Assembly: GCA_016800925.1 (NCBI GenBank)
Contig: JABCPU010000055.1
Location: forward strand, 62,001 to 126,000
Origin: Suillus spraguei
Taxonomy: Eukaryota > Basidiomycota > Agaricomycetes > Boletales > Suillaceae
Length of the DNA: 64,000 nt
Direction of reading: 5' to 3'
Shown here: piece by piece, positions 1 through 64,000 of the stretch
Layout: every line of letters begins with the position of its first letter
Position numbering within the stretch: position 1 is the first letter of the stretch
The notes under the pieces: model-generated
Databases searched by the model: none
Told to the model about the DNA's origin: nothing
Seen by the model: the letters and a program-made list of their open reading frames with translations, nothing else
Position numbers and translations under genes: made by a program

Positions 1-1595
1 AGACGCGTCATCGTCTGACAAGTTTCCATCGTCAGGATGAGATGTGCCACCTTTGGCTCTGATCTCTGCAACTTCTGCAGCTTTCTGAGCTCGCCTCTGA
101 CTGAAAGAACGCAGCATTTGGTGTCAGTTAATAATGTGTGGGACGCACGATAAAGTAAACATGATGGCAATGACGAAAATACTCACTGTCGGGCTAGACA
201 CTTCCCCCGATGCTGTATCCATGGATACGCGCAGTATGAACTGTCTTGTCGAAGTTGGACCCATTTCTTGCAAAGAGAACAGAAGACTCTGTTCGGCTCA
301 ACCTCTTCAACAAGGGGATCAGCCTTGAGAGTTGCGGCTCGTTGTTCGGCATTTCGTCGACGAGACTCATGAGCTGGAAAATTGGTGGGTGTTAAATCCT
401 TGAAGGATGAAGACGGCGAGCATGGTGCTGCCGACGGGACGGGGGTTTTTCCGTGAACTGGAGAGCCCGAAGGACGTCTTGAAATTGCAGACGCATGCCC
501 GGAGTGAGGTTGACCTTCTCGAGTTGCTGTGTCGGATTTTGGTGGCCTTGACAAAATATAGGAATGAGAAAGCGGAATGAAACGTGATATTGAGTAGCTC
601 ACTGAGGCGATGAAGTTTCCGCTTGGGATGTGGAAGACTGTCCAACACCCTTTTGACAGGATGACCTGTGATGTAGCCACTTTTGGACGGCCTGCATGTG
701 GTTTTCAGGGCTGACTTGGATCCAACGGTCGCAAGTATTACACAATACCCGCTCAGCATCGAACTTGCGGACGTCCGGGTCTTTGGAGAGCAATGAATTT
801 CTCTCCTCGAGGGCACAACCATTCTTGTTGTTACTGGGGGTATGTGAGTGGCGAAATGATAAGAAAGGGTACGGATTCACTCACATCTTTTTTGACAAGC
901 AACTCTTGCGGTGAGCATCCCAAGGGATGGAGCAATACGTGGAATTAGGACGGAGTCGGATCCACTTGTCACACGAAGCACATAATACACGATATGCCTC
1001 AAACTGTGCGACGTAAGGATCCGCCCTGAGGTAGTCAATGCGTTCCTCTTCAGTACGCTTGGCACGGCGCCGTTTGGCGGGAGGGTTGGCGAGAGCTTCG
1101 GCCGTACTTTCCGGAGTATAAATGACAGGTTCGGGGACGGTCTGAGTGGTGTTGGCACTGTCAGGGTGCATTAGAGAACAAAGGAATATTGGTCAAGGGA
1201 AGATCAATACCATTGCTGGCGATGGGCATCCCAGTGTTTCAGGGTAAAACCGCCGGTTGACTCGTCACGGAACGAGACGCCCTCACCGCATACTTCGCAC
1301 ATAACACGACCAGTTTCATACTCGCCTTTCGGAACGGGGACGGAGTCGTCTACACTCTCGCCTTCAGCGTCAGCAGAGTCCCCTCGTTCTGGAGGGGTTT
1401 TCCGCTTTCGGGAATTTCTGTAGAATAATTGGTGAAGATGATCATAGGATCGAATAAAATCGTACGGAGATGATTGATGAGGTAGCTCTCGAGGAGAGGC
1501 GTCGGACCTGATGTTATTAATTAGCGAATAAATAATTGGGGACTGGGAAGGAGAAAGAAATACTTAAGGTCGTCCACATCCATATCCTCTGCCAT
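1..1595 (-). CDS. Multi-finger C2HC-like protein, 3' end cut by window edge
   Basis: The function is not known. I assembled it from six exons on the minus strand: 1595-1564, 1507-1211, 1157-885, 833-603, 546-187 and 100-1, all with GT-AG introns of about 50 to 85 nt and matching phases. The product begins MAEDMDVDDLK and continues past the left edge. Four copies of one module recur: C-x2-C, a basic/aromatic stretch, then a tryptophan or histidine-rich segment and H-x(3-4)-C. They start at CEVC (exon 2), CASC (exon 3), CNTC (exon 4) and CSLC (exon 5). Exons 3 to 5 each begin with a 'leader' of the type LRADPxVxxxE before the finger, so exon duplication built the gene. A lysine/arginine run (AKRRRAKR) precedes module 2 and may be a nuclear signal. 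The finger spacing suggests metal and perhaps DNA binding; that is inference. The gene at 4483-5487 carries the same module. Confidence 0.75.
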
Positions 1596-3206
1596 ACGAT
1601 GGGGGAGACAAGAGATGGGAGAGAATTATGTATGATGCTTGGGGAAGGTCGGGAAGGGTTAATATGTGTAAGCTGCTGTTCGGGTGCCAAAACGTATTTA
1701 CAGAGAAAATATATGTCACAGATCCGGCACTTCCAGAAACATAACAACATTTAATTTCCCACGGCCGGCGAAAAACATCGAAAAAGGATTTGTACCTGAA
1801 TAAATTAACCTCGACGAAGAGCTGATTCTGCTTCCTCTCCGAGTCGGTGTCAAACTTATTATGACATACCACATGAAATCTGACCAAAAACCAGTTAAAG
1901 TGGATGTAACGATTGTTCTAGCGTTGAAACGTTAACTACTATGATACTAGTCCTGTGTATTTTTTTTTTTTCTTTTTTTATTTGACACGTTTCCATCAAA
2001 AGTACTTTGTTCTGAATCACGATTGCTCCGCTGTTCTATCGATCGTTCATCATCGATGCGATTCTCTCGGTCATGATGTATGATGTCGGAGCTAAACGCT
2101 GCATTGCAATGTATGTCGCTTGGTTTAACTGGGCTAGACAAATGACTAAGACGGTGAACTTCCATTTACATCTCCGTATCCCTTCGCAGCTGCTATTCAT
2201 CCTCACCGGTCTTACCGCTTCGGGTCTAAGACGGGATTTCTCAGTTTGCTCGGCTCACTCTCACCCTCTTCCCCGTGAGGCGTGCTGTACGTCCTTCCCC
2301 CGTTATCACCACCTTTTCTCACCTTCTGCAACAAGCTTATCCCACATTCATCGATCTTCGTACCTTGGTCATTGCGCTGTCACTTTTGTCGGCGATCTCC
2401 AATCTCATCGCATCCGGCGGCATGTACGGCAACTGCGGCACTGCACCTTGCTTACTTCGGGAAATACACCGAACCCACCCATGTGGTCTATTCAAATGTT
2501 TGTGTCTCCCGTGTGAATAAATCATATATGTTCTGTAACCCAACCGCCACGTAGTACTTATTCACATCTATCGCCGCACAAGAAAAAAAAACACACATGT
2601 AGCCATATGGTGGCCTCCTGAACCAATTACCGCAGGGTTGCTCAATATTCTACGTCGTGAGACCTGGCTTAACTTCCCCGCAGATCTCAAATAAACCACA
2701 ATAAAAAGCTGCCGTCCGACACGACGTTTTCCTTTTTGGATACGAAAGTACGTACATTTACTTAGGTGTCGATCACGATACCATGCTTGATTGAGGCACT
2801 ATTCTAGTCGCCCCTGTTCCAACATGGATAAGTGACATGACTTATGTGGTTTTCCCAACATCTCCTGATCCTTCTTAATAATCCCAGCCATGATATCTTC
2901 GCAGCATTAGTGAAACCTTGTATATATTGTCATTCGCACGACACTAATCCTGCCAGTGAGCTTGCCGTCTCCACCGATACTATCCAGCTAAAACTCGTTT
3001 CCGCGGACTCTTCGTTCGATTAAGTAAAAATATACTTCCCGAGCACCCTGGTACAAACCACAACAGGCGCTTAGATTCGCCGTTAAGTGTTTATAGGAGG
3101 CCCGGCGGCGTCCTGACCTTCTTAATTATGAAACTTGGGGCTCCCAGCGCTAGTGCGGCATGTCTATTCTTCGATATCGGCAGGATTCTCCATAATTATC
3201 ACCACA
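1596..3206. other. Gene-poor spacer upstream of the finger gene
   Basis: No exon chain with consistent splice signals could be built here. The right end holds the 3' side of the GLTP gene; the left end should contain the promoter of the finger gene that starts at 1595. Several short overlapping plus-strand frames at 2073-2554 lack recognisable domains. A T-rich run sits at 1965-1980. Confidence 0.4.
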
Positions 3207-4130
3207 TCATATCCTTCCGTATCCTTCTCCCTCGATGAACTCCTTGAGGCGCTTCACAATTACATCAAGCCCAGACAGCCATTTTGCTAGCTCCGCGTCT
3301 AATTTTTCCCTAGGCGCCCCTTGCGATATACGAACATAGAAGTCACGGCGATACGGCGCAGCCCGAACAGCGACCTGAAAGTGCCACAAACGATCAGGAG
3401 CCACATGAAAGAGAAGCAGACAGTAACGTACAGCGGCTAGGGACCTCACGAAAAATGTGTGATGGTGTCTCAAGACTTCATCATATGAACGTTTGAAGCA
3501 CACGTGTAACTCGATCGAAGGATCATTCTGCATGTGTTGAAGAGCTAATTTGTCCGAGTTAGTTTCCATCTGTGACTACACATACGGGGATAGAATGACC
3601 TCTACATAGGAATGTCAGACCACTAGAAATATCATTAGTGACACATGATATTAAAGGGTCGAACATACCGGGTCAGGCGTATCAAACAACCGGTCCCATG
3701 TCGGTCCTCTAATGATACTTCGCTTCTAACAAGATTCTCAAGCGTGGAGCAACGCGTAGAATCGGCCTGGTAGCAAGTTCGCACACCCTATATTGCAGAA
3801 CAAGAATGAGGGTTGGTATAAGGTTTAGGCAAAGCGAAGGACATTCCCCTATATTGCCCTTTATATCACTTTGAACAAAGCCGAATACGCCTGAGCCAAG
3901 CAAATCTAGAACGACAACTCATTTGAAGGGAAACCCGATTACCGGACTTAATTATTATATCATACCGAACAACTGAACAAGTCCGTCAGAGGCTTCCAGA
4001 AAAACCGAGGTTTCCACACCATCAATAGTGATTGGAACGTCTGCAAATGACTATGCGAGCGTCAGTCTGCGGAATGTGGTGAGATGAATGATAGTACTTT
4101 GACGGTCTCAAAGTATGGTTGAGAAGACAT
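3207..4130 (-). CDS. Glycolipid transfer protein, HET-C2/GLTP family
   Basis: GLTP-fold proteins move single glycosphingolipids between membranes in the cytosol; in Podospora the family member het-c controls heterokaryon incompatibility. I built seven minus-strand exons: 4130-4098 (MSSQPYFETVK), 4050-3966, 3905-3850, 3787-3669, 3622-3600, 3544-3432 and 3374-3207. Family landmarks appear in order: SFADVP, FLEASDGLVQLF, DLLGSGVFGFVQSDIKGNI (the Asp/Asn headgroup-binding segment), STLENLVRSE, the HGTGCLIRLTRGL helix, RHHHTFFVR (headgroup His) and APYRRDFY, ending EFIEGEGYGRI. Length (about 200 residues) is normal for the family. Exon 5 is only 23 nt. One oddity: after GNI at 3850 there is no GT; the bases read GGGGAATG, so this donor is non-canonical or mutated, while the acceptor at 3788 fits phase 0. 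It lies tandem to the finger gene at 4483-5487 on the same strand. Confidence 0.9.
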
Positions 4131-4482
4131 CTTGCTGGTCAAGAAGAAGGTTCTATGTTGCCTGGAGGGGATATGTAATGCTGCATTGAAGCCTCGAGGA
4201 CAGAGACTGCAACTTTACAGCATAATGAAATTTGGCACGATTTTTGCGCGATCGAAATGTCAACGTGTAAGTATATATTTAATATTATTTTCCACGTTCC
4301 TTTGTCTAGACTTCTACTAATCTTATCATAGAAATCCTGCAGAACTTCATCAAGTTGTTTTTAGAACGGAAGCCACAACGTTTTAGGAGACCCATTGATG
4401 AGTCTGTGGCTATTTTATGACATCGGTTGTCAGGAAGGAGCACTTTGACAGCAAAGCACCATGCGGTCGTTCGGGACTGACA

Positions 4483-5487
4483 TCACAAAGGGTCAATTGA
4501 TAAGTATACATGCCCTGAATGTTGGCCTTTGATACTTACCACATCATTTAAGATTATATATCGCCCAACGTTTGCTCCATGATTTCCTTCGTGGTGGCGT
4601 ACCGGTACTTCCACGGCCTGTCTCCTCTTTGCCAGCACTTGTTGTAGAATTGTTGGTTCAATGCTACAGTTTGGACTTTGTGGTGAACACCAGTGTTCGC
4701 TCACATTGAGGATAGACTTACTGCTGAAAGGGATACTATGATCCCGATCTCCCTCCTCCGGATCTTCATCATCCGAGAGTTCCATTGGTCTCAATGCATT
4801 GTACTCAACAGAGTTCGCCGCTCGCAAAATGCCGTCAGTTCGGGCATTATCTAGCTCAAATGAGCTAGCGGCTCCCGGGCGCCATGCTGCATTTGACGGA
4901 CAAAATCCGTCTCTACTTCGGGACAGTTTCTCGTTCTGTAAAGTTGAGTTAGTTGTTCATTCTATTCTTGGGATACATCAGCTTACCTCGATTTTTTGAA
5001 CTCCTGCGCACTTCCCTCGATGTTTCGTCCACAATCCAGGATAATACCTCGAACGCTTGTCAAGGCTGATCTCTCTATCACACCCATGGCACCTGACGGA
5101 TGTGGGTCGGACGCTGTAGGTGTACTCGTCGTTCTCGAGCTCCTGTTTCCGCTGTGCTTCACTTTTCCTCTGCTTACTATAGCCCGCAATGAATGGCTCA
5201 TCAAGCCTGCCGTCAGCGGCGCCTATGTTCTCATTAGGGACATGTGGAGGACTCGGTATGTTCTGTGTGTCATTGAGTCCGGAAGGGGGATGAGATAGGG
5301 CAGGCCCACGGAAGTCGAGCTTGACTGAACAAGCAAAGTAGTGCTGGTTGACAAGGAGGTTGATCGTGGGCCAGTCGGCGTGTGTGTCATATTCAAGAAC
5401 GGTACGGCACCTGCCACACTTGTGGGTGTAGGTTCGTTTCGTGGCCGTTTTGGATATGGCAGCATGCTGAGTGGCGACGCGGTCCAT
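4483..5487 (-). CDS. Finger-module protein related to the gene at 1-1595
   Basis: Unknown function. The chosen ATG is at 5487 (MDRVATQHAAISK). Exon 1 runs to about 4987 and joins, across a GTAAGC...ACAG intron, to an exon starting near 4931 that reads ENEKLSRSRDG and continues to 4483. Residues about 22 to 53 hold C-x2-C then H-x3-C (KCGRCRTV ... NQHYFACS). Residues about 128 to 163 hold a second module (VRCHGCDREISL ... WTKHRGKC) that closely matches those of the 1-1595 gene. The C-terminal half has an acidic patch (SDDEDPEEGDRD). The 3' end is uncertain: a GTAAGT at about 4539 and an AG near 4475 would allow another exon ending at about 4312 instead of the stop at 4483. Two genes with one finger family within 5 kb suggest local duplication. 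Confidence 0.6.
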
Positions 5488-7837
5488 ATCTGTCTATTGC
5501 ACGGCGGATGAGGGATTGGTTCTTGATTTTTCGCATTTTTTGTACTCGGGAACAATGCCCTTTCGGATGCGGATGTTGACCTTTTTTCAGAGTGGCGCGA
5601 AGTTTGGGCCTGCCTCGGAGTCAACTTGCATTGTCCGCCCATCAATGCATCATCCACCAACCACCGGTTCTCGAATACACGTGTTACTCCAAGGCGAGCA
5701 AATATCACTGTCATGAAATTCATTCACCGCAAACTAATGTGTTCTCCAAGGATCTGTCACTCTTCTAGACGGTGATGATTCTGACGTTTTCCGAACTGCA
5801 GGGTACATCTCTACGAAACATTCCCGTTGTGAAGGTGAACCTTGTCTGACATGATCGTTCCAGAAAAACAAATCAGCAGAGAAGTCGAGATAGTCCATGG
5901 ATATGCACCTTGGCTGCTGACAGACGCTCATCAATTTGACAAGATGCTTAGAACTTCTTCGTCAACACAGCCGTCATAATAAACGTGACTGCGCTGCATT
6001 TGCATCCTCCGTGTTCTTAGGTACAGAAAACATAAGTTCCATTTCATACGTAACTGAAGGTCGTGTATTTCTGTTTTTCACACTGATTGGGATCACCGAA
6101 CATTCCTAACACATTGTTTAGAATACTTGGTCTAGTGGTTTATTCGATGGAAAGGTGATAGACCAGAGAGTTTACATTCTTATGACGTCAAAAACTCCAC
6201 TTCAATGAAGGCTGTGAGTACGTTATTCAGATCTTCTCTGGTGGGTAGTGGGCTGTCGTATTAAGGCTTCTACTGAAGAACTGCAAGATCGCGCGGCGTT
6301 CACTGTCAGTTACTTTCATATCCATAGACCAATTTTCATTTTTTTTTTTGGTCTTACCACTTGTGGAGCTGGGTTCCGCTTTTTACGATACTGTTCGGGC
6401 AGAATAACGACGGAACGTCCCAAGGGACTCGGCGAGTATTTCTCCCTGAGCTGACCTCGTGACTGTCGCACGTTTTTTAATACATTATACAGTATTGTAG
6501 TCATACTAGTACAAAATCACAATCACAACAAGCTTCCACTGTGCACAAACCAGCTGCAACGTGTCACGGCGACTCGAAGGCCGACACCATGAAGTATTGC
6601 TGTTGGACAGCCACTGGTGTGTGCATGCGGCGGTGTTCAGGCAGGGCGCCCTTACCATTCCAAGGTGTTTCGCCCAACCAAGGTTTCGTGATAAGCTGAA
6701 CCCTTTTGTTTGTCCGGCTCCACAAGTAGTAAATAGAAGCGGCAAGACGAAAAAAAATGAAACGTGATCTGTTGATATGAAATTAGCTAGAATGTAGATA
6801 AAGGATGCCTGAGAAGTTCAGCAATCACCTAGAGCGAGCATGAAACTTGTTCGCATAGGGACGAGTGACTTCCAGCGGGGCGCCATCATGTGGATAGCTT
6901 AGTCATCGTAGAATTAGGGGCGTCACGAAGCTCTGGTAGCTCGTCAGTATCAGCAGCTCATAACTTTACTATGACTGAACTGTTTAACTGGGCAGTCACA
7001 GAAGGACTTGGTCAATCACTATCGCCAATTTGTTCGGTACCAATGCACTTACCACACAAAGTGTGGTAATATCATAGGGACAAGGTTCAAGTTTTTATAT
7101 ACAATCCCTGCATCAGAAAAACAAAGTGGCGTTGAACTGCTTCAATTCAATTCGAAAAGCATGCTCGTCGGAGATGACAAGTAACAAAGTTCAAACTATG
7201 ATAAAGGACTTGCCAAGAAAACTAGCGCGTATCGATATCTTTAGAACGGGAGTGTATGACCTTGGACCGTTTTGCCAGTGTGTCTCGAGGTTTCCGAGCT
7301 ATCGTCAGTGCTGGGACATGTCCCAGACCTTGCGGCAGCGAAGAATTAGTACTGGAGGCTAAAAGTATGGATGACAGCCGGTAAAAGGTCCTGTGGCCAG
7401 GGACAGGCAATACCACTTACGCATGTGTGCCGCTGACTATGAAACCGGGGAATGAATTCAACGTGTTGATGTAGTACGGGGCAGCTTGACTGAGCGGATG
7501 CACTAAACCCGATGGAGTCGGATATTGTATATGTATGTATTCAGATATTGGACTTGCAAGCTACAACAAAATAAATTATTGCAGTTCTATGCAGCGAATA
7601 AAGTGTATGTATTAGTATGCAAGAAGGTATTAACAATTAAACCAAGAAATTTTATAGATATGCAAGACTTTTTGTTATCATGGAATTACTGTTTTTCACG
7701 GTTGCTCGCAACCGCACAGCCCTTGGCTTTCTCACCTTGACTAATAGCGAGTATTTGTCAAAGTTCCCACCTAGAAAATATATTTGATTCCGGGAATCAA
7801 GTCTCACTTTTCTTAGCTTTTTCTCCCAGCATTATTC
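5488..7837. other. Intergenic stretch, nothing assignable
   Basis: Only short frames without domain features were found. The 7500-7700 part is AT-rich. A minus-strand frame at 6316-6504 has a basic C-terminus and could be an exon, but no splice partners were found. The right end should contain the promoter of the Zn2Cys6 gene. Confidence 0.35.
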
Positions 7838-10800
7838 ATGCCGCCGGACACAACGAAGGGCAAGTTGAAGCGCAAGTCAAGCCGCAGGGAGGGGGATGAT
7901 TTTCGTTTTGATGGCGGCCACGCGCGAGAGATCGAACAGAAAAGGAATAACGGCCAGATTTCCTGCGCCGAGTGTAGGAGGTGCGACCGTCGCACTTTTT
8001 CATACAAGTTTTTTTTGGACAATCTGACATGATATCTATGTGTCTGTTCAAAGGCTCAAGATAAAGTGTGACAAGCAGATTCCCTGCCAGTCGTGTCAGG
8101 CAAGTATTCCATCCCATGTAGTGTCAACGTCACGACTAAACAGCCTTTACGTACCTAGAGGCGGGGTTGTGCTGCTTTGTGTCCTAATGGTGAGCTAATT
8201 TTCTATGACATGCTATTTATGTCAACCATTCACTCCTTTCATTTACAGGCAGTTTGGCTACTGGACAGGGGACTCGGTACGCGCCATGCAACTCTTGCTA
8301 GCTTTTGTCGTCTAAATTCTGCCAACAAGGTTCGTTCTGGCCGCAACTGAACATCTACATCGTCAGATAGCCAATATGAGTGGACGTATCCGCCAATTAG
8401 AAGATGCTCTTGGACTTCTGCAGTCACAGCATTCGTCCGATCCTCATCCACTCCTTCACGACGACCTTCGTGGCGCGGATCAAAAGGACGAGTTTGGTTC
8501 CATTGCTCAACCTGGAGATAACGCTGCGGGGCCGTCGAATCCTCCAGAGATTCTAGATGCATTTGGAACACTTTCCATCACTGATCACGGCATATCACGT
8601 TTTTACGGACCTACAGGCGGATCTGAAGTGAGTGTTCTATTCTTTCATTGGAAGACATGTGTTCATATCATCTGATAGTGCTTGTTGATGGTGCGCATTT
8701 CACTTTTTGTTGTGGCCGGGCTCATGCAACCGTCCCATTAGTCGGATAAAGTCGACCCAAGTGACCATGCCTCTAGTCCTGATTCTACAAGGGATTCAAT
8801 GAGCCCTGGATTACCGCAAGAATGTAGGATGTTTTCGCTGTCCTTCCCTTTCACCCCTATGGGCCCAACAGCAGATATCCAGGATATGATTGAAAGTCAT
8901 TTACCATCTATGGGTCGGGCCAAGTACCTCGTGGAAACTTATTTTGAGCAAGCTGGTTGGCTATTCCGCAGCGTCTCTCGAGAACAAGTGATGGAAGAGT
9001 TACTCCTATTATATTACCCAAATGGCACTCCGATGCCGCCGGACGAACCCAAAGGAGCTCATGAACTTGGTCTTCTTTTACTTGTCTTTGCTATCGGAGC
9101 TCTCGTGGACCTTTCGCAAGAGGCCTCCAACAATGAGGCTGAACACTATCATCAACTTGCCCGTGCTAGCATCTGTTTGCAGCCAGTCATGGAGAAACCC
9201 TCCTTGATTACTGTTCAGGCACTTCATCTGTTGAGTGCTTACAACGCTATGAGCGGTAATGAACATGCCGCCAAAGACACCAGCATGGAGACGACATGGT
9301 CATTGATTAGTCTTGCAGCGCATCTTTCTCAAACCGTGCGTAGTCTTTCTATCCACGTCATTCTTCTTGCCTGATGAAAAGTTGTCTAGATTGGTCTTCG
9401 TATGTTTGTTCATGTGTGTCAAGGGATTATTTAATCTCACTCGGGTTTCGCGCCGTAGATCGGGATAGTGCCAAGTGGGGTCTTCCTAACAAAGTCGTGC
9501 AAAGGCGGCGCATTCTCTTTTGGGATCTATTTGTTGCTGATGCCTGGGGTGTAAGCATACCCTTCTCTTCCTTACCATGATTTCATCACACTCTCAACTA
9601 GAGCTTAAACACTGGTCGCCCGCCGAGTCTTTCTCTAGCTTACGTGGACTGCCGTTTCCCTGAGGTTTCAGCTTCCGCGGGAGAGGACGGGGAATCTAGT
9701 CGTCACGCAGAATGTCAGTCTGCACGTATGTTCTCATATTTTTACTCACTATAGATCTTTCGGTATAGTCTCGACGTGGTGTGTCAAGTATGCGGCCGAT
9801 TGTGTCTCAGAGGTTGCTGTGCGTACGTTGACGGCTGAAGCGCCGAGTTATGCGGTGATCATGGAAATCGATCGCAAAGTGCGCGAGTATCCGTTCCCAG
9901 ATATTGGTCCTCCGGTATCCGGTACCTCGCCGCCCCCAATTCCTGAGGAACCACTGAGTCAGGCACAATCAATGGGTCGTCTCGTGATGTCTCATTCAAA
10001 GGAAACCCGTAAGTAAACCGCCTTCGTATCCTGACTAGATAGCGTGACTAATCTGTTGCTCAGTACTACTTTACATTCATCGCAGTTTCTTTGCAATGGC
10101 AATCATTGAGAACCCTGTCAATCCGTTAAAGAGTGTATATGCCCCATCATTCCTGGCTGCTTACCGGGCGTCTCAGACGATACTGCGAACCATTCAACAA
10201 GCGTTCAATGAATATCCTAGTCTCTGCTCTCGCTTTTGGACTGTCTGGACCTTCGCATTTTCTTCGGCCGTAAGCATTTTGAGTCTCGATGTTGATTGCC
10301 GCTGATAGCACTTTAGATCGTCTTTGGGACAATTGTCACTCGAGGCCCACAATCTCCACTGGCGTCTAATGCTATGAAGGAATTGGATGAAGCCTGGCTT
10401 CTTTTTTCAAAAGCATCTGCACATAGCAGACGCGCCGCTAAAGCTCTGGTCAGTATTTGTACCTTGCACCCTTGATACACTATGTAATGGAGACAACACC
10501 ACAGCCGATACTTACCAAACTGAGGGAGAAGGCGCACATAGCCCTCTCTACTGCTCAGAATGAACGGCCATCACAACAGCTCGGTCAGCAATGGAGCATG
10601 AAGGCGGAACAAGATGACGATGAACTAGATATCTTTGCTGGAAGAACTAGATTTGTTTCGGCGAAACGACCTACAAGTCTCCCTGCAGACTACCCGGAAA
10701 CTTCTTCCAACAGCAACGCATATCCAGTAGTTAGTCCTACCGACCAACAAACCGCGCAAATATATCGCCCAGAGCCTGCAGCTGACTGGGTTCATCCCGC

Positions 10801-11263
10801 CTTGGACCGTGGTGGTCGTTTCGATATGCATCATTCGGACAGTTCCCCTGCACCTAGTGCAAGCACTAACGTTTCGACCCAGTTATGGCGACAGCCTCGG
10901 AGTTCTGATTATCCATATGTTCCCCTGCATCACGTATCTCATTCAGCTGCATCGCATGCGCAGCCTGTGCATCACGCTCCGCCACCTGTTACAGGGCAAT
11001 CCACCTACTGGGCCCCAGCGAGCGAAACGTCGCAACAATATAGTCAACCTCTACTCACTGTTCCTCACCCCCAATCACAAGCTTATCAGTACAACCCGTC
11101 TCCTGCGCCTGCGACCTCATATCATAGCCAACAGGCTCGGCCAATAATTTCGGAGCTCGCCGGACTTGGCCTAGTATCACAGGATTCAAGACTTGATGAA
11201 CGTTGGTCCTCCTTTATGCGGGACTCCGGTTATTTCGATGGCGTGGGGTACAGAACGCAGTGA
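7838..11263 (+). CDS. Zn2Cys6 fungal-specific transcription factor
   Basis: A nuclear regulator expected to bind DNA through a binuclear zinc cluster; target genes cannot be told. Fourteen exons fit in phase: 7838-7980, 8054-8099, 8159-8189, 8249-8276, 8330-8627, 8679-8690, 8742-9335, 9390-9399, 9459-9550, 9602-9725, 9769-10008, 10064-10269, 10317-10448 and 10505-11263. The cluster is split over exons 1 to 3: CAECRR, LKIKCDKQIPCQSCQ, RRGCAALCPNG, giving C-x2-C-x6-C-x5-C-x2-C-x8-C. A linker helix (EHLHRQIANMSGRIRQLEDAL) and the phrase LDAFGTLSITDHGISRFYG follow, then the fungal_trans middle homology region in exons 7 to 13. The last exon is a Ser/Pro/Gln/His-rich low-complexity tail ending GYFDGVGYRTQ. 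Intron 2 is GC-AG (CAG|GCAAGT). Exons 6 and 8 are micro-exons of 12 and 10 nt. The start ATG gives a basic N-terminus directly before the cluster, as usual in this family. Confidence 0.93.
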
Positions 11264-11642
11264 AAACATGTGTGGATGAATTTTTTTTATTCATGTTGTT
11301 TCACAGCCTTTGTCTTGATTTCGTTGTTAATTCGAGCATCATCACTTTCCTATCTTTCTCCATATTAATTTACAAGGCATCATCGACCAGCTCATCAGTA
11401 TATAGTAGTAGTCTTCGAAACAACTTACCTGTACCTATAAATCCCTAATTTTTCTGCCTTTCAGAGGATGTGTTTGCCTAGCATTCTAGTATTTTGCAGC
11501 CCCGATTACTTATTCGAAATGAATTAATAATCGCGTGCTGGTATGTATTGGCAAGCAGCTATAACATTAACATGTTCACGCATCTACTGTTAGTGTAATG
11601 ATCGGTAACAATATTGATTGTAGTATTTCGACATGCCCAAGT
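11264..11642. other. 3' spacer of the transcription factor gene
   Basis: AT-rich, no coding signal. It ends at the 8-bp target duplication of the adjacent KDZ element, so it is the undisturbed left flank of that insertion. Confidence 0.4.
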
Positions 11643-11650
11643 GACTGTAA
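11643..11650. repeat. Left 8-bp target site duplication
   Basis: GACTGTAA, identical to 23780-23787 in direct orientation. It abuts the first base of the left inverted repeat (CACCTCGACC). Confidence 0.85.
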
Positions 11651-11979
11651 CACCTCGACCTCACATAAACCTTATCTAAGAAGCTTGCCATACAGGGGTG
11701 GGTACGTCAAGCGTCTTAGATTAGAATCTACAAATCTCGTACACTGCCAAATAAATGTTGCAATAAAGGCTGAACATCTCACCTTAGGAAATACAACGGC
11801 TAGAGCATGCGACCCGGTAAATAGCCACTATGTACAACGAGCGCAAACTTACCAAAATCGGTAGTCGTTGCGTACCACGTTTCCAAACAAGGCAGCACGT
11901 CGCCAAATACTTTGCGCTCGCTGTTCTCCACAGCGAGCTCGCATATATCATTTGTTTCTCTACCATTTTTTCACCCTAC
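11651..11979 (+). repeat. Left terminal inverted repeat of the 12-kb KDZ element
   Basis: Reverse complement of 23450-23779. The outer end reads CACCTCGACCTCACATAAAC and the inner end reads TTTTTTCACCCTAC. It has one extra short block near 11691 and lacks about 12 bases near its inner end compared with the right copy. Confidence 0.88.
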
Positions 11980-12639
11980 TAAGTGACTTCATCCTTATAT
12001 TGTTCCACAGCACCTTCCCCCTCACTGTCACTGCAATGTGTGATACACGTGTATGTGGTGTTACATAGGTTCGTCACTCTGTCTCCCACTCCCACCTACT
12101 CATCCTGCCTATGCCAGCTTCAAGGCATTGTGGCCTATCCCGTACCGTCAGGGTATCCAGAGTACCCGCCAGGACCCAGGCGCTTCAGAGGCGCACAATC
12201 TCACAGCCCCAGGTAACTCGGGAGCATCAGGAAATTCACACATTCCTTAACATGCTTAATCAGCTTAACTCACTTATCTCAAAACTTGTTTGCTCTCTCT
12301 CACATCATTCACCTGGCATATCTTATATTTTTTGAGTGCGAAATACAATAAAACATGTATATTAATATATCTCAACTTTTTTTTTTCTGAATTCATTCAC
12401 ATTGAAATTTTGGACAAGTAGATTCAATTTCACCAAGGCAGTTAAGTGTAAATAAGTCCGCATAAGGGCACGTCAAGGAATGTGTGAATTTCCTGATGAG
12501 GGCACTGAAGTGCAGGCTTGCTATCATTTGGATGTCACAGGTATGTATTTTTTTTCTTACCTCCCCACTGCTTAACATCTCAAAGGTCTGGGCCTGGGCA
12601 CTATGGGCGCACTGAACGACATGCACAATGAGGATGAAA

Positions 12640-13773
12640 TCCTTACTCATGAAGATGTGGACTTTGGGATGATCTTGAACCGCTCCCAGCCAACATGAAT
12701 GAGGAGGAGAGCATTGTTTGTGCCATCCGGGATTATATTGATCACCTGTGAGTCCCTTCTCTACCTATCTGCATATATATCTTCAACGATCACAGGTGGA
12801 CACACAAAGTATAAGGACATGTGTACATGGCATCAACATTTAGACTCCATGCTAACTGGGCTTCCATCCTCCCCATGTTAGTCAATGCATTCCTTCAGTG
12901 GAAGGCAACTGGGAGCAGTGCTGTATATGAGCCTCTGCCTGGACCTGACTATCCTGCACCAGACTCAACAGACCTCTTGTTACGAACTGGGGTGGCGTCA
13001 CCAGCGACAGTGAAAAGACACAGACGGTCTGCTGGGAGTTCTTACAATGTCCAAAAGAGGACAAGGTGAAAGTACAAGGAACGCGTTCCGAGTACGATCA
13101 AGGGTTCAGCCTCAAAGACAAGTCTAAGAGGTATCCGCGAGAATAGAGACTAAGGCTAAGGAGTGCTTAGACTTAGAGGCGATTCAAGACGACTTAGGTT
13201 GGAGACCTAAGCGAAGGAGATTCCAGGTAAAACCCAGTAAGATTAAAAGTAAAGAATCTACTACAAGTATGTCGTGCTTAAATAGGCCAATATGTGCGCA
13301 CGGACCAAGAGAGATGTGAGAATGTAGGTGCATATCCAAAGAAGGAAGGCAACTATAGTACAGATGCGTTGAGCATATGAGTCAGAGTCATGTTACGTAA
13401 TATACAAGGTAAATGAAGTAGAGAAAATGAATAGGGGTGCGTACGATTGTAACACCTCTCATTTACCATTTCTGTTGTTGACATCTTCACACTGAGTACT
13501 TCTGCTTACATCCCACAAAGAGAGGATTCTGTATCTCCCATCCAATCGCTCATCACCCAAGGATTTTTGGGCAATACACCCCATCACCCATCAATAGCAA
13601 TATCTCTGCGCACACTGGAACATTACCGCCTCGTTCACCTCCAAAAACCATCATGCAGCATTGAAGCATTTTCAAAGGTGATATGCAATTCATACTTGGT
13701 ATGTTAAGTTGTCAATTCAATGATGTTTACTAACACTTGTCTAGATACCTTTCCGCCACATGTACTGCACCAC
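12640..13773 (+). pseudogene. KDZ transposase-like N-terminal part, split by a solo LTR
   Basis: Plus-strand pieces match the CxC1-type N-terminal region of KDZ proteins. One, near 12665, reads DDLEPLPANMNEEESI; another reads MLVNAFLQWK, near 12877-12906. After the LTR at 12978-13454 the text resumes with VDIFTLSTSAYIPQREDS, then SLITQGFLGNTPHHPSIAIS and KPSCSIEAFSKVICNS. The downstream part should have continued beyond 13773 but is replaced by the LTR retroelement, after which C-terminal homology resumes at 19716. Most of the catalytic core is absent, so this is a remnant. Family assignment is from memory of KDZ protein patterns. Confidence 0.6.
12978..13454 (-). mobile_element. Solo LTR of the chromovirus family seen at 56.4 kb
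   Basis: The 477-bp segment starts TGTTACGAACTGGGG and ends TGTAACA. It is directly flanked by the 5-bp duplication CCTCT at 12973-12977 and 13455-13459. Its sequence matches, in reverse, the LTR of the Ty3/gypsy element at 56426-57380. No internal region is present, so LTR-LTR recombination has removed it. It lies inside the KDZ remnant coding sequence. Confidence 0.92.
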
Positions 13774-14709
13774 TGTAAAGATACAATTTAACCTGGGCTG
13801 TAGATAAACTACCTCCTAAGTTAGTATGTGAGTCTTGGGCTCCGTCTAGTCTGCTTCACTTGCGAAACAAGAGTGTTTGACCCTAAAGGGGGATGCCTGT
13901 TAGTATGGTCAAGTTCAAGTCAAACCAATGTGCGAATGTAGCATTGTAGTCAGCGGTAAGTTGCTGCGGTCAGCGATGATGCCACCGGAACTAGCATCAT
14001 ATGTAGCGGAGCTACCTTGGTCGAAATAATACTTGAAACAGTTACATCGAGCAAGCGGTGAAGTCAGCAGTAGCGGTAAGGTTGCGAGCGGTGCAAAGAA
14101 ACAGTAAAGAAGGCCACAGTACTTTCAGCGGTAAAGTAGTGGTGTGTGAGAAGTTCAGTCAAAATAGCAATCAAAAGTCCAGCAGTATGCCAGTGGTAAC
14201 AGAGAACGAGCATGATTGATTAATGAGCGATAAGGAAATTTAAAGACTAAGACTACTACTGGGTAGATCCAGAGCTAGACAATAATCCTGACCTATAGTA
14301 CATGCAATGGGGTAAAATCAGGTACTGTATCATGCGGGGTACACAGTGCTTATATCCTAAATCGTATGTACTTGAAATACTCTAGGTGAGATCAGTAGCA
14401 CTTGAGTGTAGTAACCGCCGTATGTAAACATAGCACGAGGCAACATGTAATGAGACTTGCTGTGGAATCAGTGATAATGAACATAAAACAAATGATGCAC
14501 CAAATGGAGCTATGCAGACACGGCAAGGACATGGGAGGACATCGGTACGTGGAACAAGGTGCGGTAGTCGGTATGGTGTGCGGTAAGCGTGGGATGCCAC
14601 TGGTAATGCTAAAGGGGTAAGACAGCCATGGACAAGTGGTAACTCCTATAGACATGAGATGAGTGTCAAAAGATGGGGTTTTAAGCCCAGTGCCAATATG
14701 TTTGTTACA
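13774..14709 (-). repeat. 3' LTR (in element orientation) of the minus-strand retroelement
   Basis: Matches 18760-19715 over its length, with many point differences and small gaps. Landmarks shared by both copies include the TGTAAAGATACAA start, the AACTACCTCCTAAGTTAGTA block and the CCAATATGTTTGTT end. Confidence 0.82.
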
Positions 14710-14960
14710 TCCCCTAGGAACTTTAGAAACTGACCGTCCCCGGTCAACTATACTGCCTGTAAGGGACTTAGCAAAAATTCGAGTGATATCAAGATCATGT
14801 GATGAGATGCGTAAGTGGAGTTTGTTGTGCGGATGTGGAATTGTGAATGCGCCGTGTTGTGACTGTGGACAATGCAGCAGAGTGTGATGCAGTGTGGTCA
14901 CAAATTTACCGTTCCCTACAAAAGGGCCATCGTTGGACTTCTCTACTTTCTCCCATCTTT

Positions 14961-16285
14961 ACTTTGTACTACAATGTCTTCGTCATCCTTTGTTTTTTGA
15001 TGTCTCTGCTCCTGCCGCTGCACCATCTGCAGCACAGAAAAAGCTCGCCGTCCTTCAGGACAAACTGGACAGCCTTATCCTAACCACGCCAGATGACAAG
15101 GAGGAGTTGTTGGAGGAAAAGGAGATGTGGGTGAAAGCCTGGGAGCAATTCTTCGTGCATCTTTTCTCTTTCTTCTTTAGTGGTAGTGGTACTAACTTAA
15201 CTTTTTCTCTAGCGTGATGTAGAAGAGTGCTGCCGCAAAGGCGCGGCACTTGGCCTTAGCTTGGGCTTGACGCCTGAGGAGGTCTTAGAGGCAAACACGG
15301 TAATGCCAACCGTAAATGCTTATCGCTTGGAGATTGCTGCGGCTGAGAAGGCCGCAGAGGAGAAGAAGAAGGCTGCTGTGGCTCCGCCTGAGCCTGCGGT
15401 AGCTGACAAGGGCAAAGGGAAGAAGCGGGCTTTGGAGGAAGAGCCTGAGGAGGAGGAGGAGGAGGAGGAGGAGGAGGAGGAGGAGGAGGAGGAGGAGGAG
15501 GAGGAGGAGGAGGAGGAGGAGGAGGAGGAGGAGGAGGAGGAGGAGGAGGAGGAGGAGGAGGAGGAGGAGGAAGCACCTGCACCCAAGAAGGTAGCGTGGC
15601 CTTCTTCACTGAAGTCTATGGAGGTGCTGATAGCGCAGCTGCCTGTGAGTCCTTTCTTTCTTCCTTGACTTAGCTTTTACTGATATCGTTTTTAGCCTAA
15701 GACTGCCCACATGTGTGCTGGCAACCCGCGGCATGTTACTAAGTGTGACACATGTGCCAAGGGGGATCACATTTGCACCAGTGAGGAGGGCAAGGTCTGT
15801 GACCATTGCTGCAAGTACAAACATAGGTGCTCTCACAACACCAGTTAGTCTTTCCTTCTTTTCTTGACTTATCTTTTTGCTAACTCATTTTCCTTAGTTC
15901 ATCGCAAAAGAACATGTCCCGTGGCAAAGACGCTGCCTGTGGTCACTGCCGCTGGCACATCCAAGAGTGCTGCTGCGGTCAAATCTAAGAAACCGGATGA
16001 AGTCATTGAGGTGACTGACGGTGAGCCAGCAGTGGTCACCTCTCCCCCCACCCAGCGAAAATCGCTGCTAAGGCGCAGTCTCTGGCAGCGGTGGAAGAAG
16101 AATCTGAGGAGGAAGCCGTGGATGTAGCGCAGTGTCTGCAGGACCTGCAAGGTGAAAATCTGGACTTCTTGATGGCAGCTCAGCTTGAGGACGCCCAAGC
16201 GCGGTTTATGCAGATGGAGGGAATGATGAGGGAGTTGGCAGGTAACATGAACTTTCTCTGTGGTTGTATGAACCACTGCCTGTAG
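14961..16285 (+). CDS. Acidic, Cys-rich transposon-borne protein, antisense in the LTR element
   Basis: Unknown function. Exons read as about 14961-15154, 15213-15644, 15696-15843 and 15898-16285, with good GT-AG junctions. The text runs from SAPAAAPSAAQKKLAVLQDK through EEVLEANT, an uninterrupted glutamate tract of about 45 residues, and APAPKKVAWPSS, to a Cys-rich block (CDTCAKGDHICTSEEG then CDHCCKYKHRCS). The end is a helical acidic tail. Similar Cys-rich proteins are common in agaric transposon-rich DNA; that is from memory. Two places do not stay in frame: the ATG at 14971 is one base out of frame with SAPAAAP across a run of six T, and the frame breaks in a C-run near 16045 before AAVEEESEEEA. 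The gene may therefore be decayed. It reads opposite to the host retroelement. Confidence 0.45.
15446..15572 (+). repeat. (GAG)n microsatellite coding for polyglutamate
   Basis: About 42 uninterrupted GAG triplets. They give glutamate on the plus strand and long serine or proline runs in the antisense frames. Confidence 0.97.
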
Positions 16286-17817
16286 ATACTTCTTCTTTCT
16301 CTTCTGTACTAGTACCTCTGCTTCTGTACCATATCTTCTGTACCATATAATAGTTGCCGCAATGATAGGGGTCCTGGCAGCTCCAGAAAAAAACACAGTG
16401 TGAATGCCTCAAGTCCATAGAGGTCCAATAAGTCCAAATGCCTCCATGTCCAAGTCCTAGCACCAGTCATAGTCCATTTGATGCCTAAGGTAAATGGTAA
16501 CGTATAGTAAGCACTTGCTCGTGGTAAACAAAAATTGAACTGATACTGCAAGTCTGTTGCGAGGTTCCGCTCGTCTTGTCTTCTTTGTTGCGCTATCTTC
16601 GTCTATGCCTGTGGTATTGCTGCCGGTAAGCTTTGGTGTGATATCTCCTGTCTTATCAATCAATGGGCACGGTGTGCTGCCTATGCGTTTGAAGAAAAAG
16701 GTGTATAGTACTTTAGTGGTGCATGGTATTCCTTGTCCAATCGATATAGTCCTTCATACCATAATAAAAGTCTGTGCGCTTGTTAGCGCTAAATGTATGT
16801 AAGCGATGCCATGTGGGCATGCATTTGAAAGTGTGAAACTGATCGCTGGACAAAACCCAGGGTAAAACAGAGACTATTGTACGTGTGCGGTATTCTTTTC
16901 TTTGTTTTTATGATCAAGTAATGAGGGTGGTATTAGTGAATATCAGTGGCGGTAGGGTAATGAATGATGCCGTTGGGGTTTCCGCTAGCGGGTATATGTG
17001 CTTGGGTCTTTGACGCTTGACTTCTGGGGTTAGCTTCTTCTTCTGCAATGGAAACCGCGTGATCTGCATTCGTACTGCCGTAGCGCTATGCAAGCATGCA
17101 ATGGCCTGCGGTACTGTGGGACAATAGTTGGCGGACAACTAGCGGGCGGTAGGCCGCGCTTCGTCATCTCCTGCAAGAACATATGCCAGTAGTTGATAAT
17201 AAACCTTCTAGCTGTGGTAAGGCTAGGAATGCAGTATGGCCAGGTAAGACCATCGTCTTTGCGTACTAACGCAGCGGTCAACACACAGCGGTAGGCATGT
17301 GCGGTCTGCGAGTTCAGCTGAATAGCTCCTGTGGTGAACGTTTCTTTAGATGTCAGCGGTAAACATGCAGTAACAGTCTGAGCGTAAACGTTGCTTCTGC
17401 AGTATGCATCGGCGCTTCTACTATACTTGTCACAACCCACAAACAAATCAACGCAAGGGCAGAGACTAGGACTCAAACAAAGGTTGTCACAAGGGAAGAG
17501 AAGAGCAAGGACGTCTTGGATTGCTACTATGTAGATACAAGAGGTTTGAACTAAAGAACTACTACAGTGAAACTAGCTAACTATATACACATATTGAAAC
17601 TGAGATGTAAACTGAGTTTGAAACTACTAGCCAATCATAAAATAAAAATGAGAATCGTACGATGTGATAGTTGTGACATTGTTATGACATCATATTCTAG
17701 AAGATTCTAAGATCACGTGATATCTCTTCTTCTTCTTCATCAGGAAGTTCAGTTATAGAAGCGGATATGGGGATTTCGATAGGGTTTGGGTTTGTCTTAG
17801 CGCTGGGTTTAGACACT

Positions 17818-18649
17818 TTAGGGAAATTGAGAAAGGAATAATGATTTGTGTTTGGAATTCGTGACAATACTATACCTTTCCAGTGATACTTCCATAACTT
17901 CTTTGCTATCAGTGCAAGCAGTCTGTGGTACTTCATCTTGAGAGCGTGTAGGCTCTGTGACCGTCAAGAGTTCTGTTGGTAAAATGTCAGTGCTAACCAA
18001 GTCAATTGCCGTTTCATCTGCCTCATCTAGCGAGCGGTATGCGTCACTGTCTGTATAAACAGTGCAAAACACAGTGTCGTCAGTATAGCATGGTTCATTC
18101 AGGGACAAACTTTCGTCAAGCGCTTGGACTGGCAGAAATGCCGTATCCTCGCGCGGTAGTGCCATAGGTAGCGTAGTGCTGTCTGTACTTGGTGCCGTTA
18201 GCGATTGCTGAACCACCAGTGGTGCAGTATCTTTGAACGGTAGCGATACTTGCTCAGCAGTAGTGATTTCCAATGCCTAACTTGTTGCGGTACGTCAGCG
18301 TCAGAGTGCTCAATAGGTTTCCCTGATAGGGGTCTGCCAGTGGAGCGACTGCTTCAGCAGTAACTGTGCGGTTGAACATAATAGGACCACATTCTGGATA
18401 CAAGTGCAAAATAGTGCTAGTGAAGTCTACAAAGCTGTTACCATATTATTCGTCAAGACATTCCCATACTTCTGCTTTGTCAGGATCTGCATAGCGTATA
18501 GCCGCCTCGATGCGTGCTTTATTAGCAATGCCGGCTAAGTCTGCCAGCTTGTCTACAGTAGCGAGGAACATTAGCAATTCTCTTGGGTTACTGTCGAAGT
18601 ACGGTGCTGCTGCCGTGCGGTGCAGTGGCATGCAAAATCTGTCAGACAT
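17818..18649 (-). pseudogene. Gag-like remnant of the minus-strand LTR element
   Basis: The minus frame starts MSDRFCMPLHRTAAAPYFD and continues with NPRELLMFLATVDKLADLAG and YADPDKAEVWECLDE. This resembles the capsid-like N-terminal region of basidiomycete gag proteins (a short helical domain before a zinc knuckle). After a TAA the same frame continues as YGNSFVDFTSTILHLYPECG, so the stop interrupts homologous text. A further frame (17818-18273) is Thr/Asp-rich. No CCHC knuckle is seen. Confidence 0.5.
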
Positions 18650-18759
18650 AATTATCAGTAGCGTAGCAGTGTGGTAATAACTTCGGTGACAAGCGTGCGG
18701 TAAGCAATTAAGACAAGAACAAAACTATACCAAAGGACCCCCTCATGGTGGGCTCCAGT

Positions 18760-19715
18760 TGTAAAGATACAACCTAACCTGGGCTGTAGATAAACTACCT
18801 CCTAAGTTAGTATGTGAGTCTTGCGCTCCGTCTAGTCTGTTTCACTTGTGAAAACAAGAGCATTCGACCCTAAAGGGAGATGCCTATTAGTATGGTCAAG
18901 TTCAAGTCAAACTTATGTGCGAATGAAGTGTTGTGGTCAGCAGTAAGTTGCCGCAGTCAGCAATGGTGCTGCCAGAACTAGCGCCATAAGTAGTGGTACT
19001 ACCGTGGTCGAGATATAGTCAGAAACAGTTGCATCGAGTGAGTGATGTCGAGCGATGATATCAGCAGTAGTGGTAAGGTTGTGAGCAGTGCAAAGAAGCA
19101 GTAAAGAAGTCCGTAGTACTTTCAGCGGTCAAGTAGCGGTGCGTGACAAGTTCAGTCAAAATAACAATCAAAAGTCCAGCGGTAACGGAGAATGAGCATG
19201 ATCGATTAACAAGCGATAAGGAAACTTTAAAGACTATGTCCACTACTGGGTAGATCCAGAGCTAGACAATAATCCTGACCTATAGTACATGCAATGGTGT
19301 AAAATCAGGTACTGTATCGTGCGGGGTACACGGTGCTTATATCCTAAATTGTATGTACTCGGAATACTCTAGGCGAGATCAGTAGTGCTCGAGTGTAGTA
19401 ACTGCCATATGTAAACATAGCGTGAGTCACTGCAGCACAAGGCAACATGTAATAAGACTTGCCATGGAATCAGTGATAATGAACATAAAACAAATGACGC
19501 ACCAAATGGAGCTATGCAGACATGGCAAGGACATGGAAGGACATGACATCAGTAGTGGAACGAGGTGTGGTAGTTGGTACGGTATGCGGTAAATGTGGGA
19601 TGCCGCCAGTAATGCTAAAGGGGTAAGACGGCCATAGACAAGTGGTAACTCCTATAGACGTGAGACGAATGTCAAAAAATGGAGTTTTAAGCCCAGCGCC
19701 AATATGTTTGTTCCA
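18760..19715 (-). repeat. 5' LTR (in element orientation) of the minus-strand retroelement
   Basis: Partner of 13774-14709. It is followed on the plus strand by the resumed KDZ-type coding sequence at 19716, so the insertion broke that gene. Confidence 0.82.
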
Positions 19716-20243
19716 TCGCATTACAGCTTCCTCAAAGAATTCAATCTTCTCCGTGAGACTCGACAGGACATTCACAACAAACCATGGGCAAAGCCTGCCA
19801 TTCGGGAGACAATGTGTCAGCATCTCCGCATCTTGTGTGCTAAGGAGGAGATACTGAGGTGTAATGTCGAGGTTTGCTGTCTGCAGACTGCTATAATGGC
19901 TGAGGACCAGATGTTTGCATGTACCCTTGCCAGCCTCAAAGCTTCACCTATACATGTTGCTGTTGACACCTTTTGCACTTGTTGTTGTTGTTGTTGTATC
20001 AACGCTCATATTCTCTCCCACATTGCTCAGATTCAGGCTCTAGAAGGTTTCACTGGAGATTCGTCATGTGGTATCCGAGTTGGTACAAGTAACAGTGATG
20101 AGGGGGTATCACCTATCATAGATGCAGTAGAAGTATTACAGCAGAATGAAGTCGATGATGAGGGACCAGATGAAGATGATGAGGAAAATGAGAGGGACAT
20201 AGGGGTGCTTGTAGATTACATCTTGGACATGGCACTACATTGA
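19716..20243 (+). pseudogene. C-terminal part of the KDZ-like protein
   Basis: Open to a TGA at 20241-20243. Text such as SHYSFLKEFNLLRETRQD, ILCAKEEILRCNVEVCCLQT and INAHILSHIAQIQALEGFTG matches the C-terminal helical segment of large agaric transposon proteins, in which N/H-rich helices are followed by a GFTG motif and an acidic tail (here DDEGPDEDDEENERD). It begins exactly at the edge of the LTR retroelement, so its upstream part was displaced to before 13774 or lost. Confidence 0.5.
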
Positions 20244-20321
20244 TCATAGTGACATACTTCTGTGAATTCTTATCTTGCTTTGTAGTTTGATATGTGCACT
20301 TGATCTCATCTGAAGACATGA

Positions 20322-20492
20322 CAGAACATTGTCTACAAAAATTCCAAGGTGCGAACACTCAATCTGCCTAGAAAGTTGCTACCATCATGGTAGACAAAGC
20401 CCAAACATGCCAGAGCATCATCTACAAAAGCTCAAAAATTCAAACACTCAATCTGCTTAGAAAGTCACCACCATCATGGCAGACAAAGCCAC
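20322..20492. repeat. Two tandem copies of an 89-bp unit
   Basis: The unit starting CAGAAC at 20322 repeats as CAGAGC at 20411. Both contain ACACTCAATCTGC and TAGAAAGT followed by ACCATCATGG.AGACAAAGCC. It lies between the two coding remnants of the KDZ element. Confidence 0.8.
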
Positions 20493-20828
20493 TTGACTCA
20501 AATATTAGCTAATTACCTCAACAAAGTCTAAGATGCACTTTAAGTTCACTCCCATACCACTCACTTTAGAACCTGTTGATTATCACACTCACCGCCCCCA
20601 TTTCTCTCCAGTGTATATTTGCTATCCTTGTCTTCGATCTATCCATCCTTGATCTGTGCATGTCTACTAAAACCAACTTTCACTGGGTCATGGTCAGTGG
20701 CCAAAATCCTGGTGTTTTCAAGATACGACCATCCACTACCTGTGGCATTTGAAGTCCTCCCTTCCTGGTACCTATCAAATGTCACTCATTAGTGCAGGCT
20801 ACAACAGTCTTCAATTGTCTCTAATGTC

Positions 20829-23313
20829 TTATGCAAGATATCCATGATGATACAACCCCAGTTGATGCTGCTCGCATTTTTCACCAATCAGCTGATGTTG
20901 CAGTGCTTTTGGAGGGTGAGGTGGCAAAATTCTACATGGTGCTTGTTGGTTATCAGTCAGGTATCTTTTTGAGTTGGTGAGTACGGATTTTTGTTTGAAT
21001 TCTTTGTGTTCATGATTGTTGCAAGGCCAGAGCGCCAGGCCTCTGTATTGGGCTTTTTGAAACCAGTCTACAAGAAGGAACACAATCTTCAAGATGCTCT
21101 AGAATGGATGATTACCAAAGCTCACCATCTTGGTGATGCCAGAGACTTACCCAGTCTGTGGGGATTTAGCTTGACCTTGTCTCATCTTTCTCTAAGTAAG
21201 TGACTCTCTTCTCTATGTTTATGAATCGCAAACTAATATGAACTGTTTTCTTTTGCAGATGATCATAGGGATGCGCCATCCAGCCCTCATGTCCCTCCAG
21301 TAACCTCTTGTGTCCCTCATGCTTGGAAGAAGCCAGCTGCACCTTCAACATCTACTGATTCATCCAAGTCTCCTGAATCTCCTTTACTATATCAGTATCT
21401 CCAGGAGATCAATGTTATCTGTGGGGAGCTTCACCAGCTGCTCTTTGATGACACACCAATGCCATCATTTGGGGCGATGGCTGATTGGTACTTGCAAGCA
21501 CATGGATACACAATGAGAGCAATCCTGCACATTGCATATGCTCATGACTCAAGTACCTTGTGCACTGAATTTGTGAAGGCTATCACTGACAAAGGCATGC
21601 CTGTCACAGAAGCTCATTTTCTGTGGGGACTCATCACCTGCAATTAGTGACATTTGTACAGATGAAGCACTTTAAACTACTGCTGGTGATGGTCACGTGG
21701 CCTCACAATTTTACTATTTGCTATGACTTTTCCTTCTGTACACTAGTCATGCCAAAGCTCACTGCTGAGAATGCACTTCGCCATCATGCTGCGTCTATGT
21801 GAAAAATTTCAACTGCTAAAACATGGACCCCATGGCGTCATCATACAAAGGAACACATCAATAAATCAGCTGCTCAGAAGACCCTCTTAAAAATAAGGTG
21901 CATGGAGTTCACTGTAGAGTATACCACAGCATTAGCAGAAGCAAGACAGGTTGTCATGGATCAAGCCACAGCATTGCGAGAGAGGTTTGGTCGTCATTCT
22001 GTTGACTATTACTATAAAGAAAACATGGAAGGTGAATAAATGGAGTGCATTCATCAAGCAAGAAGTCAAACACATCAACTCAGGTATGTTCTAAATATTT
22101 TCTCTCATCTTTCACTGTCAAATCTGACTATATTTTCGTGTAGAATTACCTGTTGATGAGAAGCGCTACAAGGCATCCGAACTCATGCCCAACATTTGCA
22201 CTCATTGGAAGGCAATGTCGGAAGAGGAGCAAGAGGCTGCAACAGCTGACGGGATTCAGTCTATTATTGAGCAGTGGGAGATGAAGGGTTATCCTATTCA
22301 CAACACCATGATTAGTGTGTTCAGTGATGCACAACAGACTTTGGAATCAATTGACTGAGAGGTACAGTCCCATAGGATGACTTATGACTTGGTCTAGCTC
22401 AATGCTTTGCATGCTCACACAGGCATGGAATTCATCTGGCTTGGGGTATGTGGAGACATGGAGCATTGGAACCAACCACATATCTTCCACACAGCTCAAG
22501 GAGCTGACTTCTTTGACTATTGCATCAAGTCTTCCTTACTGAGCATTGCATTTCATTTCGAAGGGTTTTGTATTGCCAGGATCCAAGATATGTTTGTTTC
22601 TTCAGATATTCAATTTCATCTCATTCACTATGTACAGGTCTTGTGAAGACTCATGTTGAAGAAGTTCTCAACTTGAAGAAGAAGCTCAGTGAGCTTATCT
22701 TATGAAAGCTTTGCAAGTTTTCTTTTATTTATATCCTTTGATAATTTATTGACATTTTCTTGTTCTAGAAACTGCTGCTGCTCCTGTGCAGGTTTCACGC
22801 ATGTACTACACTAATTTCAATAGTATCATAACCTCCATGTATCATGTCGTGCTTGAGAACTGGCCCCTTTCAAAATTTTGCTGCCCTGGGGACATCAACT
22901 CACGGAATGAGCTTCGAGTGCTTCACCATGCATGGAATATGGGCACCACTCATTTTCAAAAACTTACAGAGGCTGAGTTTGAAGAGTGGGAGTCTGAGAG
23001 ATTTCAAGCAGTGCTGGCCAATAACTCAAACTTTAAATGTGAAGATGATGATGTCCCCACCCTACTCCCTAACACAGAGACACCTACACCACCTCTCGAG
23101 TCACCCACTGCTGCCCCGGTGCTCTTGCCTGCTCCATCCCAACCTAACCCAGCAACACAAGGTACAAAGCACTCATCAGATGTGATGACTGTTGTTTTTG
23201 CAACGTCTGGAGAGGGCATCTCCATCCAAAAGAAGGCCAGGAAGGAATGGTCAGACAAGGGAAGGAAGCGTGGACCAAGGAAAGATAGGGCCGCAGCCCC
23301 AGGCGATGCCTAG
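20829..23313 (+). pseudogene. Second transposon-type gene of the 12-kb KDZ element, decayed
   Basis: Exon-like stretches follow one another on the plus strand: VDAARIFHQSADVAVLLEGE, RPERQASVLGFLKPVYKKEH, the block at 21259-21647, LPVDEKRYKASELMPNICTH, MEFIWLGVCGDMEHWNQPH and the final long frame 22786-23313, which includes RMYYTNFNSIITSMYH and FCCPGDINSRNELRVLHHAW and has a basic C-terminus. The order resembles a family of large agaric proteins often found in repeats; no enzyme domain is recognised. In-frame stops appear near 21800 (TGA), 22037 (TAA), 22356 (TGA) and 22397 (TAG). The region is visibly poor in CG and rich in TG/CA, unlike the KDZ element at 38-55 kb. Confidence 0.5.
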
Positions 23314-23449
23314 ATGTATTTTCACTGTCTTTTTGTGTCGTCATCCTGTTATTGTCCACTCCCTCTGTTTATACTTTAGTACCCCATTGAATTCCAATGT
23401 TATATTGTCCAAGTTATAGTAAAAACACATTAAGATTATCTTGTTGAGT

Positions 23450-23779
23450 GTAGGGTGAAAAAATGGCGGAAATTGGTAGAGAAACAAATGATATATGCGA
23501 GCTCGCTGTGGAGAACAGCGAGCGCAAAGTATTTGGCGACGTGCTGCCTTGTTTGGAAACGTGGTATGCAATGACTACCGATTTTGGTAAGTTTGCGCTC
23601 GTTGTACGTAGTGGCTATTTACCGGGTCACATGCTCTAGCCGTTGTATTTCCTAAGGTGAGATATTCAGCCTTTATTGCAACATTTATTGGCAGTGTACG
23701 AGATTTGTAGATTCTAATCTAAGACGCTTGACGTACCCACCCCTGTATTCTTAGATAAGGTTTATGTGAGGTCGAGGTG
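23450..23779 (-). repeat. Right terminal inverted repeat of the 12-kb KDZ element
   Basis: Inverted copy of 11651-11979. The outer end is GGTTTATGTGAGGTCGAGGTG, ending at 23779. Confidence 0.88.
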
Positions 23780-23787
23780 GACTGTAA
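23780..23787. repeat. Right 8-bp target site duplication
   Basis: GACTGTAA, same as 11643-11650. Confidence 0.85.
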
Positions 23788-24394
23788 TTACAGTTACTTT
23801 CGATAGACCAGATCTGATTTTCTTAGTTAGGTTAGGGTTAGTACTCGAGCTTGACACGATATTTTGGGCGCGCGAAGTGCCCTAAAATGGCTGCTTGTCG
23901 GAACGCTCTGCATGACACAGTTGTGGTACTTCTGCCATACCACGCTGGAAGCCGCCGTCACATTCCACCGGCAGCAGCAATGGGTGACTGTGTCTGCACA
24001 TATGTCATCCGGTGGCATACACACGCCGAGCTGCATCCATACTGTTCATTGAGTTCTTCGGCTCTCTCGTCTCACAGGTTCTGTTGTTCGAAGACCATCG
24101 GAAAGTGGATGTAGGCAAAGGCGAGTGAATATGATTACAGTCTTTTATCCAGGTATTCAATTTTGTCTGCTCTCGCACTAAATGGCGTCCTGTACTGGAT
24201 CGTTCATTTATGGTGGCAACCTTCAATGAGTTCATAGACCGTTTGCTTGATAATATGAATCCTTTTCCTCAAAAAAGCTCTGTAATAGTCATACAGAAAC
24301 ACAATCAGGGAATAAGGCCTATTTGAGAAGAGTTCATACAGATCCGTATGCTACTTTGCATCTGAAAAATGATCCTTTGTATACTTTGGCAATT
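23788..24394. other. Spacer between KDZ element and protease gene
   Basis: Short overlapping frames at 23827-24235 on both strands have no recognised domain or splice chain. This is the right flank of the KDZ insertion. Confidence 0.35.
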
Positions 24395-25901
24395 TTATAA
24401 CGCTAGGTTGGTGGTGGCATCAGTGAACTGGGTTTTGGCAAAACCGACGCGTGCCGTGGAGCGATCCAACACAGTGTAGAAGCGCTGGATGAATGTGTAG
24501 CCATTAATAAAGTCATACGGTCCTTGTTTAAAGTGCGTGCCAATATTTTGAACGATGAGATATATAGCACCGACAACACCACCAGTGAGCTTGGTGTTGA
24601 GAGAACGAGGCCAGATTTGGGCGTCAGCAGTGAGACTGAAGATTTGCTGTGCAAAATGGTGAACAAGGGGTGAGAGGGCTGATAGAATTGACGTACGCCC
24701 CCAATATGGAAGTCCAAGTTCTGTAGGATACTGTACCGGCTAATGGAAATACGGAGAAGGCCAGTCGCCTGATCTACAGTAGCGCCGGTTGCAGCCTGGT
24801 AATTGGCATAGGCATCTATCGAATGTCGATTAGACAATTATCACACGGTGCACTCTAGCCACGCACCGGAGGCAATGTAAAGAAAGGTGCAGCCAGTATC
24901 GACAATACCAGCAGTGGCGTCCAAGATCCTCGTCCGACCGTAGGTGATCCTCTGATTGATACCCCAATAGCGCGATGCGGGGTGGGTGGTGGTGATAGGG
25001 CTGAAACAAAACAATTACTATCAGTCTGGATTGATCTAGGAGCTGAGGTAGCTTACGTGTATGCAACGTGCTTGGTAGAGTCAGTTCCACCAAAGGTGAG
25101 CTCTCCAAATTGGCTGTCTGGTTCCCTAGTGACGGGCTGGAAAAAGATACCAACAACATTCCGACTAATCTTGCGTTGCAGATGCAGGTAGTCAGTGAAA
25201 TTTGGGATCGTCTCATCCGGGTCATCTTTGATAGTTCTGCTTGTCAAGTCTTCGGGCCCGATGCCAAGGATACCGTCTTCACCTCCATTGAAGCCCGGCC
25301 AAGTAGAAGCAACACCGAGTGGGAACCAGATGACGGTGAGCCCATCACCGAGAGTGACGGTATCGTAGAAGATAGGTCCTATAAATAATTGTAAGTATTC
25401 AAGTTCTCAACTTATGATATTGTTGTAAGTCATACCAGAGAAGGAGGACTGGATGTCGACAGCCTGAAAACCATATTTTACCTCTGCAGTCCGTCCACTG
25501 TCAATGCTGGTATCGGTTCTCACGTATGGAGTGGAGGCGCCAACCCATGTGATCGGGCTACCGGTGTCGACAACCAAGTTATCTTCAATAATGCATTAGC
25601 AGGCGCAAGTTTTCTCAGTGTTCAACTGACAGGTTGTGGGGGGGCTGCCAATGCCAACTGCTACGCTGTATTCCAAAAAAGTGCTTTTCACAGGAACGCT
25701 ATCAGCACGTCGGTCATGCGTGTTGTAGCCCTTAAAGGCCGCCAAACGGGCTTTATCGTGCTGCAAGAAGTCGATAGTACCATTGGAGAAGTTTAGTCTC
25801 CTGGTAAGGGGGAGAGTGATGACTGAATTGCGAACTTCAACGGGCGATCCCGTAATTGACAGAGGGAAGAAAAGTGTCAGCAAGGATGCAGCAAGGAACA
25901 T
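24395..25901 (-). CDS. Secreted A1 (pepsin-type) aspartic protease, copy A
   Basis: An acid endopeptidase expected to be secreted. The start MFLAASLLTLFFPLSITGSP is a clear signal peptide. A propeptide-like segment (RNSVITLPLTRRLNFSNGT) follows. The first catalytic motif, VVDTGSPITW, is reached through an intron whose donor splits the TT-Y codon (GSPPTTYNL). The second is GIVDTGCTFLYI. Other A1 landmarks are GILGIGPEDL, GELTFGGTDSTKHV, WGINQRITYG, IWPRSLNTKL, FINGYTFIQRFYTVLD and VGFAKTQF, ending at a TAA at 24397-24395. Six short GT-AG introns fit in phase. The frame is open throughout and both DTG motifs are present, so it may be active; this class includes fungal polyporopepsin-like enzymes. 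A TATA-like box precedes the ATG. It lies in tandem with copy B. Confidence 0.9.
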
Positions 25902-25936
25902 GGCTTACTGGAAAGGAATATCATGCTCAGCAGCCC

Positions 25937-25944
25937 ATTATATA
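25937..25944 (-). promoter_or_regulatory. TATA-like box of protease copy A
   Basis: TATATAAT on the minus strand, about 36 bases upstream of the ATG at 25901. Copy B has a similar box at a similar distance. Confidence 0.5.
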
Positions 25945-26870
25945 CTGTCAGCGAACCGATGACAATGTTGGATACCTTAGCCCCGTATGAAACGTCCCCC
26001 CTCGAAAAAGCAATGATGAGATAGTTGCGATCCGAGTCACCGCGAGTGCAAGGATTCGACTTTTTGCTTGTGATGCTGGCAGGTGGCAGGAATTTACGAT
26101 TCGTTTCTTTACGGTGCAAACATTCATTTCGGACTTACCTCAGGTTCATTTCCATAGAGATACTACGTAGCCCACTTGATGAATACACCTCGGCAGAATG
26201 TCATTGCCGGGTGCCCAGGTTAGTGTAGCAAGCGTTGCTGAGGAGAGCGGTTGTTCACATTGCGACCGTCCCAGGAGAAGGGTTCTGCCTGACTCTGACC
26301 CAGGTTGATGACGTTCCTTGACGTAGCATTGATGATGCCAATCCTTGTTTCGGAGTACCATCCTCGCTCCTGCTCCTTGGGGCCTAGTAGTCACTACACT
26401 AAAACGTCGAGATGTGTCATCGATGATGCCGTTTTTGGGTCTCGCCCGATCATTTTTGTCGCTGCAGATCTCTATGAGTTTGTAAACCTGCGTACGTCGT
26501 TCAGGAACTCGTCTTTCCTCCATAAACATGCACCGCCGGCACTCAGTCGCAATTATGTCCGCCGCGTTCCTCACTTACTACTGTAGACACATTTCAGAGT
26601 GGCTACGCATTGCAAGTATCACAGTATGCCGTCCGAGAGTCGACTCTGTCCTTGTGAGGCAATATACTTATGTTCTCATACTACTATGATAAACTAAAAC
26701 AGGATACAATGGAATTGTGCATAGGCGTGTGCATTGTTTGTATTGCTATAATCTAGTCATACAGAAACCCAACCAAGGAAGAAGACCTCCATGGCCTATG
26801 TGAGAAGAGTCCATACAAATTCGTATGCCGCTTTGTATCTAAAAACGATCCTTTGTATACTTTGACAATT
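25945..26870. other. Spacer between protease copies
   Basis: An uninterrupted minus frame at 26146-26574 has no recognisable domain and no sibling near copy B, so I do not call it. The segment next to copy A (GATGCTGGCAGG near 26071) recurs upstream of copy B near 28501, so the duplication unit includes upstream DNA. Confidence 0.4.
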
Positions 26871-28394
26871 TCATAACAATATGTTGATGGTGGCATCAGT
26901 GAACGGAGTTCGCGCAAAACCGACGAGGGAGCTGGAGCCATCGAGTACAGTGTAAAAGCGCTGGATAAATGTGTAGCCAATAATAAAGTCAATCCCCCCG
27001 CCAGAGCGCGCCTCAAGGTCTCCAACGATGAGATATATGGCACCGATAACACCACCAGCAAGTCTGGTGTTGAGAGAACGAGGCCAGATTTGAGCATCAG
27101 GGGTGAGACTGAGCATTGTCTGTGCAAAATGGTGAACAAGGGATGGAAGGGCTGACAGAATTGACATACATAGCCAATATAGAAGTTCAAGTTCCGTAGG
27201 GCATCGTACCGGTTGCGGGAAATACGGAGAAGACTAGTCGCCTGATCCAGAGTAGCGCCAGTTGCAGCCTCGTACTTCTGAAAGGCATCTATCGAACGCT
27301 GATCAGACCATTATTACTCGCTCCACTCTAAATGCACACCGGAGGAAAGGTAAAGAAGGGTAGTGCCAGTATCAATGACACCAGCAGTGAAGCCCAAGAT
27401 CGGCGTCTGGCCGTAGGTGATCCTCTGATTGATACCCCAATAGCGAGATGAGGGTAGCGTAGCGGTGATAGGACTGGAACAAAACAATTACTATCAGTCT
27501 GGATTGATCTAGGAGCTGAGGTAGCTTACGTGTATGCAATGTTACCAACATGCTTGGTAGAGTCAGTTCCACCAAAGGTGAGCTCTCCAAATTGGCTGTC
27601 TGGTTCCCTAGTGACGGGCTGGAAAAAGATACCAACAACATTCCGACTAATCTTGCGTTGCAGATACAGGTAGTCAGTGAAACTCGGGATCGTGCCATTC
27701 CGGTCATTCTCGATAGTTCCGCGTGACAAGTTTCAGGCCCGATGCCAAGGATACCGTGTTCACCTTCCCGGAAGCCCGACCAAGTAGAAGCAACACCAAT
27801 TTGGAACCAGGTGACGGTGAGCCCACCACCAAGAGTGACAGTATCGTAGAAGATAGGTCCTATAGATAATCGTAAGTATTCAAGTGTTCAACTTATGATA
27901 TTGATATTGTTGTATGTCATACCAGAGAAGGAGGACTGGGTGTAAGTAGCCGCAGGACTATAGTTTACATTTACACGCCGTCCAGACATGACGCTGGTGT
28001 CGGTTCTCACGTATGTAGTGGAGGCGCCAACCCATGTGATCGTGCTGCCAGCGTCGACAATCAAGTTGTCTTCAATAATGCATTAGCAAAGGCATTTTTT
28101 CTCAGTGTTGAACTGACAGGTTGTGGGGGGTTCGCCAATGCCAACTTGTACCTGGTAATCGAAAGAAGTGCTTTTCACAGATATATTGCCATCATCACGT
28201 CGATTATGCGTACTGTAACCCCTAATGGCCGCCAGGCGAGCTTTATCGCGCTGCAAGAAGTCGATAGTACCATGGGACAAGTTTAGCCTCCTGGTAAGGG
28301 GGAGGGTGATGAGGGAATTGCGAACTTCAACAACGGGCAATCCCGTGATTGACAAAGCGAGGAAAAGTGTTAGCAAGGATGCAGTGAGGAACAT
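26871..28394 (-). pseudogene. Tandem aspartic protease, copy B, probably inactive
   Basis: The same exon and intron plan as copy A and very similar sequence: signal peptide MFLTASLLTLFLALSITG, GEPPTTYNL across the first intron, VIDTGTTLLYL, IWPRSLNTRL, FIIGYTFIQRFYTVLD, ending DATINILL. Two lesions are seen. The first catalytic motif reads IVDAGSTITW (GAC GCT GGC), so the Thr of DTG is Ala. Near 27733 one base is missing relative to copy A (GAAGACTTG against GAAACTTG), which throws GPE out of frame with the following RGTIEN text. Introns and flanks align with copy A, so it arose by segmental duplication. A TATA-like box lies at 28446-28439. Confidence 0.8.
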
Positions 28395-28438
28395 GGCTTA
28401 CTGGAAAACTACATCATACTCAGTAGCCCATGGGCCAT

Positions 28439-28446
28439 TATTTATA
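28439..28446 (-). promoter_or_regulatory. TATA-like box of protease copy B
   Basis: TATAAATA on the minus strand, about 45 bases upstream of the ATG at 28394. Confidence 0.45.
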
Positions 28447-29185
28447 TGCCAGATGATCGTGGCATTGCGATATCGCGAGTAGATTCAACTTTTTGCTTTT
28501 GATGCTGGCAGGAGGAATTTACAATTCACTTGTTTACCAATCACTGCAGAAATGATCAGGTCTGGACAGGGTGTGAAAAGACGACATACTGACTAGTATA
28601 TAATCAAAGGTGGCAAATCATGAGGTGACAGAGCAGTGGGAAGTACCCGTTTACCCCGGATATTGCAGAGTTTGAATATGGATTGCTAGTACTATTCCGA
28701 CAACTGAATTATATCTGATTTGTGAGGTCCGCATACCTGATTTTAGTCTGAATACCGTCATAATCGTGTCGGATTAGCATCTGAATACTACCTTTTTTTT
28801 GACCTTGACAACGACAGAACGAGTTTCTCTGCCACGGCCCAACCCAACCAAGTCACGTTTCGCCCTCACACGGTATGTGATGTCATCTTCCCAGGTAAAC
28901 AGCTAATACATTGTGGTGGTGAGAGGCAGGTAACAAGGGGAGGAAGCATCCGGGAGCGGGGCAGATCCATAGGAGAGCACATAGTCCTATGATAGTTCTT
29001 AAGTGTTTCTTACGTGCGGCACGGTTCAACCTTATTTTTGTGGGTCTTACATAAGTACTGCTGTGGGCAGAAATATTTTGGGCGAGTTCTGCCAAAAAAA
29101 CAGCAGAACGGTATTTGGCAGAATTGTTTAGAGTGTTTCGCGTGTTCTAGAGTAGTTCAAGATCATGGCAAAAATATTATCTAAG
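28447..29185. other. AT-rich spacer
   Basis: No coding chain. Homology to the copy A upstream region ends near 28530. A T-run lies at 28792-28800. Confidence 0.35.
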
Positions 29186-30011
29186 CTATTGCATAGACAC
29201 TACACCTTCCGACGACAACAGCGCATCAATGTTCCAGACTGTAATTCTTTTATCAACTTTCTCCAGCTCGTTCCAGTCAATAATACCTCCTTCGAAGATA
29301 TCTGGGACTTCGTCAGCACCTTCTTGCAAGCCACGGTGTGATTCTAGAGCCTCGTTTTCAAACCTGCTAAATTCTTCAAGCAGTTCTTCATCCGTCATCG
29401 ACTCTGGACCTGCAAGAAATTCGTTGTCCGAGCTGCAAGAGTCACTAGTAAGTGAAGGCACCCATGCAAAAGACCTTTGAAGTTCGTTTGCTAAGGCTAT
29501 GTCAAGTCCATCTTCTGGTTGAGTGTGCATATGGGCATGTTTGCGACGTGCTGGCTTGCCGGCTTCGTCATCCACTTTGTGCAAGAAATTGGCGTAGCTT
29601 GCTAAGAGACTTGAAAGTCTGAACGGATAGGTTGCAGTGTTTTACAGATTGTACCCCGCTCAGACCCGAGAAATAACACTCGACGTCGGCAGCATGAGGT
29701 ACAACTAAGTGGATTATGATTGCAAACGCCTTCAATGGACAGCGTTTGGCACTGACAGGGAGAGTTTCCCATTGAACTCACCGAAACAATTTGGATTTTG
29801 CACGCATTGCTTGCTCTGGAGTGACTGGGAGATCCACAAACCCAAAGAGGTTCTTCCGTTTCTGTGGAGTATTAGTTGTAGTTGACGGAGGCTCGGATGA
29901 AGCAGAATCTGCATTTGGGATAGGTGGGAGTAGTAATGCTTGATTTCCGTTCTTTGAGGCAAGATAGTTACGGACTTCTGAGCGAGCCTCAAATGCCTTC
30001 TTTGACGGCAC
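29186..30011 (-). CDS. Acidic protein of unknown function, two exons
   Basis: Exon 1 (30011-29782) starts MPSKKAFEARSEVRNYLAS and ends AMRAKSKLFR. A GTGAGT donor and a TTTCAAG acceptor join it in phase to exon 2 (29609-29186), which reads LLASYANFLHKVDDEAGKPA and then DIALANELQRSFAWVPS, and is strongly acidic (EELLEEFSRFENE, EGADEVPDIFEGG). There is no membrane segment or signal peptide. The style (a basic start, a short helix, an aromatic/hydrophobic ELQRSFAWVP segment and an acidic tail) resembles C-terminal tails of agaric transposon proteins, but I cannot name a family. It could be a fragment of a larger gene whose upstream exons lie beyond 30011. Confidence 0.45.
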
Positions 30012-30786
30012 TCAAGTGAATATCTGATGATTCTGATCAGCATTCCACCTTCGGTGAGTGCTCAGTCGCTTTCACTGCTGTCGAACGCATCTTCTTCTCT
30101 GGTTCCATGAATGCGTCTATCTTCTGGCGCAAACGCCGTCTCATGTGGTCTATGGACACCAATATGCCCTGCAGCAACTAGTACTAGCGCCCCGAAGAAT
30201 CATGCCAGTGCCATCCTGCACACTAGCTAATACCCTTTGACCAGACACCAGAAGAGTACCGGATTTGTGTCTATGGCCGCAGCATGCTGTACACAATTAT
30301 ATCACTCGGCACCGAGTCATGATCAGTGAGTTCGATTATTTTGCCGCTAGTTCCATTCCCGGACACCTCACCCATGCTCCCATCTTGCCGCAGTTACAGT
30401 CGTTGGTATACTTCGTGGATGAGTACTTAGATTTATAATGGTGCAGGTGCAGCTGAGTTTCCTCTTCAATAAACAGGGGGGCCACCTTGTTATGAGTTTG
30501 TGGGACGGGAAACGAGAAAACATTATAGGCTCAGCTTCGGTTATGGCTCAACCTACGGCACGGCCTTCAAAACGAATCACTTCTGCCGGACCTTCACATC
30601 GTATGCTGAACTACCACACGGCAGCTAGTCATTGGGCCTTCTTCCCCACGAACGAGCAAGGAAAATGCACGCTTACCGAACGCACCGTCGCCAGCTTAAA
30701 TTTCCACTGCTTCGAATACTATGGCTACCGTCCAACAGACGTGGGTTCCATCAAAGGAAGAGGACATTACATTACTTCAGATTATT
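30012..30786. other. Spacer with weak transposase-like traces
   Basis: Plus-strand text near 30070-30140 ([14 protein letters not shown]) faintly recalls the hAT dimerisation motif, but the neighbouring bases do not support a gene. Nothing else was assignable. Confidence 0.25.
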
Positions 30787-32670
30787 TTACAGCAATGCTC
30801 GTGTATCAAGTGCACATTCGATAATGGAAGTGTGAGCTCGTAGCGGGTAGACATTCGTGATATGGAGCCCGCATCCCTTCACCAATTTCTCCCACTCACG
30901 CTGTTTAATCTTCAGTAATACGTCGTCAAACTTTTTTCTGTACGCACCAAAGACCTCTCCCAACCATTTAACATGGTCAGCATGTGCATAGATAATCCGC
31001 CTACGATTCTAGATGCTGAACCAAAATGAGATGGAATCCTGTGGTCAGGATCTTTAGCTCCGCTATCAAGCGTCAAGGATTTCATGTTCGTTGTTGCAGT
31101 CGAATCTACATTCGGGACTGCTACCGTGTCCACGATGAGTATCTTGGACTGTAAAATACATCAGATATAGCACATTGATCTTTACTAGATGTGGCTGTTG
31201 ACCTTGGGACCCAGTGCACGGGCTACATTCCCCAGTATCATCGCCTAAGTCAAAGTCAGCTAGCTAGTACGTCATTGAAGCAGGATGTGAGCACACTGAC
31301 CGCTTCTTTGTCTGGCCAGTCATGCCTTTGGCGCAAGACTGGTATGAATAAATTCGGGGTAAGGAGAACGAGTACTCACATTATATGACGCAAAATGAAG
31401 CTATACTCGTTTCCGATCCGAGGCTGGGGCTGAAAAAAAAGTCGTGGGCTTCCACCTTGAGCACACCATTTTCGATGTCACGAGGGCGGCGTTCTTTCAT
31501 GATCGAACTTGTTACTGCGACTACACTCTCCATGTCTTGCACGACGGCTCGGAAGGAAGGATGCCTGTTATGATTGAGATACCTCTGGAATAGGAATACG
31601 TACACCGACTTACGCATCTAGAATGGACGAAATTAGACCGCCCTCTCCACCCCCACAATCAACGATGACGGGGGTTTGCAACTGTTCCCATGGGTAGTCT
31701 GCCACGATACTGGGCGTAGACATGTCACCAAAGACCTAGAACAGTCATGGTAAACGTCCAATAAGTGCTCCGTAATTCTCGTGAAACAACTGACTTGGAG
31801 ATGGTCCGCAAGTGGAACGAGAACATCTGGATTCTCCACGACCCAAGAGAATATTGATAAGGGTGTATTCAACGCTAATTGAAACGCAGTCTGCTCTGGA
31901 GAACGCGATAGTTTCCAATCGGATTCCGCCACCCAGTGTGGGATAGTTTCTATAATTGACATAAACCTAGGTATACTACTCGATATTTAGCCTTGACAAG
32001 CGTGATGGAGTAAAAAAACATACGGAAATTTTACTTTCCAACCAGCATTGCCTTTAATCAAAGTGCGCGAGCATCTGTTTAAAGCAAACGAAGAATCACA
32101 GGTCTCCCTGACCCAACCATTGGTTGCACAGCAACGGAGAATGGGAACGAGTTTCTTAGAATCAAGTTCAAACTTTGAGGCCAGCTCAATAGCTGGGACA
32201 CCTTGGGAGGGGTTTGGGACATCGGACAGGTAGTCGATGATGCCAGTCTTGATAAGGGTGTCAGTGCAGGCAGCATCATAACCTGCAAACACCTGTTCTA
32301 CACACCTATCCAAAGGCGACTGGATCAGGTTCTTTAGCTCTCCCTAGAAAGAGGTAAGGCTCAGATGAATAAAATATACCAGGAATCAGTTAGTAACCAA
32401 CCAGACATGCTGACGGATAGTAATTAGGGTTATGCGTTTATGCATGAACAGCAAATATGACATACCTAGAGAGAGGCGGCGAGCCTCAAACAACCCCTTA
32501 CTTGGTAGGTATGTGGTTGAATCATCCAATGGGTGTGCCACCGAGCTTTGTTGGCTCAGAGGGGGAAGCCGAGATTTGTCCATTTCCTTGCGGAGTGTGT
32601 CGAGTGCGAAGTTCAAGCATGCTTGCAGATGGTCAAGCTCCACATGGGCCATAATGCAGTTTGCTGTCAA
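30787..32670 (-). CDS. SAM-dependent O-methyltransferase, frame breaks present
   Basis: A COMT-type enzyme of secondary metabolism would transfer a methyl group from SAM to a hydroxyl. Exons read on the minus strand: MAHVELDHLQACLNF and LFEARRLSL; GELKNLIQSPLDRCVEQVF with GYDAACTDTLIKTGIIDYL (winged-helix dimerisation domain); FMSIIETIPHWVAESDWKLS; the SAM motif VIVDCGGGEGGLISSILDA then HPSFRAVVQDMESV; the catalytic-His segment YSFILRHIMHDWPDKEA; ALGPKSKILIVDTVAVP; and a C-terminal VYPLRAHTSIIECALD. Two joins do not fit: a run of eight T at about 31433-31440 shifts the frame between VEAHDFF and the following QPR text, and the first intron (donor at 32465) is out of phase with its acceptor. 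The C-terminal join near 30970 is also unclear. It may be a young pseudogene, or the breaks may be homopolymer errors. The substrate is unknown. Confidence 0.75.
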
Positions 32671-33341
32671 AAAACAGGGAAATTTACGTCTTGAACCTCA
32701 CCAGTATATAAGATAATAAGAATGCCGTAGGGAGGGGAGTCTGAAACATGCTGGTTAGCAACGGATTCTGCTATCCCGATTCGATATGAATCTGGGACTA
32801 GCAGACCTCGACACCTCAGAAATGAGGCGCTTTCTGGGAGCCACATATGGCTAGAGTCGGTTCGCGCACGTTATTGACATTGCCTTAGCTCCTATGTTAT
32901 CTTCAGTGAGATGGGAAAGATTATCATGGATCGAAACCTTCAGTTCTTCATCTCTCGTGAGTTTAGAATGGCGAAATAAAATAATAACATTGAGGAGCAT
33001 CTCCACTGTCCAATCGATGAGGGCGCTACTGAAATCGTGATCGTAAGTGGCCGTAACGCGTATGAGTGAATCGTTCATAGTGGTTTTAGGCGTAATATGG
33101 CCTGCAGGTTATACAAATGGATTTAAGAATCAGCCAATCGTGTTTCAATACATGTAAATAATACTCCCGCTACCGTAAGGGTGTGGGTCTTATCTTTCAC
33201 GCTTTTGCGGTAGGCCTATTTTGTCGCCCTTTCTCTTTGCCTTTCGTAGTTTTTTGCCGGTTCCGGTACCCTGTTATCACTCGGACCTTACTCGGTTCTT
33301 TCGAGTTTCTCCAGACCTGCACAGAGAAAGGCTCATCTGCA
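32671..33341. other. Spacer with one diverged MITE-end copy
   Basis: No gene. The segment 33020-33093 (GATCGTAAGTGGCCGTAACG, then GAATCGTTCATAGTGGTTTT) is a diverged copy of the right end of the MITE-like element next door. The part next to 32670 should hold the methyltransferase promoter. Confidence 0.4.
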
Positions 33342-33749
33342 AAACCACTGAAATGAACGCTTAACTTGCGCGCGTTACGGACACTTACGAACGCTTACGA
33401 CTTCACTGGTAGCGCACTCTGAAGATAACATGGGCTTGATTTGATCTTTAAAATAATATAGACGACATGGTGCAGTTGAGCCGCAACGAAACAAAAAATG
33501 CAACTAGTGCAAGTGCGAGCGCAATGCATTGATACACCTGCAGTGGCCACAAACTGTGATTGTACTAGCTTAACCAAAAACGGACGTTACGAACGCTTGA
33601 CCTGAGCTATGCCAAAAACAAACTGCTTAAAAGCATGTCAGACATCAGTGTTGAAGTCCGACGCACCAGAAGGATGAGTTCGCTAGTGAAGTCGTAAGCA
33701 CTCGTAAGTGTCCGTAACGCGCGCAAGTAAGCGTTCATTTCAGTGGTTT
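33342..33749. mobile_element. MITE-like element with about 70-bp inverted repeats
   Basis: The left end (33342-33411, AAACCACTGAAATGAACGC...) and the right end (about 33675-33749, ...GCGTTCATTTCAGTGGTTT) are inverted copies with few differences, including a shared GCGCGCGTTACGGACACTTACGA core. Total length is 408 bp with no coding capacity. The matching outer CACTG hints at a CACTA-like origin, but no target duplication is evident. Confidence 0.75.
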
Positions 33750-34105
33750 CGCTGATGGCCTGATTCTTGTGATAAGACATCTGAAAAAGACCCAAGTTCT
33801 CACTTAAGTCGCTTAAGCTGTCAAAGAAGTTTGGTGACTTACGACCTGCACCCTGAAGCATCCGATTGGTTGGAGATGGCTTATGGTGAGGTAAAGTCAC
33901 GGAGATCTACAAAGTTCGCGTTATTAACGGTTCTCAAAGTCAAACCTAGAAAGAAATTCTCAGCCAAAATTTGCGAATTCGGATGCTGCCGGTACGGCAG
34001 CTTTCGAACTCCGGTATGCCCTGCCTGCTCGTCGTTGTCATTGGCGTCGATGGTGGTCAAGCTCCAATCTGATCCTTAATCGCTGTGTTAAGAACACCCT
34101 GTATC

Positions 34106-35721
34106 ATGTCACGCACAAGTCAAAGAGGTCGAGGTGGTGGAGTCCGAGGCAATACATCCACTAGTGTGGACACTGGGAAGAAATGTACTATTCATTGGGA
34201 GGGGGTCCGTGGTGCTCGTACTGAACGCTTACTTGCCTGGTGCAAGGAAAATGAAGATGCCCGCATCAAGCTTTTCTCTGATTCAGCAAAGGATGCCAAG
34301 GAGCAAGGTCGGAAGAAGAAGCAGAGCGGTAGTTCAAGAGATGTCGTCTATTTGCAGGTTGCACAAGCTGTATTTTCGAATGATGAAGATCCAGAGGTTC
34401 AACGACTCTTCAAGGAGGACCCTAAGGCATTTATCAAACCTGTCTCAACTCGTTTTGGCATGTAAGTATTCAGTTCTTGCATCATCTGTCTACTAGAATC
34501 ACTGATAAGATGTTTCAGACTCTGGAAAAAATACAATGAGTTTAATAAGGACCTCAAGCAGTCAGGAGCAGGAAAGACATATGCAGAGCTTCAAGAGGAT
34601 CCAAAGATGAAGTCGTTGATCAGTAAGTCTCTGCTGCGTTGATTTACGCATGTCTTAATCATGTCTCCATCAGATACAAGGCTTGAGAAATTTCCCTGGT
34701 GGCCTGAGCTTCATGGCTGGTGGCGGACCAATCCAGCCTTCAATCATGCCTTCTCTACTGCAGATGCAGGGCAAGACTTTGCCTCTGCTGCATTGGAACA
34801 TTTTAATATTTCAAAACCACCGGCTACAGGTGACGATGACGCTCATGCAGACGATGATCCTGAGGATGGAGAAATAGTTGAGATTAATAGTCACACTATG
34901 GACAATGGTGTGACAGATGATATGATTGTTGACCAGCCCCCCTGCATAGCATCACTCCAGCCATCGCCACTATTACCTTCAGACCATAGTCCTAGCAACA
35001 CGCCGGATTCATTCTCACTGGTTCCATTGCCACAGTGGTACCAACGACCCCAGCTCCCTCCCATCTCAACCTCTGACGCACTTGGCCCAGGCATGATATC
35101 ATTAAACTCTCCTGAACACTCGCCGCTAGCCAAAAAAACCCAGTCGACAATTCACTGTCTTTTTTTCCCGATTACAAGGAGTCTTCACCCAGTCGTCAGT
35201 CTACGCCCATTGACTCAGAGGACTCAGATATTGGTGCCAGCCGAGCACTACAGTCTCTTCGTGTCAGTTCACTCAAGGGAAGTCGTGAAAGTTCACCTTC
35301 TCTTGCTACAAAACAGTCTCGTCCATCTCCTTCAAGTGCATCTCAGTGTCCCCCCTCATCATCACGCAAACGCCCTGGCAGCAGTACTCTTGACCAGACC
35401 ACAGAAAGGATGTCCCAAACAGCAGAATCTCTGATGCTGCACCTTGATAGCAAACATGAGGTTCGTGCCGAGCATGAACGCTATAAACGCATGAAGCTCG
35501 AGAGCGAAATATGGGCTTGTGATCTCAAGGCCCGCAGTGCTCGTGATGAGTGGGAGCATGCAATGCGTCTTGCTGAACAAGATCATCACCACCAACAGGA
35601 GAGGATGACTCGGCAAATGGAGATTGCAAGAATTGAACTCGAGCTGTCTCATGCACGTCAAGAAGAGGAGGAGGCTTGGATTCGTCGTATTGCTATGGAG
35701 CGTGGTTTTGATCAAAGCTAA
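34106..35721 (+). pseudogene. Harbinger accessory protein, Myb/trihelix-like, one frameshift
   Basis: In this transposon class the accessory protein binds the element ends and brings the transposase to the nucleus. Exons are 34106-34462, 34519-34622 and 34674-35721. The start MSRTSQRGRGGG is basic; a tryptophan-rich helical region follows (WEGVRGARTERLLAWCKEN, FGILWKKYNEFNKDLKQSG, FPWWPELHGWWRTNPAFNH). A Ser/Pro-rich middle is acidic at first (DDDAHADDDPEDGEIVE). The C-terminus is a long coiled coil (HEVRAEHERYKRMKLESEI to RRIAMERGFDQS). At the A7 run near 35131-35137 one base seems missing: the frame before it leads into a wrong frame, while the frame reading SFFPDYKESSPSR resumes one base later. 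Apart from that the gene is open. Confidence 0.75.
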
Positions 35722-35804
35722 AGTAGGTTTGTACCGTGTCATCATGCAACTGTTCATTTAGAAATATGAGTGGTACTTTCTCAAGAAAATCTCAAGCATG
35801 ATTG

Positions 35805-35965
35805 CTACAGGTTTGCGCAAATTTCCCTCATTGGGTACTAAAGAAGATGAAGAGCTTCTAATTGACGACCATAAATACTACAGGTTTGCGCAAATTTCCC
35901 TCGTTGGGTACTAAAGAAGAGGAAGAGCTTCTAATTGACAATCCTAAATGCTACAGGTTTGCGCC
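35805..35965. repeat. 73-bp tandem repeat, about 2.2 copies
   Basis: Units starting CAGGTTTGCGCAAATTTCCC occur at 35808 and 35881, and a partial third at 35954. They sit between the convergent 3' ends of the two Harbinger genes. Confidence 0.9.
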
Positions 35966-35976
35966 ATATATACTTG

Positions 35977-37612
35977 CTAATTCCTTTGCGCCAACGAGGA
36001 AAGCAACCGTGTCTTTAACGTGTTGCGAAAATCCTGCCCCACACTTCCAATGTAAGTTTGATCACCTACTGCACCACCGCCCTCTCGCTGATCATCCTCT
36101 CCTGCATCAGCGTCAGCACCAGTTTGCCTTGGCCTCCGAGGTTCTTCATAGAAGCGGACATTTGAGTTCTCATGGTTTGATTTTTCCTCAATTTCGATGA
36201 TTAAATTGTGCAGAACGAAGCATGAACGGATCCACATGTTTGCGTAGTCGAGGTCCTTCTGGCTTTGGATTGGGATGCGAAGCTCCCGCAGGGATTGAAA
36301 CCGGCCTTTGATAGAGCCGAAAAAATGTTCTGAACGAACACGAACCTAGACATTGGGTGAGGACTACTAATATATATTGCCATTGATACTCACCGTCGAC
36401 AGGTTAGTATTGAATATCTTTTGGTCTGGCATCAAGCTCCCTCCTGGTGGCCGTTTGTATGGTGGCACACACCAGGTTCGTGCAGCATATGCCGAGTCGG
36501 CCCACAACCACTCTCCTGCACCAAAAAACGACTCAGGGTTCCGGGAAACCCTCGTTCGTGCAAATACGTTCGAGTCATGAAGACTTCCAGGTACGCCGAT
36601 GACATAGTCCACAATACGAAGGTTATGAGGGAATATAACGACCTTTTAAATTGTAAGTTACTGTGCTGCACACCGAACTGATACTTACCTGTGCTGTCAA
36701 AGAGTAGTCCGAATTTTTGTCAAAGAAACCCTCCCCATGCCAACCAGGTTTTTCATGTAAGGGGGATGGAGTCCCATCTACACAAAGAAAACCTCCACGC
36801 CACTCACGACATGTTTTTCTTTCTACATAGGCTTTCGCTCGCTCTCGTTCAACTTGGTCCTCGTGGTCAAGCGGATCAAAATGAATGGCTCAGTCATGAA
36901 GCTGCAACAGCGCAATCATCACGCGTTTGTAGCAGTTATAGACGGTCCCTACGGACACTCCGGCCCAGTCAGAAATGTCTTCAGTAGTTGCTGCATTGCC
37001 ATAATGGCCAACACCATTGAGAAAGACAGCGAGCTGAACTGCGATGGGAAGTTGGGGATTGTTTGAGTTGTTATGGAAGATAGGGTGCCCTTGGATTAAC
37101 TTCGTAAGTTCGGCAAATATGTCTGCATCAACGTGAAGCTTGCGTCGAAATTTGTCAGTTGAGAACAGAGCCCACTCCTCCAGCAAGTGTAGCTGAGGAG
37201 CGCGACTCAGACGTGGACGGACAGTAAGGACCCAACATTTCTCCACCTCATCATGCAATGCACCGATTGCGTCAATGAACTGTGTAAAAACTCGTTCACA
37301 CATGTCTGGGATATCGTGTGATAGGACGCTCGAGTATGCTGTTGAGAGTGATACAAGGGAATTGATTGACGAGGCAGATGTGACCGATGAGGTAGGGGAT
37401 TCAGGCCATGCTGGTGATGCTGTCCGTATGCTGATATCAGACCCACTATGACCACTGGCAGTGTCGCTGATCTCTGATGAGTCCTCCTCCTCATCTACTA
37501 GTAGTTCATCTACCATAAACTCAACTAACTCCATGTATCGCGCAATAGTAAGGTCATGACTAGTTTGTTTGAGGCTGTGAAGGAGCCTTGAACGATCGGA
37601 TTCCTGAGGCAT
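35977..37612 (-). pseudogene. PIF/Harbinger DDE transposase with one in-frame TGA
   Basis: The enzyme would cut and rejoin DNA. The start is MPQESDRSRLLHS at 37612. A helix-turn-helix-like N-terminal part follows (AVQLAVFLNGVGHYGNAAT, ISDWAGVSVGTVYNCYKRV). The DDE_Tnp_4 core has GGFLCVDGTPSPL (first Asp), PGSLHDSNVF and EWLWADSAYAARTW (second Asp), and VRSEHFFGSIKGRFQSL (Glu). Introns near 36702-36658 and 36383-36340 fit GT-AG. The catalytic triad is complete. The single defect is TGA at 36892-36890 between LLQLHD and AIHFDPLDHEDQVE; the frame is open on both sides of it. The tail (EEPRRPRQTGADADAGED) is acidic. Confidence 0.88.
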
Positions 37613-37815
37613 AATGATATTGAAAGATGGTGTCGCAGACTGCAGTAGATGATGACGGTCTGAGTATAAGGTTAGGGTTAATGTGTCAGTGTCGGAGCCT
37701 CAATTAACCGGCAAATTCCAAAATGCTCAACATTTGAAATTTCTATACAAAGTTAACTTTGAGAACCACTATTGAGTCTGCCCATCTTAACATCACGCTA
37801 ATATAATTCCTACTA

Positions 37816-38360
37816 CTACTGGTACACTGTTGGATGAAACGAGCTACCAAAATCCGTGTGCAATGTGTGATACCATTCCTTGTCTGAAAAACTGTTGAGG
37901 TAGAAGGTATCATTAAGTTCCAAGGATGTCGCAGCAGTAACATCACAATTAACTCTTTGACCGTATTCAGGAATCAACTCGATCGCATGAGTGACATCAA
38001 CAAGCGGTACAATCATTCCAAGCCTCACTCGTGTACCATCAGGACCGGTCTCGAACTGTCGCTTGACACAGTACATCATGACTGCATTATCATCCTGTGG
38101 ATGCGAGATTACTTCAGAGAGTTGCATGTAAAGAAGTGGCTCAGAAAGTTCGGGAGGCAGCGCAGAACCTCTCGTTGACAAGCCGAATACCATTCGAACT
38201 TGTGCAACTATGACTTGATCTAGAGGACTGGGTTAGTACAATGATGCTAATAAGACATTGGTATCTCACCATCATTCTGTGTCTGCAGGAGCACAATATC
38301 ACAATTTCCAAGGGGATAAGCTCCAGACGGTGGATATGCTTGTACTTGTTGGCTTGGCAT
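37816..38360 (-). pseudogene. C-terminal fragment of a large transposon-associated protein
   Basis: Two exons read AYPLGNCDIVLLQTQND and QVIVAQVRMVFGLSTRGS, joined by a GTGAGA...CTAG intron, then LGMIVPLVDVTHAIELIPEY and NDTFYLNSFSDKEWYHTL to a stop at 37816. The pattern PLxxVxxxxxLIPxxG followed by a xxFYLNxFxDKE tail is a recurring C-terminus in agaric CACTA/Plavaka-like proteins (recalled, not searched). No upstream part is present; the 17-kb KDZ element begins within about 60 bases of where the text fades, so the gene was probably cut by that insertion or by the Harbinger insertion on its other side. Confidence 0.5.
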
Positions 38361-38415
38361 CACAAGATGTGGGCGCAGGTCTGAATGTAACTGTAGATGG
38401 AATTTGGAGCCCCTT

Positions 38416-38490
38416 CAGTGACAAACTCCGTACTATACAGGTCACCCGACCCACATAATATCCCGTCAAAGACAGGCCAGCGGATGATGG
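38416..38490 (+). repeat. Left terminal inverted repeat of the 17-kb KDZ element (imperfect)
   Basis: Compared with the reverse complement of about 55682-55756, roughly two thirds of positions agree. The best block is CATAATATCCC (38453-38463), followed by GGCCAGCGGA and ATGGGCC. Confidence 0.6.
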
Positions 38491-38945
38491 GCCGAGGTTA
38501 TGTATATCCTTGATGTTGACAGATGGGCCGGGGGGAATATTATTTCCGATGGAGATGGGTGGGCCGGGAGACTTGTATTTTCGGGAGAGATGGGTGGGCC
38601 GAGGGAAACATGATTTCTGATGTTGACGGATGGGCCAGGGGGATATAATCCCCGACAGAGATGGGTGGGCCCATCTGGGTAGTATGTAGAGTAGGATATT
38701 ATAGACAGCTGGGCTGAAGAGAGATGCAAGGCAAATATTATTGCATAGACGGGTGGGCCAAGGTAAGAGAATATTACATATACGGGTGGGCCGAGGTGAG
38801 AGAATATTACATATACAGGTGGGCCGAGGTGAGAGAATATTACATATATGGGTGGGCCGAGGGTGCAGTAAAATATTTATTGCATAGACAGGTGGGCCAA
38901 TGTGAGGTAATATATTACATATATGGGTGGGCCTAGATATGTATC
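38473..38945 (+). repeat. Left subterminal array of GGGTGGGCC units
   Basis: About twelve copies of a motif close to GACGGGTGGGCCGAGG alternate with AT-rich spacers. From 38749 four units are spaced exactly 33 bp apart (38749, 38782, 38815, 38848). The right end of the element has the same motif on the opposite strand. Confidence 0.9.
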
Positions 38946-39094
38946 ATAAAGACATACAGCTGATGTAGCCACCAGAGAATCAAACACATAGGATACATGC
39001 ACCCTATGAGTGCATATACCTACCATTGACCACCAAAATCTAAACCCTGAAGCACGAAAACCTGAATTCATCATGTCTGACATTCATCGATAAT

Positions 39095-41105
39095 TGAGGT
39101 GCCGGGTGCCAGGTGCCAAGTCCCGAATCCAGGAACTCGAAACTGGAGATTCAAACTAGAGATTTCCTGAATTCCAGATACCTGGACACCCGAAACACAA
39201 CACACAAGGTGAAAGATTTAAAGTCCATGTGTGGAGTCATCTAGTGCTGAGTGCTGGGTGCGGGTGCAGAGTACCGAAACTAGAAACTAGAAACTCGAGA
39301 TTCAAGACAAAACAGACATCTACCAAAAATGTGTGGATCAAAGTTTTGTTGTTGCCTGACATGTGTCTGAGTCCTGAGGACCGAACCCCGAAATTGTAGA
39401 CTACCGGATTTCGGGATTCGGGGTTCGGCACTCGAGATTTGAGATTTGAGATGAAAAAGATATCTACCAAAAATGTGTGGATCAAAGTCATTTTATTGCC
39501 TAACATTGTTTTTGGTCTCAAGTGCAAAAGCCCGAGTACCGAACCGCGAACCCCTAAATAGTAGACTACCAGATTTCGGAGTTCGGAGTTCGGCACTTAG
39601 AATGTGTGGATCAATAAGTGTCTATTGCCTCACATTGTTCTGAGTCCTGAGTCACAAGTGCTGGGTGCCAGGGTTCAGGGTTCAGCACTGACAATATGTT
39701 GCTCAAGATCTTTCACATTATGAGTACCAAGTCCCGAGTGCCGAGTGCCGGGTGCCGGAGCTTGGAAGTCACGAGTCCCAAGTGCCGGGTGCCGGAGTTC
39801 GGGGTTCAGCACATAAAATATGTGGATCAAGGTCTTTCACATTGTTTTGACTGCCGAACCCCGAGCTCCGGCACCCGGGAGTTAGCACAATGTAAGGCAA
39901 TACCATGATATTGATTTACACATGTTGAGTGCCGAACCCCGAGTGCTGGAGCTCAGGGTTTGGCACATAAAATATGTGGATCGAGGTCTTTCACACTGTT
40001 TTGACTGCCGAACCCCGAGCTCCGGCACCCGGGAGTTAGCACAATGTGAGGCAATACCATGATATTGATTTACACATGTTGAGTGCCAAACCCTGAACTC
40101 CAGCACCTGGCACTCGGGACTCCGGACTTCCGAGCTCCGGCACCCAGGAGTTAGCACAATGTGAGGCAATACCATGATATTGATTTACACATGTTGAGTG
40201 CCGAACCCCGAGCTCCGGCACTCAACATGTGTAAATCAATATCATGGTATTGCCTCACATGGTAACCCGGCACTCGGTGATCGTGATTCGGGACTCAACT
40301 TTGTATTGCCTCACATGGTTCTAACTCACGGGTGGCGGGGTTCGGGGTCGGTGTTAAAATATGTGGATTGATATCTGTCTCATTGTTATGAGTACCAAGT
40401 CCCGAGTCCCGAGTGCTGGGTGCCGGAGTTCGGGGTTCGGCATTCAACATGTGTACATCAATATCTTTGTATTGACTCACATTGTTCTCACTCCCGGGTG
40501 CTGGGGTTCGGGGTTGGGTGGTTAAATTTGTGGATCGATATCTTTCACATGGTTATGAGTCCCGAGTCCAGATTCCCAACTGCCGGGTGCCGGAGTTCGG
40601 GGTTCGGCACTCCCCACATGTAAATCAATATCTTGGTATTGCCTCACATATTTCTAACTTCCGGGTGCCGGGGTTCGGGGTTCAGTGATAGAAAATGTGC
40701 ATCGACATCTTTCACATTGTTATAAGTTCCAAGGCCTGAGTGCCGGGTGCCGGAGTTCAGGGTTCGGCACTGAACATGTGTCAATCAATATCTTTGTATT
40801 GCCTCACATTGTTCTAACTCCCGAGTGCCTCAGCACATCAAATATGTGGATCAATATCTGTCACATGGTGATGAGTCCCAACTCCAGGGTCCTGGGGTTC
40901 GGGGTTCGGCACTTAAGATATATGGAATGATATGTTTCACAATGTGACCCGGCACCTGGCACAAGGTAACTCGACAGGTACGTTTCAAATTCTTTAAATT
41001 GTGTGTTGTGTTTGAGGTAGCCGGATATCCGGCATTCGTGAAATATCCATTGTGAATTTCCAGTATCCAGTTCCGGATTTCCGGATTTGGCATCCAGCAC
41101 TGACA
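39095..41105. repeat. Left GC-rich minisatellite block
   Basis: Many degenerate units combine a GC-rich core (CCGAGTGCCGGGTGCCGGAG, TTCGGGGTTCGGCAC) with an AT-rich linker (ATGTGTGGATCAATATCTTT, CACATTG). Units occur in both orientations: mostly minus-type to about 40215, then plus-type. The frames in it are artefacts of the repeat. Confidence 0.9.
40159..40260. repeat. Perfect palindrome with 45-bp arms
   Basis: Arm 40159-40203 is the exact reverse complement of 40216-40260, with a 12-base spacer (AACCCCGAGCTC). It marks the point where the minisatellite units switch orientation. Confidence 0.93.
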
Positions 41106-41143
41106 TTCATTCAAACATTGTATATACATCTATGAACATACAC

Positions 41144-43282
41144 TTATGTAGCCATTTCACCCTCATCAGCAGAGGGTTCAACCTTCACCTCAACATCCAT
41201 ATCATCAGAATCATATTCTGGCACAAGGTTGCCCGGATCATCTGGGTCCACAAGTTCGCCGGACGTTTGTGGACCCTCAGGCTGAATCTGGCTCAGCTCA
41301 AATATGAGACCCTCAATGATAGATGCAGGCTGGACTTTCGGAGATGGAGGCTCCATTCCTGCCATATCCAAGTCAATGAGGGGAGCAAGTGCAGATGGGA
41401 GGGGTGAGATGGACAGGGGGACAGATTGATCAAGCAAAAAGGTTGCATTGACAGGAGAGTCGGGAAGTGGAAATGAAGGGTGCCTGTCCATGACTTTGCG
41501 ACGAAGGCCCTCATGGAGGTGTTGCAGGGTATCAATCTTACCATCCTGCTCCGCCACATGAGCCTCAAGAAGAGCAATTCGAGCAGCACCATCCCGAATA
41601 GCAATTGCCATGGAATGGAGATCCGGCATGGGCACATTGAGTGCCAGACGAGGCACTGCGGCGCTTGAAGACGGAATAGCTAAGTGAAAGATAAGGTCAG
41701 ATGGTCATAGACAATTGGGGTGACTCACAAGCTGGTGCAGGTGCAGGTGTCTTGGGGGCAGTGATTGTCTTGCTGCGCCCACAGGACTGTGCCTTGGGTG
41801 TGGTCACAGCAGGGACAGCTGGAGTGCCGGAGGGGCCACAAGATTGACTGCGAGTTCGGGCTTTGGACTGTGAGGCAGCCGGCGCATTGGAGGGAGCTCT
41901 GGAAGGTGTCCTGGAGCGAGCCTGCCGGGTGGTAGACTTCCCTCGAATACGTTTTGGCGGGGATCCCATGGATGCTGGGACACATTTGATCTTCTTGGTG
42001 GTGCAGTGGACGCACAACAAACATGGGGCACGGGTCCTCCTGTCCAACCGAGTGGCGCAGGGCCACTTCTCCTGGGTGCAATAATGGCAGGGGTTGTTCT
42101 GTGGGTTCCATTAGTTGATGGACTCATTGGAATTCATTAGAGTACTCACTGGGCCAGGAATGAGAATATCACCTGTATCCATGACTGCAGGTTCCTCAGC
42201 CAGAGTGCTGGACATTACCTGGGGGGTCTCGACGACCTCCGGACGACTGCCGGAGGTGGCCTGACAATGGGTAAGTACAGGCGGGAGGTCCGGACAAAGA
42301 ATCATGACTCACCATCACCTTGGGTGGACTGCCGGCAATGAGCTGATGATATATAAGCATTTTTCCAAGTGCCAGACAACTAAATATTACTTACTGAAGC
42401 AGGACCAAACAATTGCTTCTTTGGGGAACATGGTGAACGAGGGGAATGAGGCATCCCTACACCAATTGTGGAAGGCTGGGGAACGTTGAGTGCCGGCACT
42501 CCACTCGAAATAGGCTACAGAAAATTGAGAGAATGAAAACAATGAGCTGGACGACATACCTGAACAATTGTGTCTTCATCATCTTCCGACTCCACAAACA
42601 CCTTCGGCTTCACATGGCGAGTTGCCTTGACCCGCTTGCGACCCTTCTTCGCCAACTTTGGAGGTGAGGAAGAGTGTCCAGACATCATGGGGGACTTCCT
42701 CTTCCTGCTCCCTTCCACCTCCGGCTCTGGGTCAGCAACAACCGCCTTACCTTTTCCTTTGTCCCAGAGCTCGGAGGTGGCGTGGGTGGAAGAACCAGCA
42801 ACATTGCTGGTGACGACGGGTGGGGAGGGAAGGTCCACAGTGATTGGGCCAATGGAAGGGTTAGGCATGACAGGGAGATCACCTGAATGGTCACCTAATG
42901 CCTCCCAGGCGCGAATCTTGCTGCACCAGGAGTGTTTCAACACCTGGGGGTCGTCATGGCCGATGCTGTGCCAGTTGGGCCACACCCAGGGAGTCATGGA
43001 CCTGACTCTCATCAACTCCTTGGAGCAGGATGCAATGATGCCGGGCATGTAAGGCCCTTTCTCATGCTCCCGGACAATCTCAGCCTACCCAGATCTTAGA
43101 AAAACCAAAAGTAAAATTAACACATGAATGGTACTTACCACAAGATTAGTGACTTGTGCTGTCAGAGCAAGGTGGGCTTGGCCAGTGCCGGCAGGCATGA
43201 GCCGAGCCCCGGCGATGATGCCCACAATCTGAGCAGTGGTTGCCTTGAGACTGGCCAAAGAGGTTTCAACTGAAGTAGACAT
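41144..43282 (-). CDS. KDZ cargo gene A, unknown function
   Basis: The start is MSTSVETSLASLKATTAQ at 43282. Exon 1 ends TAQVTNLV; a GTAAGT intron joins it in phase to AEIVREHEKGPYMPGIIASC, then ELMRVRSMTPWVWPNWHSIG and SWCSKIRAWEALGDHSG. A basic, low-complexity middle follows (SRKRKSPMMSG, PPKLAKKGRKRVKATRH). Later exons give APCLLCVHCTTKKIKCVPAS, a Cys-rich/basic motif of the kind C-x2-C-x2-C-x6-C, a Ser/Pro/Thr/Arg-rich linker, and a C-terminal part with a predicted coiled coil (IRDGAARIALLEAHVAEQDG) and an acidic end (EYDSDDMDVEVKVE). No enzyme domain is recognised. Basic patches and the Cys motif suggest a nuclear, perhaps DNA-contacting, protein (inference). It shares a 219-bp divergent promoter region with cargo B. 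Confidence 0.6.
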
Positions 43283-43501
43283 TTGGATTGACTTGAAAGA
43301 TGTGAAAAGCTGGAGATAAGTTTGAAATCTGTGATCACTTGGATGAAGTTTCAAAAGAAACCAGACAATTGAAGGACAATCTTGATAAGCATTGATTGTT
43401 TGTCTTTGTTTGGTCGTGGTTCAACTTTCGGCCGTTGCCAGCCATGTGTTGAACTTCGAAGTTATCAGTTATCAATCAGTTTGATCAGTTGATCAGACAT
43501 C
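43283..43501. promoter_or_regulatory. Shared head-to-head promoter region of cargo A and B
   Basis: The start codons of the minus gene (43282) and plus gene (43502) are 219 bp apart, leaving room for one bidirectional control region. No clear TATA box was identified. Confidence 0.5.
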
Positions 43502-44518
43502 ATGAGATCTCAACCAGCAGTCAGATTTTATGAACCTCCGGTCACTGAATACAACTCAATGGATGTGGATGATTCAACCGAGTCCCGGATTTCACTAGGT
43601 ATGTTGTGCTTTCAGTACAGCTCTCAATTGACCGGAGATGGACCAGATGCACTGGATGATGTATACCTTGGGCCGGATGATGAGACTGAGTCCCGGATTT
43701 CATCAGGTATGTGTTGCTTTGAGTATATCTTACAATTGACTGGACATTTATTAGATCCATGTGAAGATGTATACCTTGGGCCGGATGATGAGATCGACTA
43801 TGATTCTGGGTCATCAGGTGTTCCGGATGTCTTGGATGCAGTTTCTGGTAGGTTTCTCACTTCACCTTTAGATAGTCCAACTGTGGATGTTCATTCAATC
43901 CATCCAGATCATTTATGCCCGGCTCAGCCTGAGGAACTGCCTTTGTTCAACGATCCGGACTTGTACCTAGGGCCTGATGATGATCTTATTGATTGTGATG
44001 AAGCACCGGAATGTGCTGATGTTGAGATTGATGCTCCGGCTATCCCAGGAATAGCAATTCCAGGTGAGTTCACTCATACAATCTCATTTTTATTGTTGAT
44101 GTGATGTCCCAAGCACATGCAACACCTCCTAAATGTCAGTCCCCCATACTGGAACTCAGCAATGAAGACCTGCGTGCCATGCTTAGGGAGTTCATGCCCC
44201 TAGGGTCATATGATCAAACAGAATGTGAGTATTTAATTGTTCATCATGTATCATTCTGCTAATGTTCTTGAAGTTGAATCAATTCTGGATCGCCTGGACC
44301 ATTACCAACAGCGTCATGGCCATCTTCCGGAGCCTACCGTACATCAACTCCTCGAGGCCGACCGACCATTCCGAGTGGCTTGGGCTGACACATCCGACAA
44401 ACTCAGAAGAGCTGATATGGACCTCCGGAGGTTGCAAAGGGCCAAACAGATGAGCTCTGAATTGCTGCTTGTATTAGATACCCTCATTGAAAAGTGTGAT
44501 GATCAACCCCATATGTAA
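43502..44518 (+). CDS. KDZ cargo gene B with repeated exon modules, unknown function
   Basis: The start is MRSQPAVRFYEPPVTEYNSM. Phase-1 introns (CAG or TAG then GT...AG then AT) separate near-identical modules ending in DVYLGPDDETESRIS, so the protein repeats DxYLGPDD four times: twice as DDVYLGPDDE/EDVYLGPDDE, then DLYLGPDDD after AQPEELPLFN, with a related DSTESRIS at the start. After PAIPGIAIPG the chain continues through SPILELSNEDLRAMLREFMP and ends with a helical domain (VESILDRLDHYQQRHGHLPE ... LRRADMDLRRLQRAKQMSSE). It is highly acidic and has no enzyme motif. Similar helical tails occur in agaric transposon cargo; I cannot name the family. Exon duplication is visible at the DNA level around 43572-43790. 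Confidence 0.6.
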
Positions 44519-44619
44519 ATATTTGGATATTCATTCACATACTTACATCATGTTCACCACTGAATTTTTCATGTATAACAATGACATTTCCAATTGATTT
44601 TAGATGATGCACACACCCG

Positions 44620-44935
44620 ATTGTCCCATTCCAACAGCCAATTATTGATTCCCGGGGTCCGGAGCTCGGTGATTGGGATTCATCCGGAACTCGGTGATCG
44701 GGTTTCGTGATATTTGGATTTTCATTCACATACTTAAATCATGTGAACCACTGAATTTTTCATGTATATCAATGACAGTTCCAATGTATTTTAGATGATG
44801 CACAAACCCTAATCTCTAATACCAACTACCAATGATTGATACCTGGGTGCCGGACCTCGGTGATCGGGAGTCGTCCGGAACTCAGTGATCAGGATTCGTC
44901 CGGAACTCGGTGCTTAGGATTCAACATTTTGGAAG
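44620..44935. repeat. Short internal repeat block
   Basis: A unit containing CACATACTTA.ATCATGT..ACCACTGAATTTTTCATGTAT and then GGAACTCGGTGATCGGG occurs twice (from about 44535 and 44725), with extra copies of the CGGTGATCGGGATTCGTCCGG core. It separates the convergent 3' ends of cargo B and C. Confidence 0.75.
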
Positions 44936-45010
44936 TGGGACACTGTGTTTTGAGAAGTGTGACAAATGATGAAAATGTGGTAAACATGGGGGCAGTTTGG
45001 TATATGTACA

Positions 45011-46777
45011 TTATTTCCTTCCCCTTGCCCTGGTTACTCGAAGTGTACTCTCTACCGGCTTTTGAGACTTACTCCGGGTGGTCCTTGCGGATGGTTCAAT
45101 GACAGCTTTCTTGCCCTGTATACTCCTTGGTTCCGGCGATGCGTTCCTCTCTTCCACTTCCTCAGTGATCCCGGCCAGGAGGTCGCCCATCCATGATGTC
45201 AAAAGTGCACCTGCCTTGGCCGGCCTGGCCGGGCGAGGCTCCGGCATTGAACATGGAACTTCTGTCTCGTTGGGTGCTGAAGATGGGTGTGCTATTTGTC
45301 TGGGTTTCTTCAGTGGGGATCGACCATCAGCCGAGTCATCATCAATGTCATCCTCCTTGTCATGAGTTTCACTGTCGGTATCACTCTCGGCTTTGGTTGA
45401 TGGATCCCGGGGCCTTCAGAGAGTTCCACTCTTCTGCATTCTCACTTGACGAGTCAGACGCGATGGCGACTTGCCGGATACCACAGATGGTACCATGTCC
45501 CCATCCTTGTTCTTCCATGCTTTGAACAGAAATGTTGAATCTTTTCCTGTTTCCTGCTGAGCATACCAGAAATTGAGCAAGGCCGTTGTGTCCCAGTTTT
45601 GCAACTTCGAAGGCTCCTTCAGGTCAATATCCGCTGGAAGATACTTCCTTGCCACAAAGTCATCCTGACTTTGTATGAGGGCACTCCATGGCACAACAGC
45701 CTTGTCATTCCCGGAACATATTCCTGTGTCCACGCATTCAGCAACAGCTCAGATGTTGCCACGAAAGACTCACTGTAGTGCAATGTAAGAAACGCCCTGA
45801 CTATGGCTTTCTTCTCCTCAAGTTTTGTTTCCGTGATGTCTGGAAGCAACGGCATCCCATTTCCATCTGTGTCGAGTTCAAAAGCTGGTTTTCTGACTCT
45901 TTTGCGACCTCCCTTGACCTGTCGTCCTCCTGCCATACTGGCTCAATGTCCTCCCAGTCCTTTGTCTTCATGAAGCTGTCCCCATCTCCTAATGCCTCAT
46001 TATCATCATGCCTGCACACATATATTGAGATCCAAGATCGGCGATGACGGACACAATTGACTTACATCCCGAACAGAACCTCTCCCTGTTCATTCTTCCA
46101 AGCTGACAACACAAAAACTCTCATCCCGCATTGCCTCCACATCTCTTTCGAAAAGTGCTCCATATATGCCGGTCCCTTCTTACGAGCAACTTCTGCTTGT
46201 ATCTCCGGAGGAGGAAAGCTGTTTGACCATTCTTCCGCTGTTTCTTTTGCCTTCTCCAACTTGTCATCGTCCAATTCAGCCATGACTCTCTTCACAGCCC
46301 CCTGATAATGTTTGAACATACTGGGATCTCCCGGCTTTGCCCCGGACTCGTCCTCAATCCTCTTTAGCACCTCTTCGCGCTTCTGCTGGTAGACCACCAT
46401 CCTAGGCGTCCATTTCCTCCCATACTTTATCATGTCCTTCCTTTCCTTCCTTTTCTTGTTGTTGAACAACCAAGTGTTATACATCTGAGAGTTGATGGAG
46501 GAATAAGATGTTAAAATTGTAGTTTTTCAACACAACGAAGACGCATCACCTGCTTCCTCTTTTTCCATTGTCCTTGGTCGACTTTAGGAGCAAACAACCT
46601 GGCTGCCCTGGCAATTGCAGTGAAAACCCCTTGCTTCTCACCCCTTTTGGCCACGGTCCACTCAGGAAGGTAGTTCTTCAACTCCGAAATTTCGTTTTCC
46701 GTGAGCTTCTGTGTCTGTGGTTGACGTGCCCTATTTCTGCTGGAAGTCAAGTGAGTGGAATGACCCGTCCTTGCCAT
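45011..46777 (-). pseudogene. KDZ cargo gene C, conserved agaric family, probably broken
   Basis: The start is MARTGHSTHLTSSRNRARQP. The chain reads LPEWTVAKRGEKQGVFTAIA, QWKKRKQ|MYNTWLFNNKKRK (clean intron), AYMEHFSKEMWRQCGMRVFV and EVLFGM|HDDNEALGDGD (clean intron), then KGGRKRVRKPAFELD, LEEKKAIVRAFLTLHYR|ICSGNDKAVVPW (intron), FVARKYLPADIDLKEPSKLQ and DTTALLNFWYAQQETGKDS. A similar protein is frequent beside agaric transposons (from memory); its role is unknown. Two defects appear: the frame changes between EDIEPVWQED and the KGGRKR text near 45950, with no usable intron, and a TGA interrupts the frame near 45420 (KSGTL then RPRDPSTKAESD). The tail is basic with an RxRGRK end. It shares a 237-bp promoter region with the transposase. 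Confidence 0.6.
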
Positions 46778-47014
46778 GGTGAATCAAATTGCAGAATGGG
46801 CTGAGGATAAGCAAGGTGGAAGAATGAACGAATTGACAGAAGTTGATCTTTGACAAAAGCCTAACAGTAGCTTAATTGAGCTATATTGGTCCCGAAGCCA
46901 TAAATGGACATAAATTTGTAATGAGTCGGCAGGACTGTATGACACCACAATGTAATAAAAATTCATTCCACCTGAGCAGATGCTTTGCTTGCAACATTAG
47001 CATTATAAAATAAG
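46778..47014. promoter_or_regulatory. Shared head-to-head promoter region of cargo C and transposase
   Basis: The minus start at 46777 and the plus start at 47015 are 237 bp apart. An AT-rich segment with TTATAAAATAAG lies at about 47003-47014, just before the transposase ATG. Confidence 0.5.
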
Positions 47015-50000
47015 ATGAAGATAGGTAGATGCACCCCATTGCAAAAATCCCACAGGGTAGAAGCAAGGGGCAGCAAGGGTAGAAAGATTTGGGTCAAGGT
47101 CCCACTTGCAAGCACAAGACGACGAGCCTACAGGTCCATGCCTCCCTCTCCCCCAGAATCACCAACACTTCAGCCTGTTCAGGCACCACCTCCTTGGGAT
47201 GACTTTCCTGACAATACTTACGAGCAAGACCAAGGCTCATTTGAGCCATTGCAACTCCCAAAAACCATGGCAAGTTCATGTTAAATGTTGGAGTGTCATT
47301 CAAACTATAGCTAAATATAAAAAATGCAGAGTCAAAATGACTACCTCAGGAAATGGCTGCCAAGGCAGGAATCATATCTGCATCACCTCCTGGATCGAGA
47401 AGCTCCACCAGAAGACAGGAGATGCACCACCAGGATGGGGTCTACAAATGTCAAGATTGTCTTGGCGAGCCTCTCTATTGCACGGGCTGTTGCAGGAGTC
47501 AACATCGTTGCAATCCTTTCCACTGGATCAGTCAATGGAATGGTCAATTCTTCGAGCAGAGTTGTCTCGCTCATGTGGGACTCACCATACACCTCGGGCA
47601 TGATGGCAAGCAATGTCCGGTGCTCACAGATAGGTGGGATTTGTTTGAAGGAGATGAACCTGAAGACCAGCTTGAGCCCGAAGATCTTCCGTCTGTGTCG
47701 GGACCTGAGTTCCAGCCGAAGGAAAACACCATGGTCATCGTTGACAAGTCTGGAGTTCACCGCCTCGAGGTTCGCTGCTGTGATTGTCCAAATGCCATGA
47801 GTCCGGACATTCAAATGTTTTGGCATGGATTTTTCCCTGCATCGTTTAACAGGCCGAAGACCGTGTTTACCTTCGGAGTGCTGGATGATTTTCTATTGGA
47901 CAACCTTGAATGCGGCACCTCCGCAATGAACTATTACAGTAAGCTCCGGCGAATGACCTCGAGCATGTTTCCACACCTTGTTCCGGTAATGCTATTTGTG
48001 CTTCATCTAAAGGACATGATGTTGACACAGGCCGTGGCAAGGATCGATACAGAGAGCTCATGAGAGTCGCTCGACAGTGGAGGCAGTTGAAGACCATGAA
48101 ATGGCATGGCTATGGCCATCGTTCTGACATCCCGAACGCAGGAGATCTTGCATTATTTTGCCCGGCATGTCCTCAGCCTGGGATTAATGTATCTTTGTCA
48201 GGGGATGAATCACTTGATGAGTGAGTCATGTTCAATACCGAAGTGAACTCGGCGATGATAAGAACTCCAAGCTGGAAATACACCCGGTCATTTGTGATGG
48301 ACGGAAATTTCAAAGCTGAACACCTGCATCCCATTAATCCCCTCGATGAAGTTTGGCTTTCAGATGGGCTTGGATTCATGGTTGGAAAGGACAGGTATAA
48401 CATGCATCTTGCGGAGGCTGCTGACACGGTGGAAAAATCGAGCTGCAACAATCACCGGGCGGTCAATCAAGCAAATGCGGCGCGGCACAAGCTCGAGTCC
48501 ACAGGAATCGGGGGAGTTCCTGCGCCCGGCATGGGTGCTTTGTCCCTCACTCGATGGTTGATTTTCAGAAAGGGGAAAGGCAAGCCAAACATGCCATTCG
48601 ACATTCACTAGTTGACCATGCATCATTTGCAGACAAATGAACATGGACTATGCCATTTGTGAGGCTGCCCAGCACAACATGGAAGGCATTACCAGGGCTG
48701 TCACCTTCTATGACATCAATTGTCAATACAACAAGCACTTTCGTGTTCGGGTGGATCGAAGCCGATACCTTGACATGGTACCGGAACTGACCATCATTCC
48801 TGGAATCGGTTTGTGGCATGTGCATGGACATCAGGACAGTTGCTATGTCCGATATGCTTCAAATTTTATTGAAGGCATTGGCCGGATTGATGGAGAGATC
48901 ATGGAGACCCTATGGGCGCGTCTCAACCTGATTTCCCCTGCCGCTCGGGGAATGTCATCCCCGCACCGAAAGGAATGTCTTGATTATCAGATGAACGATT
49001 CCAATTTCTGCAAGATGATCCGCATGAAAAGGACTCTTTGCCGGAAATACAAGCTGGCGAAGAATGGCATCGCCGAAAGTGGCAAGGCTTTCGACAGACT
49101 TGATGAAGCTGCACCCGGCAATTTAAAGACACAATGGTTAGCCAGCGAGATGGTGCTCAGTCCAAGAGAATCAGGGATCCTGCGGCGATGGATTTATATG
49201 AAATCAATATCAAGAAGGGTAAGTTAACATTCTTTGTCTCCGTGGAGCTCCGCATTCATTTTTCACTTAGCACCAAGCAAAAAGGAGATCGAGCTTAGAC
49301 TACTAGAAGCGGGTAATGCCCGTCATGCAGCACCCTCTCGCAGATCTGTGGCAACATGGATATCCATTGGGTTGGCAATTGAAGAGGCCCAAATTGCATT
49401 GCTCATCGAGGTCCGCAGAATTGGAAGACGATCGACGGAGACACAGAGATTAGATATCGCCCGGCAATGCGATCGTATTCAAGGCCAGATAGATGAATTC
49501 ACTCGGTCTGCTCTTACGCATCTGGGAGAGGGATTTGATGCAGATGACGATCCTGACGACTTGAACATAGATATTCTTGACGATATCGATGATGACCCGG
49601 CGGATTTCACCGAGACATCTGATGCATGGACAAACTCCCCTGAGCTCACCATAATTCCATTGCCATCAAACCTCGGGGTTGAACATTGCAGACGCTGTAT
49701 GGCAGAGGATCTGATTCTGTTGGAGATGTCGCTTCGTGAAGGGCAGGCCAATGATGCCCTGCACAATCTCCGCATTCACTTGTGCAACAAGGCTATCCTG
49801 TTCCGAACAACAGTTAGGCAAGCCAAATCTCAAGCCCTAAAAACTCGAGCGTGGTCCCAGGTGACATCAGTGCAGCAGGCAGTATCCCTACATGCCAGTA
49901 TATATACAAAAACCAGGAAGCAAATGATACAACTTGAGCCGGGGCCAGACCAGCTTCAGAAATACAAACCCCTGCTTCGCGAGCAGCTCAAAATCAGCAC

Positions 50001-50437
50001 TGCCATCGGCGATCCAAACGCCCGAGGTCAGCGAAATGAGTCCCTCGCTTGGTTCTGGTCAGTGGAAGTCGACATGGAGGGTCCAGAAATTCCTGGAATG
50101 AGGAATGTGAGTTCGGGCATGCTTGATATATTCCGTGGTGAGCTGACAGGACCCATCCCAAGTTTACCGAGTTCATTGGCTTCGGGCAAAGGCACTACGG
50201 GATCGATGGATGGAAGAAATATCATTGGTGCAATCAGAGATGGATTGGACGTGCAACTTTTTCTTGTGGAAGGCAACCACATGGGGTGCCCGGATGCAGG
50301 AATCATTGTTGAAACAACTTCCGGGTCATGCATGCTATGCCGGAAGGCAGTCTCAAATGTATTCCTTACTAGCTCAGGATGCACAGGCAGCATTTCAAGA
50401 CCTGCAGCCCTCGTTGATCGATGGTGCACATGAATGA
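47015..50437 (+). pseudogene. KDZ transposase with three frame breaks
   Basis: KDZ enzymes are RNase-H-fold transposases with Cys clusters. Exons: 47015-47269, 47330-47985, 48042-48220, 48263-48579, 48633-49218, 49271-50106 and 50150-50437. Introns 1 and 4 are GC-AG. Domain order: the lead NDYLRKWLPRQESYLHHLLD; the CxC2 cluster (YKCQDCLGEPLYCTGCCRSQ, HVGLTIHLGHDGKQC); RYRELMRVARQWRQLK; the catalytic Asp segment RSFVMDGNFKAEHLHP; RHGCFVPHSMVDFQKGER; second Asp in AVTFYDINCQYNKHF; HVHGHQDSCYVRYASNF; Glu in GRIDGEIMETLWARLN; and a C-terminal VYRVHWLRAKALRDRW. One base appears missing (or two extra) at each of three places: about 47422-47432 in the first Cys pair, the G5 run 48510-48514, and about 49168-49176. 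The family core is otherwise complete. Confidence 0.9.
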
Positions 50438-50607
50438 ATTTGTTTTGCTGATGAAACGCATATTTGACACCCAAACATTGAGTCCCGGGAATTGTCCGGG
50501 TCAGCCCATGTCGGAGTTTGAATTCTAATCCATCCATCAGTGACTCATATCATCAGCTCTTCACCATCTGTCAGTGTCATTCCCAGCGTCACACTCTTGC
50601 ATTAGCC

Positions 50608-51409
50608 ATGCCTGAAACTCCTGCATCCACATCTGGCACTCCAAATACTGGACATCACTGGCAACCCATGAAGCTGAACCTTCAAGATATTTCTTGTACT
50701 TTGAATATGGCTGCATCGCGCATCCGCGCATGTATCTCTCAATATCAGATGGAGGCTGCTAACAACCCTCCCTCTTCTGCCCGGATCATGTACTTTAAAG
50801 CTGGGGTGCAATGGGAAATCAATGTAAGTGACTGATGACCGGATGACCGGCTGACTTTTTTGGGCAATGCTGAGATTTCCAACAGACATTTGTTACGCCA
50901 CTCCTGCAGTACTCAGCTGCAAGGAACATCGTTTCTGTTGTTCCAAGCCCCGTCGCTCATGTCCTGACATTGTATCCCATGCTCACCTGGAACACTGTTC
51001 CAGACCACATCTTTTCATCCCACCTATGTCAGTTTGATGATGTCGCAGCTCCGGGACATCCATCCGGATTATTCCCAGCTATGATACTCCATGGTGGATG
51101 GGACACACCGAAATTCCGAATGAACCATGGCAATGGGGTCAGATCATGAGGTCCTGTGTCGTTCACTACCAGCATTGGATGGTAAATGGAGTTGAGGATG
51201 ATGGCTTGGTTCTTCCTGAGGAGGTAAATGACTCATCAGGCCCATCAGTGATGGGACTTAAGATGATTCGAGCACGCCTGGTAGCATTGATGGAGGAGCA
51301 AGATGAGGGTATCCATGAGAAGATGGCAGAGGTGAAGATGTACACTGACATGCTACAGAGATTGAAGAGAGGCAGGGGAGTGGAGTCCTCTTCACTGTGT
51401 TTAGATTAG
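50608..51409 (+). CDS. KDZ accessory gene D, unknown function
   Basis: The start is MPETPASTSGTPNTGHHW. Exon 1 ends ARIMYFKAGVQWEIN with a GTAAGT donor at 50824 and an acceptor at about 50885, giving TFVTPLLQYSAARN. A region reading LRDIHPDYS and one reading YDTPWWMGHTEIPNEPWQWG near 51040-51130 lie in different frames without a convincing intron, so a frame break is likely there. The last part (MIRARLVALMEEQDEGIHEK, AEVKMYTDMLQRLKRGRG) is a helical coiled coil. It is co-directional with, and 170 bp downstream of, the transposase, as accessory genes often are. No known domain was recognised. Confidence 0.45.
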
Positions 51410-51469
51410 AATGGTCTTCATTTCATACATGATGTAAAATATTTTATTCCGTCCAAATGATTGTCTTGA

Positions 51470-52885
51470 CTCCCGAATATTTTGTTCCGGATTTTGAGGA
51501 CTGGATGTCAAGATCCGGATGTAGAGTCCTAAATCCCAAATGCTGAGTGGTGAATGCCTGAGTGCAATGGTACTTAGAGTTTGGGACTCAATTCATGGGA
51601 CTCGACTTCCGAATGGCAAGATTGCCTCACATATTTCTGAGTGGCGAGTCATGAATCTTAGGTACCGAACCCCGAACCCCACAATTGTGGACTACCGGAT
51701 TTCATGGTTTGGGGTTCAGCAATCAAGGTTCGAGACGAAATAGATATCTGTGCGACAGTGCGGGGTTCGGCAGTCAACATATGTGGATCAATAACTTTCA
51801 CATTATTCTGAGTGCCGAGTCCCGAGTTCCGGGTGCCGGGCCTCGGCAGTCGGCGTTCGGCACTTCACATGTGTGCATCCATATCATTCACAATGTTGTG
51901 AGTCCCGAGTCCGAGTCCGGCTGCCGGAGTTCGGGGTTCGGCACCCAACATGTGTGGATTATTCTGAGTGCCGAGTGCCGAGTTCCGGGTGCCGGGGCTC
52001 GGCAGTCGGCGTTCGGACTTAACATGTGTGCATCAATATCATTCACAATGTTGTGTGTCCCGAGTCCCGAGTTCCGGCTGCCGGGGTTCGGGGTTAGGCA
52101 CTTTACATATGGGAATCAGTATCTTTCACAATGTTGTGAGTCCCGAGTTCCGGCTGCCGGAGTTCGGGGTTCGGCACTCAACATGTGTGGATTATTCTGA
52201 GTGCCGAGTGCCGAGTTCCGGGTGCCGGGCTTGGCAGTCGGCGTTCGGACTTAACATGTGTGCATCAATATCATTCACAATGTTGTGTGTCCCGAGTCCC
52301 GAGTTCCGGCTGCCGGGGTTCGGGTTCGCCACTTGATATGTGGGAATCAGTATCTTTCACAGGGTTCGGCATTCGGCGTTCGGCACTTTACATGTAGGAA
52401 TCAATATCTTTCTCGTTGTTCTGAGTCCCAAGTCCCGACCGCTGGCTGCCGGGGTTCGGAGTTCGGCCCTCAACATGTGTGGATCAATGACTTGCACATT
52501 ATTCTAAGCCCAGTCCCGAGTGCCGGCTGCCGGGATTCGGAGTTCGTCATTTATGATATGTGAATTCACATCTTTCACATTGTTCTGAGTCCCAAGTCCT
52601 GAGCTCCGGCTGCCGGAGTTTGGGATTTGGCACTCACTATATGTGAATTCATATTTTTCACATTGTTATCAGTCCTGAGTCCCGAGTGCCGGCTGCCGGG
52701 GTTCGGTGTTCGGCAGTCAAAATGTGTGGATCAAGGGTCTGTTGCCTCACACTTTCCTGAGTCCCGAGTGTGAAGCCTGAATTCGGACTATCGATCATTG
52801 AGTCCCTAATTTCGAGGATTGAGTCCCGAGTCCCGAGATACACAGAGTTAGGGACTCAATTCATGGAACTCGACTTCCGACTTGA
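51470..52885. repeat. Right GC-rich minisatellite block
   Basis: The same unit type as 39095-41105 (CCGAGTTCCGGGTGCCGGG core plus ACATGTGTGGATCAATA linker), here mainly in plus orientation. A longer period is visible: the segment from about 51888 (GAGTCCGAGTCCGGCTGC) to 52190 recurs from about 52140 onwards. Open frames in it are repeat artefacts. Confidence 0.88.
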
Positions 52886-52974
52886 GTTCCAGAACTGTTG
52901 ATGCTCTAATTGGTACATGGTATTCGTGTGTTGCTACTAACATGGGTCACAACTCTTTCAACTTCTTTGATCTT

Positions 52975-54280
52975 TCACACCGTGCTTAGTATGCGGCCTT
53001 CGACCATAGCCCATCCACATGAGGGAACCCCGGCATAAATGTGCACAGAATCCCTCATATACCATGCCCAAGCAATCCGATCCCCTTCCCCTCCATCAAC
53101 ACCATGTCTCACAATTCTTCCCGAAAATGCAATCATACAGCCGGAATCATACCTGAATTCCAGCTGAAGGCTTGGCATACTCATCCGAGCATTAGAATAG
53201 TTCCCCACGGTGGTGAGAATATCGAAGCATTCAGGAATCGATAAATGGTCTCGATGATTGGGGGTTTCCCGATTGGAAATGATGGAGAGGCTGTTAAACA
53301 CGGATGCCCAGTACTGCAGGGTCTCTGGCATCTGTGGCAGTTCCTTGCTCACTGCCTTATCTCCGAGGTGTGACAAGGCTCGTAACCCTGCAAAATACTG
53401 CTGAGGATGCATGACCCTGAGTGCCGCCGATGCGATGGCTGCCGGCCTTGCAATAGCTTTCAGGATATTCTCGGAGGAGGGTCCCTTCAATGATGCGGAT
53501 ACCTCCGGATCTGACAGATTCTATGGGATTGGTGAGTTTGACTCCAGAAATCACCATCTCATCACATCCTACCTCGTGGCCCTGTTGAAACCATGCCGGA
53601 GATAAATTGATGCATCCGGGAGTTGACCCAACATTTTCCGAGCCCTGTTTGAACCATTCTTGATTATATCGCCAATTGCCATCAGCCTTTACACTTTTTT
53701 CGAGGCTTGGACCCAGCAAATCGTGGCCGCCCTGATTTCCTTCTGTAGGTACCATTTGATATTCAATATCCATTGAGTAACAATCTACACATTATGCACC
53801 TGGGTGGTCTCGGTCAGGGCGTCCGGAAGGTACCATGCGATGATGGTACCAGAAACATCGATAATTGTGGCAGGTTTGTCCACCACCTTTGTGCCCTCAT
53901 GGCCAGGAGGACACCTCTCAAGCAACTTCTCCTCTTTCTCCTCATTATGCCCAGTGTTCTTTGGGGATATCAATTTGCTATATCTTGCAATATCAATCTG
54001 TATCTTAACTGTCATGAAGGAATTTGAATGATCAAACACATTTTCAACATCTGCAGGAAGACCCACTGGGATTTTTATATGCCTTTATGAGTACATCAGC
54101 CAAGCGATCGCACGCCATCACCAGATCAGTGTCCAGGTTCGGAGAAGGTATAACCGGTTCTCCTCCAGTCTTCTCTGCATTGAATTTTTGTTCGGTATAT
54201 GCCCCTGCTTCATGAGTGATGGCCAGGGCCCAAGTGCGCCAGATTTTTATGTCACAAGTGGACATGGAAGAAGTGTTCAT
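52975..54280 (-). CDS. TET/JBP-type 2-oxoglutarate/Fe(II) dioxygenase
   Basis: TET/JBP enzymes oxidise 5-methylcytosine or thymine in DNA using Fe(II) and 2-oxoglutarate in the nucleus. Four minus exons fit in phase: 54280-54067, 54008-53800, 53731-53573 and 53520-52975. Landmarks in order: MACDRLADVLIKAYKNP, KPATIIDVSGTIIAWYLPDA (the family's strand before the core), GCINLSPAWFQQGHE, MPETLQYWASVFNSLSIISN, then the metal-binding H-x-D in NRETPNHRDHLS, ECFDILTTVGNY, LEFRYDSGCMIAFSGRIVRH (third metal ligand His) and the 2-oxoglutarate-binding Arg in GEGDRIAWAWYMRDSVH. The frame is open with no lesion, unlike its neighbours. Length (about 370 residues) is close to compact fungal members; the N-terminus could extend upstream. 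It lies 1.6 kb from accessory D, inside the KDZ element. Substrate choice cannot be told from sequence. Confidence 0.88.
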
Positions 54281-54469
54281 GTTGCAAGTTGATATTGGGA
54301 AATCAGACGCTGAATGCTGGATGTCCAGACTTTGGTGTAAAGGGGGTGGAGATAGCGAGGATCAGATAAGGGAACCTTGGATGATGTTGGCTTTCAAAGC
54401 TGTATTATCATCCATTGCTCAATGAAATACCAGATGATTGGAAGTGTGCTGGATATCTGATATTCATTT

Positions 54470-55215
54470 GTCCAGACCCGGGTTCGGAACTCCGGAACTT
54501 GGTATGCTTCACTCAAATTTCGGGGGTCGGAACTGGGTGTCTCGTATTGACTGAATTATGTGTCGAGACCCGGGTCTCGGAACTCGGAACTTGGTATGCT
54601 TCATCCGATTTTCGGGGGTCAGAACTGGGTGTCTTGTAGGGCAACACAAGCCTCGCACCCCGCTTTCCACATTCTACAAGATAACCTAAGCGCCATAAAG
54701 GCCATTTCAAGACATCACTTGCTGCTCCTGGAACTTGGTATGCTTCACTCAAATTTCGGGGTCGGAACTGGGTGTCTCTTATTGACTGAATTATGTGTCG
54801 AGACCCGGGTCTCGGAACTCGGAACTTGGTATGCTTCATCTGATTTTCGGGGGTCGGACTGGGTGTCTTGTAGGGCAACACAAGCCTCGCACCCCGCTTT
54901 CCACATTCTACAAGATAACCTAAGCGCCATAAAGGCCATTTCAAGACATCACTTGCTGCTCCTGGAACTTGGTATGCTTCACTCAAATTTCGGGGGTCGG
55001 AACTGGGTGTCTCTTATTGACTGAATTATGTGTCGAGACCCGGGTCTCGGAACTCGGAACTTGGTATGCTTCATCTGATTTTCGGGGGTCGGAGCTGGGT
55101 GTCTTGTAGGGCAACACAAGCCTCGCACCCCAGTTTCCACATTCTACAAGACAACCTAAGCGTCACAAAAGGCCATGTCAAGACAGCACCTGCTGCTCCG
55201 GGAACTCAGTAACTG
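54470..55215. repeat. Three tandem 235-bp units upstream of the TET/JBP gene
   Basis: The landmark TGTCGAGACCCGGGTCTCGG occurs at 54561, 54796 and 55031, exactly 235 bp apart. Each unit also has GCAACACAAGCCTCGCACCC and AAGACA.CAC.TGCTGCTC. The landmark itself is a near-palindrome (GAGACCCGGGTCTC). Confidence 0.95.
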
Positions 55216-55284
55216 TGATTTATTACCTCCTCTGATTCAGATGATATGCAACTCCCTCAGCTCCGTCATGTCTACCATTATCAT

Positions 55285-55700
55285 ACACATGGGCCCACCC
55301 GTCTATATTTTATACCACCCTCGGCCCACCCGTCTAATATAATATACTGTACAACACCCTCGGCCCACCCGTCTAATAAATATTTATATAACACTCTCGG
55401 CTCACCCGTCTAATACCCGTCTAATTTAATATGTGTCTGGGCCCACCCGTGTATGTGATAACAAGTACCCTTCACATACCTGTCTATTTGATACACATCT
55501 ACCTTGATACACCCATCTACATGATATCCAACTACCTCGGCCCATCCGTCTACCGGATATTCATGTACATCGGCCCACTCATCTACTCTACATATTCCTT
55601 GCATGGGCCCACCCGCTGTCATCGGGAATAATATTCCTCCCGGCCCATCCGTCATCAACGAGGATATTTCTACCATGGGCCCATGGTCCGCTGGCCCGTA
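55285..55700 (-). repeat. Right subterminal array of GGCCCACCC units
   Basis: About nine copies of CTCGGCCCACCCGTCTA or variants, the reverse complement of the left array motif, separated by AT-rich linkers. Confidence 0.88.
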
Positions 55701-55756
55701 TCATATGGGATATTATGCACGTCCGTTCACTCGTATAATACAGAGATAGTTCACTG
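55682..55756 (-). repeat. Right terminal inverted repeat of the 17-kb KDZ element (imperfect)
   Basis: Partner of 38416-38490. Best blocks are TCCGCTGGCC and GGGATATTATG, ending TCACTG. Confidence 0.6.
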
Positions 55757-56420
55757 TAATATGTGCAATCCACCCATCCACTCCAATCCATATCCATCTA
55801 TATCTAATCCATATCCATATCCGACTCAGTCCATCCATCCGATCTGATCCACCCATCCGATCCATGCTCATACCCGAAACTATTCCCGCGCACCTGCGCA
55901 TTACTCCTTTTTGGTTAATACCTGTGTCCGGCTTTCAGTTATCTCTGCACCTCTGACTTTCGGTTATCTTGACTTCTGTCTTGATAAGATATTTCGTACA
56001 AGTCTTATTTCCAAGTTCATAGCCTTGTGTTCCGCAACGCCTCAAACATAGCCTCAGACTATCCTTACTTGCCTTCCGGCATGCTACCTACAGTATATAA
56101 ACTTGTAGTACAACTCCTGCAGACCTCAATCTGATCATTGCTTTCCTACTTCTGTATATTCCTTTGACTTCTGTATCTTGTTACCATGTCTATATAAATC
56201 CGTTTCCGTTCTCACACTTGGGCTCCGGCCCTTGTAAGCTTCCGACTCAGACCTATGAAATCATTCCCTAGGCCGGAGCCTTGATCCTTTGTCCTATATC
56301 CTTTTACTATTTCTATACCATATCCGGACCTACTCCCCTCTAGTAGTCAACACTTCCCCTAAGATCCATAGAGCTATGCTCATCCAATCATCTGCTTGTC
56401 CACTCTTCCGCTCTTCTGCT
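55757..56420. other. Spacer, perhaps an old LTR fragment
   Basis: No gene. Two TATA-like motifs (AGTATATAAAC near 56092, CTATATAAATCC near 56191) and a segment running from about TGTCCGGC (55926) to GTCAACA (about 56352) recall an LTR, but no second copy is in the window. An inverted pair GGCTCCGGCC and GGCCGGAGCC (56221 and 56272) could form a hairpin. Confidence 0.3.
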
Positions 56421-56425
56421 CTTCT

Positions 56426-57380
56426 TGTTACAGTTGTACGTGCCCCTATTCATTTTCCCTTTATCTTCTTACTTGTATATCATGTCACATCTGTTACAAA
56501 CTGGGGTGGCGTCACCAGCGACAGTGAAAAGACACAGCCAGTACGCTGGGAAGTTCTTACAATGTCCAGAAGAGGACAAGGTGAAAGTACAAGGAATGCG
56601 TTCCGAGTACGATTAAGGGTTCGGCCTCAAAGACAAGTCTAAGAGGTTCTGCGAGAATAGAGACTAAGGCTAAGGAGTGCTTAGACTTAGAGATGATTCA
56701 AGACGACTTAGGTTGGAGACCTAAGCGAAGGGGATTCCAGGTAAAACCCAGTAAGATTAAAGTAAAGAATCTACTACAAGTACACTGTGCTTAAATAGGC
56801 CAATATGTACGCACAGACCAGGTAACCGTGAGAACATAACTGCGTATCCTAATAAGGAAGGCATGTGTTGTACAGATGCATTGAGCATATGAGTCAGAGT
56901 CATGTGACATGATATACAAGAAAGAGAATAAAGGGAAAATGAATAGGGGCACATGTAACTGTAACAACATGACTCCGACTCATATGCTCAATGCATCTGT
57001 ACAACACATGCCTTCCTTATTAGGATACGCAGTTACATTCTCACGGTTACCTGGTCTGTGCGCACATATCTACCTATATAAAGCACAGTGTACTTGTAGT
57101 AGATTCTTTACTTTAATCTTACTGGGTTTTACCTGGAACTTCCTTCGCTTAGGTCTCCAACCTAAGTCGTCCTTGAATCGTCTCTAAGTCTAAGCACTCC
57201 TTAGCCTTAGTCTCTATTCTCGTAGAACCTCATAGACTTGTTTTTGAGGCCGAACCCTTGATCGTACTCGGAACGTGTTCCTTGTACTTTCACCTTGTCC
57301 TCTTCTGGACATTGTAGAACTTCCCAGCAGACCGGCTGTGTCTTCTCACTGTTGCTGGTAACGCCACCCCAGTCGTAACA
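56426..57380 (+). repeat. 5' LTR of the chromovirus, interrupted by a solo LTR
   Basis: The first part (56426-56491) and the rest (56967/56972-57380) together make about 475 bp, the same as the intact solo LTRs at 12978-13454 and 56492-56966 read in reverse. The promoter-like ATATAAAG is near 57077. Confidence 0.88.
56492..56966 (-). mobile_element. Solo LTR inserted in reverse into the 5' LTR
   Basis: The 475-bp copy starts TGTTACAAACTGGGG and ends TGTAACA, flanked by ACATC (56487-56491) and ACATG (56967-56971), a 5-bp duplication with one difference. The host LTR sequence continues on the other side. Confidence 0.9.
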
Positions 57381-57578
57381 AAAGATTAAAGTCTTCTTAA
57401 TCGTCGACTGTCCAGTCTTCGACCCCGAACCCTGACTGCTTAGATAAGCAGATTAGCGTATGTGTGCGCTAAACCGATTGTCAAGAGAAGCCCTCTGACA
57501 GGAGACAAGCCCTAACGGACAGCAAGACAGCGCGTGTAGGCACCGAGAAAGTATAACTCCCCATATGAATCGCCAAAT

Positions 57579-58418
57579 ATGACGACCAAAGAATTTGAAT
57601 ATAAAATCGGTCGGCCAACCAGTTTTGACGGAGATTGCGACAACTCTTGCGAGTTTATCCAGTCATGCAGTCTACACTTCAACATCAATGAAAAGCTTTA
57701 CACTACCGACAAACAGAAGATCATTTTTATAACATCCTTCATGACTGAAAAGAATGCCAAATCCTGGAAAGAGCAATTCCTTGACCATGCCCAATCAACC
57801 GACACCTCTGGACAAAAAGTTGGTTATGGAACAATGCTGGATTTTATGAAAAGCTTCAAAGAAGCCTTCGACCCAGTAGATACCAAAGGAACCGCACTCA
57901 CGAAACTCAGGGACCTCAAACAAGGGAGCGGAGATCTTCACACTTATATCGCTGACTTTGAGGCACTTGCAGCCAAGGCTCATATCATTGATAATGCAAC
58001 GAAGATCCAATTCTTCCAAGATGGCCTGAATTGGGGCATCCTTACAAAGCTTTTCGCACTAGGAGATGTCTCAGAAGTATTCCAAGACGTTGTGCTGCAA
58101 TGCATTTCCATTGACAATTCCCATCACCATCTTCAAGCCATGAGGACACGTCATGCTCCACAACAGAAGAAGAAGAACTATGGAAATGCACGTTACATAC
58201 CAAACCATGATTCCAACGCAATGGTCGTAGATCAAATCTCCGATATGGAGAGATCCGAATGCATGAAGAAGGGACAATGCTTCAGATGCAAGAAGACAGA
58301 ACACCGCATCCATAATTGTCCTGACAGAAAGAAGAAGACCCCGCTCCAACAAACCGAAGTCGTAACAGAAAGAGAAGAAGATGAAGAAACCGTGAGACGG
58401 ATTGTTGCAGATTTTTGA
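57579..58418 (+). CDS. gag: Gag polyprotein of the chromovirus
   Basis: Structural protein that forms the virus-like particle. The start MTTKEFEYKIGRPTSFDGDC leads into the retrotransposon gag domain (FITSFMTEKNAKSWKEQFLD, TKLRDLKQGSGDLHTYIADF), ending with a zinc knuckle CFRCKKTEHRIHNC (C-x2-C-x4-H-x4-C) near residues 230 to 245 and an acidic tail. The frame is fully open over 279 codons. Its TGA (58416-58418) overlaps the first codon of the pol frame by four bases (TTGA), with pol in the -1 frame. Confidence 0.93.
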   Translation: MTTKEFEYKIGRPTSFDGDCDNSCEFIQSCSLHFNINEKLYTTDKQKIIFITSFMTEKNAKSWKEQFLDHAQSTDTSGQKVGYGTMLDFMKSFKEAFDPVDTKGTALTKLRDLKQGSGDLHTYIADFEALAAKAHIIDNATKIQFFQDGLNWGILTKLFALGDVSEVFQDVVLQCISIDNSHHHLQAMRTRHAPQQKKKNYGNARYIPNHDSNAMVVDQISDMERSECMKKGQCFRCKKTEHRIHNCPDRKKKTPLQQTEVVTEREEDEETVRRIVADF

Positions 58419-61400
58419 CTTGGAGAAACAAAGACTTGATGTATGTTTCTCCCAATGTATTACTAAGACTTGTACGCGCTGTAGGTGAAAGAAAAGAACT
58501 TCGTGTCCCTATCACCCTTCACTTGCGTACTCGCTTGAAATCTGTCGACACCACCGCTGTTATTGATTCGGGCGCAGCTGGAACATTTATCTCCGAAGAG
58601 TTTGTGAAACTCCATCAAATCACACGACGAAAACTCAAAACACCGTTTCGAGTTACTACAGCAGATGGAACTCTTATCAAAGGAGGACCAATCACACACT
58701 ACTGTCTCCTAGTGGTCAAAATTGACGAACGAACCATGTATGGAAAATTCAATATCACCAAACTAGGAAGGAGAGATCAAATCCTTCTGGGAATTCCATG
58801 GCTACGCGCAATGAACCCAAGTATAGATTGGGCCGCTGAAACACTAGTCCTCCCTCGAACAACGAAATCGGACGAAATTGAAATTGATATGGATAGCGAT
58901 CGAAAGAAGAATGGACTAACCCCAGCCTTCCACCGCCATCCTAAGAAATGGCAACATTCCCAATTTCCGAGATCCCTCGTCACCCCTCTTATTCCTCAAG
59001 ATCCTGAACCAGAAGTACACATGCCATGTACTACAGACCCTGCTCCCCATGTACAATTACCGCGAGCAGTATCACCAATTCCCCGCGCAGAAAAGCGCAA
59101 GAATGAATCCGAACCCGAGCATCGGGTCAGACAAGAACCTATTGAGCAACGGCCAATAGAAGAACAGAAGTATGGAAAAAGAAAAGCAGAAGAAGAGATC
59201 CCTGGATGGGATACAAATGTACCGAAATTATCCAAGTTCTATGTTCCCCTGAAAACTCTTCAACATACTTCCTCGGCTTCAATTGAGGAAATCCCTGATG
59301 AAGAAGAACCCGTGCCCTCATTGATTCCAACAGAGGATGATGACCAATTCAACACAATGCAAGATGTCTGGCACGCGCCAGAAGTACATGAAATTTCCTC
59401 TTATGAACTAGGAGATGGAGAATTTCTGGTGGAATATGATACTGATGGAGTTAGCATGAGAATCATAGAAGAAGTATCCATGGATACACCCCTCACACAT
59501 GATGGAACTTCTTGACTTGAACAACTCCCCAATTACTCCACAATCTCCCTTCATCCTCTGAAATACAGTAACAAAGCTCAAGAATTCGCCACGGATGAGA
59601 AGGAAAAGAAAAAGAAATCCTTTGAAGAATTGGTCCCAGATTATCTGCACGACTTTAAAGACGTCTTTGCTAAAGACGGATTAAACAAATTACCTCCTGA
59701 ACGCCCTGGTATCGATCATTGAATCGATACCAAACCCAGTTTTATTCCTCGCACATCAAAAGTTTACCCATTATCGGAAAAAGAACGCGCTGCTGTCAAA
59801 ACGTTTATCGATGAAAATGTTGCAAAAGGATTCATCTCAGAATCGAAGTCACCCCAAGCTAGTGGCTTCTTCTTTGTGGGAAAGAAGAGTGGAGAATTGC
59901 GTCCCTGCCAAGATTATCGCTACATTAATGATTGGACAGTCAAGAATGCCTATCCACTCCCACTCCCTATCTCCCTTGTCGCACGCCTTCACAACGCACA
60001 GTTCTTTACGAAAATGGATATTCGGTCTGGTTACAACAATATTCGCATCCATCCTGATGATCGCTGGAAAGCAGCATTTACCACAGAATTTGGCCTTTTT
60101 GAACCGAATGTCATGTTCTTTGGCCTCTGTAATTCCCCAGCAACTTTCCAAGCATACATGAATCACACCTTCCAACAGGAAATCAATGAAGGATGGATGG
60201 TTATCTACATGGACGATATCCTGATTTTCTCTACAACAATGGCAGAACATCGTGAACGAACCAGACAGGTTTTGATGAAGATACGAAAAGAACATCTGTT
60301 CTTGAAACTGGAGAAATGCACCTTTGATGCAGAAGAAGTGGAATACCTCGGAATGGTAATTCACCCCGGACAAGTTGCTATGGATACCGCCAAGACCAAG
60401 GGAATCTCCGAATGGCCAGTCCCGAAATCTGTAAAAGATGTTCGGTCCTTCCTCGGCTTTTGCAACTTCTACCGCACGTTCATTTCCCACTATTCTGACA
60501 TCACCCGACCTCTTATTGAGTTAACAAAGAAAGATAAGGCTTTTGATTGGTCAACCGAATGTATGGACACTTTCGAGGAACTGAAACGACGCTTCACATC
60601 TCAACCGGTACTCCGCAACCCTGATCCTTCCCGACAATTTGCTATTGCTACTGACGCTTCGCTCGTAGCAACTGGCGGAGTTCTCCTGCAGACTGATGAA
60701 AATGGTGTCTATCATCCATGTGCATATCTCTCACAGTCTTTGAACCCCACAGAACGCAATTACCAGATCTTTGACCAGGAACTCCTTGCCGTAATCCGGG
60801 CATTGAATGAATGGCGTCATTATCTTGAAGGAAACCCACACCCCGTTCTAGTATTCACCAACCACAAGAATCTTCTGTACTTTAGAAGTGCACAGAAACT
60901 TACCCGTTGCCAAGCACGCTGGCAATTGATTTTGTCTATTTACGACATTGAACTGCACCATGTTGCAGGTACTAAATTAGCAGTACCTGATGCACTATCT
61001 CGCCGGCCCAACTATGACTCCGGCAAAGACGATAACGAGGACCAGACACTCCTCCCCGAGGCTCTATTCGTTCGTCTTATTGATATCGATTTGAAGGATG
61101 TCTTATCATCCTCCAACCCCCTCGACAACCCTGTTTTCAAAACAGCGTCTGACGCCCTCGATGGCGTGTGTCTTCCTCCCATGAAATCGGCACTCTCTGA
61201 CTGGAAGATTGAGGAGAACATCCTCTATTTTAAGAATCATGCCTACATTCCACCAGCGCATCATCCCGATATCCTGAAACGGTATCATGATCATCCTACT
61301 GCGGGACATCCCGGCAGATTCAAAACCGAAGAACTAGTTAAACAGGAAGCATGGTGGCCCGCTATGGGCTCCTATATCCGGAAATACGTTGAGGGTTGCG

Positions 61401-62530
61401 CCCTTTGTCAGCAAATGAAAGCTGATACGCATCCTGTTCGACCGCCGCTTGCCCCGATCTCCTTGTCTGCGACTCGCCCCTTTTCCCAGGTCTCTGTTGA
61501 TCTTATCACTGACCTTCCTGTCTCCAGAGGCTTTGACAGTATCATGGTCGTGGTAGACCATGGCCTTATGAAGGGGGTAATTATTATCCCTTGTTTGAAA
61601 ACCATCACGTCCGAAGGTGTTGCTAAACTATTCTTAAAACACGTCTACTGACGATTTGGACTCCATGACAAAGTCATCTCGGATCGAGACCCGCAATTCC
61701 TATCTCGCTTCTCTAAGGAGCTTGCCCGACTTCTCGACTACGTCATCGCTCCATCTACGGCTTATCACCCGCAGACTGATGGTCAAACTGAAAGGCTTAA
61801 TCAGGAGCTTGAAACATACCTACGCATCTATTGCCGCAACAATCCCGAAGATTGGGTAGAACATCTACCAATTGCCAAATTCGTCCACAACCACCGAAAA
61901 CACGATGCAAGGAATGCATCCCCCTTTTATTTAATGATGGGATACGAACCACGCGCTATCCCTCACCTTATCCCTGATTCATCAGTCCCTGCAGCAGAAG
62001 ATCGAGTACGATCACTACAGAAGATAAGAGAAGAAGCAATCGCCTGCCATAACATTGCAATGCAAACAATGGCCGAACGATCCCGAGGAGATAAGTACAT
62101 TCCATGGAAGATCAGAGATAAGGTCTGGCTATCTGCCGCTAACCTCCGGCTCAAACTCCCATCAAAGAAACTTGCGCCAAAGCGATACAGACCTTTCCCG
62201 ATCATTGATGTCTTATCGCCCATCACATTCACACTCAAACTTCCCCTGCAGTGGAAAATTCATCCTACATTCCACGCTTCTGTCTTATCGTCCTATAGCG
62301 AAACGGACGTACACGGTCCGAACTTCCCTGAACCACCACCTGACATCATCGAAGAAGAAGAAGAATATGAAATAGAAGCAATTCTTTCTCACAAAGGAAC
62401 CGGTACTCGCTGACACTATCTTGTTTCTTGGAAAGGATATTCATCAGGAGACAACGAATGGCTCCCAGAAAAGAACTTAAAGAACTCTGCTCGAATCTTG
62501 AATGCTTATAAGAAGCAACATGCCCTCTGA
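58415..62530 (+). pseudogene. pol: Pol polyprotein (PR-RT-RH-IN-chromodomain) with four in-frame TGA
   Basis: One continuous frame of about 1370 codons. Protease: AVIDSGAAGTFISEEFV. Reverse transcriptase: NDWTVKNAYPLPLP, FTKMDIRSGYNNIRI, VIYMDDILIFS, FLGFCNFYRTFI. RNase H: FAIATDASLVATGGVLLQ and DALSRRPN. Integrase: zinc-binding H-H-C-C (HDHPTAGHPGR, EGCALCQQMK), catalytic SVDLITDLP, VISDRDPQF and QTDGQTERLNQELE. Chromodomain: [18 protein letters not shown], which in this lineage can target chromatin. In-frame TGA codons fall at 59513, 59720, 61649 and 62411; no TAA or TAG interrupts. The normal end is TGA at 62528-62530. Apart from the four stops all catalytic motifs are present. Confidence 0.93.
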
Positions 62531-62584
62531 TTATCCTTCAGTCAACCAACTGCACAAAGCACTTGATCAACTACCACCATCGAA

Positions 62585-63241
62585 ATGTCTTTCCCCACTG
62601 CCTACATCACCCCCGTCACCATTGCCAACAATGACTCCGACTCTGATGCTGAAAACTACAGAACCCTTGCCACTGAAATCAACAACACCTCCTACATTGA
62701 AGCTGCCCTTCTATGTGAAGGACACGCCCTTGAAATTGAAAGAATCCTCACAGAAAGAGGTGCCTTCCCGGCCCTCCTCCTCGTCAACATTATCCATACT
62801 GCCGCCCTCATCGAAGCCACAGCCAACGAAACCACAGACACTACATATCGTCAACGCTTCTTACATCTTCAAAAATGCATTCGTTCTTATGCTATGTTGT
62901 TGCTTCCCGGTTCTTTTAAAAGCGATGTTGAAGAAGCTATTCACATTGTGGCCGAACGTCAAGCAGGCGTTGCTCGACCTCCCTCTCCACAGGAAGATAC
63001 ACCACTTCCTATTCCAGCACCCTCTTCTTCGCGCATGTATTCTAGTATTGACGCCCTTGCTGGCTTATGCACTGCTGTCCAAGAGATCGGACAGCTCACC
63101 AACGCGGTCGTCGAAACCATCCAGCAATCAGTCGCTGAAACCAGAGCAGCCAGAAACTTAGTAGAAGAAGCCATCACTGATCTGCAACAAACACAAGCCG
63201 ACCTCGATTCCCCCGAACCCCATCCCCTCTCGAACAACTGA
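62585..63241 (+). CDS. Post-pol ORF 1, helical, unknown function
   Basis: Open frame starting MSFPTAYITPVTIANNDSDS, 218 codons. It is mostly helical (YIEAALLCEGHALEIERILT, LCTAVQEIGQLTNAVVETIQ) with a Pro/Ser linker. It lies 55 bp after pol in the same frame as pol (frame 2) and contains no known domain. Extra frames after pol are known in some chromoviruses and basidiomycete elements; whether this one is env-like is not supported (no signal peptide or clear membrane segment). Confidence 0.65.
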   Translation: MSFPTAYITPVTIANNDSDSDAENYRTLATEINNTSYIEAALLCEGHALEIERILTERGAFPALLLVNIIHTAALIEATANETTDTTYRQRFLHLQKCIRSYAMLLLPGSFKSDVEEAIHIVAERQAGVARPPSPQEDTPLPIPAPSSSRMYSSIDALAGLCTAVQEIGQLTNAVVETIQQSVAETRAARNLVEEAITDLQQTQADLDSPEPHPLSNN

Positions 63242-63244
63242 CCT

Positions 63245-63915
63245 CACCACCTCCCATTGTAGTCTCTCATGACCATCCTGCATGGCTGTACGAGCCCTGT
63301 ACGGAAGAACAGTGTGAAGCTGCAAAGAGATTAGGGATTCCTGTTGCTGAATTAATAACACTTGGCCCTCGACTTCGCGATCTTCACATCCATCCTCCCA
63401 TGTCTATCCCGTCATCATTTGGTCCAATGGATCCTGTCTCGCCAGTCTTAGTAAAAGACTTAGGCACCACTTCTCCTTCTTCCTCTAATGAACTTCTTGC
63501 GGTTGCTGAACGAGGGACTACTCCTGACCTCCCCACATCCGCGTACACACTAACCAGCAAGCAACAGGCACAGCTTCGATGTGACAATGCCTTCGCTTTA
63601 AAACGTATGACACGACAGAAAGGGAAGAAGCGTGCTAGGTCCGCTAGTCCTAAACCCGTTATCTCACCATCACCATTCCGCATGTCCACGTCTAACACTG
63701 ATGAAAACATGAAATGTCGAGTCTGTGGCATCGTCGGACATCGGCAAAAGAATTGTCTCGATTATCAATGCCAAATCTGTCTTCGACATGCTCCTACCCA
63801 TCTGTCCATTTACTGCCCTCAGTGTCGTGGGGAACCTCCGTTTACGCTTACCTGGAAGGATGATGGATTTTATGATGCACTGCGTAGGTGGGAACAGTAT
63901 CTTATTAACCGTTGA
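63245..63915 (+). CDS. Post-pol ORF 2 with zinc knuckle and Cys/His motif
   Basis: The coding text extends upstream of the ATG at 63400: in the same frame the bases from about 63245 read PPPIVVSHDHPAWLYEP and then GIPVAELITLGPRLRDL, overlapping the end of ORF 1, so a splice or frameshift may link the two. After a Ser/Pro/Lys-rich linker come MKCRVCGIVGHRQKNC (C-x2-C-x4-H-x4-C knuckle) and CQICLRHAPTHLSIYCPQC, a second Cys/His pattern, ending WEQYLINR. Proteins with this pair of motifs recur in agaric retroelements (from memory). Nucleic-acid binding is likely; its role is unknown. Confidence 0.65.
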
Positions 63916-64000
63916 TGACGAAAAGAAGGTCGACGGGCGAGGACTGTAGCAGAGGAGGAAGCAGCTTATATGCTAGGAGGAAGTGCCGCTGATGAAGACG

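Follow-up and report, generated by a model that had tools for sequence, protein, structure and literature searches.

A Kyakuja-like KDZ transposon of Suillus spraguei that carries a TET/JBP gene and shows strong CpG decay

The window studied here is a stretch of 64,000 nucleotides from Suillus spraguei, a mushroom that lives on tree roots, and it contains a KDZ transposon in which a TET gene and a transposase gene are found together. The TET gene lies on the minus strand between positions 52975 and 54280 and is formed by four exons, as stated in the preliminary description of this locus. The features of the element are the following:

38407..55765, no strand: whole KDZ element of 17.4 kb that carries the TET gene; copies start matching at 38407 and sister flanks diverge after 55765
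38407..38510, no strand: left end, imperfect inverted repeat of the right end; its pattern has 277 genome matches
41144..43084, minus strand: further open frames that may form a second cargo gene; none reaches a Pfam cut-off; stretch common to other copies
45011..46783, minus strand: decayed cargo gene with no Pfam family over cut-off; 95-bp deletion and premature stop relative to the sister copy C703
47341..51409, plus strand: KDZ transposase gene of several exons, drawn from open frames, frame-broken as assembled
47707..47964, plus strand: CxC2 cysteine cluster of the transposase (PF18803, 89.6 bits, cut-off 27)
48282..48518, plus strand: KDZ transposase domain, first part (PF18758, 27.6 bits, cut-off 26.6)
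48631..49005, plus strand: KDZ transposase domain, second part (PF18758, 93.9 bits, cut-off 26.6)
51753..52769, no strand: tandem repeat array inside the element, downstream of TET
52975..53520, minus strand: TET exon 4; the greater part of the Tet_JBP domain lies here, including HxD, the distal His and the Arg
53573..53742, minus strand: TET exon 3, from the family acceptor; one-base deletion near 53.72 kb in the window copy
53800..54008, minus strand: TET exon 2, junctions as in the annotated sister protein P0001
54067..54280, minus strand: TET exon 1, with the same junction to exon 2 as in P0001
54490..55206, no strand: repeat of approx. 235 bp inside the element, upstream of TET
55661..55765, no strand: right end; its pattern has 295 genome matches

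The TET gene is thus flanked, within the element, by two tandem-repeat stretches (51753-52769 and 54490-55206). Matches of sister loci to the first of these arrays are found at many different offsets, and the array may therefore differ in length among copies.

Exon 4 alone was recognized in a Pfam profile search by PF12851 (Tet_JBP) with 54.7 bits against a cut-off of 34.9 (E 9.3e-15), which bears out the family assignment made earlier; judged by its sequence, the gene is a true TET/JBP dioxygenase by family. Without its exon 1, the spliced protein of the sister locus L038 aligns over approximately 207 residues with CcTet from Coprinopsis cinerea (PDB 8jkk, 7vpn, 7w5p), with E 6e-38. The HxD motif, the distal His and the near-terminal Arg fall in a gap-free alignment of both proteins and the window copy has the same letters at these places, as had been claimed for the catalytic landmarks. 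The near-terminal Arg of a TET/JBP protein is presumably the residue that binds 2-oxoglutarate. This comparison, made by sequence alone, also brings into register the metal-binding motif, formed in CcTet by His326 and Asp328 (PMC12730594), and the position of Asp337, where the window copy likewise has Asp; in contrast, the Gly331 of CcTet is replaced by Ser in most of the homologues that cover this position. That exons 1 and 2 are separated by a frameshift was considered and rejected, given that the step is a 58-bp intron that is spliced alike in P0001.

The search for TET homologues matched 239 proteins, of which 120 were listed. Among these 120, 48 extend across the four catalytic columns, 41 of them with the residues H, D, H and R; the other 72 miss one or more of these columns, partly because annotation models, that of P0001 and others, skip pieces of exon 4. 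The homologues that carry a species name are, among the 120 listed of 239, all from Suillus, with 18 species by hand count; three of the listed entries carry no species name. The predicted structure (AlphaFold) of the Suillus lakei homologue P0008 has a mean pLDDT of 34.6, too low to read the double-stranded beta-helix fold of TET/JBP enzymes from it, and a protein search with a piece of CcTet gave 622 candidates, none of them at E ≤ 0.001. A side observation concerns the public gene models (P0001, P0007, P0022 and others), which garble or omit pieces of exon 4 in such a way that the catalytic residues seem to be absent in the annotation.

At least 150 matches to Tet_JBP over the cut-off are present in the genome (all 150 that were scored, of 197 candidates, pass), a count of matches to exon 4 that takes no account of whether the genes are intact. 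By hand count, 36 of these have the 54.1 bits of the window copy, the window included, and many others score differently. Forty loci were taken for comparison, L001-L020 being the best-scoring matches and L021-L040 twenty of the same-score matches. Once L003, L024 and L032 were dropped because the gene was not fully covered, 37 sisters were aligned, 18 of the same score and 19 others; these last show 92.8-99.4% identity over the gene. A very recent arrival, which had been offered earlier as one of two explanations for an intact enzyme, is not needed in view of the many differently scoring matches and of the divergence among these 19 sisters.

The extent of the element was defined by comparison among copies. 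The left boundary, 38407, is the start of the match to other copies (8 of 1204 candidates scored), and on the right 55765 is the last position before the flanks of 13 sister loci part, as read at 14 ends; L034 and L035 have a different end, and the remaining loci of L021-L040 reach no readable end. The two ends form an imperfect inverted repeat of approximately 95 bases, one terminus beginning with CA and the other ending with TC. Searched with up to two mismatches in the 86 Mb genome, the left and right end patterns gave the 277 and 295 matches listed above, and the reversed controls gave 0. Ten end pairs located on the same contig and 9-17 kb apart were picked from the first rows among the matches listed; an exact 7-bp target duplication is found beside four of them, one being a TET-bearing copy of 17.2 kb on C427, and the other six have none. 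The window copy has no 7-bp duplication at its ends, and so may be a rearranged or recombinant insertion. The possibility that TET is a separate passenger with ends of its own was rejected, since in the sisters TET and transposase belong to one shared stretch, and divergence sets in at the end of the element. The same evidence, together with the transposase adjoining TET in the window, upholds the earlier claim that the gene is carried by a KDZ element.

A different kind of copy is represented by L069 (G000:C336:250760-260430), which measures approximately 9.6 kb and has the same two ends and a 7-bp duplication of its own. It is 92% identical to the window element over only about 0.5 kb and 1.6 kb at the ends, with weaker matches to the repeat arrays and the other end, and its open frames of at least 120 aa show no likeness to TET or KDZ by eye. 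It looks like a derivative that would have been moved in trans.

The central claim of the preliminary description was that an enzyme with no frame break is found in a dying element. In exon 3 of the window copy, nevertheless, there is a one-base deletion that is absent in all 37 aligned sisters, and with the family splice sites, taken from annotated sister proteins (P0001), the reading of the window TET stops after 158 residues. As assembled, the window TET copy is not intact. The frame is open, with 375 aa and all motifs, only if exon 3 starts at an acceptor 12 nt downstream (53731), which is probably the one used in the earlier reading. That this shifted acceptor makes the window gene functional is an improbable explanation; although all motifs are retained and the annotated sister model P0002 shows TTQ-GG at the exon 3 junction, it is the upstream acceptor that keeps the frame of the sisters, and the downstream one would break the frame in L038 and others. 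In addition, at 53795 the window copy has lost by a CpG-type change the G at position +5 of the intron 2 donor, which is kept in 18 of 18 same-score sisters and 17 of the 19 others. Under one gene model, TET has neither a frame break nor a premature stop in 15 of the 18 same-score sisters and in 3 of the 19 others.

The transposase shows breaks of the same kind. For the region 47740-51700, 15 of the loci L021-L040 align fully and the five partial ones were dropped; relative to these 15 sisters the window transposase has five one-base deletions, the missing base being present in 15/15 sisters at four sites and in 14/15 at one. No stop-gaining substitution was found in the three exon stretches of the window transposase that were examined; the earlier claim of a broken transposase stands for the gene as assembled, by virtue of the one-base deletions. 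The claim of a broken cargo gene was right with respect to the only sister compared: in addition to the 95-bp deletion, the stop codon at 45.0-46.8 kb falls in a frame that is open in C703.

Are the one-base breaks real? The window copy has one such deletion in approximately 1.36 kb of TET and five in approximately 3.96 kb of transposase. Counted over 16 copies, the transposase region shows 81 indels (78 with a length of 1 bp) versus 181 substitutions, and both kinds of change are uncorrelated over the copies (Spearman -0.04, P 0.87); L039 has 20 indels and 3 substitutions, and L027 has 31 substitutions and 0 indels. Because indels do not track substitutions among copies, assembly noise is likely, and the one-base indels would likely represent consensus error in part of the assembly. 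We would give an even chance to the reading that the TET and transposase deletions of the window copy are errors of this type, in which case the real copy would have an open TET and perhaps an open transposase; the preponderance of 1-bp indels, their independence from substitutions and the three transposase stretches free of substitution-made stops all fit with it. On the other side, the lesions of the cargo gene are of another kind, and only two others of the 18 same-score TET copies carry a coding-region indel. This reading is compatible with the explanation favoured below. Given that indels of this kind also occur in sisters with almost no substitutions, and that no correlation exists, one-base frame breaks say little on age or selection, and in this assembly they are unfit for calling element genes dead or alive.

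Changes found in a single copy and changes shared by at least two copies were each compared with the neutral expectation by mutation class. For TET (38 copies), single changes comprise 54 nonsynonymous, 25 synonymous and 6 stop changes versus 58.3, 23.6 and 3.1 expected (P 0.40), and shared changes 74, 60 and 2 versus 88.8, 43.9 and 3.3 (P 0.001); by our own arithmetic, leaving CpG changes aside, the ratios are approximately 0.86 for single and 0.38 for shared changes. For the transposase (16 copies), 21 nonsynonymous and 9 synonymous single changes compare with 19.7 and 9.5 expected, and 3 and 9 shared changes with 8.5 and 3.0. The difference between single and shared changes is weak for TET (Fisher, P 0.06) and has a P of 0.014 for the transposase; these tests are affected by the relatedness of the copies, by sequencing error in the single changes, by the sampling according to exon-4 score and by the small transposase counts. 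Since replacements are depleted among the shared changes of TET and of the transposase, constraint seems to have acted on both genes during the active period of their lineages.

These results contradict the earlier suggestion that selection acted on the enzyme alone, as the transposase shared changes are at least as constrained as those of TET. That a dying element is maintained with selection keeping only its enzyme had in its favour that transposase and cargo are broken as assembled, but TET is broken likewise, and the breaks in both TET and transposase are of the noise-like kind; we consider this explanation highly improbable. The earlier finding names the family and the setting of the gene correctly, whereas its central contrast between an intact enzyme and a dying element is wrong, both TET and transposase having one-base deletions.

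Another prominent feature of the element is its CpG decay. In the transposase region, private C-to-T changes amount to 37 at 330 CpG sites versus 6 at 1603 other C, that is, 30 times more per site. In TET, one or more of the 38 copies carry a change at 85 of 90 CpG strand-sites versus 62 of 563 other C, although the 85 sites are partly inherited and do not represent independent events. The TET changes that are private to one copy show no CpG excess (6/90 CpG versus 42/563 other C), presumably since almost all CpG have changed in two or more copies. C-to-T change is independent of the base that comes before the C (chi-square P 0.45, pooled counts). Hypermutation of the TCG type, a pattern cited for Pucciniomycotina (PMC12730594), or of the CpA (RIP-like) type was considered and is not favoured, as C-to-T concentrates at CpG and the preceding base is irrelevant. 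This CpG-focused C-to-T change is what methylated CpG would be expected to leave behind, and it departs from the TCG pattern.

The element has the hallmarks of KDZ transposons, namely PF18758 in two stretches and PF18803, all over their cut-offs. Elements that bring together KDZ and TET are already known in other mushrooms, as the preliminary description pointed out: TET-bearing Kyakuja with AG-type TET/JBP has been reported for Laccaria (Kyakuja-1_LB and -2_LB) and in five orders of Agaricomycotina, including Boletales (Kojima 2025, PMC12730594). The Suillus element shares with these the presence of a KDZ transposase and TET in one element, the 7-bp duplications and the CA at one end, as well as the Asp that corresponds to Asp337 of CcTet and Ser where CcTet has Gly331, a position at which Kyakuja TETs are reported to have Gly or Ser (PMC12730594). 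The Laccaria families have 7-bp duplications and CA..TG termini without inverted repeats (PMC12730594), whereas here the other terminus is TC, and the ends form an imperfect inverted repeat; the 7-bp duplication itself is seen in 4/10 sister end pairs and is absent at the window copy. Zisupton and Dileera leave target-site duplications of 8 bp (PMC12730594), in contrast with the exactly 7 bp of all four duplication-bearing pairs. Because of the TC end and the inverted repeat, the element is filed as KDZ and Kyakuja-like, not as a proven Kyakuja. Large sets of transposon-linked TET/JBP genes have likewise been counted in Laccaria bicolor (74 genes) and C. cinerea (47) (PMC8889193); S. spraguei resembles them in having many such genes in one mushroom genome, and differs in its at least 150 matches, which are exon-4 matches and not intact genes. 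The name Suillus has 0 occurrences in the main text of PMC12730594, and a search limited to one open-access collection of papers gave nothing on Suillus with KDZ or transposable elements, nor on Suillus spraguei. For a large family of TET-bearing transposons in Suillus, the present analysis yields a gene model, the exact ends and the target duplications, and it indicates constraint on TET and transposase in active lineages together with strong CpG decay on the element. Expansions of TET/JBP genes linked to transposons in mushrooms were reportedly already described by Iyer in 2014.

The explanation that we find fairly probable is that this is a multicopy Kyakuja-like KDZ transposon of Suillus spraguei whose TET would be a 5mC oxidase that counters CpG silencing. 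According to this proposal, the element would move as one unit, with the KDZ transposase presumably acting on the two ends, and insertion would leave the 7-bp target duplications that, like the ends, are seen in sister copies. The host would methylate CpG in the element, as its decay suggests; the TET of the element would oxidise 5mC on element DNA, as CcTet does, and this oxidation would delay silencing and help transposition. Selection would have kept TET and transposase while the lineages were active, in line with the counts given above, with decay after insertion, and the window copy would be one such insertion, with its TET exon 3 deletion as assembled. We infer an element-encoded 5mC oxidase from the CpG decay, the activity of CcTet and the presence of Asp and Ser at the Asp337 and Gly331 positions. 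The open TET of 15/18 same-score sisters counts in favour of the proposal. Against it count an open TET in only 3/19 of the other sisters, the weak difference between single and shared TET changes, the lack of a CpG excess among private TET changes, the TC terminus, and the 6/10 end pairs without a duplication, to which the window copy is added. An anti-silencing role has also been proposed for transposon TETs (PMC12730594), and the CpG decay on the element lends support to the earlier suggestion that the enzyme may act on methylated element DNA.

A main role of the enzyme in serving or remodelling the methylation of the host genome is rather unlikely, as is activity directed chiefly at a different base, for example 6mA. 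In favour of these readings, CcTet, which oxidises 5mC, is also active on 6mA (PMC11040006), enrichment of oxidised mC has been found on retrotransposons as well as on DNA transposons in two other mushrooms (PMC8889193), and the Gly331 position is occupied by Ser in 85/96 of the homologues that cover it, a residue also reported for Kyakuja (PMC12730594). Nevertheless, Asp337, which CcTet needs for its activity on 5mC, has its counterpart in an Asp of the window copy and of 72/96 covering homologues (Asn in 21), the CpG decay points to 5mC on the element itself, and the gene is located inside the element in the copies examined.

The 5mC oxidase proposed for this transposon could also work in trans, as an anti-silencing dose for the whole family: active copies would demethylate, and copies with a broken TET, as well as coding-poor derivatives such as L069, would ride along. 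This extension is tentative. If it were true, this one genome, in which the TET matches number at least 150 and differ in age, and in which nearly every CpG of the gene is changed in some copy, would hold a copy-by-copy record of an arms race. The existence of many copies of differing divergence makes the anti-silencing idea testable given methylation data.

With regard to the surroundings of the element, the plus-strand frames of a Ty3/Gypsy-type retroelement are found beside it at 57540-62413, and include gag, protease, reverse transcriptase with RNase H, an integrase zinc-binding domain and SH3_Tf2-1. At 56492-57381 there is an inverted repeat of approximately 415 bp that recurs near 12977-13454 and in the sister loci L022 and L026.
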